Shown here: positions 1-64,000 of the stretch, one piece after another | How the letters are laid out: each line of letters begins with the position of its first letter | How positions within the stretch are numbered: position 1 is the first letter of the stretch | NCBI RefSeq assembly: GCF_965363235.1 | Contig: NC_134844.1 | Coordinates: 89,118,664 to 89,182,663, forward strand | Source of the DNA: Mytilus galloprovincialis | Lineage: Eukaryota > Mollusca > Bivalvia > Mytilida > Mytilidae | Reading direction: 5' to 3' | Length of the DNA stretch: 64,000 bases | Made by a program: the position numbers and the translations under genes | Notes under the pieces: generated by a model | Told to the model about the DNA's origin: nothing | Database searches by the model: none | Seen by the model: the letters and a program-made list of their open reading frames with translations, nothing else

Positions 1-25
1 ACCGAGAAATAGAAAGCTTTCCCCA

Positions 26-91
26 GTAGGCAGACATGGTGTATGATTCATGTTCATTTATAAATGAATCTGCCCCTGCACCATGTCTACT
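26..91. repeat. Imperfect hairpin
   Basis: GTAGGCAGACATGGTG near the left pairs with CACCATGTCTAC on the right, with an inner ATTCAT/ATGAAT pair. It could be a short MITE; no duplication was seen. Confidence 0.4.
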
Positions 92-819
92 TTTATTTTT
101 TTAAATTTTCTCTGGCTGGCCCACAACAATTTATACCAGAGAAGGAAAAAAAATCATGCCCTATTAATATCTACAATTTTTTTTCCATGTATTAAATATA
201 AAGACAAAGATTCTCACTTTTCTCAAAACCTGAAATTTTAATATTGTCAGAACCCCACTCCTCAAGATTAAATTCTGTCAAACATCAAAACACATCTACA
301 TGTATTTATTAAATGAAGAGGGTGGAAGAGTATTACCCCAAAAAAAATCATAAGCCGCTGCTTAGCATCAATTTACAGTGATTCTACTACTAAAAAAAGG
401 GGGTAGGAGTCTGTTCTCACATGTACATGCATACCCTGTGTGTCATTTACATTGTTAGGTTCAACGAGGCCAAACAATAATACCATGCCAGATTTTTCAC
501 TGCCATTTTTGCTTTAAGATAATTAATTGGCAAGAACATATTCCTATTACGGCCCATGAAATTCGTAAGTTTATTTTCATATTTCTTATATTTTTTACAG
601 AAAACTAAAAAAACATGTAGATTTAATTAAGTACTAATAAATATCAAAGAAGCATGCAGGCACATCAAATGATTTCATTTTGAATCTTTTTCTGCTGTCA
701 TCGATAGAAAAAAATAAAAAGTTTTCATAATATAAAATGTTTTACCTACCTACCCTACCTAATTTTTTTCGGGGTGAAATAGGAAACACACTATTTATTT
801 ATTTTGGCCTGATGATTGT
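92..819. other. AT-rich, no recognised feature
   Basis: Many stops in all frames. A TACCTACCTACC stretch with TTCGGGGTG at about 745-780 resembles sequence at 17680, the edge of the 14286-17755 element. Confidence 0.5.
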
Positions 820-2975
820 TGCCAAGTTTGGTTAAATTTGGCCCAGTAGTTTCAGAAGAGAAGATTTTTCTAAAAGATTACTAAGATTTACGAAAAATGG
901 TTAAAAATTGACTATAAAGGGCAATAACTCCTAAAGTGGTCAACTGACCATTTTGGTCATGGGACTAAATTTGCAGATATTACTTTGCTGAACATTATTG
1001 CTGTTCACAGTTTATCTCTATCTATAATAATATTCAAGATAATAACCAAAAACAGCAAAATTTCCTTAAAATCACCATTTCAGGGGCAGCAACCCAACAA
1101 CGGAATGTCCGATTCATCTGAAAATTTCAGGGCAGATAGATCTTGACCTGATGAACAATTTTACCTCCGTCAGATTTGCTCTAAATGCTTTGGTTTTTGA
1201 GTTATAAGCCAAAAACTGCATTTTACCCCTATGTTCTATTTTTAGCCATGGCGGCCATCTTGGTTGGTTGGGCGGGGCATCGGACACATTTTTTTAACTA
1301 GATACCCCAATGATGATTATGGCCAAGTTTGGTTAAATTTGGCCCAGTAGTTTCAGAGGAGAAGATTTTTCTAAAAGATTACTAAGATTTACGAAAAATG
1401 GTTAAAAATTGACAATAAAGGGCAATAACTCCTAAAGTGGTCAACTGACCATTTTGGTCATGTAGACTTATTTATTTGTAGATCTTACTTTGCTGAACAT
1501 TATTGCTGTTTACAGTTTATCTCTATCTATAATAATATTCAAGATAATAACCAAAAACAGCAAAATTTCCTTAAAATTACCATTTCAGGGGCAGCAACCC
1601 AACAACGAAATGTCAGATTCATCTGAAAATTTCAGGGCAGATAGATCTCGACCTGATGAACAATATTACCCCATGTCAGATTTGCTCTAAATGCTTTGGT
1701 TTTTGAGTTATAAGCCAAAAACTGCATTTTACCCCTATGTTCTATTTTTAGCCATGGCGGCCATCTTGGTTGGTTGGGCGGGGCATCGGACACATTTTTT
1801 AAACTAGATACCCCAATGATGATTATGGCCAAGTTTGGTTAAATTTGGCCCAGTAGTTCCAGAGGAGAAGATTTTTCTAAAAGATTACTAAGATTTACGA
1901 AAAATGGTTAAAAATTGACTATAAAGGGCAATAACTCCTAAAGTGGTCAACTGACCATTTTGGTCATGTAGACTTATTTATTTGTAGATCTTACTTTGCT
2001 GAACATTATTGCTGTTTACAGTTTATCTCTATCTATAATAATATTCAAGATAATAACCAAAAACAGCAAAATTTCCTTAAAATTACCATTTCAGGGGCAG
2101 CAACCCAACAACGAAATGTCGGATTCATCTGAAAATTTCAGGGCAGATAGATCTCGACCTGATGAACAATATTAACCCATGTCATATTTGCTCTAAATGC
2201 TTTGGTTTTTGAGTTATAAGCCAAAAACTGCATTTTACCCCTATGTTCTATTTTTAGCCATGGCGGCCATCTTGGTTGGTTGGGCGGGGCATCGGACACA
2301 TTTTTTTAACTAGATACCCCAATGATGATTATGGCCAAGTTTGCCAGTAGTTTCAGAGGAGAAGATTTTTCTAAAAGATTACTAAGATTTACGAAAAATG
2401 GTTAAAAATTGACTATAAAGGGCAATAACTCCTAAAGTGGTCAACTGACCATTTTGGTCATGTAGACTTATTTATTTGTAGATCTTACTTTGCTGAACAT
2501 TATTGCTGTTTACAGTTTATCTCTATCTATAATAATATTCAAGATAATAACCAAAAACAGCAAAATTTCCTTAAAATTACCATTTCAGGGGCAGCAACCC
2601 AACAACGAAATGTCGGATTCATCTGAAAATTTCAGGGCAGATAGATCTCGACCTGTTGAACAATATTACCCCATGTCAGATTTGCTCTAAATGCTTTGGT
2701 TTTTGAGTTATAAGCCAAAAACTGCATTTTACCCCTATGTTCTATTTTTAGCCATGGCGGCCATCTTGGTTGGTTGGCCAGGTCACCGGACACATTTTTT
2801 AAACAAGATACCCCAATGATGATTGTGGCCAAGTTTGGTTAAATTTGGCCCAGTAGTTTCAGAGGAGAAGATTTTTGTAAAAGTTAACGCAGGACGACGA
2901 CGGACGACGATGACGACGATGGACACCGGACGCCAAGTGATGAGAAAAGCTCACTTGGCCTTTCGGCCAGGTGAG
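820..2975 (+). repeat. Tandem array of a ~500-base mussel repeat, about 4.3 units
   Basis: The landmark GCCAAGTTTGG occurs at 821, 1322, 1828, 2334 and 2828, giving periods of 501, 506, 506 and 494. Units are nearly identical (for example a 66-codon open stretch repeats at 1490 and 2490), which is repeat identity rather than coding. The array ends with CGACGG-rich sequence and a palindrome, AGCTCACTTGGCC/GGCCAGGTGAGCT, at about 2949-2976. Other copies: 9122-9525, 38906-40205 (reverse), fragments at 4515 and 45440. Confidence 0.85.
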
Positions 2976-2976
2976 C

Positions 2977-3845
2977 TAAAAAAGGTTTATAAAACAATAT
3001 TGATTTTGGGTCATTCGACCATGTCACAAAATAAGCATGCAAAAAACAGGGAATTCAACACTTCATTTATAAAAAACTTTATTCAACAATAAACATGATA
3101 AACTTTTTCGTATGAAACTGTTTATATTATCGCTTCATCATACAGTGGATTGATTAGCTAACTGCATTAAAACTCAAAATAATTTAAAATATGAAAAAAA
3201 TGCATTTTTCTGGGACACCCATTGAAACAGCACTTCACTGAATACTTAGCCATATGCAACATGCATCTTTCGAGTCTGAATAGAAACCAGAAACGCGGAT
3301 GTATCAATTTGCAAATGATTTGATTGTAAACTACGAATTTATGAATTCGGAATTACGATACGATATTTATTTACAGGAAATATTAAAAGTTTTTACTTTT
3401 TAACTTTTAAAGTAATTCTATATTATCGTTACAATACAGCAGTACTCGAGTTATTTGCGATGAAATAATAATTACTGTTTTACGTCTTATTTTGTACTTC
3501 TTAAAAAGGGGGATGCTGATTGCGTAAGTCAAAATAAAAACACGTGTTATACTTGTAAAACTTTGTAACTGGACTATTAATTTATTTATTTAATCTGAAT
3601 TATCATAAGCATTTGTAATTAAATAATTCGGCAAATGAATCGTCTATCTTCAGATAATATTCTCCTGTCTGCTTTGTTGATCTACCTGTACAAGCTCAGG
3701 TACAAGTGATTAGCGATCTTAATCCGGATATCCCTCAGGCGATAGAACTGGATTACACTATAAAGAAAGCCTGAAGGTTATGCAATTAAATGCATTTGAT
3801 TATAATTGCTAAAAAAATGGCGTCAGGCTATAAAAAACGATCACA
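2977..3845. other. AT-rich, no recognised feature
   Basis: No coding or repeat signal beyond short AT tracts. A short inverted pair, CTGTACAAG/CTTGTACC-like, occurs near 3685. Confidence 0.4.
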
Positions 3846-3847
3846 GT

Positions 3848-3945
3848 TTTGAACGATGGCGCAAGACATTTGAACGATGGTGCAAGTCATTTGACGATGG
3901 CGCAAGACATTTGAACGATGGCGGGGCGCCATCGTTAAACAGGTC
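3848..3945. repeat. 21-base minisatellite, about four units
   Basis: Units close to GATGGCGCAAGACATTTGAAC repeat four times and end in an inverted GCGCCATCGTT. The short frames on both strands here are produced by the repeat. Confidence 0.7.
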
Positions 3946-4036
3946 ATGGAGATCCCTGGCTAATAGTTCTTCCAACAGGGCTAGTGAAATCCTGCTAACA
4001 ATAATCCCTGGGCTAGTGAGCTTTAACAAAATTTCT

Positions 4037-4518
4037 TAACCCCTGATACTCCAATCATGTGATAAGAATCACGAGAATACTAGGTTGCTTTATACAGTCA
4101 GGGGTACTACTTGTACAAGTGTATTTTATTTACTTTATTTATGTGTATATTTTTTTTTACTTCTTCAAGTAAATAAAATACACTTGTACAAGTAATACCC
4201 CTGACTGTTATACCCCAATCATGTGATAAGAATACTACATTTTTTAACCCCAATCATGTGATAAGAATTCTACGTTGTTTTATACCCCAATCATGTGATA
4301 AGAATACTACATTGTTTTATACCCCAATCATGTCAATCATGTGATCAGAATACTACGTTGATTTATACTCCAATCATGTGATAAGAATACTATGTTGTTT
4401 TAAACCCCAATCATGTGATAAGAATACTACCATTTCCATTTCTCATTCCCCATTTCCATTCTCAATTTTACGTTGTTTTATACCCCAATCATGTGATAAG
4501 AATACTACTTTGTTTTAT
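4037..4518. repeat. Minisatellite with CCCCAATCATGTGATAAGAA units
   Basis: About nine degenerate copies of a roughly 38-base unit (CCCCAATCATGTGATAAGAA, then TACTACGTTGTTTTATA). It is interrupted by a 113-base MITE (4095-4207) and by a reverse fragment of the GGAAATGGGGAATG family (4432-4468). Confidence 0.75.
4095..4207. mobile_element. 113-base MITE with 41-base inverted arms
   Basis: Arms start CAGTCAGGGGTACTACTTGT on the left and end with the inverse on the right, about 41 bases each with one mismatch. TTATA flanks both sides (4090-4094, 4208-4212). Comparing with uninterrupted minisatellite units shows TTATA once there, so it is a true 5-base target duplication. Confidence 0.8.
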
Positions 4519-4610
4519 ACCCCTATGTTCTATTTTTAACCATGGCGGCCATCTTGGTTGGACACACTTTTAAAACTAGATACCCCAATGATGATAGGTA
4601 CCAAGTTTTG
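4519..4610 (+). repeat. Fragment of the 500-base repeat
   Basis: CCTATGTTCTATTTTTAACC, CATGGCGGCCATCTTGGTTG and GATACCCCAATGATGAT match the array at 820-2975. A stretch of the unit between them is deleted. Confidence 0.65.
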
Positions 4611-5544
4611 CCAGACCCATCAAATTTCTGCCAGACCCATATTTTCACTCAAAAATCAAATGAAATTATGCTATTGAACAAACGTTAATTTTGATTTTGT
4701 TGATATTATTATTATTTTAAAATAACCTGTGATTCATAACAATTGTAGTTTATTGAATAATATACATTACATAATATTGATCTGATTAAAAGTTATTCTT
4801 CACAAGAGTACTTGGAAACAAGATAGTCATTGGTAGTTTCATTCTGTTCAAATTCAAAATCTTTTAACGGGTTTCGACCCACTTACAAATTTTATCGGCC
4901 ATGACATATTTCCTGAACTTATCAACTATGCTTAATAGACCTCCTTCCTAGAGAGCGAATTTCTAAAACAAAAAACATGACGGAAATACGGAGAATTGTT
5001 CGGGGCGAGATGGACAAGGTACGAAAGACTAAATTACTGGGCGGAAATACTGGTTCCCGGAGTTAGAAAATGCGGGGGAACAGGACATTTACTTTTATTA
5101 AAGATGATCGCAATTTTATAAACAAATACTCTGCCAGGGCCGACGGGGATTTCAGTTTTGGCGGACCCAAGCAGACTTAAATATTGCCGGCCATCAGGTC
5201 CTGCACAGCTACGAGTTTTGCCGGACCTGCATAAATTCTGCCCCTTAGGTCCGACAATTAGTTGCATCTCTGATTACTAGTAGAAAAGTCCCTAGAGTGT
5301 TTAAATTTTCGTGTTTGTAAACACAAATAAAAGATTTTTAGGCGGAACGAATTTATAGGGTCGGTCTGTAAAGGGCAAACAAACAATATTTTAATTTAAG
5401 CCTATAGGCCCTTGGGGAAACGACTCAGCTAAAAAATTTAATTTTTTGCTCCATGCCTAAACCAAGAGCCTAGCTATGTGCATACTGAAAGTAGCAAAGT
5501 ATAGACCCCTGGCTTGACATCACACCAATCCAATTGGAACGATG
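4611..5544. other. No recognised gene; decayed repeat
   Basis: Includes a GC-richer part (5040-5270) whose minus-strand frame lacks conserved motifs. At 5385-5420, CAAACAAACAATATTTTAAT and AAGCCTATAGGCC resemble the edge of the 14286-17755 element. Confidence 0.4.
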
Positions 5545-5690
5545 GTTCAAAATAAATGCATGAGGCTATCAGGAAGCCTATGAGGCTATCATTCCTAGAG
5601 GCTATCATGCCTATGAGGCTATGAGGAAGCCTATAATGAGACAATGAGGAAGCCTATAGGAGGCTATGAGGAAGCCTAGTAGTGTTGATG
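5545..5690. repeat. GAGGCTATGAGGAAGCCTAT minisatellite
   Basis: Degenerate copies of GAGGCTAT/GAAGCCTAT units, partly palindromic (AGGCT...AGCCT). Confidence 0.6.
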
Positions 5691-6029
5691 TTGAATTGGT
5701 GTTGGAATGAATTTGTATGAAATTTGACAGTTTATCCCCAGAAATTCTTGGGGGATGAGTGAAATTTTTGAAACAACCAGTGATAAAATTTCATAAATGA
5801 AATCTATAAACCGTGCTGAGATTGATTCCCCTGTCATGGCAATATTGAAGGCGAAAGGAGGGGTCGGTGGGAGGCAAGTTTTTAGCTAAAACACTATTAG
5901 AGCCAATATTATTCTTATAACTGCTTAATCTGCATTTAAATAAATGAATACTCAAGGCAGCATACACAGGTTTTTAATACACAACTTCTTAATGGGATAC
6001 TCCTAAGTGGGAGGAGTTAAAACTGCATC

Positions 6030-9000
6030 CCAGCAGGCACAACAACGTTGAATCAACATTGAATACACGTCAGATTTCAACGTTGAATCAATGTTGAAAA
6101 GTAGTGTTGGATTGAAAATTGATATGACGTTGAAAATACAACGTTGATTCAACGTCAGCGTCCAACGTTGAAATTAGGTTGAATATTGGTCTAAATTTGG
6201 TGGAGGTATGTTGAAAACAAGTCGATTTCAGGTTGAAATGTGGTCAATGTAGGTTGAAAACAAGTCGAATGTTGGTTGATTTGTGGTTGTTGCGTGTTAA
6301 AATCAGGTCGAATGTTGGTTGAACTGTGGTCAGAGTATGTTGAAATCCGGTCGAATTTCGGTTGAACTGTGGTCAGTGTATGTTTAAATAAGGTCGAATG
6401 TTGGTTGAACTGTGGTCAGTGTATGCTGATAACATGTCGAATGTTGGTTGAACTGTGGTCAGTGTATGTTGAAAATAGGTGGGAATTGTGGCCAGGTAGA
6501 CTGTTAATACGGTAAATGTTGAGAATATGATGTTGAACACTGGTTGAATTGAGGTTTGTTAACAGCTGAAATCGTTACCCTTTATTATATCCATAAATGC
6601 CATTTAATGTGTAGTAAAAGTTTCGCAAAAGTATATGTTCTATTAAGTTGGATAGTCATGTGTTGGTGAGTGGTGTACATGTAGTATGTTGTTCAGTTAG
6701 CATACATTTTTGTGCCTTCATTTTTATTGATAGAAATTGTACATGTTGTACCTTCATCTATTCTGTTCACACTAAAAAAAATATTTGTTACATAAAACAG
6801 TAATTATACAACAAGTTGCCCACTTATGCATCTCACAATTTCAAACAAACACAATCTGAATACTTAATTTTATTTTGAAAAATAAGTCCTTCTGCTAGGT
6901 ATATTCCCAGATATTTCAGAGACATATTCTAGGCATCTTGCACTGTTGTTCCATATTGTAGTCTTCATTGAACATTCGTTTACAGCATCTACAACAGAAA
7001 AAAAACCATATTGTATTAACATAACTTGGCTAATTTTGTAAAGAACACTAGTGTCATATGTGAACAAATAATCACTGCAATGCTATTATTTTATTTTCTT
7101 TTAATATCCATTGAGAGGTACCATGTACTTTTAAACATGAGTTCAGATAGAAAATAATTTATAATTTTAATATAAAAGAAAACCCTATAGATTTTAGTAG
7201 ACAAAGATCCTAGAGCACATTTAAAAGGAATTGTGACAAAATGTCGCACACTTTTAATGTGGAAAAACAATGAAATATATTTTAATACTCACCTCTTATT
7301 ATTTCAATCTAGTTGGAATCACCAAAGGCATGTTTATTCTTTATACCCGTTTTGTATTTGTAATTTCCGACAGAGGTTTATTGGTTAGACATCTCATTGG
7401 TTAGACATCTACAAAAAAGAAATATTATAAATATTATAATTGCAGCATTTCCAAACTGTCAAATCCCTCTTTTACTTGAAAATAAAAGTTTCATATGTGC
7501 GAAACGCTTACAAAATTTGTGTAAAATTCCAAATGAATATATTATTCACATAAAATTAATTATATTGATATATGTCATACGTTACATCTAAATTCTTTAT
7601 CAAAAGATATTTCGGCATGGACTTGATAAACGCAAGAAGCTATTGTTTAACTTTGAACCTGTGTTTACATTTTTCTTCAAATTGCAATAAATTCTGATCT
7701 TTCGTGATACGTCATATTTAATCTTACATGTATATCATCATGGATTAAGCTTAGATATTAAAAGTAAATTATACTATAGGAATATTTTTATTACCTTGAA
7801 TTTTTTGTGCTGTAATAATTCACTATGGTTAATTGATAAAGCATCTTTTTAGACGTTATCATATAAACCACTTAAAAATTGGTTAGATCATTGTGTATTA
7901 ATTTGTTATGGTCACACATGTTTCTTATCTGCGGTATTTCTTCATTAATAAATCCTAGGAATACATGCTGTGAGTGACATCTATTCTGACCCAGAGAAAA
8001 GAATTTGTTTGTTTTAAATGTGTAGCAAGGTCAAGAATGCCATGTGTTGTAAATCTTTGACTTTTAATTATATCAACACATAAAGCATGCAAAAGAACTA
8101 GTATGCGATCACATTTGTGAACTTCAATTGATTACTTTTATTTGCCAGACGAATAAATTCTTTAATTCTATCCAAAGTTCCATGATATTTTATGACTCCA
8201 CCCTCCCAATATCTGCAATAATTCTTTGCCAAAGTATTACCGCTTTTCAACGCTTTAAATTACCAAATCATTGTTAATTAAAACACACATACTCCCCCGT
8301 TTTCAAGTCTTTACATACTAGTTTGCCTCAACCAATAAATGTACAAATATATCTTAAGGTCAACTTTGTTGTTCCTCCGAGATTTAAAAACATTGTGTGT
8401 ATTTTATCTAATGGAATATAACAACTACGTGTATAATTGTACATTATATCTGAGCTGCCTAAATCACTTTACTCATAAAATTACAGCTATAGAGTATTGT
8501 TAACATTAAATTTTCATATCACTATTATTAAATCAAACAATAAATGAAAAATATACTTACTTTGCACTGCATATAGCAACTGTTCACTTGACAACTGACT
8601 TGATGTGGTGATCAAAATTGGCGCAAATAAATTCGAAATGTTTGCCTCATACGCATGCGCAATTTAGAAAAAAGATATATCCGTTTCGAGAAATTCTCAT
8701 ATTTGTATTTTTAAAGATTAATTTATATATGCAACAGTAATCATTGAATTTATTAAAAACCATCAGTTCACCAGTATAATAAAGATTGATTATTTCAGCA
8801 AAAAGGACTATACAAAGTTTGTTCAAACGCATCTTGACTGAAATCTTGGTCGACACTTAAAGTCATCAACCTTAATTTAACCTTTTATCAACGTTATATT
8901 TTCAACCAATTAAAGCATTGAAAGCATCAACTCAAATTCAATGTTGAATCAACGTTGACAGTTCAACGTTGAAATTGTTAACCACAAATCAACGTTGATT

Positions 9001-9121
9001 CAACAACGTATTTTAAACGTTGATAGGATTGACGTTGTTACAACGTTGATTTTACGTTGATCAACGCAACAACCATATTTCAACATATTTTCAACGTTGA
9101 TTCAACGTTGTGTGCCTGCTG
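6030..9121. mobile_element. 3.1-kb inverted-repeat element with AACGTTGA arms
   Basis: The left end CCCAGCAGGCACAACAACG and the right end, reverse-complemented, CCCAGCAGGCACACAACG are matching termini. Both arms then consist of CAACGTTGAATCAACGTTG-type subrepeats (left 6045-6180, right 8870-9110). The left arm continues into about five degenerate units of roughly 55 bases with GGTCGAATGTTGGTTGAACT (6180-6480). The interior holds possible decayed minus-strand exons at 6870-7408. No clear target duplication was seen. The right edge abuts a truncated 500-base repeat unit. Confidence 0.7.
6870..7408 (-). pseudogene. Decayed minus-strand exons inside the 6030-9121 element
   Basis: Reading the minus strand, 7408-7293 has a good acceptor (CTTTTTTGTAG) and donor (GAG|GTGAGT) but stops in all frames; part reads NYKYKTGIKNKHAFGDSN. 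The next block, 6988-6870, follows acceptor TTTTCTGTTGTAG and is open to TAA (AVNECSMKTTIWNNSARC, then a basic end). Together they look like the 3' end of a dead gene. I do not recognise the family. Confidence 0.3.
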
Positions 9122-9525
9122 GGTAATATTCAAAATAATAACCAAAAACAGTAAAATTTCCTTAAAATTACCAATTTAGGGGCAGCAACCAAACAACTAG
9201 TTGTCCAATTCATCTTGACCTGATAAACAATTTTACCCCATGTCAGATTTGCTCTTAATGCTTTGATTTTTGAGTTATTTATAAGCCAAAAACTCTATTT
9301 TACCCCTATGTTCTATTTCTAGCCATGGCGGCCATCTTGGTTGGTTGGCCGGGTCACCGGACAACTTTTTTAAACTAGATACCCCAATGATGATTGTGGT
9401 CAAGTTTGATTTAATTTGGCCCAGTAGTTTCAGAGGAGAAAATTTTTGTAAACGACGGACGACGACGGAAGCGGGACTCAAAGTGATTGGAAAAGCTCAC
9501 TTGGCCCTTGGGGCCAGGTGAGCTA
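9122..9525 (+). repeat. Truncated single unit of the 500-base repeat
   Basis: Begins at TAATATTCAAAATAATAACC and ends with the CACTTGGCCC..GGGGCCAGGTGAGCT palindrome. The start of the unit is missing at the edge of the 6030-9121 element. Confidence 0.75.
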
Positions 9526-10939
9526 AAAAAGGTAGGACTTTGTAACTACGTAAAAATTTCTAACCAGCAATGAAATTTCTTGTCAAAATTGGGTGTCAAA
9601 GTTCCCCCCCAAAATTTGCTCTCAGACTCCAGACGTAAAAAATGACTTCAGCGTTATGACGTCGTAGAAAGGCGTCCCAGAAAAAAAATGAAATAGCCTA
9701 GCCAGAAGTCATAGGGGTCTCATTATGGGGTTCCGATCCTGGATCCCACATTGTTTTGTCAGATTCCTGTATCCCGCTTACACTGTACGTAAGCAATTCT
9801 TATTTTGTTGTCATTTCCCGGGTCCCGCTAGACTTCATTTCCCATTTTCACAACACAATAGTTTGACTTTCAGGTGTCAGGCTTACAAAAAATAGACAAT
9901 CCCACGTCATGCTTAGACCCCAATGAGACCCACGTCTTAAGAGGCTGGGACATGAATCATTGAGCTTTTCAGCAAAAAAATGGAAAATAGAAAAAAATAG
10001 AATTTCTTCAAATGGTGATATTTTCATGCATCCATCGTGTATAAGGCAAAAAAAAATGTTTTGTTGTTGAAATCCGTTTTTATTGTTTGTATTAGGACCC
10101 TTATACCTGGGACCCATATATAACCAATGACTGTTTTGTACTTTGACATATTATACACATTTTACAACGTAATAAACGCTTAAAAATTAAAGAAAATGTT
10201 TATACTTAAGTAAAAAGTTAATAAATCAAGGAAAAATTATAGAAATAATAATTATAACATTTTGTAAAAGGATATTTGAGTGGTTTGTGTAATATATTGC
10301 CCCTTTTGATCGATAAATTTAATTAATGTTCAACATTCATTTTTTCAAAAGCGCAACATATTATCATTGAAGTTATACATTTAACAACAAGCAGACATGC
10401 TAGTTGAAAAATAAATAAAAGAAAATCGGGTAGCAAATGACTAAAAGGACAGTTACGGAAAGCTGAAAATTTGAATGAAATGCAGTTGGAACATGTTTTG
10501 ATTATCTCCCCTGACAACTGAGATACTCGATTATCTCCCTTACACACTTCCTGTACAGCAGACAACAACATTGATTTGAGGATTGCAGACGATTTACAAG
10601 ATTTTTGCAGCAATTAGATACTGTACATACAATATGAACAACAATTATGACACAACAATCAGGTAATTTGAAAAATATTAACCACCACACTGCAACCATT
10701 CAGTTTTCTAGGTACAAATAAAAAATATGAGCACTGTCCAAATCAAAAGCTGTTTTGCCATAAAATTTCTGGATATATACTGCCTTACTGGGTTGACTGG
10801 AGGATAAAAATTACTTTTCAATTTCCATAGAGATAAAGATAGTACAGTAAGTTCCCAACCATAAATTGTCCTGTCATTTTCAACTGAAATTGACATTCTT
10901 GAAAAAAATATTGCAAATACAAAAATGTTACTTCAAGTC
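9526..10939. other. No recognised gene
   Basis: AT-rich, frames short and without motifs. A run near 9600-9660 (GACTCCAGACG, GACGTCGTAGAAAGGCGTCC) is GC-richer but not coding. Confidence 0.4.
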
Positions 10940-11012
10940 AAGACCACAGGCACTTGTTTCTATCCATAGAATATATAAATATGGATAGTCTACCTTCCTG
11001 TGGTCATGACCC
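10940..11012. repeat. Small hairpin, possible MITE
   Basis: ACCACAGG..CTATCCATA on the left pairs with TATGGATAG..CCTGTGGT on the right around a short AT loop. Confidence 0.5.
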
Positions 11013-11214
11013 AGTTCTATAAAATAATTACCAACAGATGTAGAATTTTTTTAAGTTTTCTTATTCATTTGGCCATTAATTTAGTCAGACTCGTTTACAT
11101 TTTCTCGCAATATGAGTACAAATGCAGGGCAGAATTTTTCTGGATGTGTATAATATCACTTTTGCTTTCAAGCAGTTTTTTTGGTTTTTTTTGATGTGCA
11201 ACTATTCATTTCAG

Positions 11215-11380
11215 TGGCTGATCCAGGAACTTTCATAAGAGGGGGCCCACTGACTGACTAAAAGGGGGCCACTCCAGTCATGCTTCAATGATTCGCTATA
11301 TTATTATATTTAATCAGCCAATTTTTTTCCTCAATAGGGGGCCTGGGCCCCTGAAAAACCCTCCAAATCTGCTTTCCCAT
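11215..11380 (+). repeat. Dispersed GGGGGCC-rich repeat
   Basis: GGCTGATCCAGGAACTTTC, GAGGGGGCCCACTGACTGAC and CAGTCATGCTTCAATGATTC match a repeat I associate with mussel sequence. Confidence 0.5.
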
Positions 11381-11507
11381 TTTCAACCCCTTATACAACT
11401 TAATCCAGAGTTTTCCTGTAGTATCTATAGAGAAAAGATTAATAACATTATTTATTTTTTCCTGAGCCGGGCTGAGTTACTTATTTTCAGCTTTTTCCAG
11501 GACAAGT

Positions 11508-11795
11508 CATTATGCCCCACCTACGATAGTAGAGGGGCATTATGTTTTCTGGTTTGTGCGTCCGTTCGTCCGTCCGTCTGTCCCACCTCAGGTTAAAGTT
11601 TTTGGTCAAGGTAGTTTTTGATGAAGTTGAAGTCCAATCGACTTCAAACTTGGTACAAATGTTCCCTGTGATATGATCTTTCTAATTTTAATGCCAAATT
11701 AGAGATTTTACTCCAATTTCACGGTCCAATGAACATAGAAAATGAGAGTGCGAGTGGGGCATTCCTGTACTGAGGACACTTTCTTGTTTTAATAA
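11508..11795 (+). repeat. Dispersed 'GGGGCATTATGTTTTCTGG' repeat
   Basis: TAGAGGGGCATTATG followed by TGCGTCCGTTCGTCCGTC and CAATCGACTTCAAACTTGGT is a common mollusc repeat. Its terminal AGAGGGGCAT is echoed by GAGTGGGGCAT at the right edge. A weaker relative lies at 20755-20850 in intron 3. Confidence 0.6.
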
Positions 11796-12885
11796 TTTCT
11801 GTCCCCTCTCTCTCCTTCCCCCTAGAATATCAAATGTTTGTCCCTTTACAAAGCATTAACAAATACTTTAAGAGACACTAACGGTGTTATTGTACATGTT
11901 GTATGTAACAGGTACTGCAATCCCACTTGGAGTGTACATGGTGTACATGTATATTCAGTTTGCAGTCTTTAAACATTGTCTTCATTTGTGGACACGGCAT
12001 AAAACACATACTACAATACATGTATACTGTTTAATAAAGTATTCATATTTGGCAATTTTTAATTTAAAACACAACACATGCCTATAAAAAATCATCCATA
12101 ATTTGGCCATTTTTATAAATATAAAACACAACACACGTTGATATATATATATATCTAATATTTGAACATGTTGAATATTATATATATAGTTTCAACAGAG
12201 GCAGAAATTTCAAATCAAAGTGTAAACTATACACTGGCAATATAAGCTGTGTGCGTACGTTCCTGTAGGGTTGGCATCATGCAAGTTATTATTTAGAACT
12301 GAAACGGAAAAGTTAATTCCTTAAAAGGGCTGGACTGCAGTTGAAAGGGTCCTCGGCATTTTATACTTCTACTGAAAAAAAATGTGATATATATGTTGTT
12401 ATCATGTTCAATAGGAACAATATTTCCCCTTGAAACATGTCACCTACAGACCCATCAAACTCAAAGTGTTCTTGCAATGGTTTATTATATGTTCAGTGTG
12501 CGTCACAATTTCTACAGTCCTGAGCCAACATGTTTAAATCACATCCTTTAATAATATATTAAATCAAAAGTTGCTGCATATTTATACATACCGCATATAT
12601 ATTCAAAAGGATATGTAAACATAAAATATCAGTTAAACCTAAATTTGACTGTGTCCATCAGATATACAAATGTAAAATGCAATAGTCAATCATGTAAAAA
12701 AAACAACATTTAATTTGATGGTGCAGTGCATGGTTAGCATGCTAGTCATGCATTCGGGAAATCTATGGAATATTTTATTAGGGTCAAATTATGAACTTTA
12801 AAATTTTAATTTGTTTTGGACGCAAAATTATTAAGTAAAAAAAAGTATACCAATTTTTATTTAAAAGTTTAAATGGAGCATATTT
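11796..12885. other. No recognised gene
   Basis: AT-rich with short TA runs (12140-12190). Nothing coding. Confidence 0.4.
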
Positions 12886-13250
12886 GAAATTGAGAATGGA
12901 AATGGGGAATGTGTCATAGAGACAACAACCTGACCATAGAAAAAACAACAGCGGAAGGTCTCCAACAGGTCTTCAATGTAGCGAGAAATTCAAATTCCTG
13001 CACCCAGAGGCATCCTTTGGCTGGCCCCTAAACAAAAATATACTAGTTCAGTGATATTAAATGAACGCCATACTAATTTCCAAATTGTACACAAGAAACT
13101 AAAATTAAAATAATACAAGACTAACAAAGGCCAGAGGCTCCTGACTTGGGACAGGCGCAAAAAATATTGACTTGAATATTTAGATAAACAGTAAACAATT
13201 TTTGTTTTGAAGGTCTGTGTAAATTCATCGTTTAGCTCCACCCAAGTCGC
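12886..13250 (+). repeat. Repeat family A copy (GGAAATGGGGAATGTG)
   Basis: Starts AATTGAGAATGGAAATGG, includes TCTTCAATGTAGCGAGAAAT and CCAGAGGCTCCTGACTTGGG, and ends near GGCGCAAAA. Other copies are nested at 18972, reverse at 25830, and at 40655, 44950 and 62950. Confidence 0.8.
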
Positions 13251-13589
13251 AATGTATAAAAAGGAAACAATTATAGATCGGCCTTTGACACTGAGAATTA
13301 GCTCACACCAAAAAGCGTGCTATATGAGGATCCCTAAATGACCAGTGGAACACAATTCAAACCAGAAAATCAACGGTCTAATCTTTTTACAAAACATTTA
13401 TTTGAATTCTTTCCTTAATCAAAAAATCTTCTGTTCCTACCTACCAATCCTTTAGTTGTATTTCAAGAAGGTGAAGTTATTAAAATTGTTTTTGAAAGTG
13501 TTATTTAATGTTGTATTTGAAAACGTCAGACCAAAGCACAACAGCAACACCATTGCACTATGCTTCCCCATCACACCTCTGAGTCCTAC

Positions 13590-13900
13590 ATGTATAAAAA
13601 AGAAGATGTGGTATGATTGCCAATGAGACATTACTTTCTTTAAGAGACCAAAATGAAATAGAAATTACAATAACAGGTAACCATAGGGTCTTCAACAATG
13701 AGCAAAGCACATACCACGTAGTGACTAGTCAGTTATATAAGGCCCCTATATGACAATGTAAAACAATTCAAACGAGACAACTAATGGCCTTATATTTATA
13801 TAAAAAAATGAGCGAAAAACAAATATGTAACACATAAACAAACAACAACCACTGAATTAATGGCTCTTGACTTGGTACAGGCGCATACATACAAAAAGGG
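13590..13900 (+). repeat. Repeat family B copy (GTATGATTGCCAATGAGAC)
   Basis: Contains AAGATGTGGTATGATTGCC, TCTTCAACAATGAGCAAAGC, ACAATTCAAACGAGACAACT and ACAACCACTGAATTAATGGC. This family recurs at least eight times in the window. Confidence 0.8.
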
Positions 13901-14285
13901 GGAGGGGCAGCTATTCAATATAACTTCAACTTTGAATTTGATGCTTGAATTTCCAGAAAAAGGTTCGATTTTGGACATTCTTGCTTAAATTTCCCAATTT
14001 TAAAGTTTTGGCTCTAACAAGTCCAGTTCAATGTTAGAGTTTTGTGCAAATAAGAGTCACTGAATATCTGGCATAATATCATTTTCTTTTCCTGAATATG
14101 CATTTAATTAACCTGCCACTGTACCGTTTTTAAACAATTATCCATCCAATAACTTAAAAATATGGTCATGGGAATTATTTTATTTTTTGTATGTTATTTA
14201 TGATAATAGACCTTTTACAGTCATTTCAATTTTGAGGTCAGAAATATTTTTTTGGTTTTGGAAAATAAATTAAACTTTTGATATA
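13901..14285. other. No recognised gene
   Basis: AT-rich spacer, no motifs. Confidence 0.4.
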
Positions 14286-17200
14286 AGGCCTAAAACAAAA
14301 TATTGTTTGTTTCCCCAATCCCTACCGACCCTTCAAAAGTGATCCTACTCATGAAATTTTATTGTCAAAAATAACCTGTACGAAAAAATCCAGGCGTCTT
14401 TTACACGGATTCCAGGCGGATATTTTAGAGGGAATCCGTTTAAAGTCCACTTTTACACGAAGAATCTTTCTTACATGGATTCCAGGCGGGTTACGGGCGG
14501 AATAGAGCCGAAATATGCAAATTTATCCGCCTGTCTTAGGAGGAAAAATTTCCGTCTAATTAAAAGGAAAAATGTTTTTCTCAAAAATATATCCGCCTAA
14601 AGAGACGGAAAATATATCCGCCTAAAGAGACGGAAAATATATCCGCCTAATGAAACGGAAAATATATCCACCTTCGAAAAAAAAATCCGCCTTAGAATAT
14701 GAAAAAAAATCTGCCTTAAGAATATGAAAAAATTCTGTCTTCAATGAAAGAATTTTTTCATTCCAAAGATCCAGGTTTTTCCCACTGTCATGCCTTCTTG
14801 CGAAGAAAAACTAGGCCTTCATACAATAAAATGCAAAAAATGTTATCAAACTTGATCGAATTTATTTAAGCAACTACAAATTACTATACATGTATGTATA
14901 ATTTTGACATTTTTAGTTCTTCACAATTTCTTCATTTTCAGTTATTAGTCATATTTTTAAGGTTTTTTCAGTGTTCTTTGAATATAAACCATTATCACAA
15001 GTTCCTGAATTTATTTCGTGCATAACTGATTTGCTCTGTAACAGCATCATTGATATGACCATCTTGCATGGATCTGTTGTGTTTTGTGTAACAAGCAGTA
15101 ACATAACCTGAAAAAAAGAGGACATAAATTAAAATTACCATGCATTATTGGTTTAACTAAAAGGAATTTGACAAATTTCTCTATGTTATACAGGTAAATT
15201 GTGAGCTGCCTAAGTAGGTGGGGTTTTCCTTCATTTTGACATATTGACTTGAATTTACTATTTTTACCATATATCATTCAATATACATTGTACAACAGAA
15301 ACATCTAAAACTTGAAATTATAAGATTAAACTATGAAAAATAAGATGTTAAGCATGTTTTAAAGAGTAATTATATTTAAGAAAAAAATCCTTGTAAAATC
15401 AAGGGCAGATAATTATAATGAATTTAGTATGACCTGTTTTGGGGATTTTCTCAATAAAATAAGACCTGTGGGCTGTAACCCCTGTTTTCAATTTGCTAAT
15501 TTTAAAGATATATATCATGTTTATATCAAAAAAATATTACAGATGGTTTTACAACTTTTGATTTTTTTCAAATTGTTTTAAAAGTCCAATATGTGCAAAA
15601 GTTACTTAAAAAGCATTCATAAGGATTTCTTTCATATAAAACTACTTACTCCAAGTCTGATTGAATGTGTCCATTCTTCAGTCCTATCAGAAAACAATTT
15701 CTTTTGTTTCACCATGAGTTCTGAAATATAAAAAAAAATTGTCTTATTACAATTAAACAAAATAATTATTACATAATTATACTGTGCATGAAGTGTATAG
15801 GTTATTCTTTACTTTGATTAGTACATGTAGTATTGGTCTTTTATTTTACTTTAACATCATAGGCCCGCATTTACATGTACAAAATGTTTGTCTTGCCATT
15901 TTAAAAATCTTAAATTTGATCCATAATCATGATAATTGAGTACATATGTACTAAATTTTAAAAGATAACACTTTATGATTTTTAGGAATAGATGTCTATT
16001 ATATATATTTAATTATTACAGTCATACAACAGATCTCCAATTTTGCCAAAACTTAACTATTAAATAATATCATATAAAAGAGATTTTCTTAAAGATATAA
16101 GTCTTGTGTCATACACAAATACCACAGTAATTATGTACATGATGTAATTATGCAAAAATTGAATGGTCTTATATAGTTATTTTCTTGATCCTACATGGTA
16201 CTTATATATATATATGTCACAAGTTATTTGAAGGAAATAGCAGCTTCATAATATTCAAAAAGGTTGAAATACTTATATTCATAATTTCAACTTACCAGAA
16301 GATTCAATCCAAAATATATGAAAACATCAATCTTCACAAATCCAATAGTCATGTCATCATAAGAATATATAAATCTGCACTTTTTAATGTTAATAGAATA
16401 CTTTGGCTCTTTTTAGTCCACAACTCTACATCCATGGTAAAATTCATATTTTGGTCAAGATAAATATTTAAGACATCTTTTCTTGTAATGTCTGCAAGTT
16501 CATTTTTTGAATCTGACCTGAGTGTTGGGGTTATTTTTGGAGTTGTTTGATTCCTTGAAATGTTTCCCTAATCATACTATTAATTACCTAAATCTTAAAT
16601 ATTTGATTTATAATAATAAATAAATAATATTCACCAATTTTTATCTATTATTTTTATATTTTGGACTGTAGCAATTTAAGAGAAATGTACAAAGCAATGT
16701 GGTCTCCTTCATAAGGCCCCAACTCTTGAGTGTGTACATATCATTTCCTGTCCATTTCACAGAGGCAAATGGAAAACAGATGGGGGACCTACATAACATT
16801 TCTATCACTAACTGATAAGAAAGAGACTGCATGGAAATACTATTTGTGTATTATCATGATTATTACTTAATTAAATAGAGATACACTTAATAATTAATTG
16901 TACTTGAAAATAAATTAATTTAACCTGCAATTCCTATGTTGGAAAATTCAAAAACAAGTTATTGTTATCACTGTTAGTGAAATAAGTATTATAATTCTAG
17001 TCACTTTTTATATGTTTAAATGTAAATAAATAGCAACACATAACATAAAGTTATAAATTACCTAACAATGCTATCACAATTTAAATTTAATTGAATTTAA
17101 TATGCCATCTTTATAAGACTCTTTAAATATAAAAATATTCAATATGTTAGATTTCAGGGGGGTACAAATACTGGCTTTATGGCCCAAATAATCACCATGC

Positions 17201-17755
17201 ATGCACTCTCTCATCAGTAATGATACATTTTCATTTGAAAAAAAAATTAAAAGAACAATTCTGCCTCAAAAGTTAGAAAAAATTTCTAAGTACAATTCCC
17301 GCCTGATAAATTTGAACAAAATCTTTTAAGTCCAATTTCCTCCTAACAAACTTGAACAAATATACTAAGTCCAGCATTCCGTCTATGATATTTCTTTTAC
17401 TAAAGAAATCCTGTTAACTCAACAGGAAAGTAGTAAATATTTCGCCTAAGGTCTTTGATACTTCAGGCGGATTTTTTTCAATATTCCATGTCCGCCTTAA
17501 TTCCGTCTAAAAGTCTTAATTTTTAGGTGGATTCCGCCTGGGTTCCTGCTATTTTTAAGCGGAATCCTCCTAATATTCTCATACGGGAAGTCAAATATTA
17601 TTTTATTCATTTCTGATTTTCGGGCCTGCAAGATCATCCAATAATATTCAGGCTTTTTGAAAAAAAATAAAAAATTTTACCTACCTACCTACCTACCCAC
17701 ACCTGGCTTGGCAGGGTCAGGATTGGGAAAACAAACAATAAATTGATTTAGGCCT
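14286..17755. mobile_element. 3.5-kb inverted-repeat element with ATCCGCCT arms
   Basis: The outer inverted pair is AGGCCTAAA at left with TATTGTTTGTTT and CCCAATCC, matched in inverse at 17720-17755. Inside, both arms carry many ATCCGCCT/GACGGAAAATAT words (14390-14760; in inverse at 17270-17580). The left arm has a clean tandem of TATATCCGCCTAAAGAGACG units. The interior is AT-rich with possible decayed minus-strand exons (14995-16811). No target duplication could be fixed, so the outer edge is approximate. Confidence 0.6.
14995..16811 (-). pseudogene. Possible minus-strand exons inside the 14286-17755 element
   Basis: Three blocks on the minus strand have splice-like edges. 16811 downward follows CTTTCTTATCAG and is open for 57 codons (VIEMLCRSPICFPFASVKW). 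15720-15650 lies between TTTTATATTTCAG and A|GTAAGT and encodes MVKQKKLFSDRTEEWTHSIR. 15107-14995 follows CTCTTTTTTTCAG and is open to TGA (YVTACYTKHNRSMQDGHIND). The phase between the last two does not match, so an exon is missing or the gene is decayed. I do not recognise the product. Confidence 0.3.
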
Positions 17756-17846
17756 AAGACATGTGTTAGATATGTTTGCTGTAAAAGCGATATTTCACTA
17801 TTGATTTTTTCTAACTTTATTGTTAAATGATTCTATTTTTTTGCAG

Positions 17847-18263
17847 GTGGAAATCCTTTATGCTGTAGCTTTGGAGAATTTACTAGTGTAAATAATATAT
17901 TTTGTGAGTCAAATGCTAAAGCTGATTGTAACAAAGTTCTACCTCTTATATCATGCAACAAATCCATTGAATCTCACTGCAGACGTTTTCATATAAACTT
18001 TAAAGATGTCAATAGTGAAGCTGACTTATTAAAATATCGTGGAGGATTGTTTGATATACCAACAGAGCAATGCACAATTTGTCCAAACCATAGGTACAGA
18101 TTAGGCTTAGGATGGAGAAGCAGTCAATTATGCATGCTGAAATATTGTTCAAGGGGAAAGGAAACACAAAAAAGAAAGAAACCTCTTTTGAAAGGAACTA
18201 TTGCTTTGTGTCAGTCCCTTTATCTGTGGAAACAAAGACACCAGTTAATACAGATTGGATCAG
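17847..18263 (+). CDS. Coding exon 1 seen (N-terminal Cys/His-rich region)
   Basis: Acceptor is a pyrimidine run ending TTTTTTGCAG at 17846; donor is CAG|GTAGCA. The exon starts with two bases of a split codon and ends with one base of the next. It encodes about 138 residues with many cysteines, including CTICPNHR followed by a W-x5-C-x4-C pattern, which suggests zinc binding. The absence of an ATG at its start and the phase-1 entry mean a further 5' exon exists that I could not place. Confidence 0.8.
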
Positions 18264-21200
18264 GTAGCAATCTATTTTAAAAGAATAAGTCCAATGAACC
18301 AATATTCAAACTATGAATAACAAACCTTTGAACCTCCTCATGGGGTTATTGATTAAAAATGTGATTATTTTGCCATTTGTTACTGATTATTTGATTACTA
18401 AACCAAATTTTACATGATTTTTTGATTACAGACTCTTGAGTTTAAAGAAATAGTTAATGATGAATGTGATTATGGGAACCCCCCCCCCCCCCCCATGTGG
18501 GGCCTCACTTTTCACTCTGTAATCATGTCAGGATTTACTTTCCCTGATAATACATTAAAACAACATCAATCAATCATATAAACCAAATAACTAGTTCTTC
18601 CAAATCCGAACAACATAATAAATTGTAACTACATGTAACCCATGCTGTACATTATTTGTATGTTTTTGACCTATCATGCTTTGAATGATTTTTAGTCATG
18701 AACAGTTATGACATCCTCCACTTCAATATAAAGTAAAGTTTTTTTTTTACATTTTGCTTACAGGGGTGTGTACTTTTTGTCGGAAAGAAATAGTGAAAGA
18801 ATTAAAGGACCATGAAACAAAGGATACTAAAGATTATGAATGCCAGCTGAATGTAAGAATCAATTATAAAAATATAAAAAAGAAGATATGGTGTGATTGC
18901 CAATGACTCTTCAAAAGAGATCAAATGACACAGAAATTAACAACTAAAGGTCCCCATACAGTCTTTAACAATAAGCAAATAAAATTGAGAAAGGAAATGG
19001 TGAATATGTCAAAGCGACAACCACCCGACCATAGAGCAAACAACAGCCGAAGGCAACCAATGGGTCTTCAATGTAGCGAGAATTCCCGCACCCGTAGGTG
19101 TCCTTCAGCTGGCCCCTAAAATATGCATAATAGTACAGTGATAATGGACGTCATACTAAACTCCGAATTATACACAAGAAACTAAAATTTAAAATCATAC
19201 AAGACTAACAAAGGCCAGAGGCTCCTGACTTGGGACAGGCGCAAAATTGCGGCGGGGTTAAACATGTTTATGAGATCTCAACCCTCCCCCTATACCTCTA
19301 GCCAATGTAGAAAAGTAAAAGAATAACAATACGCACATTAAAATTCAGTTCAAGAGAAGCCCATACTGCATAGTCAGCTGTAAAAGGCCCTGAAATGACA
19401 AATGTAAAACAATTAAAACGAGAAAACTAACGTCCTAATTAATCTACCAAAAACATTAACGAAAATTAAATATGTAACACAGCAAACAGCAACCACTGAA
19501 TTTCAGGCTCCTGACTTGGGATATGCACATACATACATAATGTGGTGGGGTTAAATATGTTAGGTGGATCCCAACCCAACCCCTGACTTGAGACACAGGG
19601 GTGTAGCAGTACAACATAGGAACGAACTATAATAAATCAGTTGGAAAAAGCTTAACTCATCAGATGAATACAAATAGAAATAAATCTAAAAAAAAACACA
19701 CAGTGGACGTGGCTGGGTACTTGTATATCCCAACAACAAAAAGAATTAGTACAGATCTGAGAGTACTCGCAGCAGTTACTGATCATGCCAGCTAGTTCAA
19801 GTTAAAATCACAAAAAAATTTCTGAAACCATTTACTGATTTTAAAGAAGCAAATCCCTTACAAATTGCTTTCAAATTATATATATAAACTAAATGTTTTC
19901 TATTCTTTACCAAATTATTATTATTGAGACTTCATCATAACAATTGATCTACAATCAAGCCACATCAGGAAATCCTTATATTGGCGGTGTTCAAACTCCA
20001 ACTTGGCCAAAAGGCCAAAACGAAGAAGAAAAAAAAATTATGGATGAGCTGTCTAGTACAATACCTTCTAGTTTTGGTCCTTTTATCATGATATAAATAT
20101 TGATAGGGTTACTGGGTATCCTCATTTTTATATGATTTCCAAAAACATAGTAGATTCAGTTATTTTCTATATATATACATATTTAAATGATGCAGCCAGA
20201 TTAGAATTGATTGATTTTTTTTTCCAGAATGAAACTTGTATTGAAAGAGATCTAGAGACAAATATGGAGTTGCACAGTCAGTTTTACCTAGCAGATCAAC
20301 TAGACTATCTTATGGAAGAATCACAATCAGTAGAAGAAAGTGAGAGATATGAAATTACAGTAAGTCAGCTGTTTATAATGTACATGTATATATCAAGTCA
20401 TATTTGACAGAGCTTTTATGTTTTTATGCAACACTTGTTGATAAACAGGTAATATGCATAAGCCTTATCTGTCTGTACATTTGTATGTCATTCCCCAAAT
20501 GATTTCCATTCTCTTACTTAAATTTTCCTCAAACAAAAATTATAGAACTTATACATAATGCTTATAACCTCAAAACATAGATCAAGTTCCAATTTGGTTG
20601 GTGTTACCTTTACCAATTCTTAATTGTATGCCTCTCAATGGTATTATATCTGAACGAGGGCATCATCTGTGTCACAGTCTCCATTTATTATATAAAGTGG
20701 GGTACAAAAGGTCAGCACCTGTTGTGAAACTTTCTATTTCAAATCTGATTGGTATGCCTCCGCCACTATGTTAATGGGGCATTATGTTTTACCCATGTCT
20801 GTCTGTATGTATATGTTCTTATGAATATCCAAAAATTGGCTTCCATTCTCTGACTTTAGTTTAAATTTGATTAATTATTTTGTCAACTTTGCTGTCATTT
20901 AAATTCTGGTATGGAAGTGTTGAGATTGTTTTGCAGAAAATTAAAAATGGCAAATATTTTGCATAGAGCTCATTAAAAAAAATAATATCTTATAGAATCT
21001 TTAATTTTTTAACTAGATTTTCAAAAAAAGATCATACAATTTATATTTTGGTTGTATGTATTGTATGGCACACAGGCAGGTTAGTTGGTAAGCCAGCAGC
21101 TCTGGTCCAGTGTCTATGTATAATGATAACCTTTGAACTGTTGCTTATTTTTTTTATAAAAGCTTTTTGAATTTAACATATTGTTACTGATGGAACAATG

Positions 21201-24200
21201 AAGGAAAAGTTTGATATTAGCAAATTCCACTGTCATGGTTATAGATTAAAAAATGGTGTGACACAAAAAAAGAAAAAACAAGACTGGTTTAATTACCCTC
21301 ATTGTGTTATTCTTGTTTCTATTTGTTTTTAGTTTAAGAATAAAATAAAATAACAACAAATCTCTTTTTTTATAGAATGAAATGTATGTGAAAAACAAGC
21401 AGAAAGTGGAATACAGCAGTCCTGGTTACCTTGCAGAATTTAACAAATTTGTAGAAAATGAATCAGTAAAAGAAAGTGAGACAACTGAAATTACAGTAAG
21501 TTTAAAACTAAAACACATTGATATTGTTACATTATATTCAAGATAATATATGACTTATTTACTCTATCATCCGTTGTTAGTGATTTATATACTGCCTGCG
21601 TCAGTGTCTTCATCGGTGGAGTCGCAAAAACTTTTGTCACACTTTTCTCATCAACATAACATTGGGCACAATCTTTATATATGGCTTAAAGCTTTAACAT
21701 TGTGTTATAGTGTGTGTATTTATTTCATTGCCTTTCAACTTCCTGTTGAAACTTGTCACTTCTTGGCAACATATGTTTTCCATGGAAATATAAAAAAAGA
21801 AAGATGTGGTATGATTGCCAATGAGACAATTATCCACAAAAGACCAAAATGACACAGACATTAACAACTATAGGTAGCCATACGGCCTTCAACAATGAGC
21901 AAAGCCCATAACGCATAGTCAACTATAAAAGGCCTCGATAAGACAATTTAAAACAATTCAAACGATAAAACTAAATTTTTATGAAAAAAAAGGAACGAGA
22001 AACAAATAAATGTAACACATAAACAAACGACAACCACTGAATTACAGGCTCCTGACTTGGGACAGGCACATACATAAATAATGTGGCGGGGTTAAACATG
22101 TTAGCTGGATCCCAACCTTCCCCTAGTACAACATACAACATAAGAACGAACTATAAAAGTCAGTTGAAAAAGGCTTAAATCATCAGATGGAAACTCACAT
22201 CTAATGTTATTTTTAATCCTCCTTGCACTTTTGCGGGGACATAGAAATACTGGATGTCCAGTTTTGTAAGTGCTCCCAAAGGAGGAATTCCTGTGAGGTT
22301 TTTTGTATATAACTTATACTAGTACTAAAGGTTAATATCAGCAATATCTCCGACAAGTTCTAAAATGAACTTTTTTTTAAAAAGAGTTGCCTGCTTGGAA
22401 ATATTAATATTATGGAAAATTACCTCGTTAACACTCTCATAGGTATAAATTCATTAAATGTGTATATTGGCTATACCTCGATCAAATTTTAAGTTCAGCA
22501 CTAAATGTTATAATAAATAATAAATATTTATAATCAGTGCAAGATTTTTTATTAAATTTGATATAAACATATTCTTTGTAGGAATTTTCCCAGACAGATT
22601 TTACAGATGATGAATCTCAGGATAGTGTTTGGCGGCTTGACAGCCAAGAGTCTGTGCCTGAAAATGACTTAAAAAGAAAAGCCCTGGATTATTTTTTGAC
22701 TGTTTGTGGTCTAGATCCAGTCAGCCAGCTACAGTGTAATTGGGAGGAAGCGTCTGAGCGCACTAGAAGAAATCACACAAATACAGCAACTTCAATCTTT
22801 CAAGAAGTTTTGAATGTTATTGCTCCTGGACAAGTGTCTTCTTTATCAAATGCTGTGCTACGAAGATTGTCTTCAACACAATCAGATGACAATAATATGC
22901 TTGAAGTTTTATCTGCTGCATATAACCAAGCCACAGATTGGGGAACACAAAGACAGATTTTATCTCTGTTTGGGGGAAATTACTCCTTGAAAGCAATTAA
23001 GGAATTTATTCCTGACTTGTCAAAATACAAGTACACCACAGCCAGAAAACATTCTTCAATGATTGGTACTGGACAACCTGTTAGTAAAACATCATATAGT
23101 CGAGAGGGTTTGACAGATGAGCAGATAAGCCATTTCATGGACTTCATTATGAGTCCATCCATAATGACAGATGCACCATATGGAGAGACACATCTCAAGA
23201 TTTCATCAGGGGAAGTGTTTCATGTGCCAAAAATAATATTGAACAGTGTAAGAACCCGTGTTATTGAACAATATGAATCCTATTGTAAAGACACACATTT
23301 TGATGCCACAGCAAGTTCAAGATCCTATTTGAGAATAATGGAGGCAGTTGAACCAAACATTAGAAAGTGCATGAAGGGGTTGGACAACTATGCTGCTGAT
23401 GGAGCCAAAGCATTTGAAGATCTAAAAAAAGTTGCAGAATTACTTGGAAAACTGGGGAAGGGAGCACTATGGCAAGAGTCTATCCAGAAATCCTTAACCT
23501 TGGGGAAGCAGTACCTCAAAATAGAATACAAGGTAATTAACTTATTATTTGTAAGAAATGTCATGTTGTGTACAGTCCCTGTAACGTAAAAGTTAACACT
23601 TTTTTCGTTCGGGAATCGTACGTACAGCGTTCGGTAATCGTTCGTATAGAGATCGGTCATCGTCCGTACATCGTTCGTATAGCGTCCGTACAACAATCGG
23701 TCAGCGTTCGTTCATCGTTCGTTCATCGTATGGTAAATGTCACCGTTGAGAGTTTTGTATAACGTATGCTTCATGGTATCGTTAATCGTTTTATTGGTCG
23801 TATGGTTTATGGTATCGTTTAGCGTTTAGCGTTTCGTTTATCGTATGGTATGTAATATCGTTTAGCGTTTCATCAATCGTATGGTATATCGTTTTGTTAA
23901 GCGTCTGATATACAAGTATGTTAGGGTTTTATTTCAGAAAGTTATTTCAATAAATATAGTTTTGAGTTAAAATGATTTAATATAAAAAGATGCGAGATAA
24001 AAAAAAACAATTATTAGTTTGGATTGGATTAAATCTCTAACTAATATCATTATGGAATATATATAAAACGAAAGGGAAACGTTTCCTCCCATCACATTTT
24101 GACATGAACAACAAGAGACCAAATACCGCGATATAAGTCTATATGTCTCTCTCTCTCCTCCGCCAAATATTTCTCTGATCCAAATACTTCCTTGACACAA

Positions 24201-27200
24201 TAAATTATATATAATGTTATATAAATGAGGCTTTATATGAAGTAAACGTTTTATATCTAAATGTAAATGTATTAGAAAAAAAGACAACACATCCATGTTA
24301 TTTGTTCTCCTCAATGTCAGAGTCTGATATATACCGAAAACTGCCAGGGATATATAAAAATTCGTTGAGGATATCTATGGAACCAGCGTCGCTTGTGATT
24401 CCTGCTGTCGGTGTTAAAACTGGTTTTTTTTAACTGTTAAAAGTGCTTAAGTCCATGTATGAGTAAAATACAGAATTAAAAAATAACTCTACCTTTTTCA
24501 TATTTCTTTATCATAGAGGTAAGCTTCTGGCCAAGTTTCACTTATTCTGTCGCAAATCATTTACCTTAAATAACCAATCAATTGTATTCTAAAAGAAGTT
24601 GAATTGTTCTTTGTACGGATACATGAAATATTTGTCACTGGGCGTTATGTTTGCAATCGATGATCAAATACAAATCTACAGTATTTACATGAAAGAGACT
24701 AAATTATATATTTTTGTATTATTATTTTACACATATTTGAAGGATCGAAATAATCAGTTCTACAAATGGATGTTATTTAAAGACTTGAAATTTTACAATT
24801 ATCACATGCATCTATGAAATTTTTTATCGACGCACCAAACTTTTCCCTTTCATCGTGCATAGCTCATTTTCCGATTCGCTTAAGGTTTCTAACGATCTTC
24901 TTACTTGTTCATTACATTCTAAAATTAAAATCCTACACAAATTGCAAAAACTTTTATTCTCCGGCTAGATTGCGTAAAAGATAAATACTGTTTCGTTTGT
25001 GTACACACAATGTTTTGAAGGTCGATATCCAGTTTCGATAAAAAAAAGAATTAATTTGCGCCACAACTTAATTACGCCAATTCTTTTTTTGCATCACTTT
25101 ATTGTAAAAACTGCAGCATTCATTTGCGCCAATAAAACAATCATTTAATTGCGCAAATACTATATACTTGTTTTCCAATGTTTGTTCTTAGTGCACCGAG
25201 GAGGTCCTTTCCGGTATTTAAAAGTACAAGAAGAAATACCGCAAAGCGCCTCCTTAGTGCATGCACTTAGAACAAAATAGTGCATTAAGGACCTGATGGA
25301 ATGATATAATTGACACAAAAAACATGGCATACAGAAGGAGACTTTCTTAAAGTACAAAATTTCAAATTTTAGTAATTTTAGTAATTATAAAGTTATTTAA
25401 CAGTTGAAGTCAGTATTCTAATGTTACATGAAGGTGTAAATAGGTTAATCGTTTCGAGGTTATTATAACACAATTAATAAAATAGAGAATGGAAATGGGG
25501 AATGTGTCAAATTACATTTATTGGCGCAATTCATATTATAAAAAAAAAGAAGAGACGAGCGAGATTCAAACCTTTACAATATGACAAATTACACTTAAAC
25601 GTTTTGACACACCAGTTAATTCTTCATCCGGGATATACACCTGACATTAATCTTCCTTCAGTAACTTTACAATACCCAGCCGTGTCATTTCCGTATATTG
25701 TACATGTAGATAACACGTGTGATACATGTATATACACCAGAAATACCCATTCAAATGATTTTTATTTTTAGAAGAACTCCATATCGGGTAACATTAAATA
25801 TACATAATGTGCGTATTGTTATGCGTTTACTTTACTACATTGGTTAGAGGTATAGGGGGAGGGTTGAGATCTCACAAACATGTTTAACCCCGCCGCATTT
25901 TTGCGCCTGTCCCAAGTCAGGAGCCTCTGGCCTTTGTTAGTCTTGTATTATTTTAATTTTAGTTTCTTGTGTACAATTTGGAAATTAGTATGGCGTTCAT
26001 TATCACTGGACTAGTATATATTTGTTTAGGGGCCAGCTGAAGGACGCCTCCGGGTGCGGGAATTTCTCGCTACATTGAAGACCTGTTGGTGACCCTCTGC
26101 TGTTGTTTTTTATTTGGGCGGGTTGTTGTCTCTTTGACACATTCCCCATTTCCATTCTCAATTTTATAAACATAAAATTACAATTGAAAAAAAATGGTAA
26201 TAATAAGTTCAAATGTTGTTTTATTAAATGCTACTAGGTACATATGTATATGTAAACTTATGTTATTACGTTATTTCATGTACCTTTTTTTTTGGCTTCA
26301 ATTACTTTTTTATCTTATTGACTTATTCGTAAATCGAAAAACGCACAAATCTGAATAGAATCATATGGCATTGAATGATTTCTCTAACTCCAAACTAGTT
26401 ATACATGTACATGTAGATGCCTCTCAAATTTCATTTTTCTCGTTGGGTTGCTTGTCCATTAATTGACGTTTACGCTATATTCTTTTGTTCGGTAGTTGTA
26501 AAAAAACGCTCATCTATCAATTTCACAAGAAATATAATACTCGTAAGTCATGAGCATTGACATAAACATAAAATAAAATGAAACACTTTAAAACTGTTTA
26601 AATTATGCAGTGCATTTTGAAAATATAGTTTTGAAAAACCGGTTATTTTTGTTAAATACTTTTTCTGTCCCTTTTCTTAAAAATTAGGACACGTGTCACT
26701 GGTTAATATAGAACTAGTCAACCATAAATAATCCAAAACAACAAATTTGTGATTGGTTTGTCACACTTGCTTATATTATCAATATTATGTATTGTTTTCG
26801 GCTGAGACTACTACATCTGTCTGTGGTATCGCTCTGTCTGGGTTAATTATTTTAAGCATAACGTTTATAAATCGATCTCTGAAACAAATTATACATAAAA
26901 AAATTATATCATGAGAATTAAGTCAAAGTAAAGATTAAACTTATGCATGGCGGAAAAGAAATATATGAAAACGATAGTTCAATGTACATGCAGCCTTGCA
27001 AATGATATTTAAAAAAAATATATTTACTTTATAAAACTTAGGACTTTAATCTAAGTATTGTTGATGGGATGTTGAAGTTTTCAGAACGTGGAAAATACAC
27101 AAGAAAATCTATCAGTACACTATTCTATCAAAATGTGTTTGGTGTCCATTTAACAATATATTGTTTAAGAGTTTAGTGTTTTCTTATTCATTCTGACATC

Positions 27201-30200
27201 TGTGTCCATGGATCTAAACAAGAAATTGCGAAGACGTAATGGCATTATGCTTATCTGTTTACCTTTAATTTTAAAAATGATTTTTCAACAGAATATTATA
27301 TGTATAAAACTGTTTAATTTTTGTTTTTCTCTGCGAAAACAAAACGGCCCTAAAGCTAAATGTCATCGTCAGCATGTATAATGGAAGGCGATAAACACTT
27401 TAGAATATACACCACCTGCTGGATCTTTTTACCTGGGCAAATATCTTATTACGTAACAAGTATGAATGTAAAATTCTCGATATGGTATATTCAGGCGAAT
27501 ATACATGGTATCTCTGGACTGGGAAATTTAAGATATTTTGATCTCATAATGTAACATGTAAATTTATTTGTGCTTTATGTAAAAAAAAATGCATTTAGCC
27601 ATTTTATTTTCAAAACTTCTTTAAAATGAGTTGACTTTGAGTATATGTTTATTTTCAAAACCAGGGACAAATCACTGATTTCTCAATTTTAGACCAATCT
27701 CATTATTTTCAGCAGTGGGCAAAGTATTTGAAAAGAAATTGTATTTAAAAATGTATTTAATCACTTAATTAGTTATATTTCAAATATACAAAATGCGTTT
27801 CTGTTTCATATTTGCCTTTTGAGAATACTAATGCAGGAGTTCCACAAGGCTCTCTATTAGGTTCCCTACCATTCCTTATTCATGTATATGACATAGCTGG
27901 TAATTTGATAAGTCTAACTCGATTGTGTGCTGATGAAACATCCCTTTCTTATTCAAGAACTAGTCCTAACACAATAGCGAATGTCTTAAATAGCGATTTA
28001 GAACAAATTTTAGCATGGTCTAAGGATTGGTTTATTGATTTTAATCGGAACAAGACAATTACTATGCTATTCTCCTGTAATTCTTCTCCAAATGATATTA
28101 AAATAAGAACTTCAAAATCAAGTAGTAGAATTGGGGTCGGTAGAAATACCGCAAAGAACCTCCTTAGTGCACTAAGAACAAAAATGTGCATTAAGGACCT
28201 GATGGAATGATACAATTGTCACAAGGGACATGGCATCAAGAAATAGACTTTGTAAAAATTTCATAATTATATCTTTTTTTATTATGCGGGGTTCACACAT
28301 TGCCGATTATTACTCCCGTTTGAGATCAGACAGCGATACGACACGAAAAGTGAAAAAGTCGGATTAGTATCCTCAATTATCTGGAATGTCCTATTATTGT
28401 CTGAACGCAGTCGTTTAAGTTCGTAACAGATTCCTACTGGTCGGGAAGGGTCCGAATAGTTCGGCAAAGCACCCCGACAGTTAGGTGCGTCCCGTAACAT
28501 TCGGGGAAACTCAGCCGATTTTGTCTAGTCGTATTACAATCGTGCCTATGTCGTGACAGATTCTGCTGTATCGGATCGAATTCCTAACAATGTTCTGTGT
28601 ATTCGGGACGGTGTCCTGTGGAACGGGAATGATCTGGAGAAATTTGTTCGAACGGATAACTTCCGTCAGCGTCGGTTCACTGTCTTGTCACTATCTGATC
28701 TCTGTCGGATTACATTCGGTAGAATCGGGACGCAGTCGTGACAGACTCGGTCGAATTTTACCTGGCGAAAGATAAAAATCGGATTAGAAGCGGATTTAGA
28801 ACGGGATTATCGGGATAAATTCGCTTGGAAACGGTTGAATATCGGCGCTTCCTGAACAATATCTGATTGTTGTCGTGATTAAATTTTTAAAGTTTGAATT
28901 TACATCCACGATTCATAGGATCTTGATCAGACTTTTGATAAATTTTAATCGGGAATGGTCCTGTCAAGGACGGCAGTAAAAATCGTGAATGTGTGACCCC
29001 AGCTTGAGACAGTTATTTAAGGTTTTATCGACAAGTGCCTCAATCAGTTGATTGTCACCTGTGTAATCGGTAGAAGTTCATGTTCGCCCAACCTTGACCC
29101 GTTTATAATCCGCTTGTATACTGATTAAACATGTATATGGTATTTCAAATTATTCTGGTTTTTTTTTCCGTTTGTTTGTTCCTGCCGTGTTTATTCTGTA
29201 TTTCTGTCTGTTATATTTGTTTACTTCTAATGTAATGGCGTATTTTCAACTCATATATTTTTTTTATCCTTTTAATTTTAAAAAGACAAATAATTGTGAA
29301 CTCTTCACGGAAAGGTGAGGATGATATTTGGTTGCTTAAGGTCCAATGGCCAATATTTCATTCATTTTTCTGATGTCAACCAAACCTCTCAGCAAGGATT
29401 GTAAAAGGAGAGAATACTGGCAAATGCAGAAAGATTATTTTGACTATCTTTGCTGCTTTGGTCTCTATATGATGATTTATTATGTTTTAAGGGAGACTAA
29501 ACTCATGTTCTACAAAAACAAATATATTCAGTTTTAATGAGGTTTTAGTCTAATCTAATTTCTGATGTGATTTACTGAGAATGTATCATTTCTGTTGATA
29601 AGAGGCAGCACCAAAACATGTTTATCTTTAACATGTTGTCAGGTTAAATTCATATAGGGTTAAACATGTTTAAATTTAAACACTTTCCTTCACGTGTTTA
29701 GGAGAGGAACATATTAAGGATAATAACTTATTTACAAATACATTACAAGTAAAAATATGTATAGCTTGATGTTTAGGCCCTAAACACATTTTAAGAGTGT
29801 AAATATGACTTATTTATTTCCATCTACTTCATTTTAACTTTTATGGAAAACCATACCACATCTCCTTTCGCTTATTTTTGTTGTATATTCATATATTCAT
29901 ACACCACTTTCATTTATTTCCAAATCTTAAAATCATTTATTTCCACATATGTCCAGTTCTTTATCGTCTCATCAATTAATAATCATGGCAGAACGGGCTC
30001 TAGAGTCATATGATTAAGTTAACTAAATTATTAAGTTCTCCCACATTGTGCATTATATTTCTTACATCACTATGCTTATTACAGTATAAATGAAAATGGT
30101 ATTCATCTTCAATTGTTAAAATAAAGATGAAAATTTGTTTATTCAGTAATAAATTAATCGTTCAAAGAAGACACTTATGATTTATATTCTCTTTTTAAAA

Positions 30201-33200
30201 CATAAAATAGTATTTACCGCTTGCAGTTTTAAAATTTCTATAATACTTTTGTAATCGGGTTTTGGAGAACCCTACGGACGCCACATACTTTCATATGTCT
30301 TTCAAGGTATAATGAAAGTATGTTTAGGAAATGAAAGCTCAGAAGCATGTTTTTTTCTCAATTTGTATCTCAAAATTGGCCTCTTTAAAAAAAAAAAGAA
30401 GCTTACATATTCAGTTTCCTTAAAAACAAATTTTAACAAAGGCAAAGTAACACAAAATTCAATTTTTAATTTTTCTTTCATCAACTTGAAATTATACCAT
30501 GCTAAACCGTTAGGTGCATTCAACAACAACCATTAATTAATCAATTAGTAACGATCAAAAGACAGTTTTTTTTATTGGATAAGGTTGATTGAACATGATG
30601 ATTGGTGGGTGGCAAGACAATTGTTTATTGGATAAGGTTTATTGAACATGATGATTCCCGAGTGGCACGCGCCGATTAAAAAGCATTTTACTTCAAAATT
30701 ACAATATATTTTGATACCAAACTTTATAAATATGAGTTATATACTCATATCCTCTTATATCCATGTTCTTTGGGGTCTCAAAACATCGTTTTAATGTCCT
30801 TAGTGCAAAAGCTTTCTTCTTAGTGCACTAAGAAGTCCTTTGCGGTATTTCTACACACCGGTAGAATTGTCTCCTGTCATAAACATTTAAGTATTACTTT
30901 TGATTCCAATGGTAAATTCTATACAATATAGACAACGTTTTAAAGTGTGCAAGCACAAGATTAAATTTCTAAAATAATTGAAATATGTATTGACTAGGAA
31001 TTATCTTATTCGCATACAATTATAAGATCAATTGTGTAATATGCACGTGAGTTATGGAATGACTGTACTAAACAATCTGGCACATGTCGTTCAGTTATAA
31101 GCAGGAAGATTAGTAACTGGGTTGCCTGTCTTTGCTAGTCCGGAAGTTATATATATAATCAGTGGTACAGGCAGACATTTGCTAGTGGACAAAGAAAATC
31201 CAAAAAAGCTCAATATGTTCTATTCTTCACATAAAGTGGGACTGCCTCTTCAACTTTGTATTTATTTGGCTTTTTAACTATTTTGATCTGAGCGTCACTG
31301 ATGAGTCTTATGTAGACGAAACGCGCGTCGGCGTATACAATTATAATCCTGGTACTTTTGATAACTATCTACGATTTAATGCCATTTTTTTTCAGTTAAA
31401 GATAGAATATCAGAAAATCCTTTTTTTTCATATAATATCGAATGAAATAGCCTAAACCCTGACATATGTACGTCCAGAAATATGAATATATTTATCTAAC
31501 TTGACACAGACGGGCGCACTACGTTTGCGCACATGTTGGGATTAAAATGTTTTACGTTTGCGCGCAGCTTTTGATTACATTTGCGCGCATTCATTTTACA
31601 GGTAATCTCAGGTAAAAATATAAATAAAAATTATATTAAATTATAAATGACTATACTTTTTTTTGTATTTTCAAAACGGATATGATTATCAATTATTAAT
31701 TATTAATTTTGAAAATAGTTTGTAAGTTCAAGTTATGTATTATTCATATTGAATTCTAAAATCAGGCCTCCGTGTTGAAGGCCGTACATTGACCTATAAT
31801 GGTTTACTTTTTTAAATTGTTATTTGGATGAAGAGTTGTCTCATTGGCACTCACACCACATCTTCCTATATCTATAAACTCCGTTATAAATGGGTTATGT
31901 CACAGATTTTCTTAAATTTTGCATACACCTTTTACTTGTTGGAATATATATCTGAAAATCGAGAAAAAAACATGCGGCTTTATCTCTTTTTTTCCCTGAC
32001 TTTGGAGACTTAGACTAACGGAAGGGGTACTGATACTTGTAAATAATGAACAAATTGCACGTCAATCTTTATTATTAAGGACAGTTGATTGGATTAAAGT
32101 GATGGATTGCCACGCCTATATTAAAAAATGAGATCCTATGAACAATCTTCAGATAGCTCCCAGTATTCGAATTCGATAAAAAAAAATATTTATATCTTAT
32201 ATTGTTTCAATATTAAAAGTGTTGGGTAACGTAGTTGAATTTTAGATTAAATTTGGGAAGTCGTGTTTACATGTATCCCCATTTGTTAGGTTATTCAACA
32301 TGATGAATAAAAAATTATCAGCTGGTTTTAAGAGTTGCAAATATTAACAAATTAAATTTATGATACAGAATTATTTTTTTTATTTGTGTTCCTCAACAGT
32401 GTTTGCTAAATTTGTTTTCCTCGAATCCCGAAAAGTGAAGAGTTTTTCATACGTGTAAATCCAGAATTCACACAAACGACGTTCATGAATGGTCTGTTCA
32501 AGAGTTTAGTTTCACTTTTCAAAATATTTCAGACACGTAAACAATATAGGTTATTAGTGCTAGCTTTACAAAGAAAATATCCACTGACATGCATAATATT
32601 GAATGCCATGGGTCACGCATGGACTGTCTTATTTTATAGGGATGCCCATGTGGCACATCAAAGTTAAGATTGATTTAACCATTGTACTTTAGAATTGCAA
32701 CAAATCTTAAATTCACTTGAATACATTAACCTGTTATCTTGTCGACTTTACAGCTAATTTCCTAATGCTTGTAGAGTAAAACTTTGGTAGGCTTGCTTGC
32801 TCTGTTTGTATAAACATGAATTAAAGCTTTGTAAATAACATTGACATCTTCAAACAATGTAGAGGCATTTTTTAATCTGTATATATTATATTTAAATTTG
32901 ATTTGAAATTATCCAAATTACAATTGTAAATGATACAAACTAAGCAATCAAGTTAACCAAAGTCTCGCTTTACATGCATTAGGAAATCAGCTGTAAAGCC
33001 AACATAAAGATAGCCGCTATATCCTGAGAAGAGACCACGATGAAATTTGAAAGTTAAACAAATCTTAGTTTTCACGGGAACGAATATTTTGTTAAAACGT
33101 TGTAGTGATCAGATCATCAATGACGTAATTTAAAAAATAAGACAAGGTCGGAAATAGTTCTAGAGGTCTAATAGCAAGAAAGTCTCCTCACTCAGCTTGC

Positions 33201-36200
33201 GGTTATGTGTTGGTGGTGGATAGAGTCACACCGACTTACAATTGACTATTTCTCTGCAGTTACAATTAAAGATCGTTGTCGAAATCAACACTAGGGAGAT
33301 ACCATTAAATTTTTACAGGGTAGGGGTGGGGGAGTTGTGGCCAGGATGAAAAATGTTGTCCTGCATTTTTCTTTCAATGTAATCTCAATGTAAATGTAGT
33401 TCTGGTTTTTTTTTTTTTTTTTTTTATTTTACACTCTATTCTGTCCTGCCTTTCTTAGTTATCAATATATCCTGTTCATCATGACTTTTCTTTTTGGCAA
33501 GATGGCCATACTGCCTTTTTTCTCTTAACTCCTGTCATGCCTTTTTTTCTTTTCAATTTTTATACGTCAGACAAACTTCTTCGTGCATGTGACTTCATAT
33601 ATATATATATTTCAAAAGGGATAAGAAATGTCTTAATTGATAAGTTCTAAATTGCATTTAAAACATCCATTGAAAGAACATTGTATAATTAGAAACCATT
33701 GTCCGCTGTTGGAAGTTCAGTTTCGCCATTTTTCGTGCTTGTCATAAGACGAAATTTCCGGGGTTTCGATTGTTAAACTCGTTAAATCAAATAACGAACA
33801 TATTCCATCTCAACCTGAGAAAGAGAGGCTCATTTACATTAATTTCATCAATGATTATCGTTTTTGAGCTGTTGTACTTTCAATGCTATTTATAAACGCC
33901 GAGTAAAATTTTAAATGTTTGGTATACAAATTTTTAATTATTCATCTTTAAAAATGTTCAGAGGACAATGGGACATATCGAAGAATCTTTGAGTTCTGAC
34001 GAAAATTATTATAATAGTGTTTTTCTATCTTTCCACAAAGTATATAAAAGTACCAAGCGTTTTTCTCAACTTTGACAACCTTAATATTCTGAATTTTCCA
34101 ACGGCAATTTTCAAAGTGCTTAGACAATTCCAGTGCACCGTTACGATTCAAATATGATGTAATGGTATAGAAAAACCTTGCAGTTTTGTAACTGTTGACA
34201 AAGACATGCTACATTTTAGAAAAATGGCTGTTAAGATTTTACCTATATCTGCCGTTGCCATATTGGGATAGTCGTAATTCCAGTTACGGTTATCAGTTTA
34301 ATACCAGTGCAGTTGAGAAATATGGTGCAGTTATTCAAATGCAGATGTAAACCTTATCAATATTAAACCCAATCCCGCAAGCAGCTGTGGTCATTCTGTT
34401 GAGGATAGTATTCACTATTTGTAAGTGCCCTTTTATCAACGAAGCACGAGAAATATTGTTTTCAAAATTAGAAAGATCTACTATATCCATTTTGCTTTTA
34501 TTGGCTGGTGACGGTGACTTTTCATTTCAGCAAAATAAAGACATTTTTGAGTCTGTACAATCGTATATTATTAATTCGTATATTTTAACAAATTTGATTC
34601 GTTTAGGGATAGTCACATGTTAAACTATATTTTCGAAGGTAGAGAGAAAACGGCGGATAGCAAAAAGCATATTGCACAGAGCATATTGCACGGTTATTTT
34701 TAGAATATCTAAAAACCGATTTACTTTGTGACGTCATGTAATGAATTTCATGATATCGTTAAACGTTTTGAAACAAATGATATCTGTGATCGATTATTTG
34801 ACGAAAAAAGTCTTCAAATACCTAAGATGTCAAACAAACAAACAAAATAATTAAATAACAACTAATATGTTGTTATTGTCAAGGAGACAACATGATGTAT
34901 AAAATTCAAACAAAATCAAATGGCGATTTTGATACAAATATACATCATGAGCTGAAATTAATAATATAACAAATATAGCCTTTGTATGAGGTCAATACAG
35001 GATATATCGACCCAAAGAAGTATATCGACCTCGGACTTCGTCCTCAGTCAATATACTTCTTTCAGGTCAATATATCCTTGTATCGACCTCATACAAAGGC
35101 TATATTTGTATAATATCAGAAATACACTAAGATTTAGAACATTCAATTAAAATTCGGAATTCCTACTTCCCAACTCTTCCAATCTAATTAAAAACCGATC
35201 TCTCATCGCTCCTGTTTCTGATATGTCGCGTGGGAGATCTAACGAAACCCGCTTTGAGGTCACATGTGAGTGACCTCGTAGGTGTTTCTTTTTCGACCAA
35301 TGAAATTGAGTCTTCCACGATCTTGGAAGTTTAACGTAAGGCAAAGGGATGTAACTCATTTTATTTACGACGAAATAGTCAGTCAAAATAATTCATAAAC
35401 TTTTTTGATTGGCTTATTAATAGGTCGTCAAGTCATTTGCATATCTTTATAAATTCATAACTTTTAGTTCACTCACATGTGACCTCAAAGCCGTTTTCGT
35501 TAGATCTCCCACGCGACATATCAGAAACAGGAGCGATGAGAGATCGGTTTTTAATTAGATTGCAAATCTTCACTCTAGTTCAGTTTTATATATTACTCTC
35601 ATACGTTTTGTTTTTGAAACAAGGCTATATTTTGTCCAAAGACAAGCACAATAACTTCAAAGCGAATTGCGAGAAGTGGTTTCGTATTTCGTTTTAGTTA
35701 AAGAAAAAAAAATACTAATAGTTTATGTAAAATAACGACTCGTACGGTGTCGCGTTTATTATATCTTTTTAATGCATTGGTGCTATTAGATGCAAACAAT
35801 AATGACCATAAAATGTCAGGTTTGCGAGATCAGACAGTAACCTAACAACTAAACAATTGAAAACCTAGATATCAATGTTAACATTCGCCAGCAATGAGCA
35901 ATTTTCATATATAAAACATGATTGAGGTGAATACTTTGCGAGTAAAGAAAAAGACACTACCATAGATTTGTTATTAACCCCAGATGCTTGATGGGTTCAA
36001 ATCAGTATTCAGGAATTACCACTTTTCATTACATCACATTACAACGGAAATTAGAAAATACAGCCTCGAAGTATTTCTCAGACATTGTTATGTTCCTGTT
36101 GGCTTTATAAATATTTCGATTTGAGCGTCACTGATGAGCCTTATGTAGACGAAACGCGCGTCTGGCGTACTAAATTATAATCCTGGTACCTTTTGATAAC

Positions 36201-39200
36201 TACTATGTAGCTTTCTTTCTGGCAAACACGGTTTTATAAATGCTCACAGGCACCGACCATTGAAAAACAATCGATCTGGTTAAAATAAGAAATGAAAATA
36301 ATTGTTTTTTTTTTATGGCAAATAAGAAAAATGACCGTTTGATTTAAAATTGTTTAAAATTATTTAGAATAGATTGAAATAGATGGAAATAACGTATTCT
36401 AATGTGAAAAGGCTAGACTTTATTTTTTGCCGTAGGGATGTGACTGAGTGGTTTTGTTTACAATTATTTCCCATTATTTCCCTAGTGCAAATCTGCAATA
36501 ATTTTTGTATCATCAAGTTGTTTGATTTTCACATTATAACAAAACTGAGAATATAACGGATGAATTTATAGTTAGCTGTTTAATGTCCAGTGGCAACTAT
36601 TACATGTATCATTAGGAGGACATTTACAATGTTAATATTATAAAATTAGATGTGTGTCTCATTATAATACGTTATTCTGATTGGCTACACTGCAATATTG
36701 CCTTATTCCTTAATCAATTTCATTACACAATAAAATCTACCATTCATGATGACACGAGGTCCCACAATATAGTGCAGAGGTAAATAAAAACTTGGTAGAA
36801 ATCGTGTTTTCATGATCCTAGCTAAACAATGTATTTATAAGTATTGAATGCTTCTTTTTGTAACTTCATAGGGTTGTAAAAGCGTTTACCGTGCGCAATT
36901 TTTAGAATGAAGCGCTTCCGCGCTTCATACAAAATGTACTTCAGTCAACGCTTTTACACCCCAATGAAGTTACAAAGAGAAGCATTCAATAAATAAATAT
37001 AAACAAGGACATCCTGTGTTAAGCAAACATGTGTATCACGGCACAAGAGATCACCTATAGACCGTGTATATCATATGTATATTTAGGGTGGGTTGCTCCG
37101 AATAAAGTAGATATAGATACAGGAAAATAAAGAAAAAAAATAAAAATTTAGAATAGTGTATAACGGGCAAAATAAAGATCAGAGGAAAATGGTATAAGAA
37201 AATTAAAGAATAGAGGGAGTGAGTGGTCTAGTTTTTTGCCGGACAAATGTTGATGATTATTTAAAGTCAAGTGCATTTATAGGATAAATAATACACAATC
37301 GTTTGTACATTGGTAGGGATTTATGTTTAGAGTTGATGAGGCACATATGAGAAATTGTTTTTATTTGAAATTTTTCGAATAATAGTTTTTTTCCTCGTCT
37401 GATTTTAAAATGAATAAAAAATATCTTTAATCTAAAAACATATGGTTTAATTACGACATATAGATAAAACTGCTATTCAATCGATTTTAAAATACATGCT
37501 ATAAAAGAGAATACATAAAAATACTTAACAAATTTAAACAAAAAGTCAACCTTAAGACCCCGAATATACTTTTGTAAGAACATCAGATTAATTCCGAATT
37601 CCATCTAAAATACATTGTTCATTTAAAGAAAAAAAAATGGTGATTCCTTAGGCTATTTAAAAAAAAATGACTGAATTCTCTGCAGACTGTAGTTTACTCG
37701 CACATTCATCAAGTACGTATTTCTACGGCTAAAACAAATCATAATTGTATCTTTTAATTTGTTTAAATTTATTTCAGTGTTTATTTTTCAAACTTTTTAT
37801 GTAAATAATGTTGGATCAAGATCGAGTCAGATTAAATTATTATCTATTAAATTATTTATTAAAAACTAAAACATGTATCCAATCTAAATTTTACACATAT
37901 TATCACTTATATCAAAAGATTAAACAGAACACAATTTTTGTTTTATATTTAAAAAAAAAACATGTACGCTAAACTATGCACGCCAAGAAACGATGTACGC
38001 TTAAACGATACGATATACGCTAAACGAAACGATGTACGCTAAACGATACGGTATACGCTAAATGAAACGATGTACGCAAAATCATAGGATGTACGACAGA
38101 AGGGCGCTTATGTTATCGTTTATGGTATGGTTTATGGTACATGGTTTCGTTCGTACATCATTCGTTCAGCGTCCGTACAACGTTCGGTCAGCGTTTCGTT
38201 TGCATTCGTACATCGTTCGGGAAGCGTACGTACATCGTTCGGGCATCGTCCGTACATGGTTCGGGCATCGTTCGTATTGTTAACTTTTACGTTACACGGA
38301 CTGTATCAATGTAAAAACAAAATGAGAATATTATGCACATCTAAATTTTCCATTAATAAAAATGAATTTCTGAATTCCATAGAAAAAAAATTCTCCAATA
38401 TTTGAGGACATTGTAGACCAGCAACTGTTAAACACAACTGTGCTAACAATTAATACCGAGTAGCTACACATTCAAGAAACTCTTTCTTAACTTCCAGACT
38501 TTCCTCTCAGTTGCAACAAAAATGAAGATAATTATAACATGAACTTTTTTATTCTTTTCAGTTGCATATTTCCAAAGAATCTGAAACTGCAGACCATTGT
38601 TGTAACTTTGCCTTATCAGATCAATCAAAAGAATATACTGCTTCTTGTCAACATGAGCACAACCAAGTGTGTAAGAAATGTGATGACTTAACAGAAACCC
38701 TGGTAAAAATAGAGAAATCATCAGATGAAGTATTATATGAGTCAGCTGATCAAGAAGATGACACCATATACATGGTTGAACAGGTAAAAAATCCCATTGT
38801 ATATTTGCTGATATCTTCCAATTACCCATAAAGCCCCTTACCGTTGAAGCTGAAGTAGACTTAGGGATTTCATCCTGTCTGTCTGATAAATCAGTTTTCC
38901 ACATTTTTAGCTCACCTGGCCTGAAGGGCCAAGTGAGCTTTTCTCATCACTTGGCGTATGTCGTCCGTCTGCGTTAACTTTTACAAAAATCTTCTCTGAA
39001 ACTACTGAGCCAAATAAAACCAAACTTGGCCACAATCATCATTGGGGTATTTATTTTAAAAAATTGTGTCCGGTGACCCGGCCATCGAACCCCGGCCATC
39101 GAACCCCAGCAATCGAACCAAGATGGCCGCCATGGCTAAAAATAGAACATAGGGGTAAAACGCAGTTTTTGGTTTATAACTCAAAAACCAAAGCATTTAG

Positions 39201-42200
39201 AGCAAATCTGACATAGTTTAATTGATTATCAGTTCAAGATCTATCTGCTCTGAAATTTTCAGATGAATTGGACAACTGGTTGTTAGGTTGTTGCCCCTGA
39301 ATTGGTAATTTTAAGGAAATTTTGCTGTTTTTGGTTATTATCTTGAATATTATTATAGATAGAGATACACTGTAAACTGCAAAAATGTTCAGCAAAGTAA
39401 GATTCACAAATAAGTCAACAGGACCAAAATGGTCAGATGATCCCTTTAGGAGTTATTTCCCTTTATAGTCAACTTTTAACCATTTTTCGTAAATCTTAGT
39501 TATCTTTTACAAAAATCTTCTCCTCTAAAACTACGGGGCCAAATTAAACTTTACTTGGCCACAATCCTCATTGGGGTATTTAGATTAAAATTTGTCCAGT
39601 GACCCGGCCAACCGACCGCCATGGCTGCCATGGCTAAAAATAGAACATAGGGGTAAAATGCAGTTTTTGGCTTATAACTCAAAAACCGAAGCTTTAAGAG
39701 CAAATCTGATAGGGGTTGATATTGTTTATCAGGTCAAGATCTATCTGCTGTAACATTTTCAGATGAAGTGGACAACTGGTTGTTAGGTTGCTGTCCCTGA
39801 ATTGGTAATTTTAAGGAAATTTTGCTGGTTTTTGTTATTATCTTGAATATTATTATAGATAGAGTTAAACTGTAAACAGCAATAATTTACAGCAAAGTAA
39901 GATCTAAAAATAAGTCAACATGACCAAAATTGTCGATTGACCCCCTAAGGAGTTATTGCCCTTTATAGTCAATTTTTAACAATTTTCATAAAATTTGTAA
40001 ATTTTTACTAACATTTTCCACTGAATCCAATCATTATAGATAGAGATAATTGTACACAGCAAGAATGTTCAGTAAAGTAAGATCTACAAAAACATCACAA
40101 TCACTATAAACACAATTTTGTCATGAATCCATCTGTGTCCTTTGTTGAATATTCACATAGACCAAGGTGAGCGACACAGGCTCTTTAGAGCCTCTAGTTT
40201 TATGTCATTCTTGAATATATTGATTTTATAGTTGGTGTATAGTTTAACCATGACAAATTACAGATAAAGTTCCAATTCTGTTGTGGTCTGATGATTTTTG
40301 CAAAGTTATGGTTCTTGAACTAAAAAACGTAATCAGTCTTTGACACTTTTTTTCATGATGTTTAAAGATTTTGATTTTATATTTGGTATATAATATAGTT
40401 TAAATATGACAACTGATACATCAAGTTCCAATTTTGTTTTGGTAGAATAAATTGTCAATCCTTAGGAACTATTTATTGCCATGTTATAGTCTTAGAATGG
40501 TGGATACTATTCATGCTGGTTTGTGTCCACACTTGTTCATTAATAATATTTGGCAGAGTATTCATCTGTATATGTATATCTATACTGCATATATCATAAT
40601 GAAAAAAAAATATGAATGAGGGTAAATGTTTATTACACAAAAGTCCATCTTAATAAAATTGAGAATGGAAATGGGGAATGTGTCAAAGAGACAACAACCC
40701 GACCATAGAAAAAAACAATAGCAGAAGGTCACCAACAGGTCTTCAATGTAGCAAGAAATCTTAATACCAGGATAAGATAAAACTGGTATGAAATGATGCT
40801 GCGATATCATTGTTTATCTTCATCTAAAAGTCAAATTCCAAAAAAAAGAACTGAGTAACTGTATTAAATGAAAACATACTGTATTACACGTCAAGTAAAG
40901 GGAAATACTGAATTCACATAGTGCAAGAGATCAAACAAATTAGGTTATCTATCATCAACATTTTTTTGTGTAATACATATACCTTAATATCCCCATGAAA
41001 CACAGTGAATTACAAAATGATACATTCATTACAAAAAGAAAGAAAGTAATAATGTCAATCACTAGAAATATAAATGAATCTAATTTCAAATTAGCTACAA
41101 GCAAGCATTTTTCTTACACCTATGTGAGAACCATCAAATAGTGTTCTTATTTTACAATAAAAGAGCATTATAAATAATAAACTCCTTTTGAAATTACAGC
41201 TCTAAACCCAACTTTAACTTATATAAATAAATGCACCATTTCACATATTTACTACCGGTAATATTCATGTACCTGTATAATATTTTATATTTCAGAGTAT
41301 AAAGGCCGTCCAAGAGTGGAAGAAACACCTCCTGAGATCCTATAACCAGGACACAGCAAGAAGCAAAATTCTGCATAAATTATCAAAAGATGAAGTTTTG
41401 GTAGAGAGAGACTGGGCTATGAAATTCCTGCCCATGCGCTATAGAGAGTCTCAGTCTAAATGGTTTGGCAAAAGAGGGTTAAATTGGCATGTTAGTGTAG
41501 GATCATATCATACTTCTGATACGGATGACCTAAAAATGCAAACTATTATCCATGTCTTTGATAATGCTTCCCAAGATGCAAGAACATCAAATGCTGTACT
41601 AAGAAACACTCTCCAACAATTTCAACAAATGAATCCTTCCCTCAAAAAGGCTTACATAAGGTCAGACAATGCTGGATGTTTCCATGGTTTTTTGGCAGTC
41701 AGTGAAATAGCACTTATCAACGAAGAAGAAAACATTAAAGTTGTGCAAATGGATTTTGCTGATCCTCAGGGAGGAAAATCTATCTGTGACAGGAGGGCTG
41801 CACACATAAAATCAGCAATTAGAAAATATGTGAATGAAGGACATGATGTGTGCACTGCAGCTGATTTTAAGAAAGCACTTCAGGTATGCAGTTTAAGAAA
41901 TGTAGCTGTGGTTGTTGCACTTCCTCCAGAGAGCTGTAACAAGAAAGAGATCAAATCTCAAATTAATAATATTACAACCCTAAACAACTTTGCCTACCAA
42001 CAAACAGGTATAAGGGTGTTCAGACAGTATGGCGTAGGGGAAGGAAAGTTTCTTACCAATTCATCACTAAAGCTGCAGTTGTTGAGTTGCAGTAATATTA
42101 CTGTCGTAGAAGCTTTTGCTGGCCACCTTAGTTCAATTCCATCCAGAACAGCCAGGCAAGGTGTTATAGTTCAAGAATGCAGAAATGAAGCATCAAATAT

Positions 42201-42810
42201 TGCAGTAGATCAATCAGATGTTGATATTGAGGAAGAGATTGATGATATTGGGAGCAACCTGTTTACCTGTTCAGAACCAAATTGTCTATCAACGTTTAGC
42301 AAGTATGGTAATTTGGTCAGACATTTGGATGTTGGTTCTCATAGAATAAAACCAATGGTTTCATCTTTAATTGATAAGTCTAAGATACAATATGCTAGTA
42401 AAATTGAACAGAAATTGGTTGTTTTACCTAGCTGTTGCCACGAAACTACAGAACGTGAAAATTCCTGCAAATTGTGTGAAGGATGGGGTCTAAAACAAAG
42501 ACGAACTGTAAAAAAATTCACGACCACACAAATTTCTTTCTTGAAGGAAAAATTTTCAAAGGGAGAAAGAACTGGACACAAGTGTGACCCAGAAGAGGTT
42601 TCCCTAGAAATGAGAAGTGCTAAAAGCAGTCTTGGAAAAAGATTTTTTTCCAAAGATGAATTTTTATCAGCTACTCAGATTGCTTCATATTTTAGTAGAC
42701 TTGTTTTCGAGAAAAGAAAAACAGCATGCAATTCTTATGATGAAGAAGATATGGAAGCTGGAATAGCTGCAGAGACATTGGAAGAGTTACAAGTGTTGGC
42801 CAGGAACTAA
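17847..42810 (+). CDS. Multi-exon DDE-transposase-like / C2H2 zinc-finger protein (5' incomplete)
   Basis: Seven exons (17847-18263, 18764-18852, 20228-20359, 21376-21495, 22582-23532, 38562-38783, 41296-42810) have GT-AG borders and compatible phases and join into one open frame of about 1,147 residues ending in TAA. Numbering starts at the first full codon here. Order: Cys/His-rich N-terminus (C75, C78, H81, then C95 and C100; CTFC at 141-144), acidic linker (169-260), a long helical-looking region (260-569), a second Cys/His motif (570-643), an RNase H/DDE-like region with D682 (RDWAMKF), D767 (RSDNAGCFH) and D808 (ICDRRAAHIK), a C2H2 finger (C968, C973, H986, H992) and a homeodomain-like tail (1050-1112). 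I recognise this as a large uncharacterised family expanded in molluscs and cnidarians; a DNA-binding, transposase-derived role is inference. The first exon enters in mid-codon, so an upstream exon with the start codon is missing. No close poly(A) signal was found. Confidence 0.82.
18764..18852 (+). CDS. Coding exon 2 (CxxC segment)
   Basis: Acceptor TTGCTTACAG, donor AAT|GTAAGA. Encodes 29 residues beginning GVCTFCRK after the split glycine, then a charged stretch. The GSGVCTxC pattern is a familiar junction in this family. The intron before it is 500 bases and carries a poly-C run at about 18480-18494. Confidence 0.78.
18880..19810 (+). repeat. Family B copy with a family A copy nested inside (intron 2)
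   Basis: Left part of B at 18880-18971, a family A copy at 18972-19355, then B resumes at about 19360 (CCCATACTGCATAGTCAGC) and runs to a GTACAGATCTGAGAGTACTC tail. The nesting gives an order of insertion: B, then A. It fills most of intron 2. Confidence 0.7.
20228..20359 (+). CDS. Coding exon 3 (acidic linker, duplicated with exon 4)
   Basis: Acceptor TTTTTTTTCCAG, donor ACA|GTAAGT; phase 0 at both ends. Encodes 44 acidic residues starting NETCIE and ending ESERYEIT. Exon 4 starts NEMYVK and ends ESETTEIT, so the two look like tandem duplicates. Confidence 0.75.
21376..21495 (+). CDS. Coding exon 4 (acidic linker, duplicate of exon 3)
   Basis: Acceptor TTTTTTTATAG, donor ACA|GTAAGT; phase 0 at both ends, 40 residues. 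Both exons can be skipped or duplicated without changing frame, so alternative splicing of this linker is possible. Confidence 0.75.
21785..22195 (+). repeat. Family B copy (intron 4)
   Basis: AGATGTGGTATGATTGCC to AGTTGAAAAAGGCTTAAATC, with ACTGAATTACAGGCTCC and GTGGCGGGGTTAAACATG inside. Same strand as the host gene. Confidence 0.8.
22582..23532 (+). CDS. Coding exon 5 (large conserved central region)
   Basis: Acceptor TTCTTTGTAG, donor AAG|GTAATT; 317 codons, phase 0. After an acidic start it holds a helical-looking conserved block, including ATDWGTQRQILSLF, an SGEVFHVPKII stretch and GAKAFEDL, all of which I associate with this family. It ends 40 bases before the left edge of the 14.7-kb insertion in intron 5. 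Confidence 0.85.
25186..25380. repeat. Outward-facing pair of ends of the Mutator-like family
   Basis: 25186-25224 matches the right end (TTAGTGCAC..TCCTTTCCGGTATTT) and 25234-25380 matches the left end plus about 110 interior bases of the 28134 element (AAATACCGCAAAG, then GTGCATTAAGGACCTGATGG). They are separated by about 10 bases, so the right end abuts a left end. The rest of either copy is absent. Confidence 0.55.
25830..26168 (-). repeat. Family A copy, reverse
   Basis: Reads in reverse from AGAGGTATAGGGGGAGGG through GCGCCTGTCCCAAGTCAGG to TCCCCATTTCCATTCTCAAT. One of the longest copies here. A fragment (GAATGGAAATGGGGAATGTG) lies forward at about 25485. Confidence 0.8.
26169..27659. 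other. Interior of the 14.7-kb element, no recognised gene
   Basis: AT-rich. The short frame at 27360 shows no motifs. Confidence 0.4.
28134..30860. mobile_element. Mutator-like non-autonomous TIR element, 2.7 kb
   Basis: GTAGAATTG is present directly before (28125-28133) and after (30861-30869) as a 9-base target duplication. Inverted ends share GTAGAAATACCGCAAAG and then a CTTAGTGCACTAAGAA stretch. A 9-base duplication with long ends starting in G fits Mutator-like elements. No transposase was seen inside. The 28286-29003 element is nested within it. Confidence 0.75.
28286..29003. mobile_element. 0.7-kb TIR element, GC-richer, nested
   Basis: Left end GCGGGGTTCACACATTGCCG and right end, reverse-complemented, GCTGGGGTCACACATTCACG; both continue GATTWTTACTSCCG. 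The interior is richer in TCGG/CCGA words than its surroundings and has only short, unconvincing frames. No clear target duplication could be defined. Confidence 0.65.
31292..31334 (+). ncRNA. Hammerhead ribozyme motif, copy 1
   Basis: The catalytic core is complete: CTGATGA (31298-31304), stem II GTC/GAC (31305-31307 with 31315-31317) closing a 7-base loop, GAAA (31318-31321), a minimal stem III with loop GCGC, and cleavage triplet GTC (31327-31329). Stem I pairs GCGTC with GGCG; copy 1 lacks one T found in copy 2 after the cleavage site, which weakens stem I. The very short stem III is typical of metazoan retroelement hammerheads that act as dimers. Downstream tail AATTATAATCCTGGTACTTT and TTGATAAC is shared with copy 2. 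Confidence 0.75.
31765..31870 (-). repeat. Family B fragment, reverse
   Basis: GTTGAAGGCCGTACATTGACC followed by GTTGTCTCATTGGCACTC and CACACCACATCTTC is the reversed start of family B with an internal deletion. Confidence 0.6.
32747..32997. mobile_element. 251-base MITE, copy 1
   Basis: Ends share TTTACAGCTAATTTCCTAAT and then GC.TGTAGAG and ACTTTGGT, over about 65 bases, in inverse. The copy at 57191-57447 has the same arms. Confidence 0.72.
33000..34312. other. No recognised gene
   Basis: Inside the 14.7-kb element. A poly-T run (about 33408-33427) and a TA run near 33600 are present. Confidence 0.4.
34313..34620 (+). pseudogene. C-terminal fragment of a non-LTR retrotransposon
   Basis: One frame reads INIKPNPASSCGHSVEDSIH and YL, then after a frameshift KCPFINEAREILF and later NKDIFESVQSYI. 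The pattern C-G-H...E...H-Y-L-x-C-P...A-R...I-F-x-S-V is what I know from the region after the RT domain in mollusc non-LTR elements. No RT domain adjoins it, so it is a solo fragment inside the 14.7-kb element. Confidence 0.55.
34968..35109. mobile_element. 142-base fold-back element
   Basis: ACAAATATAGCCTTTGTATG at left is matched in inverse at right. Arms of about 65 bases, full of TATATCGACC words, are separated by a few bases (CTTCGTCC). ATAATAT occurs on both sides as a possible 7-base duplication, though in AT-rich sequence. Confidence 0.7.
35180..35562. mobile_element. 383-base fold-back element with 97-base arms
   Basis: Arms 35180-35276 and 35466-35562 are almost perfect inverse copies (AATCTAATTAAAAACCGATC, CCACGCGACATATC in the right arm, GAGGTCACATGTGAG). 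The high arm identity suggests a recent insertion. The short frames in both arms are by-products of the repeat. Confidence 0.78.
36125..36168 (+). ncRNA. Hammerhead ribozyme motif, copy 2
   Basis: CTGATGA (36131-36137), stem II GCC/GAC with one C-A mismatch (36138-36140 with 36148-36150), GAAA (36151-36154), minimal stem III, cleavage triplet GTC (36160-36162). Stem I is intact: GCGTCA pairs with TGGCGT, including two wobble pairs. It keeps the same upstream TTGGCTTT and downstream CCTGGTACC..TTTTGATAACTA flanks as copy 1, so both derive from one retroelement tail. Confidence 0.72.
36842..36991. mobile_element. 150-base fold-back element
   Basis: TATTGAATGCTTCT at left matches AGAAGCATTCAATA at right, with inner GTAACTTCAT and GTAAAAGCGTT pairing. 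The centre is GAAGCGCTTCCGCGCTTC. It resembles the 34968 element in design: long arms around a tiny CTTC-containing loop. Confidence 0.7.
36992..37960. other. No recognised gene
   Basis: AT-rich interior next to the right arm of the 14.7-kb element. Confidence 0.4.
38562..38783 (+). CDS. Coding exon 6 (second Cys/His motif)
   Basis: Acceptor TTATTCTTTTCAG, donor CAG|GTAAAA; 74 codons, phase 0. Contains ADHCCNFALSD and CQHEHNQVCKKCDDL, a Cys/His cluster typical of this family. It lies 258 bases after the right edge of the insertion; without the insertion intron 5 would be about 300 bases. Confidence 0.8.
38906..40205 (-). repeat. 500-base repeat, reverse, about 2.5 units (intron 6)
   Basis: Begins with the palindrome AGCTCACCTGGCC..GGGCCAAGTGAGCT, then GACGGACGACAT-type sequence and units with CCCCAATGATGAT and GCCATGGCGGCCATCTTGG in inverse. 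More diverged than the 820-2975 array, so older. Confidence 0.8.
40655..40760 (+). repeat. Family A fragment (intron 6)
   Basis: AAAATTGAGAATGGAAATGG to TCTTCAATGTAGCAAG; truncated on the right. Confidence 0.75.
41296..42810 (+). CDS. Coding exon 7, terminal (DDE-like domain, C2H2 finger, HTH-like tail)
   Basis: Acceptor TTATATTTCAG, then 504 codons and TAA. Motifs in order: RDWAMKFLP (candidate first catalytic Asp), RSDNAGCFH (second), DPQGGKSICDRRAAHIK (third candidate), a C-x4-C-x12-H-x5-H zinc finger, a short CxxC (SCKLCEGWG), and a basic helical end with FSKGERTG and ATQIASYFSRL. The length, composition and lack of any stop make this the most secure coding segment in the window. Confidence 0.92.
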   Translation, partial: SIKAVQEWKKHLLRSYNQDTARSKILHKLSKDEVLVERDWAMKFLPMRYRESQSKWFGKRGLNWHVSVGSYHTSDTDDLKMQTIIHVFDNASQDARTSNAVLRNTLQQFQQMNPSLKKAYIRSDNAGCFHGFLAVSEIALINEEENIKVVQMDFADPQGGKSICDRRAAHIKSAIRKYVNEGHDVCTAADFKKALQVCSLRNVAVVVALPPESCNKKEIKSQINNITTLNNFAYQQTGIRVFRQYGVGEGKFLTNSSLKLQLLSCSNITVVEAFAGHLSSIPSRTARQGVIVQECRNEASNIAVDQSDVDIEEEIDDIGSNLFTCSEPNCLSTFSKYGNLVRHLDVGSHRIKPMVSSLIDKSKIQYASKIEQKLVVLPSCCHETTERENSCKLCEGWGLKQRRTVKKFTTTQISFLKEKFSKGERTGHKCDPEEVSLEMRSAKSSLGKRFFSKDEFLSATQIASYFSRLVFEKRKTACNSYDEEDMEAGIAAETLEELQVLARN

Positions 42811-44700
42811 CTTTACCACTAACTTTGTTATATTATTCAATTTGTAGTCTATGCTCAATTATGGTATTTCTGTTTAATTGTCTTTCTTAAACTCTTTTGG
42901 GTTCCAATTGGTCTATAGAAAATAGCCTGTTTTTAAATATTTCTGTATTATTATAAGATAAAAAAGATGATATTTATTGTTAGATCCCTCTCTGTCTTTC
43001 CATCATTATTATTTTGGTGTCTTTAACTTTTGGGGGAAAAATCATTCAATAAGCAAAACATGATTTGCAGAACAGGATGCAACCCTCTGGCGCACTGTGA
43101 AAAGTCGTAAGGTTGTAAGTCACTGGCGTAGATGGAATAGGCTCGTAAACTTGATCTGCTGCAATTCAAATCTTGCTTAAAATGTAAATGTATTCATTGT
43201 TATGAATTCATGTCTTTTGATAAGGTACATCATAAATATTCTATGTTAATTTTATGTTAAAAAACTCTCAGTCATGGCTTACTGACTGAATTATGTCCAT
43301 GGTTTAAGTTTATGATAAGTTTATATTGTAAGAAAAGTTATGATGTTTGGTATGTAGTTGAATAACCATTGACATGTATATATATACTATAGTATCCATG
43401 AAACTATATGACCCGACACCTTCAGACATGGTTCATTGACTTTTTAAGTTCAAAGTTAAAGTTAGGCATCTATGGTGCTCAGGAAGGGTAAGCGTGACTT
43501 GCATCTTGCATGAAACATACATATGTTTCTCACAATGGTTATGTTCTGGAATGGAGAAATGGGATTATGAGTATGTGTTTATCATTCAGTAAATTATTAC
43601 AACTGTTGTAAGCTGAAAAATCCTCACTTTTCTAATTTGTCATATAAGGTTGTTAATACCATTTGATTTTTTAACCTATATCAAAGTTGTCTTGGTTAGA
43701 ATGATAGAAATATAAATGATCTGGCTTAGCTTTGTGTTGCAAAATTCAAAATTCTTCTTACTTTTTATTAAATTTTATCGCTCCAAGATTTTTTTTAACC
43801 TTTTTAGCACTTTTAAAAAAATGTTTCATGAATAAGGTACAGCCAGCAATAATTGACATTGGTAAACAATTATATACCCATCTTTAATCATAAAAAAAGA
43901 TATTCTGTTCTCAACACTTGATAAAAAGTAATAATGAAATACGTTGCTATGGCCTTTATTTGGTTGCTATGCAACATTTTTCTTCAAAATATTGATATTT
44001 TGAATCTGATTATGTGTGAAACATATTAAGTGTTGTTTATATATATGTTAATTCTCGTGGTATAATAAAACACCAGTATTTTTAAGTCTATTCTGGAAAA
44101 TAAGATTATTTTTTTTTGATTTTTTAAAATTTTCACCAATGCTAAAAAAAAAATTTTAATCATTTGCTACCCATTTTTTTTTTTTTAATAAATTATTATA
44201 CTATAAATGAACAGGGAATAAGAAAGAACTTCAAATTAACTGTTGCGATTTTTTTTTAATTGGCATAGGAAAAATGGTGTTTTTCGCATTTATTATTATT
44301 ATCAAAAAGTTGTAAGTTTTATGTAACCATAGCAACAGAAAAAATAATTGTTCACTTAATTTTTTTTTTTTTATTTATAAAATAAATGATTAAGCAATGA
44401 TAACTTATAAGATACCATATGCTTCAGCTTTTTGTTCTTTTCAAAGCTGAAAAAGCTGTATATTTTGTTTAAATTATTGCATTTTTAGTCCGTATAAAGT
44501 GTATTGTATTTAGTTGCTATGGAAACCATCAAATTTGATAAAAATTGAAAAAAACTTTATTTATGTGTTATTCTTGTTTCAGCTGAGCATTTATCATCAT
44601 TTTTATGAAAATAAAAAAATATCACTTTCCAACCTTAGCTCAATGATTCATGTCCCAACCTTTTCTAAAACAACTAGAAGTAATGGTAAACACTGATTGG
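42811..44700 (+). other. 3' flank of the gene, AT-rich
   Basis: Presumed 3' untranslated region and downstream DNA of the gene ending at 42810. No AATAAA lies close to the stop; one occurs at 44064-44069, but that is far. RFX-like X-box motifs in 43943-44526 are listed separately. Nothing else is recognised. Confidence 0.4.
43943..44526. promoter_or_regulatory. Four RFX-like X-box motifs
   Basis: GTTGCTATGG (43943), GTTGCTATGCAAC (43963, palindromic), GTAACCATAGCAAC (44323) and GTTGCTATGGAAAC (44513) resemble the RFX factor X-box. They may regulate a nearby gene, but the same words also occur in dispersed repeats, so function is uncertain. Confidence 0.3.
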
Positions 44701-44949
44701 GTCCATTTTGAGAAGGCTAAACGCTTCTGAGTGGTTGATTCAGGGGGGGGGGGGGGGGGTTGCTAAACGGCGGAAACGGAAAACTGAACTGAATAAAGAA
44801 CTATGAAAATCAATAGATCTTGTCTTGATGGTAATTTTTGCTTTTAAAGTTTCTATCTATTTATCATTAGGGCACTCTATTTCAATATAACAGGCGAACA
44901 TGCGAGTGAGAAAATTCGTCATAGAAGGTCGATAACTCCTATTTATAAG

Positions 44950-45335
44950 AAGTCATGAGAATGAAAACGGGGAATTTGGCAAAGAGGCAACAACCCGACC
45001 AAAGAGCAGACAACATCCGAAGGCCACCGATGGGTCTTTAATGCAGCGAGAAAATCCTGCACCCGGAGGTGGTATCAGCTGGCCCCTAAATAAAATTGTG
45101 TACTAGTTCAGTGAAAATGGGCGTCACACTAAACTCCAAAACATACAAATGAGATAAAAATTAAAAAAAAAAACACACAAAAGACTAACAAAGGCCAGAG
45201 GTTTCTGACTTGGGACAGGCGCAAAATGCAGCGGCGTTGAACATGTTTTGTGTGGTTCCAACCTCCCCTATACCTCTAGCCAATGTAGAATAAACTACAT
45301 ATGAAGCAATACACACAGTAAAACTCATTTTAAAA
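44950..45335 (+). repeat. Family A copy
   Basis: GAGAATGAAAACGGGGAATT through CTTGGGACAGGCGCAAAATG to CTATACCTCTAGCCAATG; moderately diverged. Confidence 0.75.
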
Positions 45336-45439
45336 GAAGTCCGAGTCCGATGTCAGATTAAACATGTTTTTCACATCAGGTTTTCGTTATTCATAGCGTT
45401 TTTTAAAAGACAGCACTTGCATGTTATCCCTGTGTTTTA

Positions 45440-45680
45440 ATTTTAGCTATGTCGGCTAACTTGGCCGACAGGCAGGGTTATCCAATACAGTTTTTAAACT
45501 AGATACACCAATGGTAATTGTTGCAAAGTTTAACCGAAACTATCAGGCGACTCCCTAAAAGACGCGGCAATAACATTTGGCCCAGTAGTTTCAGAGACTG
45601 CGAAGTTTTGTAAAAGTTAACAAAGCAAAATCGGACGACGAACGCCAAGTGACGAGAAAAGCTCACTTAGCATAAAAAAA
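45440..45680 (+). repeat. Diverged fragment of the 500-base repeat
   Basis: TTTTAGCTATGTCGGCTAAC, CCCAGTAGTTTCAGAGA and CGCCAAGTGACGAGAAAAGC match the unit's end, with a short insertion around 45540. Confidence 0.6.
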
Positions 45681-45744
45681 ATCGAAAAACAAATATGTAA
45701 CGCATAAACAAACGACAACCACTGAATTACTGCAGGCTGCCTGT

Positions 45745-45870
45745 CTTTTGTACATAAATAAGGCCGTTAGTTTTCTCGTTTGAATTGTTAAAAATTGTCA
45801 TTTCGGGACCTTTTATAGCTGACTATGTGGTATGGGTTTTGCTCATTGTTGAAGGCCGTACGCAAGCAAA
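45745..45870 (-). repeat. Family B fragment, reverse
   Basis: ATAAATAAGGCCGTTAGTTT, CTCGTTTGAATTGTT and TTTGCTCATTGTTGAAGGCC are reversed family B. Confidence 0.7.
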
Positions 45871-45914
45871 GAGTCGTGGTAAATTGAACAACCTCAAACA
45901 GGTCCAACATGCCG

Positions 45915-46057
45915 TTGATTCTTGGGGATCTCAAGGAACTGTCCTAGGTCAGGTCTTATTTAGTAATGCTATCAGTGGTATCTTGGAAAATCGGGTCAGG
46001 TGTTATTTAGTAAATGATATCAGTGATATCTTGGGAAATCGTGTGTATGGCCAGTAG
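45915..46057 (+). pseudogene. Short reverse-transcriptase fragment with internal duplication
   Basis: Contains SQGTVLGQVLF, a degraded RT box (usual form PQGTVLGPLLF), followed by ISGILENRVRCY and then ISDILGNRV, an apparent tandem copy of the next motif. Ends in TAG. It directly follows a reverse-strand copy of the GATTGCCAATGAGAC repeat family. Confidence 0.4.
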
Positions 46058-46186
46058 AAACATCCAAACGATCAGATGCGTAGCGTGAAATAAAGTATCA
46101 TTTCCGTCATAAAAATAGAACAGAGCAGAATGAGTTTTCAGTTTTCTTGACATAGCACCAAAATCACTAAAGACTACCAATATAAA

Positions 46187-46964
46187 TCAAAGTACTGAAG
46201 TACTGAACATCGGATGACCACAAGTTCTTGTGGATGGTCTAAAGCATTTGTCTAAAAAAAATCACATTTTTCTTTACCTGAACCTGAGATTAATGTACAG
46301 AGATTTATTTTTTTCTTAGAAAAGTTCGTCTGTGGATGACGAATAAATGACAGGAAAATCAACTTCGCCGTAATAACTATTATGTTGTTACAGTAGTCAC
46401 TCAGTGACACAAATCAGTATACACTAATTTGTTGTTATATATTATATTAAAATAACAGTTACATATATATATATATGATTTCCATACATTTGTATATCAT
46501 TTTATTCTACTATTCTACTTAATATAGTGCAATGCAAGTGCATGGCGGACACTTTTCTGTAAAAAATCGATTTTCCTAAAAGTTTGGATACGAGTAACCA
46601 TTCATATTTCCCCGCAAATTATATTTATTCGAACCGGTACGATTACGATATTGAGAATATTCTGTCAGGTTCCCAGACTATCGGTACGTGTGCATTGATA
46701 TAATCAATGATTTTTTACTTATATACATGTATATATTCATATAATGCATATCATTAATTAACAAAAATATTTTTATCAGTATTTATTGAAGAGATGTATT
46801 TATATCAAACGATAAGGAATGTTATTTTGCACTAGTTTATGTTCGCGTAGTTATCATGTTTATACATCAGTTAAAATCCCAAAACTAATTTGCATAATTT
46901 ATGCATTAATGGAAATTTAGGCGATGGCAATACATCGAAATGACCCCAAGGTCATCTCGATGTA
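46187..46964. repeat. 0.78-kb dispersed repeat, copy 1
   Basis: Similar along its length to 60235-60923: CATCGGATGACC, CAAGTTCTTGTGGATGGTC, ATGACAGG, TGCATGG.GGACACT, and a terminal hairpin TACATCGAAATGACC..GGTCATCTCGATGTA (46931-46964). Confidence 0.72.
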
Positions 46965-47014
46965 ATAAAAGTTCTTTTCAAATTTCAATATTCCTTTTGT
47001 GTGAATGTATATGA

Positions 47015-47275
47015 ATACATGTCTATGTTAACGGGTGTCACATGTGGAGCTGGATCTATTTACCCTTCCGGAGCAGCTGAGATCACCCCAAGTTTTTGGT
47101 GGGGTTCATGTTGCTCAGCCTTTAGTTTATGTGTTGCATTTTGTATACAATTAATTGTTTGTCTGTTTGCCTTTTGGTCTTTTTGACCTTTTTTCTTTTT
47201 TAGTCATGGCTTTGACGGTTTGTTTTCGACTTCTGAGTTTGAATAACCCTTTGGTATTTTTCGCCTATCTGTGTA
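47015..47275 (+). repeat. Dispersed mussel repeat (GAGATCACCCCAAGTTTTTG)
   Basis: TGTGGAGCTGGATCTATTTA, CCTTCCGGAGCAGCTGAGAT and GTTTTTGGTGGGGTTCATG, then TTAGTCATGGCTTTGACGG; a family common in mussel transcripts, as I recall. The 61-codon frame within it is not a gene. Confidence 0.6.
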
Positions 47276-47959
47276 TGTTTTCTACTATAGTAGAACAGCA
47301 TACCGAATAAGGGACACTATTTACAATTGTAATATTATGAAACAAAAGTCACGGCTGCTTGAGAGGAACTGAATTTTCAGAGTAGAATTAAGCGGCATGA
47401 TATTTAAAGCAGCGTGGACAATTTGATTTTGAAAACTTTAGGATATTACTACGACTAACTTGGTGAGGGCACTGTGCAAATCGTAAATATCCATGTAGGC
47501 TTTTAATTGTTAGCCACTTTTTGCACATTAATTCGTATTTATTGATTTAAATTCAAGAAGATATAATACTTTTCCTATGTAAATCCCAAACAGCATACTT
47601 CAGTATTGCAAGGATTTACTATACAAATCCTTGAGTATTGTAAAAGAGCGAGAAAGAGTTTGTGTAGTGAGAGATTTTGTCATTTTTTCTTCTTATAAAA
47701 ATAAAGTACATACAAGTTTCTATTCTAGTTCCCTGGTTTCCATATTGCATTTTTTCCATACAACATTGTCCTGTTTCTTTTATGTTTTCTTTCCCGCATT
47801 ATACAAGAAAAGATACAACGAAAATCATCAGTACAGAACAACCCAGCTCAAGTTAGCAGCCACTTGCAGAACAACGCAACAAGATACACCACATCACTAA
47901 TCTTGAATCAAGGCAATTAAAAAAGAAGCACAAAAAAAAAGATGCAAAGGATTTATTAG

Positions 47960-48185
47960 GCTTATTTATTAAAAGTTTATTTCTTATTTCTTAAAAGTTT
48001 ATTACTTATTTCTTAAAAGTTTATTACTTATTTCTTAAAAGTTTATTACTTATTTATTAAAAGTTTATTACTTCACAACCTATAAGAATCGAGGCCGATG
48101 TCAATGTTTTTAGGCCTATAGTTTATTACTTTACAACCTATAAGAATTGAGGCCGATGTAAATCTTTGTTAAGGCCTATATATTT
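47960..48185. repeat. 22-base tandem repeat followed by a 70-base duplication
   Basis: About five units of TTATTACTTATTTCTTAAAA(GT), then two copies of ACAACCTATAAGAATCGAGG followed by CCGATGT and AGGCCTATA. Confidence 0.75.
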
Positions 48186-48545
48186 TTTTTTTGTGTTGTT
48201 GGGTTGCTATTGACATTGATCAAACTTATAAAAAAAAAGAAAAGTCGAACAGACTATCCTGAATCGCACGAACGATTACACATGATCTTATCAAATATTT
48301 CAAAAACATACTACAGTGTATATAGTCTCCTCATCTGGTAATTATTTCAATACTTTTTGCTTTAAAATCTTTTATTTTAAATTTATTCCTTTTTTTTTTC
48401 TCCTTTTGAACATGTGTATACTATATAAAACATGACTATGTAGATAAAATAACCAAAAAGAAAAGATGTTAATTCTTCCTGTTTCCGTTTTCCGTTCCGT
48501 ATTCCGTTCCGTTTTCCGTTTCCACCGTTTAGCAACACCCGGTAC

Positions 48546-49081
48546 GTACGACCCGGCACATCGTTTCATTGATCCGATCCGTCTTTTAAACAAGACTTTA
48601 GTGTGATTGGTCTTAAAAGAAATAATCCGACTTGTCTTAAAATGATTTTGAAAGACTGTCAATGCTTTATACATAAATGTCTATACAGCTACTAAACTAC
48701 TCAACGTTCCCTCTTACACGGAACGAACACGGAACGAACACGCGAATGGAATGAAATGAGAACAAACGAGTTAAATCAGTCAGAATCGTGTATCTCCACT
48801 CATTTCATTTATTACATGTACATAAATTATTATTATTAATTATTATATTATTAATCAGTATTATAAAAAGATATGTCAAACGGAACCATTGATTCACATA
48901 AATTTGACAATGAATATTGACTGATTGCTGCAATTCCCCCAACAGGAGCATCTTTTACTTTGCCACCTCCGTGAGTGAGGGTCTGGAATTGGGGGATCAT
49001 TAGAAACAGGCAAACGGTATCATCTGACTGGAACCACACAAACCGCGTCACACCTGTATTATAAAAGGGAATAAACATGAC
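48546..49081. other. No recognised gene
   Basis: Contains short ACGGAACGAACACGGAACG duplication near 48717. The minus-strand frame at 48851-49078 lacks family motifs. Confidence 0.35.
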
Positions 49082-49690
49082 TACAGACCTATATCCTTAA
49101 CATGCATAGCTTGCAAATCACTTGAACATATTCTTGCAAGCAGCATGATGCAACATCTATAAATCAATAACACACTTTATGAATTCAGTACAACATAGAT
49201 TTAGGGCAAAGCGATCATGTGAGTCCAAGTTATCTCTCTGATTCATGAACTATCACAAAAAATGACAAGAACATACAAACAGATCTCATAATCATGGATT
49301 TTGCTAAAGCTTTTGACAACTGGGTACCACACAAAAGATTAATTTACAAAATGAAATACTTTGGCATATCAGAACAAATCAATACTTGGTCGAATCCTTA
49401 CTTTCAAACAGAACTCGAACAGTACTTTTAGAAAACATGACTTTGTCATCTTCAAAAATACCAGTCATATCGGGTGTCCCACAGGGTACAGTGGTAGGAC
49501 CTATACTTTTCCTTATTTACCTAAATGACCTTCCAGAATACATCCAAAATATCAACATCAGACTCTTCGCAGATGACAGGATAATTTACAGACAAATTTA
49601 ATCTCAAAACGACTGCATCAAGCTTCAAACCATCAAAGACTGGAACTAATTATCCTCCGACATAACTAAAAACACCACTATAGAAACCTT
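49082..49690 (+). pseudogene. Non-LTR reverse transcriptase remnant
   Basis: Across shifting frames it shows YRPISLT-type start, LSLIHELS, MDFAKAFD, then in one open stretch (49386-49601) SGVPQGTVVGPILFLIYLND and RLFADDRIIYRQI. The FADD catalytic box and the PQG box are intact, but stops and frameshifts upstream make it non-functional. It belongs to an I/Jockey/CR1-like non-LTR element, clearly different from the copy at 27660. Sequence beyond 49690 becomes low-complexity AT. Confidence 0.8.
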
Positions 49691-49979
49691 TATATAGAAA
49701 AAATATATTAGAAAAATTAAATAAAAACAAAGAAAAATCTAAAAACGAAGAAAAATTGTAAAAATTTATATTATATATAACAAATATATAACATAACAAA
49801 ATTATTTATTATGGAAAACAAAACAAAATTACTAATACTTAATAAATTATAAATTTGGAAACATTTACCAGACATGCGCCGGAAAGTAAACATCAGTTTT
49901 TTTTATGGTTTTCTGAAGCGGAAGAAGAGAAGAAAGTTGAATAGAAGAAGAAGAGGGGGGGGAGTCGTTGAACAACTGA

Positions 49980-50100
49980 CCAATCAGTGACATATGTAAT
50001 TACAGAAAGTCACATTTTCCTTCGTCACATCAGTGACATATGTAATTACAGAAAGTCACATTTTTCTTCGTCACCTCAGTGACACATGTAGTTTCAGATG
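49980..50100. repeat. 56-base tandem duplication
   Basis: Two full copies and a partial third of ATCAGTGACATATGTAATTA followed by CAGAAAGTCACATTTT and CTTCGTCAC. Confidence 0.75.
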
Positions 50101-50910
50101 TCAATTGGCTATGTTTTTTGTAGAATAGTATATTTGTTTTGCACAATTTCAACTTTTATGCGAACACAGTCATGTGTACTTTTCTTGTTGGCTTTATTTC
50201 AAGAAAAATATAATTGACCTGTTCCTTTGGTAAATGCAGGATTTACACTTCCGAACACAAAAGTCTTAACACTTTCTGATATGTCAAATCCTCTGTTTGC
50301 TAAGAAGTTATCCCCTGGTAAAAGCTTCGTTAAGGGAGCTCGCTTCTCAGTTTCAAAGTAATTAACTTTTCAAAACACTAGTTTATATAGATAGGGGGTT
50401 AATAAAGGAATCCAAAGAGCAAAACAAGTATATATAGGTCACCTTGCTTGTTTTCGCGATATTAGCCATTGACATTTTGGCAGGAAAATATTCTCTCTTG
50501 ACTTTTCATAGCTTTATCATTGACAAGTTAAAGTTCTGTTAAAAAGTAATTAAAGTTTTATAAGACTTTTACAGTTGGCATATCAGTATACATGTAAAAG
50601 ATTTACTAAAAGAAAAATGGGGGTCACCGAGCAATTTTTTTCAAGGCATTCAAATGGATAAATTGGGTAAAAATATAATGATTACAGAAAAGAAAAATGT
50701 CCAGAATCCAGAAGTAGTTGCAGAATAGCCATTATTTTTAAAAGATAAAGAATAAAGAGCGAAAATATTAAAGAATACAGAAATGAACCGGGATCCCAAT
50801 CAACACCCTCATATAATGACACAGATAAACAAATCAAAAACATCACAGTTACTTGACCAGGCTTCAGCACAGGTAAGTAAATTCTACGGTGTTTAACACA
50901 GTAAAAAACA
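50101..50910. other. No recognised gene
   Basis: AT-rich spacer before the minisatellite. Confidence 0.4.
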
Positions 50911-52670
50911 ATGTCACAAGAAACTTACCCTGTCACAGAAATATGTAACTTTACCCTGTCACAGAAATATGTAACTTTACGCTGTCACATGAATAATTTA
51001 TGTAACATTACGCTGTCACAGAAATGTGTAATTTTACGCTGTCACAGAAATATGTATCTTAACACTGTCACGGAAATATGTAACTTTCCGCTGTCTCAGA
51101 AATATGTAATTGTCCGCTGTCTCAGAAATATGTAACTTTACGCTGTCACAGAAATGTGTAACTTTACGTTGTCACAGAAATATGTAACTTTACGCTGTCA
51201 CAGAAATATGTAACTTTACGCTGTCACAGAAATATGTAACTTAACACTGTCTCGGAAATATGTAACTTTACACTGTCACAGAAATATGTAACTTTCTGCT
51301 GTAACATAAATATGTAATTTTACGCTGTCTCGGAAATATGTAACTTAACACTGTCACGGAAATATGTAACTTTACACTGTCACAGAAATATGTAACTTTC
51401 TGCTGTCACATAAATATGTAATTGTCCGCTGTCTCAGAAATATGTAACTTTACGCTGTCACAAAAATATGTAACTTTACCCTGTCACAGAAATAAGTAAC
51501 TTACCTTGTCACAGAAATATGTAACTTTACGCTGTCACAGAAATATGTAACTTAACACTGTCTCGGAAATATGTAACTTTACACTGTCACAGAAATATGT
51601 AACTTTCTGCTGTAACATAAATATGTAATTTTACGCTGTCTCGGAAATATGTAACTTAACACTGTCACGGAAATATGTAACTTTACACTGTCACAGAAAT
51701 ATGTAACTTTCTGCTGTCACATAAATATGTAGTTTTACGCTGTCACAGAAATATGTAACTTTACGTTGTCACAGAAATATGTAACTTTACGCTGTCACAG
51801 AAATATGTAACTTAACACTGTCTCGGAAATATGTAACTTTACACTGTCACAGAAATATGTAACTTTCTGCTGTAACATAAATATGTAATTTTACGCTGTC
51901 TCGGAAATATGTAACTTAACACTGTCACGGAAATATGTAACTTAACACTGTCACAGAAATATGTAACTTTCTGCTGTCACATAAATATGTAGATTTACGC
52001 TGTCACAGAAATATGTAACTTTACGTTGTCACAGAAATATGTAACTTTACGCTGTTACAGAAATATGTAACTTTACACTGTCACAGAAATATGTAACTTA
52101 CCGCTGTCACAGAAATATGTAAGTTTACGCTATCACAGAAATGTGTAATTTTACGCTGTGACAGAAATATGTAACTTTACGCTGTCACAGAAATGTGTAA
52201 TTTTACTCTGTCACAGAAATATGTAACTTACCGCTGTCACGGAAATATGTAACTTTACACTGTCACAGAAATATGTAACTTTACACTGTCACAGAAATAT
52301 GTAACTTTACGCTGTCACAGAAATATGCAACTTTCCGCTGTCACAGAAATATGTAACTTTACGCTGTCACAGAAATATGTAACTTTACACTGTCACAGAA
52401 ATATGTAACTTTACCCTGTCACAGAAATATGTAATTTTACACTGTCACAGAAATATGTAACTTTACGCTGTCACAGAAAAATGTAACTTTACGCTGTCAC
52501 AGAAATATGTAACTTTCCGCTATCACAGAAATATGTAACTTTAAGCTGTCACAGAACTCATCAACCCTATCACAGATCTACATATATAAATGCACCATGT
52601 CACAAACATATGTAACTACTCTGTAATAAAAATGTAAATTTACGCGGTCACAAAAATATGTAACTACATT
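50911..52670. repeat. 26-base minisatellite, roughly 60 units, with higher-order structure
   Basis: Core TGTCACAGAAATATGTAACT followed by TTACGC. Variants (CTCGG for ACAGA, TAACATAA for CACAGAA, TTAACAC and TTTCTGC for TTTACGC) occur in fixed orders. The block starting TTAACACTGTCTCGG recurs at 51241, 51552 and 51812, that is 311 and 260 bases apart (about 12 and exactly 10 units). In-frame TAA in most units means it is not coding. It decays at 52560-52670. Confidence 0.9.
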
Positions 52671-53294
52671 TGTATACCATAACACAATGTTACAACAAAT
52701 ATGAAACTTGTTATGACTGCCATGTAACAATAATATATAACTAACTTGATGACAACTGTCTGCACGTTAGCCACTAGTCCGATGCCCCAGACTAGTAAAA
52801 TCATATTCAAATAAGTAAGTATTTGCAACAAAATTGTTTACACATAAGCAGAATGTCGGAATATTGGTCAGCGGACTAGTAGTTGGAAAATATTTAGTGG
52901 CAGATTGTGACCACATCTCAATTTCTTTCTCCTTTTTTTCCTGTGAAGACATTTGTCAGCCTCTAGATTCTAATGTCAAGTTATCCAGCAACTCTCATCC
53001 TGTAATTCTCTAAATATATAGACGTTACGCACGGTATTGGTGCCACTTAGCGTTACACGACGTTCCTAATAAAACGACGATTTTGACGTTGTTCCACGGA
53101 AAGTTTCAAACGTTGAACTTATATTCTACTCATGTGAAAAAGCCGCTTAAAGTAAAGAGATTTTCGAAGTTGCTTCTTTATATGGTTTTATTTTTTCAAG
53201 CCGGTGCAATTGCAAAATTCCATTGAATTAAAACAAAATTTTAAATACATGCAACAATAACACAAAATAACAATTTGTTGTCATGTAAAAAGGA
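52671..53294. other. No recognised gene
   Basis: Includes a CpG-bearing segment at 53020-53110 (GTTACACGACGTTCC, AAAACGACGATTTTGACG) without a coding frame. Confidence 0.35.
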
Positions 53295-53515
53295 TTTAAA
53301 TATATAAAAAGAAGATTGTGGTATGATTGCCAATGAGACAACTCTCCACAAGAGACCAAAATGACACAGAAATTAACAACTGTACGGCCTTCAACAATGA
53401 GCAAAGCCCATACCGCATAATCTGCTATAAAAAGCCCGAAATGACAACGTAAAAAAAAATCAGCCGAAAAAACTAACTGCCTAATTTATGTTAAAAAATG
53501 AACGAAAAAGTCTGT
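53295..53515 (+). repeat. Family B copy
   Basis: AAAAAGAAGATTGTGGTATG to ATGTTAAAAAATGAACG, including GAGACAACTCTCCACAAGAG. Truncated at right. Confidence 0.8.
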
Positions 53516-55706
53516 TTTGTATACTTTTTGGCTTTTTTTTTTATCTTCAAAATGTTTTAAAACTTTAAAACTTAGTTTGATACTATGAGTGAAACAAATG
53601 CAGGACAAATCTGAGGCTAACCTCTTTACTCTTAGGACGAGCGTGCTTATATATATGTCTTATTTTCTTCTCTTTTTTTACTATTTGTGTATATTATCAG
53701 TTTCTTCTATTTCTTAAAATTACGCAATGTTCTCTCTGCCAGAAGACGTCTCCTATCATTGCTAGTAAAATTGTAAATATTTCGTTTCGCGGGTAGGTTA
53801 ATGCGGTTTCAAATCATTTTTGACGATTTTTGGTGATTGCATCGAAATCTCATCTATTACGTCATTTTCGAAACTATACGAATTTTGATTGGCTAAATCG
53901 GACGTTGGGAGAATTTGCTATGGAGTGGTGATTTTTTGGCTACACCGAAGTCAAAGATTTATCAACTTGTTGATTTTCGACAAGAGCTTTGCGACATTAA
54001 CAATATCTTTATACATGACCATTGTTCCCTTGAACACTTACAGTTTTAAGTAAGAAAAACGCCAAAAACTAAGATCCATCAACGTCAATGTTTAGCTTGT
54101 CACGTCACACTCATTATCATCAGCTGTTGAGCACCTTGACATAGAATTGTAACTCTTTATCACCGGTACCCATTTCTTCTTATTGAATTTGTTGAAATGA
54201 ATCAAAACATTCATAATTCGTCATTTATTATCGATAACCGACGACGAAAACCGATGACCTATGAATCAATCAATGAATTAATAACGTTAGCTAAATGAAA
54301 AAAATTCGATGCTCGGAGAAAGATTGTTTTAATATTAATTATATTAGACTTGATTTTTCCAACCTAACTGTTACATGATAATTACCCCCCCCCCTTTTTT
54401 TTTATTCACCCTTGGTTTATGCAATGAATTAAAACTATTCATTTATGTATACATAGCTCCTTAACTTTGGCAGTATGGGGTGCACCCCCTAAATTATCAT
54501 ATATATATATATATACCCAGTCTACCTCTCCTTAGGCTTAAGTCATTTTTTATTCTTTTATACACCATCCACACAAATGAACAGTGTTGCTGTTTTTTAA
54601 ATGTTTTAAAAACAGAGAATGACATTGTTTCAATTCAGAATCATTTTTTTTTCATTGTGATTTAAGCATGAATTTTATAAATATAAAACTTGGATTTGTT
54701 TCACAAAAAGTATTTATGTATCCATTGTCATTTCTAAGTTTATGAGAAAATACCAGTCACACAAAGACAAAGAATTTATAAATGCATGTACAAACAAATA
54801 AAATGTACTATTAAGTCATATTTCAGTTAACAGGCTACTGAGATTTTACAAAATGAGAGAATTTGCTCATCTCAGTTAATATATTATCCAATTTAATTTT
54901 TAGTAATAGATATGAAAATGTTTAATTGATCACCACTTTCATTCAATTGACATAGTCTAAAGACTATTGATTACTTGTAGGATTTGCTTGATAACTATTA
55001 AAATGTTTTAATCCAAATAAGTGACTTTAAAAGTTGTCAATCTACATTGATGTAAATATTTCAATATCATACAGATTAAATACCTAACAGTTTTGTTTAT
55101 TTTAAATATCTCCTTTATTGCCTATTTCCTACATGTTTTTAAAAAAACTTTTGCTTTTAAAATTTTGATTATGCAATTTTATATTTATCTTTTGTAGAAT
55201 TTGTATTCAATGGTTTTTTTACTGCTTCCAAGTGACTTGACATGTAGGAAGTCTGCATTATCATGCAAGCATTTAAATATTATAATATTGTTACTGACAC
55301 TTATTTTATAGTCACATGAAGTGATATGAAAGCTATTTAAGATTAATTGCTTATGAGTTTAGATTAATCTGTCTATTATCTTTATGTGTTAAGAAAGTAA
55401 ACAAACATGGCAATTATTTTATTACAAACATGTTAGTTTACTATTGGTTTTACCAACCACTGCTTATACTCAGGGCTTAAATTAGGATATAAAGCTTACT
55501 AAAATTTGATTATATTGAAGTTCTCTTTTTGTATCATAATAAAAATAAGATAATTTTTATGTTCAAAATATTAATAACAGGGCACATAAAGAGCATATAT
55601 AAATCAAGTACAATGATTGAAGTAATAGATATTATGCATTATATATATATAGCAATGGGACTTATAAATTAATTATATTGTGTATAATAATATCATTTTT
55701 TTGCAG
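53516..55706. other. No confirmed gene; promoter-like patch at 53870-53930
   Basis: TTACGTCATTTTCG (CRE-like) and GATTGGCTAAATCGG (inverted CCAAT-like) lie in a CpG-richer patch. They might mark a transcription start for a gene ending at 55751, but there is no coding exon to support it. The rest is AT-rich. Confidence 0.25.
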
Positions 55707-56900
55707 GATTCTAAGAAGAATGAGAAACAATGGCTATTTCAAATACAATAGCACATTTGTTCAATTGAATAAACCACAAGGACTGCACTTGTCATTCTGA
55801 GGAATTTCAACAAATGAAACCCAAACAAGGATATTATTTTATATTAGAAGGCTGTACATGAGATTAACTAAATTTTCCTGAAAAGACAACTCTTTACTGA
55901 TACATATGTGTGACAAAATGAATGCTATCAAGAGTGTTTTAACTGTGCTAAAAGGAATACAAATTAGAAGTTAATTGTCTGTCTTGAAAAAAAGTGAGAA
56001 AAAAATTACTGTATGAAAAAGCAGGTTCAACAACAGGAAAATTTTGAGGAAATATGTTGAAAGAATGAATAACTAACTGCAATGATTCTGGAACATGTGT
56101 TAGTTCATGATCAAACAAAGGAAAAATTTATAAGAAAGTGGAATATATAGTATGTGATATTGTGTCCTAATTATGATCACTGAGGAGAGGATGTTTCACA
56201 GAACTTTTACTTCATAAATGTGTCACTGTGTACAAATTGTGATTTCATTCAGCAGATAAAGTATATATTTAGCTGTGCTCCATGGAATATTAAAATCAAA
56301 ATTATTAATATTGTTTATTAATAATAATGTAAAACAAAAGCAAAAGTGTTTGGAATGATGAAATGTTTTCACATACAAATTAGCAAATAGATTCATCAAA
56401 AGGATCACCCATTCCCTAATTTCAATGATTGTGAAACATGTTTAATAACAAAAACAAAAAATTCTATGTTATTTGGTTATGATGGTAAGTTGTGACACAT
56501 TGGAAAACATACCATATGAAGTAAAATAAGTCATGTTCAATGGCACATTTAAAACACAATTTAAAATCAATCAATCAGTGAATGTATATTTTTAAATTAC
56601 TTGGCTTAAATGAAACAACTTTGAGATTGCCCTGTAGTGTTTTCTGTCAGACACTAATCATATATTCCCCTACAAAAACATTCACTCCCCCTTTTCAGAA
56701 AGTACCAAATAATGCTTTAAATTGAAGAGCAATTATCAATATTAACTCAATTATCTAATTACATGAAGCTTAGAAAGATGATAAATATTATAACTTTAAC
56801 TTTTCAACTGATGTCTGCTAGTTTTATGCTGTTTATCCTTAAAAAATAAAGACCTCATTCAATTTGGTGGTTAGCATTGCAATTATAATAGATGATATTA
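55707..56900 (+). other. Possible terminal exon and 3' UTR
   Basis: A strong acceptor (TATCATTTTTTTGCAG) at 55706 is followed by 14 codons, DSKKNEKQWLFQIQ, and TAG at 55751. The following kilobase lacks repeats and reads like 3' UTR, with AATAAA at 55768-55773 and 56845. No upstream partner exon was found, so this may be a chance acceptor. Confidence 0.25.
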
Positions 56901-57190
56901 TATTGATATAAATAAAAAATAGATAATTAAAACAGTTGTTCAAGTTCATGATTTTTTAATTTTAATATACAGATGTAGGCCACATATACATAAATTGGGG
57001 GGTCTGTACTTTGGGGGGGGGGGGGGGGTCAATTAGTTGTTAAGATAATTTTTATCTATTATTTTTATTCAAATAGCATCTTTTCTTTACCCTGCAAAAT
57101 TATTATTATATATTCTTTCAAAAACTTTACACCCTATAAAGATATACCTATATTTATGTTTCCTGTACCTTACAAAGTAAAAAGGCACAG

Positions 57191-57447
57191 ATTACAGCTA
57201 ATTTCCTAATGCATGTAGAGCAAGACTTTGGTTACCTTGCTTGCTTTGTTTGTATATAGTACAATAATAATTTAAATAACATCCAATTGAATTTTACTAT
57301 AATATTTACAGGTTTAAGTCTGCCTATATTTATTGTTTGAATATATGACAATCTTAAGTGCTTTAAGCTTGGGTAAATGTTTATACAAACAAAACAAGCA
57401 AGCCAACCAAAGTTTTACTCTGCAAGCTGTAGGAAATTAGCTGTAAA
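57191..57447. mobile_element. ~255-base MITE, copy 2
   Basis: TTACAGCTAATTTCCTAATG, then CATGTAGAG and ACTTTGGTTACCTTGCTTGC at left, matched in inverse at 57385-57447. Same family as 32747-32997, which sits inside the 14.7-kb element. Confidence 0.72.
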
Positions 57448-58456
57448 AGAAAATATTCTGCAGTTTTAGAATATTTTATTCTCATAAACTAAATACAAAT
57501 TTTAGTTACAGAGATAATGGTACATATAAACATACATAGAACAATGTAGAATAAATACATATTCTGGAGTTTTAAGTATGCTTGAATGAGACACAGAATG
57601 TTCATTGAATGTGTACATGGTGTAAGGGTATGAGTGAAAAAAATGTTGCATGATTTGAAAATGATTAAATTTCCATTAGCTTTTGGGCTATCATATTTGG
57701 TATAAATTGATTTAATAGTCCCATATTAATGACCATCATGTTTATTTTTTTTTATGAAATCAACATCTATCTTTATACTATGTTTTCTATCAGTATGTGG
57801 TAATTAAATTTATTGAGAGAAAAAAATAAGCAGGACATTGAATATAGCAATATATATTCCAAGCTGCCATAATTATACATATGCCGTGATTGCCACTGTG
57901 ACCAACTACTGAATGATGTAGTGTATGGGTCTGCATGATTTATGAAGAATGAGCAAGATTCAAGATTTTATTGTACACTCTGACAGTTTACACTGTTACA
58001 AGAGGCAAACCCAAACATGAGAGGCACTTCATCTGATAAAATAGAACAAAGAACTATCTGATTGATTGAATGGTGTTTTAATAACAACACTTCCCACACT
58101 GTTGTACGAATACACGGAGGTCATGTTTTATTGGTAGATAAGGCTACAGTGTCCGTAGAAAAAATACCAAACAGAAAGACAAGGGGCTTCATCATACGGT
58201 ACCCCAAGGCTGAAGCCGATGTGTAATTATAATCATAAATAAACCGAGTAAAATATATATTTGAATAGTTTGTTTCTTTTAAATAAGTTGGTTATGGAGA
58301 AGATGCAACAAAATTACATTTAAATAAAGATCAGCGCTCAACAATTTCCCGATGACTGAATTTTATTTCGTATTACAGAATTACTTCCCTTTGAAAGTCA
58401 CTTGTGCGTTTGTAAACAATGACGGACCTGAAAACTTGTGAAACACGTTACTTTTG
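57448..58456. other. No recognised gene; diverged repeat near 58060-58250
   Basis: A segment with GTGTTTTAATAACAACACTT and CATCATACGGTACCCCAAGG is less AT-rich and may be an old dispersed repeat; not identified. Confidence 0.3.
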
Positions 58457-58763
58457 ACTCAAAAGTGCTAGCGTGTAGAAATGATGAATTTTCGATTCAA
58501 GTTAACGTACAGAAAGCTGAATATTAATATTTAACGAAAACTGCTACTCGGTTCATGTTGTTTATACCGTTTAAGTGTTAGACGTTGTAATATCTGAAGG
58601 TCATAGTATTTTTGGCGCAATTCAGTCGAAAATCTCCGTTTATTTAATAAATCTTTTTATTCAAAGAGGCGAGTAGCACTTTTCTAATACTTTAGTATAT
58701 AAGCTATCCACAGATAACAATATTTAGAAAAACAAGAGTGTCTACACGCTAGCACTTTTGAGT
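58457..58763. mobile_element. 307-base MITE
   Basis: ACTCAAAAGTGCTAGCGTGT + AGA at left is matched in inverse at 58741-58763 (23 bases). An inner pair CTGCTACTCG/CGAGTAGCAC adds to the symmetry. The target duplication is unclear. Confidence 0.65.
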
Positions 58764-59582
58764 TTACTGTTTTCACATTTATAAATAGATTTTGAGTGTC
58801 ACGTGATAACCACGTGATAATTTGAGAATGTAATTTGTGAAAACGAAAATTTATATTGTCAATATACTAGCAAGACAAAAAAATATAACAAATTACACTA
58901 TAAATGAGTCAAAAAGTCTTTTTATTAAAAGTTGAAATTTAAGTCACACTTTTTCATTTTTTCGAAAATACAGCATTAACATACCCGCGTTCTTGTTTCT
59001 GTCTCTTTTCCCCAAATACACGTTTATATATGTTTGTTGTAATTTGTAATTCGCTCCCTCAATTTACGTTAATGTTCAAATGCTTCTTGATTTGTCTTTG
59101 ATTTTGTGAAAGATGTAGTTAGCATATCGCCAACTATTTTTCTTTTCATAATCTTATTTTATCAACACTTTATAAATCCTGGGACTATTCTACTAACGTT
59201 AATATAATAGTCCCAGAATTTGGTTTTATTTTTATTTTTCTTAAACAGTGACTTATACTTACATTATAATTCATATTATTTATTTTAATGTATAAGTAGG
59301 TCCACAATCTTAACATCAATCCCAATTTTATGGAAAATGTTATAAATAGCATATTTTCAAAAATCTCTCACAAAAAACTTTATAAAATGTGCATCAAGTT
59401 TGCAAAAGAAATACGTGCTCTTATGCTGCTGTTGCCAAATTTCAATGGTTAAAGTTTGTTGGGGTCTAAAATATTTTTTTAAAAAGAAAATGTTGTCTTT
59501 GATTACAATTTTTAAATCAGGATTGTTTTCCAAGGCACAAAAAATAAGAAAATTCATGTTATGTAGGATTTTTCACATTTCG
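58764..59582. other. No recognised gene
   Basis: Two CACGTGATAA words at 58800-58820; otherwise AT-rich. Confidence 0.35.
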
Positions 59583-59690
59583 TACATAAATCAGGCCCTT
59601 AGTTTTCTCGTTTGAATTGTTTTACATTTGTCATATCGGGGTCTTTTATAGCTGACTATAAGGTAATGGTTTTGCTCATTGTTGATTGCA
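59583..59690 (-). repeat. Family B fragment, reverse
   Basis: ATAAATCAGGCCCTTAGTTT, CTCGTTTGAATTGTTTTAC and GTTTTGCTCATTGTTGA. Confidence 0.75.
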
Positions 59691-60234
59691 TATAGAAATT
59701 ATTAATTGGTCTTATACGGCCGCATCTTCTACTTTATTATGAAAATGAGAACGGAGATTATGTATTATTGTTTTGTTTTTGCTTTCGGAAACATATTTTA
59801 CGAGCTATTCTTTCATCTGATATTTTTTCACAAACTCAAGCAAAAAGGGTCGGTGATCAATACTTTTTAATAATCTTTGAAATTATAGAATTTTGCAAAG
59901 TATGGCAAACTCTTACACAGACCAATACCTACCTCACAGATTACCAGCAGGTCGAAATGCGATTTTGAATAATACAATTATTTTTATTTGACTAGATGTG
60001 ATTTTTAAGTATCTGCTATCTGTGCATGTTCACATGGATCAGTGTTTTTTCATGCACTTCAACTTTACTATACATTATTTTTGGTTCAGCGCCTTCATTT
60101 TTAACATATAACTGAGTATCGGTTTACACTACATCTTCTTTGACAATTTTTTTAAAACCGTTTCCAAACTGATTATTTTTATGTTTTCGGTTTCAATCTT
60201 TTTGGTTTCGTTTTTAAAATTGTTTTAACAAGAA
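59691..60234. other. No recognised gene
   Basis: Frame at 59768 has no motifs. Confidence 0.4.
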
Positions 60235-60923
60235 TAATCAAAGTACTGAAGTTCTGAACATCGGATGACCGCAAGTTCTTGTGGATGGTCACAAGCACTT
60301 GTCTCAGAAAAAGAAATCACATTTGTATACCTGAAACTGAGGTTTATGTACAGAGATATGTTTTTTTTCTGAGACAAGTTCGTGCGTGGATGATGAATAA
60401 ATGACAGGGAATTCAACCTCACTGCTTTATTATCTATTATATTGATGTGATACAAATCAGTATACTCTGGTTTGTTGTTACATATTATATTAATATTTGT
60501 ATTTAGCAGTTACATGTATGTATTATTTTCATCCATTGTATATCATTCTATTCTACGATTCTAATAAAAGTGTTGTACAAGTAAGTGCATGGTGGACACT
60601 CTTCTATAACAATTCGATTTTTCCAATAGATTGGATTTGAGTAGACATTCATATTTTCCCACAAAACTTTCTTGCGATATTCTTCCACATGCGTTAACAC
60701 AATTTTTCTGTACGTGTGCATATATTCTAATGCATATAAATATTTCTAACGACAAAATATTTTCGTATTATTAATTTTTGAATTTATAACAAGAAATTTA
60801 TTTTTTTATTTTTTTGCACTCGATGATATCTGCGTATTTATGCGATCGGTTACCAGTCAAAGACGAAAGTCAAATCTCTATGGCAACACTACATCGGAAT
60901 GCCCTCACGGTCATCGCGATGTA
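60235..60923. repeat. 0.69-kb dispersed repeat, copy 2
   Basis: Same family and orientation as 46187-46964, 14 kb away. The terminal hairpin is kept (TACATCGGAATGCCC..GGTCATCGCGATGTA, 60890-60923) with paired changes partly preserved. Confidence 0.72.
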
Positions 60924-62949
60924 AAAATCAATATTCAAGCTAGTAAGTTTTGTGGCGTTCTGCGAAGATAAAAAAAAGGTCTACTTTACACACAAAAAAA
61001 ATAATCTGCACACAGCAGATTGATTGGTTGATTTTTTTTCCTCGAAAGAGTTGGGAGTGTCTGTAAATTAATACCTTAGATCTAGCTGCTACATGCTTGT
61101 GTGCCATCCATCATATATGTCGGACAACTACTCTCTCTCTCTCTCTCTCGTTCTTTGTAAAAGAAAAGTTTCAATTTCAAAATACTAGTTTCATCACATG
61201 CCTATGTACCAGGCAATTCTGTTGGAGATTCGAGAAAATAAACTTCATTCTGCCACACTACTTCTAAATGTAATAACCTTATTTTTCATACACATATTGC
61301 TAGGTAGATGACTAGGAATTGTTCTACTCACAGTAGATAAAAAAAAATGATCGTTAACTATACTGAAATGTTTATGACATAAAAGTGTTTCTCTGATAAA
61401 ACTTTTTGTCAGATGAGTTGATGCGACAAAAAAAATTATTGCACGTTTTACTTAAATGTTCACGACTAAGGAGTACTTTTTCTCATAAGATTTTTGTGAG
61501 ATTTTCATTCGTGTGTATAGCTTCGAATCTTTTAATAGCAACGCTAGGAATTACAGATACTATCTGTCTGGGGAGGATTATTAAATAGATCTCACTTTTG
61601 ATCGTATTTTCTTTTTCAATGTATCTTGCTTTTATAAAGTGGGAGTGTGGTCATTTGTAAGTTTTCTCTTTGTTATAGCTCCGGGGCCTTGTCTTTATGA
61701 AGTTTCCGAGTTAAATATTTCGACATCTTATATCCTTGAAACAATGCAGATCTATATTTTAATGCATATAAACGGGAACTTTATTTTATATAGATCAGAC
61801 CATTTCATGAAATTATGTTATGCCAAATATGCAAAAAAAGTCGTATACAGTTTAACGTTATTATAACGCGAACGTCAAATTACGGTTACGGGGACATGTC
61901 ATTGCGTTTGGGATTTTCTACCAGCAACTCAAACAAATGTACATATATCATTTTAAAGTAAATTAAATGTATTTTCCATTCATATCAGTTAACAGGTGTT
62001 AAAAATTTGAGATGTAGTAGAATTTCGTTTGATAAAAAGCCTCTCAATTATTCTTTGTGTTATTTTGTCCATCGGGACATTTTATTGGACACGGGAAAAA
62101 TGACGATGTTTTTAAAATAAGACCGCAGTTACATAATGATGACTTCAGATAGCTTCTTTGGGACATGTATAATTTTTCTGATATTATTAAAAATCCATTT
62201 TCGTCCGTTATATCTTATGAAAGTGAAGACAGGAAGTTTTTTTACGGGTTGAGCAGCTAGTTGGGACATTTTTTTCTCTTTTTTATTTAAACTCTTCTGA
62301 CGATCTTCCTTCTCTTACAGTTAAAAACGTCTATTACTTCATTTAACGTTAAATGTATACAAAACAGCTGTAAAACTTTAAACCATTCTACTTACTAATA
62401 AATCCGAACTGTGATTTCAAAGACGCACATACAACAAAATTGTAACAGCGGGACCAACTTGAAATGACGTTATAGGCATCGAAATGAGCAAAGTTTTTCA
62501 TTGAAAAATAGACAAAGCATAAAATCATCTATGTTATTGTTTTCTATGGCTTATTTCCTTTCGAATGATATGCATAACATGGATATTTATTGTATAGGAT
62601 AAGAGCTTGAATTTAAATAACCCGCCTTCTAACCTATATTTCCAAAGTGACACCAATATCGTCCTGCAATTCGTCATCCTGTAAATTGTATACAAATGAG
62701 TTATCGGTCGCTACCCCGTTATTTATAATGGTGGGTCGCAAGTCGAGAAGATATTATTGGTTATACATGTCTCCGAATTGACAAAGAACTACTTAGTCAT
62801 GTTAGTACAATGCATGCAGTTAGATAAGATTTAAATATTTGTGTGTATTAAACTATGCATGTGTAAGAAATCGCGAAAAACGTCCGTGGATTTACAAGAA
62901 GGAGTGAACATAGTGTGAAAATGAATCGTTAAATGATGCTTGATGAATG
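60924..62949. other. No recognised gene; CT microsatellite at 61126-61149
   Basis: A (CT)n run of about 11 repeats. Frames at 61406 and 61639 show no conserved motifs. Confidence 0.4.
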
Positions 62950-63040
62950 AATAAAATTGAGAATGGAAACGGGGAATGCGTCAAAGAAACAACAACCCAA
63001 CCAAAGAGTAGAAAACACCGTTAGGCCACCAATGGGTCTT
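62950..63040 (+). repeat. Family A fragment
   Basis: AAAATTGAGAATGGAAACGG to GCCACCAATGGGTCTTCA. Confidence 0.75.
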
Positions 63041-63224
63041 CAGAAGTATTAACGTTTAATATAATTGTTTTCCATTAGTTAATAATTCAACCTACAGGCT
63101 CTACCTTCAAGTTCTGTCGCTGATTTATTAAATTGTTGTAATAAGTTATAAGATTATTATGGAACGGGAAAACCACATTAGTAAACAATATCAGATTTAC
63201 GAAGTCAACGATAGTATTTACGGA

Positions 63225-63310
63225 GTCAGGGGCGTAGCTAGGTATTCAGTCAACTGTAGGCACCAATCAGCAGGGGGTCTGGGGGCCGGAAAACGGTTTT
63301 CAGCGTTTTA
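63225..63310 (+). repeat. Dispersed GGGGCGTAGCTAGG repeat fragment
   Basis: GTCAGGGGCGTAGCTAGG and CAGGGGGTCTGGGGGCCGG are typical of a widespread repeat. Confidence 0.45.
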
Positions 63311-63387
63311 GCTGCAAAATTTTATGTACAAAAATATCAAATTTACTTGTTATTTAATCATGATAATTATAATATTCATTTTTATTT

Positions 63388-63585
63388 CATAAATAAGGCC
63401 GTTAGTTTTCTCGTTTGAATTGTTTTACATTGTCTTATCGGGGCCATTTATAGCTGACTATGCGGTATAGGCTTTGCTCATTGTTGAAGGTCGTACGGTG
63501 ACCTATAGTTGTAAATGTCAGTGTCATTTTGTTCTTTTGTGGGTAGTTGTCTCATTGGCAATCATACCACATCTTCTTTTTTATA
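63388..63585 (-). repeat. Family B copy, reverse
   Basis: ATAAATAAGGCCGTTAGTTT to CAATCATACCACATCTTC, the full reversed head of the family, with TTGTTGAAGGTCGTACGGTG inside. Confidence 0.8.
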
Positions 63586-64000
63586 TGATGAAAAGTTTGA
63601 AGAATTATGTATAATGTACCATAACATCTGACTGGTGAAAATTTTTAAATAACGCAGTATAATCCGTAATATATATAAAAAATACAATATGCATTTCCCA
63701 GCGTAGATCAGCGTATCCCTTTAATTAAACAGTACCCCCTTCGGTATTATCATATCTATCCCTAGCCATACAAACACATACAGACAACTTCACTGGCTTT
63801 CATCTACAGATAACGTTGTTTTTAATAAAAAAAAATATTTGTGAAAAAAATATCTGTAGACACGTGCCTAAAGTGCCTAACGGCAGCTATGCTCCTGGGA
63901 GTGTCTATTCGTCCTGGTAAAATGTCTAATCGTCCAGCCATCCGTCTGTGCATGCGCAAATCTTCAATATCAATCAAAGATAGCCTGGTATCCCGGCCCG
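63586..64000. other. No recognised gene
   Basis: AT-rich, then a GC-richer end. Confidence 0.35.

Follow-up and report, generated by a model that had tools for sequence, protein, structure and literature searches.

A 14.7-kb TA-flanked element in a mussel intron belongs to a family of long, probably non-autonomous DNA transposons

Introduction

How does an intron come to be filled by a single inverted-repeat unit of almost 15 kb, and what could have moved such a unit? The question is raised by a 64,000-nucleotide stretch of the Mytilus galloprovincialis genome (contig NC_134844.1, positions 89,118,664 to 89,182,663; hereafter the window), in which an earlier note, written from the sequence alone, described a long element bounded by terminal inverted repeats (TIRs) between two exons of one gene.

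Results

The host intron (23533-38561; 15,029 bp, with phase-0 GT/AG splice sites) lies between an upstream exon (22582..23532, + strand; its start is the limit of the frame, not a mapped splice site) and a downstream exon (38562..38783, + strand; its end is taken from a GT site). The element (23573..38303, + strand; 14,731 bp) fills 98.0% of it, the share given in the earlier note, and removal of the element with one TA leaves 296 bp, close to the 300 bases projected there. Its left (23573..23598, + strand) and right (38278..38303, - strand) TIRs match at 25 of 26 positions with TA directly outside each end, as originally described. Two paralogs of the host gene (L051 and L052; 98% identical) lack the element and carry a single TA at the insertion site, so the 14,731 bp were inserted as one unit with duplication of the TA target (left copy, 23571..23572; right copy, 38304..38305, identified by comparison with the empty site). 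These paralogs supply an empty site, which the earlier note had suggested looking for in other individuals or species; it reads GTG-TA-TCA, such that TA alone is duplicated. A segmental duplication or assembly artefact could invoke the two 99% paralogs of the host locus, but this reading is refuted by the empty sites and runs against exact TA junctions in 21 other copies, leaving it a negligible probability.

Together with the flanking TA, the TIR pair forms a 28-base inverted match with one mismatch; the longest such match in 100 dinucleotide shuffles (two-way extension, hairpins excluded) was 24, while a cruder control (one-way extension, hairpins kept; 40 shuffles) reached 26, a figure not comparable with the 28. 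As the window is rich in repeats, with 185 inverted matches of at least 24 bases (near-identical start points counted once), length alone does not mark out this pair. Rather, it is marked out by recurrence, since the genome search for the element ends that had been advised in the note gave 108 matches to the TA+TIR 28-mer and 0 to a control. The bare 26-mer occurs at 109 places versus 108 with TA in front, the extra place being C7:73836617. Genome recurrence, empty sites, and shuffles thus rule out a chance inverted repeat. Nor is the single TIR mismatch a product of decay: among the matches listed, 33 convergent exact-TIR pairs always have C at one end and either G (31 pairs) or A (2 pairs) at the other, and the window element itself has C at base 7 of its left TIR and G at base 7 of its right.

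End positions were checked for 100 of the 108 exact places and for lists of the best 40 matches, and up to eight exact ends may be missing; the checks set aside the window's own locus together with the two paralogs at 99%, any second stretch from the same loci, and a DDE_1 match on C68. Among the matches listed, 39 of 61 known left ends have a right end in matching orientation within 45 kb. The median length of these spans is 12,751 bp (matches listed); of the 39, 35 measure 9.3-17.4 kb, one falls below 9 kb (3.75 kb), and the three largest reach 23.7, 29.6, and 32.7 kb. These three lie at C12:22175923-22199646, C12:6809600-6839163, and C10:10451155-10483872, respectively. Because the 39 spans were built by joining a left end to a right one, they cannot test end-type pairing; when the 33 convergent exact pairs were formed ignoring end type, none among the matches listed joined two ends of a kind. 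The element at 23573..38303 is one member of a transposon family, typically 9-17 kb long, with many copies at other TA sites.

We fetched 21 copies for which both ends were known (17 other spans, the three largest included, lie outside this set). TA stands outside both ends in 21/21, and much of the interior is common to them. Two full-length copies, one on C13 and one on C1, are 98.5% identical over 9.4 kb; units of about this length thus moved whole. Joined flanks match uninterrupted relatives across the junction in five of the 21: three (C13_42.96, C9_42.7, and C6_59.5) have clear one-TA empty relatives; at C13_2.02 the junction match spans only 41 bases, and at C5_45.7 it sits in a tandem array and is unclear. 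The repeat expected for the flank of C13_69.7 has no match in the window.

The CpG-rich arms of the earlier description are real: from 0.72 over the whole window, CpG observed/expected rises to 0.99 in the element's interior and to 2.67 and 2.45 in its terminal 348 bp on either side. The outer arms consist of arrays of 11-bp units, on the left at 23606..23730 (+ strand; CGTTCGG and CGTACGTACAT types) and on the right at 38145..38276 (+ strand; the same units, repeat family D1); left and right arrays share one orientation in 22/22 copies. An inner array of TATCGTTTAGCG type (23741..23909, + strand; repeats D2, I6, and I9) is mirrored by an inverted one on the right (37963..38096, - strand; repeats D3, I6, and I9). 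Between subfamilies, the arms are slightly better conserved (94.2, 94.9, and 95.1%) than the interior (93.0 +/- 1.7%); the left arm shows no such advantage inside the window's subfamily (97.3 and 97.7% vs. 97.2 +/- 0.8%), where the right arm stands at 98.4%. Such conservation hints, if weakly, at a putative transposase-binding role for the arms.

The two outer arms are 71% alike over 127 nt in direct orientation, a resemblance that would suit a composite, sandwich-like structure in which two short end elements move the DNA between them. Ends without a known partner would suit it as well, and independent recurrence of the ends as solo repeats was what the earlier note had held would speak against a single unit. 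Among the matches listed, 22/61 left ends and 19/58 right ends (41 in all) have no known partner within 45 kb, and solo ends may exist among them; to this extent the doubt voiced there stands. Against a composite, each of the 22 elements contains exactly two TIR copies with up to five mismatches allowed, such that no extra copy lies inside any element and the arms lack an inner TIR. Convergent exact ends (matches listed) being always of opposite type, and the interior being in large part common to 21 copies, a composite is highly improbable. For the partnerless ends themselves, a partner may be mutated or may lie outside the best-40 lists.

Several segments distinguish the window copy from its relatives. 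These are (i) a secondary insertion at 25808..26136, missing from nearly all 21 copies, whose repeat is present elsewhere in the window; (ii) a segment at 28285..29006, unmatched in all 21 copies at the comparison thresholds; (iii) a segment at 31250..32051, with a counterpart in few of the 21 copies if in any, which includes a short repeat (31266-31367) present again at 36099-36202; and (iv) a miniature inverted-repeat transposable element (MITE)-like insertion at 35190..35559 (repeat I1), unmatched in 21 copies. In addition, a subfamily-specific segment (29007..31092) occurs in 9/10 copies of the window's subfamily and in none of the other 11. A reverse-transcriptase-like frame at 27773..28210 (+ strand), also present in other copies, matches RVT_1 below the Pfam cut-off (E 8.7e-4; 19.5 bits vs. 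a curated 29.6) and is probably the remnant of an old nested insertion.

In agreement with the earlier note, no transposase frame was found inside the element: 11 frames of at least 80 aa lie wholly within it, none with a transposase domain. In a clean 9.36-kb copy, 20 of 25 frames were scanned with no transposase domain (three of the other five lie in the arms), and neither a long shared transposase frame across the 22 elements nor codon periodicity in the elements compared was found. Most of the window copy's frames are interrupted in its relatives; frame 23967-24374 stays open in 6/19 and frame 34351-34623 in 3/4, and a 67-aa frame of another copy, open in 13/18, has only a sub-threshold Pfam match. 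Sub-threshold matches of element frames to DUF4014, DUF716, YncO, Ion_trans_N, and Ceramidse_alk_C were disregarded. No RNA gene was detected at Rfam's thresholds, nor any tRNA. A viral origin was rejected: the scanned frames show no viral domain, and viral contigs contain no exact copy of the TIR.

An autonomous relative of the family was not found. No known end had a match within 40 kb to DDE_1 (150 of 179 candidates scored) or Transposase_1 (18/18), and the same held for DDE_3 (150/764) save for one fragment in one span. That fragment (C12:6834677-6834868; profile 82-145, in a 106-aa frame) falls within the 29.6-kb span and shares the element's orientation, as would be seen if the family were autonomous, with its transposase carried in rare 24-33 kb copies or in missed short exons. 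However, frames of the same length, matching DDE_3 profile positions 86-145, lie away from known ends at C12:61844084, C8:67958993, and C5:5998712, a pattern expected of a nested Tc1 element; the helix-turn-helix PF01498 has no match at the 29.6-kb span (150/844 candidates scored; position by eye); and no coding signal appears in the elements compared. Autonomy is thus unlikely. One transposase search gave a single match, the position of which was likewise judged by eye. For the host gene's own family (84/647 candidates scored), no checked match lies within any span, the one near an end being 6.3 kb outside it, and this family was rejected as the mobiliser.

Discussion

The element very probably belongs to a family of non-autonomous cut-and-paste DNA transposons of giant size (typically 9-17 kb) that are mobilised in trans by a TA-specific transposase. 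Movement in trans, which the earlier note had proposed, gains support from the lack of any transposase found in the element. A transposase made elsewhere would bind the 26-bp inverted repeats, with the CpG-rich 11-bp subterminal arrays probably helping as extra binding sites; the whole unit would then be excised and pasted at a TA, as Tc1/mariner transposases do, and the host intron would thereby have expanded from roughly 0.3 kb to its present 15 kb. An autonomous source may be rare, lost, or possessed of ends too diverged to recognise.

A CAGT end is a trait of Tc1/mariner elements. The family resembles these (IS630-Tc1-mariner, including pogo) in its TA target and duplication, borne out by the empty sites and by the 108 vs. 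109 end counts, its short TIRs (26 bp, 25 matching), and its CAGT end. From the TA and this end alone we infer an enzyme class that works like Tc1/mariner, membership of which is unproven. Dissimilar are the direct 11-bp arrays inside the TIRs and the lack of a DD[D/E] transposase in the frames scanned, a feature from which non-autonomous members are exempt. Length is far outside the usual range as well: Tc1/mariner elements are described as "generally 1300-2400" bp, with a 340-aa transposase (PMC6875036), compared to 9.3-17.4 kb for 35 of our 39 spans (matches listed).

Such departures could instead point to an unnamed TA-targeting superfamily outside Tc1/mariner, with a transposase that recognises the 11-bp subterminal arrays. 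In its favour are outer arrays that are direct rather than inverted and keep a strict 11-bp CpG spacing in all 22 copies; element lengths well beyond 1.3-2.4 kb; the near-absence of DDE_1, DDE_3, and Transposase_1 around known ends among the candidates scored; and the lack of another TIR family with the same beginning, as ends that keep the first 15 bases, TA included, and then depart from G (TACAGTCCNTGTAACH) gave 8 matches vs. 9 for the control. Nonetheless, the TA duplication, short TIR, and CAGT end all fit Tc1/mariner, and nothing positive speaks for another enzyme; we regard a new superfamily as possible but the poorer wager. Even more tentatively, under the reading of a non-autonomous family moved in trans, the same-orientation CpG arrays at both ends might serve as a platform for loading the transposase, lifting the size limit usual for TA-specific transposons and letting coding-free units of 9-17 kb spread routinely.

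Other long or enzyme-less elements match the family in part. CACTA/EnSpm elements are large, bear subterminal repeat arrays, and have CACT(A/G) termini; the family shares the size and the arrays, whereas its ends read CAGTCC and every copy read is flanked by TA on either side. Large retrotransposon derivatives (LARDs) are likewise long, conserved, non-coding, and moved in trans, but they are LTR retroelements, as opposed to the cut-and-paste TIR elements described here. PIF/Harbinger elements make a 3-bp TWA duplication; at the GTG-TA-TCA site, no TWA is duplicated. The TTAA duplication of piggyBac and Kolobok is also absent. KolobokP, reported as especially rich in bivalves, has long terminal direct repeats with their own short TIRs and 3-5 bp duplications (PMC9587614); our family has directly repeated terminal regions as well, yet its ends are inverted, it lacks an inner TIR, it duplicates TA, and its outer arrays are only 71% alike. 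With non-autonomous TIR elements and MITEs it shares common ends, movement in trans, and the lack of a transposase; MITEs, however, are described as short (PMC12550479), while this family has a long shared interior and a single span under 9 kb among 39 (matches listed). The remark in the earlier note that no known family fits agrees with our literature search, in which TIR strings led only to two rice papers on herbicide resistance and no named match emerged, itself not proof of absence.

For Sleeping Beauty, a Tc1-type system, activity is reported to fall with element length, efficiency dropping 7.8-fold in HeLa cells from a 3.2- to an 18-kb cargo, and less in another cell type (PMC4229213). 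A usual unit of 9-17 kb in many two-ended copies, with no enzyme gene found, suggests repeated TA-specific transposition of very long DNA in an animal genome, and the family supplies a concrete end pair (TIR plus 11-bp arrays) for testing what permits it.

The host locus shows that a single event can make an intron fifty times longer while its splice sites stay untouched. A host-gene frame downstream (41281..42810, + strand) has no Pfam match and presumably resembles, in its motif, a DDE-type transposase domain. Fold prediction of this exon was uninformative (pLDDT 34.9), and two PDB phmmer matches to ribosomal protein S17 (E 0.3-0.4) were disregarded. The interrupted gene is itself multicopy and transposase-like.

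Inverted repeats and genome-wide recurrence

On re-reading of the window, the terminal inverted repeats (TIRs; 26 bp), TA flanks, coordinates (23573-38303) and intron arithmetic by which an earlier note had described a 14.7-kb element filling a host-gene intron all proved correct. The 28-base inverted match, with one mismatch, is longer than any in 100 shuffles (longest, 24). As the window is repeat-rich, with 185 inverted matches of at least 24 bases inside, the reality of the element had to be settled by recurrence across the genome (1.385 Gb in 331 contigs; window at G000:C7:89118664-89182663). On that evidence, the element is real. The 28-mer of TA plus TIR, with one free base, occurs at 53 + 55 places (control, 0), and the 26-mer without TA, searched as a pattern with its last base deliberately mismatched, at 109; the extra place beyond those preceded by TA (C7:73836617) is an exact 26-mer. 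Allowing up to two mismatches yields 131 ends (control, 0). Searches with the arms (i.e., the CpG-rich subterminal ends just inside the TIRs) returned 141 candidates for the left and 147 for the right; the 40 scored from each display 92-100% and 97-100% identity, respectively.

Many of the ends are also paired. The first 100 exact ends include 33 convergent pairs of neighbours, every one made up of a C-type (left) end and a G- or A-type (right) end, as named for base 7 of the TIR. Once the arm-search lists are pooled with the exact ends, 61 left ends and 58 right ends are known; a right end in matching orientation lies within 45 kb for 39 of the 61, leaving 22 left and 19 right ends with no known partner. 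The 39 spans measure 3.75 to 32.7 kb (median, 12,751 bp), with 35 falling within 9.3-17.4 kb. Of these spans, 22 were read, including that of the window, and each contains just two TIR copies; the remaining 17 are known from their ends only. At G000:C6:56238200-56283865, a left and a right family end in matching orientation are 45.7 kb apart, just above the 45-kb pairing limit, possibly marking a very large or rearranged copy. In fetched stretch L002, a family left end is situated 115 bp from oppositely oriented inner family sequence (1-1690 and 1805-3190), an arrangement that suggests insertion of one copy in or beside another.

Insertion at TA within a possible mobile-like gene

Empty sites, which the earlier note had proposed to look for in other individuals or species, were found within the same genome: the two flanks of the window element, once joined, match two uninterrupted places at 98%, both aligning as GTTGTG-TA-TCAATG where the window has TA, element and TA. 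The element thus entered as a single unit. Joined flanks from 5 of 21 fetched family copies likewise match uninterrupted relatives across the junction. Three of these are clear and display one TA, namely C13_42.96 (93% to window 1775-1935), C9_42.7 (89%, the match being a repeat from the copy's own flank) and C6_59.5 (76%, with gaps away from the junction); the match for C13_2.02 spans just 41 bases, and C5_45.7 is situated among tandem repeats that leave its junction unclear. TA is present on both sides of all 21 fetched copies; no other shared sequence was apparent by eye in their 20 printed flanking bases, nor was any strong target preference beyond TA detected at 22 sites.

The interrupted host gene (exons at 22582-23532 and 38562-38783; 509-aa frame at 41281-42810) is multicopy rather than single-copy, and presumably resembles a DDE-type transposase gene, judging by its motifs. 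Its 509-aa frame has at least 87 matches (647 candidates, 84 scored), among them two 99% copies adjoining the empty sites; the frame matched no Pfam family and a PDB search returned nothing useful. On this reading, a mobile element would have inserted into an intron of a gene that is itself mobile-like, hitting one copy among several. Directly 3' of the host exon downstream of the element are inverted relatives (38961-40018) of ~500-bp tandem units at window 810-2888; a satellite-like array (26-bp unit, ~63 times) occupies 50925-52556.

Coding capacity and the source of transposase

Stop-to-stop frames of at least 90 aa were clustered across 40 stretches and the window element, giving several shared clusters. 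The largest, whose 19 frames reach up to 498 aa, resembles reverse transcriptase; a further two or three clusters fall in the arms, and the remainder are of 90-180 aa, including one of 92-138 aa that occurs in 10 loci. For the window copy, one or more other copies cover 9 of the 11 inner frames; ignoring insertions, three of these are closed in every covering copy (open in 0/17, 0/1 and 0/13), with the other six open in 6/19, 4/8, 5/8, 3/8, 5/14 and 3/4. No three-base substitution rhythm was detected, the most skewed windows reaching uncorrected P values of 0.04 (of 194), 0.035 (of 121) and 0.012 (of 155), and insertions are mostly not multiples of three (122/663 are). Consistent with the earlier note, according to which no transposase frame is left inside, no transposase domain was identified in the 11 window frames, nor in 20 of the 25 frames listed for a clean copy of 9.36 kb. 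Five sub-threshold domain matches in element frames belong to unrelated families and were disregarded.

Across the genome, pogo-type DDE_1 has at least 143 matches (150 of 179 candidates scored), and all those checked lie more than 40 kb from any known end. Mariner-type Transposase_1 has a single match genome-wide, by eye away from known ends. Tc1-type DDE_3 has at least 150 matches (150 of 764 candidates scored), one of which, a fragment at G000:C12:6834677-6834868, is located inside a 29.6-kb span in the same orientation as the element; HTH_Tnp_Tc3_2 had no match in this span (150 of 844 candidates scored). No other TIR family with the same first 15 bases was seen in the genome. The DDE_1, Transposase_1 and DDE_3 candidates scored yielded no autonomous relative with a transposase, such as the earlier note had advised finding. 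Such a partner is therefore either absent or diverged, or else it is one of the unscored candidates or unread copies. Overall, the original observation is confirmed and its interpretation supported. The proposed mechanism is movement in trans, driven by a TA-specific transposase for which Tc1/mariner-like chemistry is the likeliest. The family is not assigned to Tc1/mariner, because no transposase links it to that superfamily and because its length is far beyond the superfamily's usual range (PMC6875036).

Subfamilies and terminal arrays

The 21 fetched copies, selected for having both ends known, align to the window element over 3.6-12.1 kb. The window's group comprises eleven copies, its own included (the others 94.1-96.5% to the window), a second group six (mutual identity 94.5-96.4%) and a third group three (96.7-98.5%, with its C13 and C1 copies 98.5% identical across the full 9.4 kb), in addition to two single copies. 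Alignment to the 21 copies revealed four segments of the window copy that are rare or absent in the others (25808-26136, 28285-29006, 31250-32051 and 35190-35559), at least two of which are repeats or inverted-repeat insertions; segment 29007-31092 is confined to the window's subfamily (9/10 copies). The interior of some copies contains a further array (L029:4534-4875 and L044:5913-6222, both in fetched stretches), the frames of which read as repeated YAYG/TVR motifs.

Just inward of each TIR is an array of approximately twelve 11-bp units in which CGTTCG and CGTACG are frequent, with CpG spacing peaks at 11, 22, 33 and 44. The CpG observed/expected ratio of the 22 elements ranges from 2.4 to 2.9 at their ends, against 0.83-1.08 for the interiors. 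When subfamilies are compared, conservation is slightly higher at the ends (94.2, 94.9 and 95.1%) than in the interior (93.0 ± 1.7%); of 45 interior bins, 13 are at least as conserved as the outermost left bin and 4 at least as conserved as the right arm, and among copies of the window's subfamily the left arm is not distinctive in this regard. Such conservation would be compatible with, though no proof of, a binding role for the ends. In 22/22 copies, the two outer arrays match each other directly and not in inverted orientation (local score 53-59 direct vs 7-9 inverted; shuffles ≤16). Shorter arrays further inward are mutually inverted.
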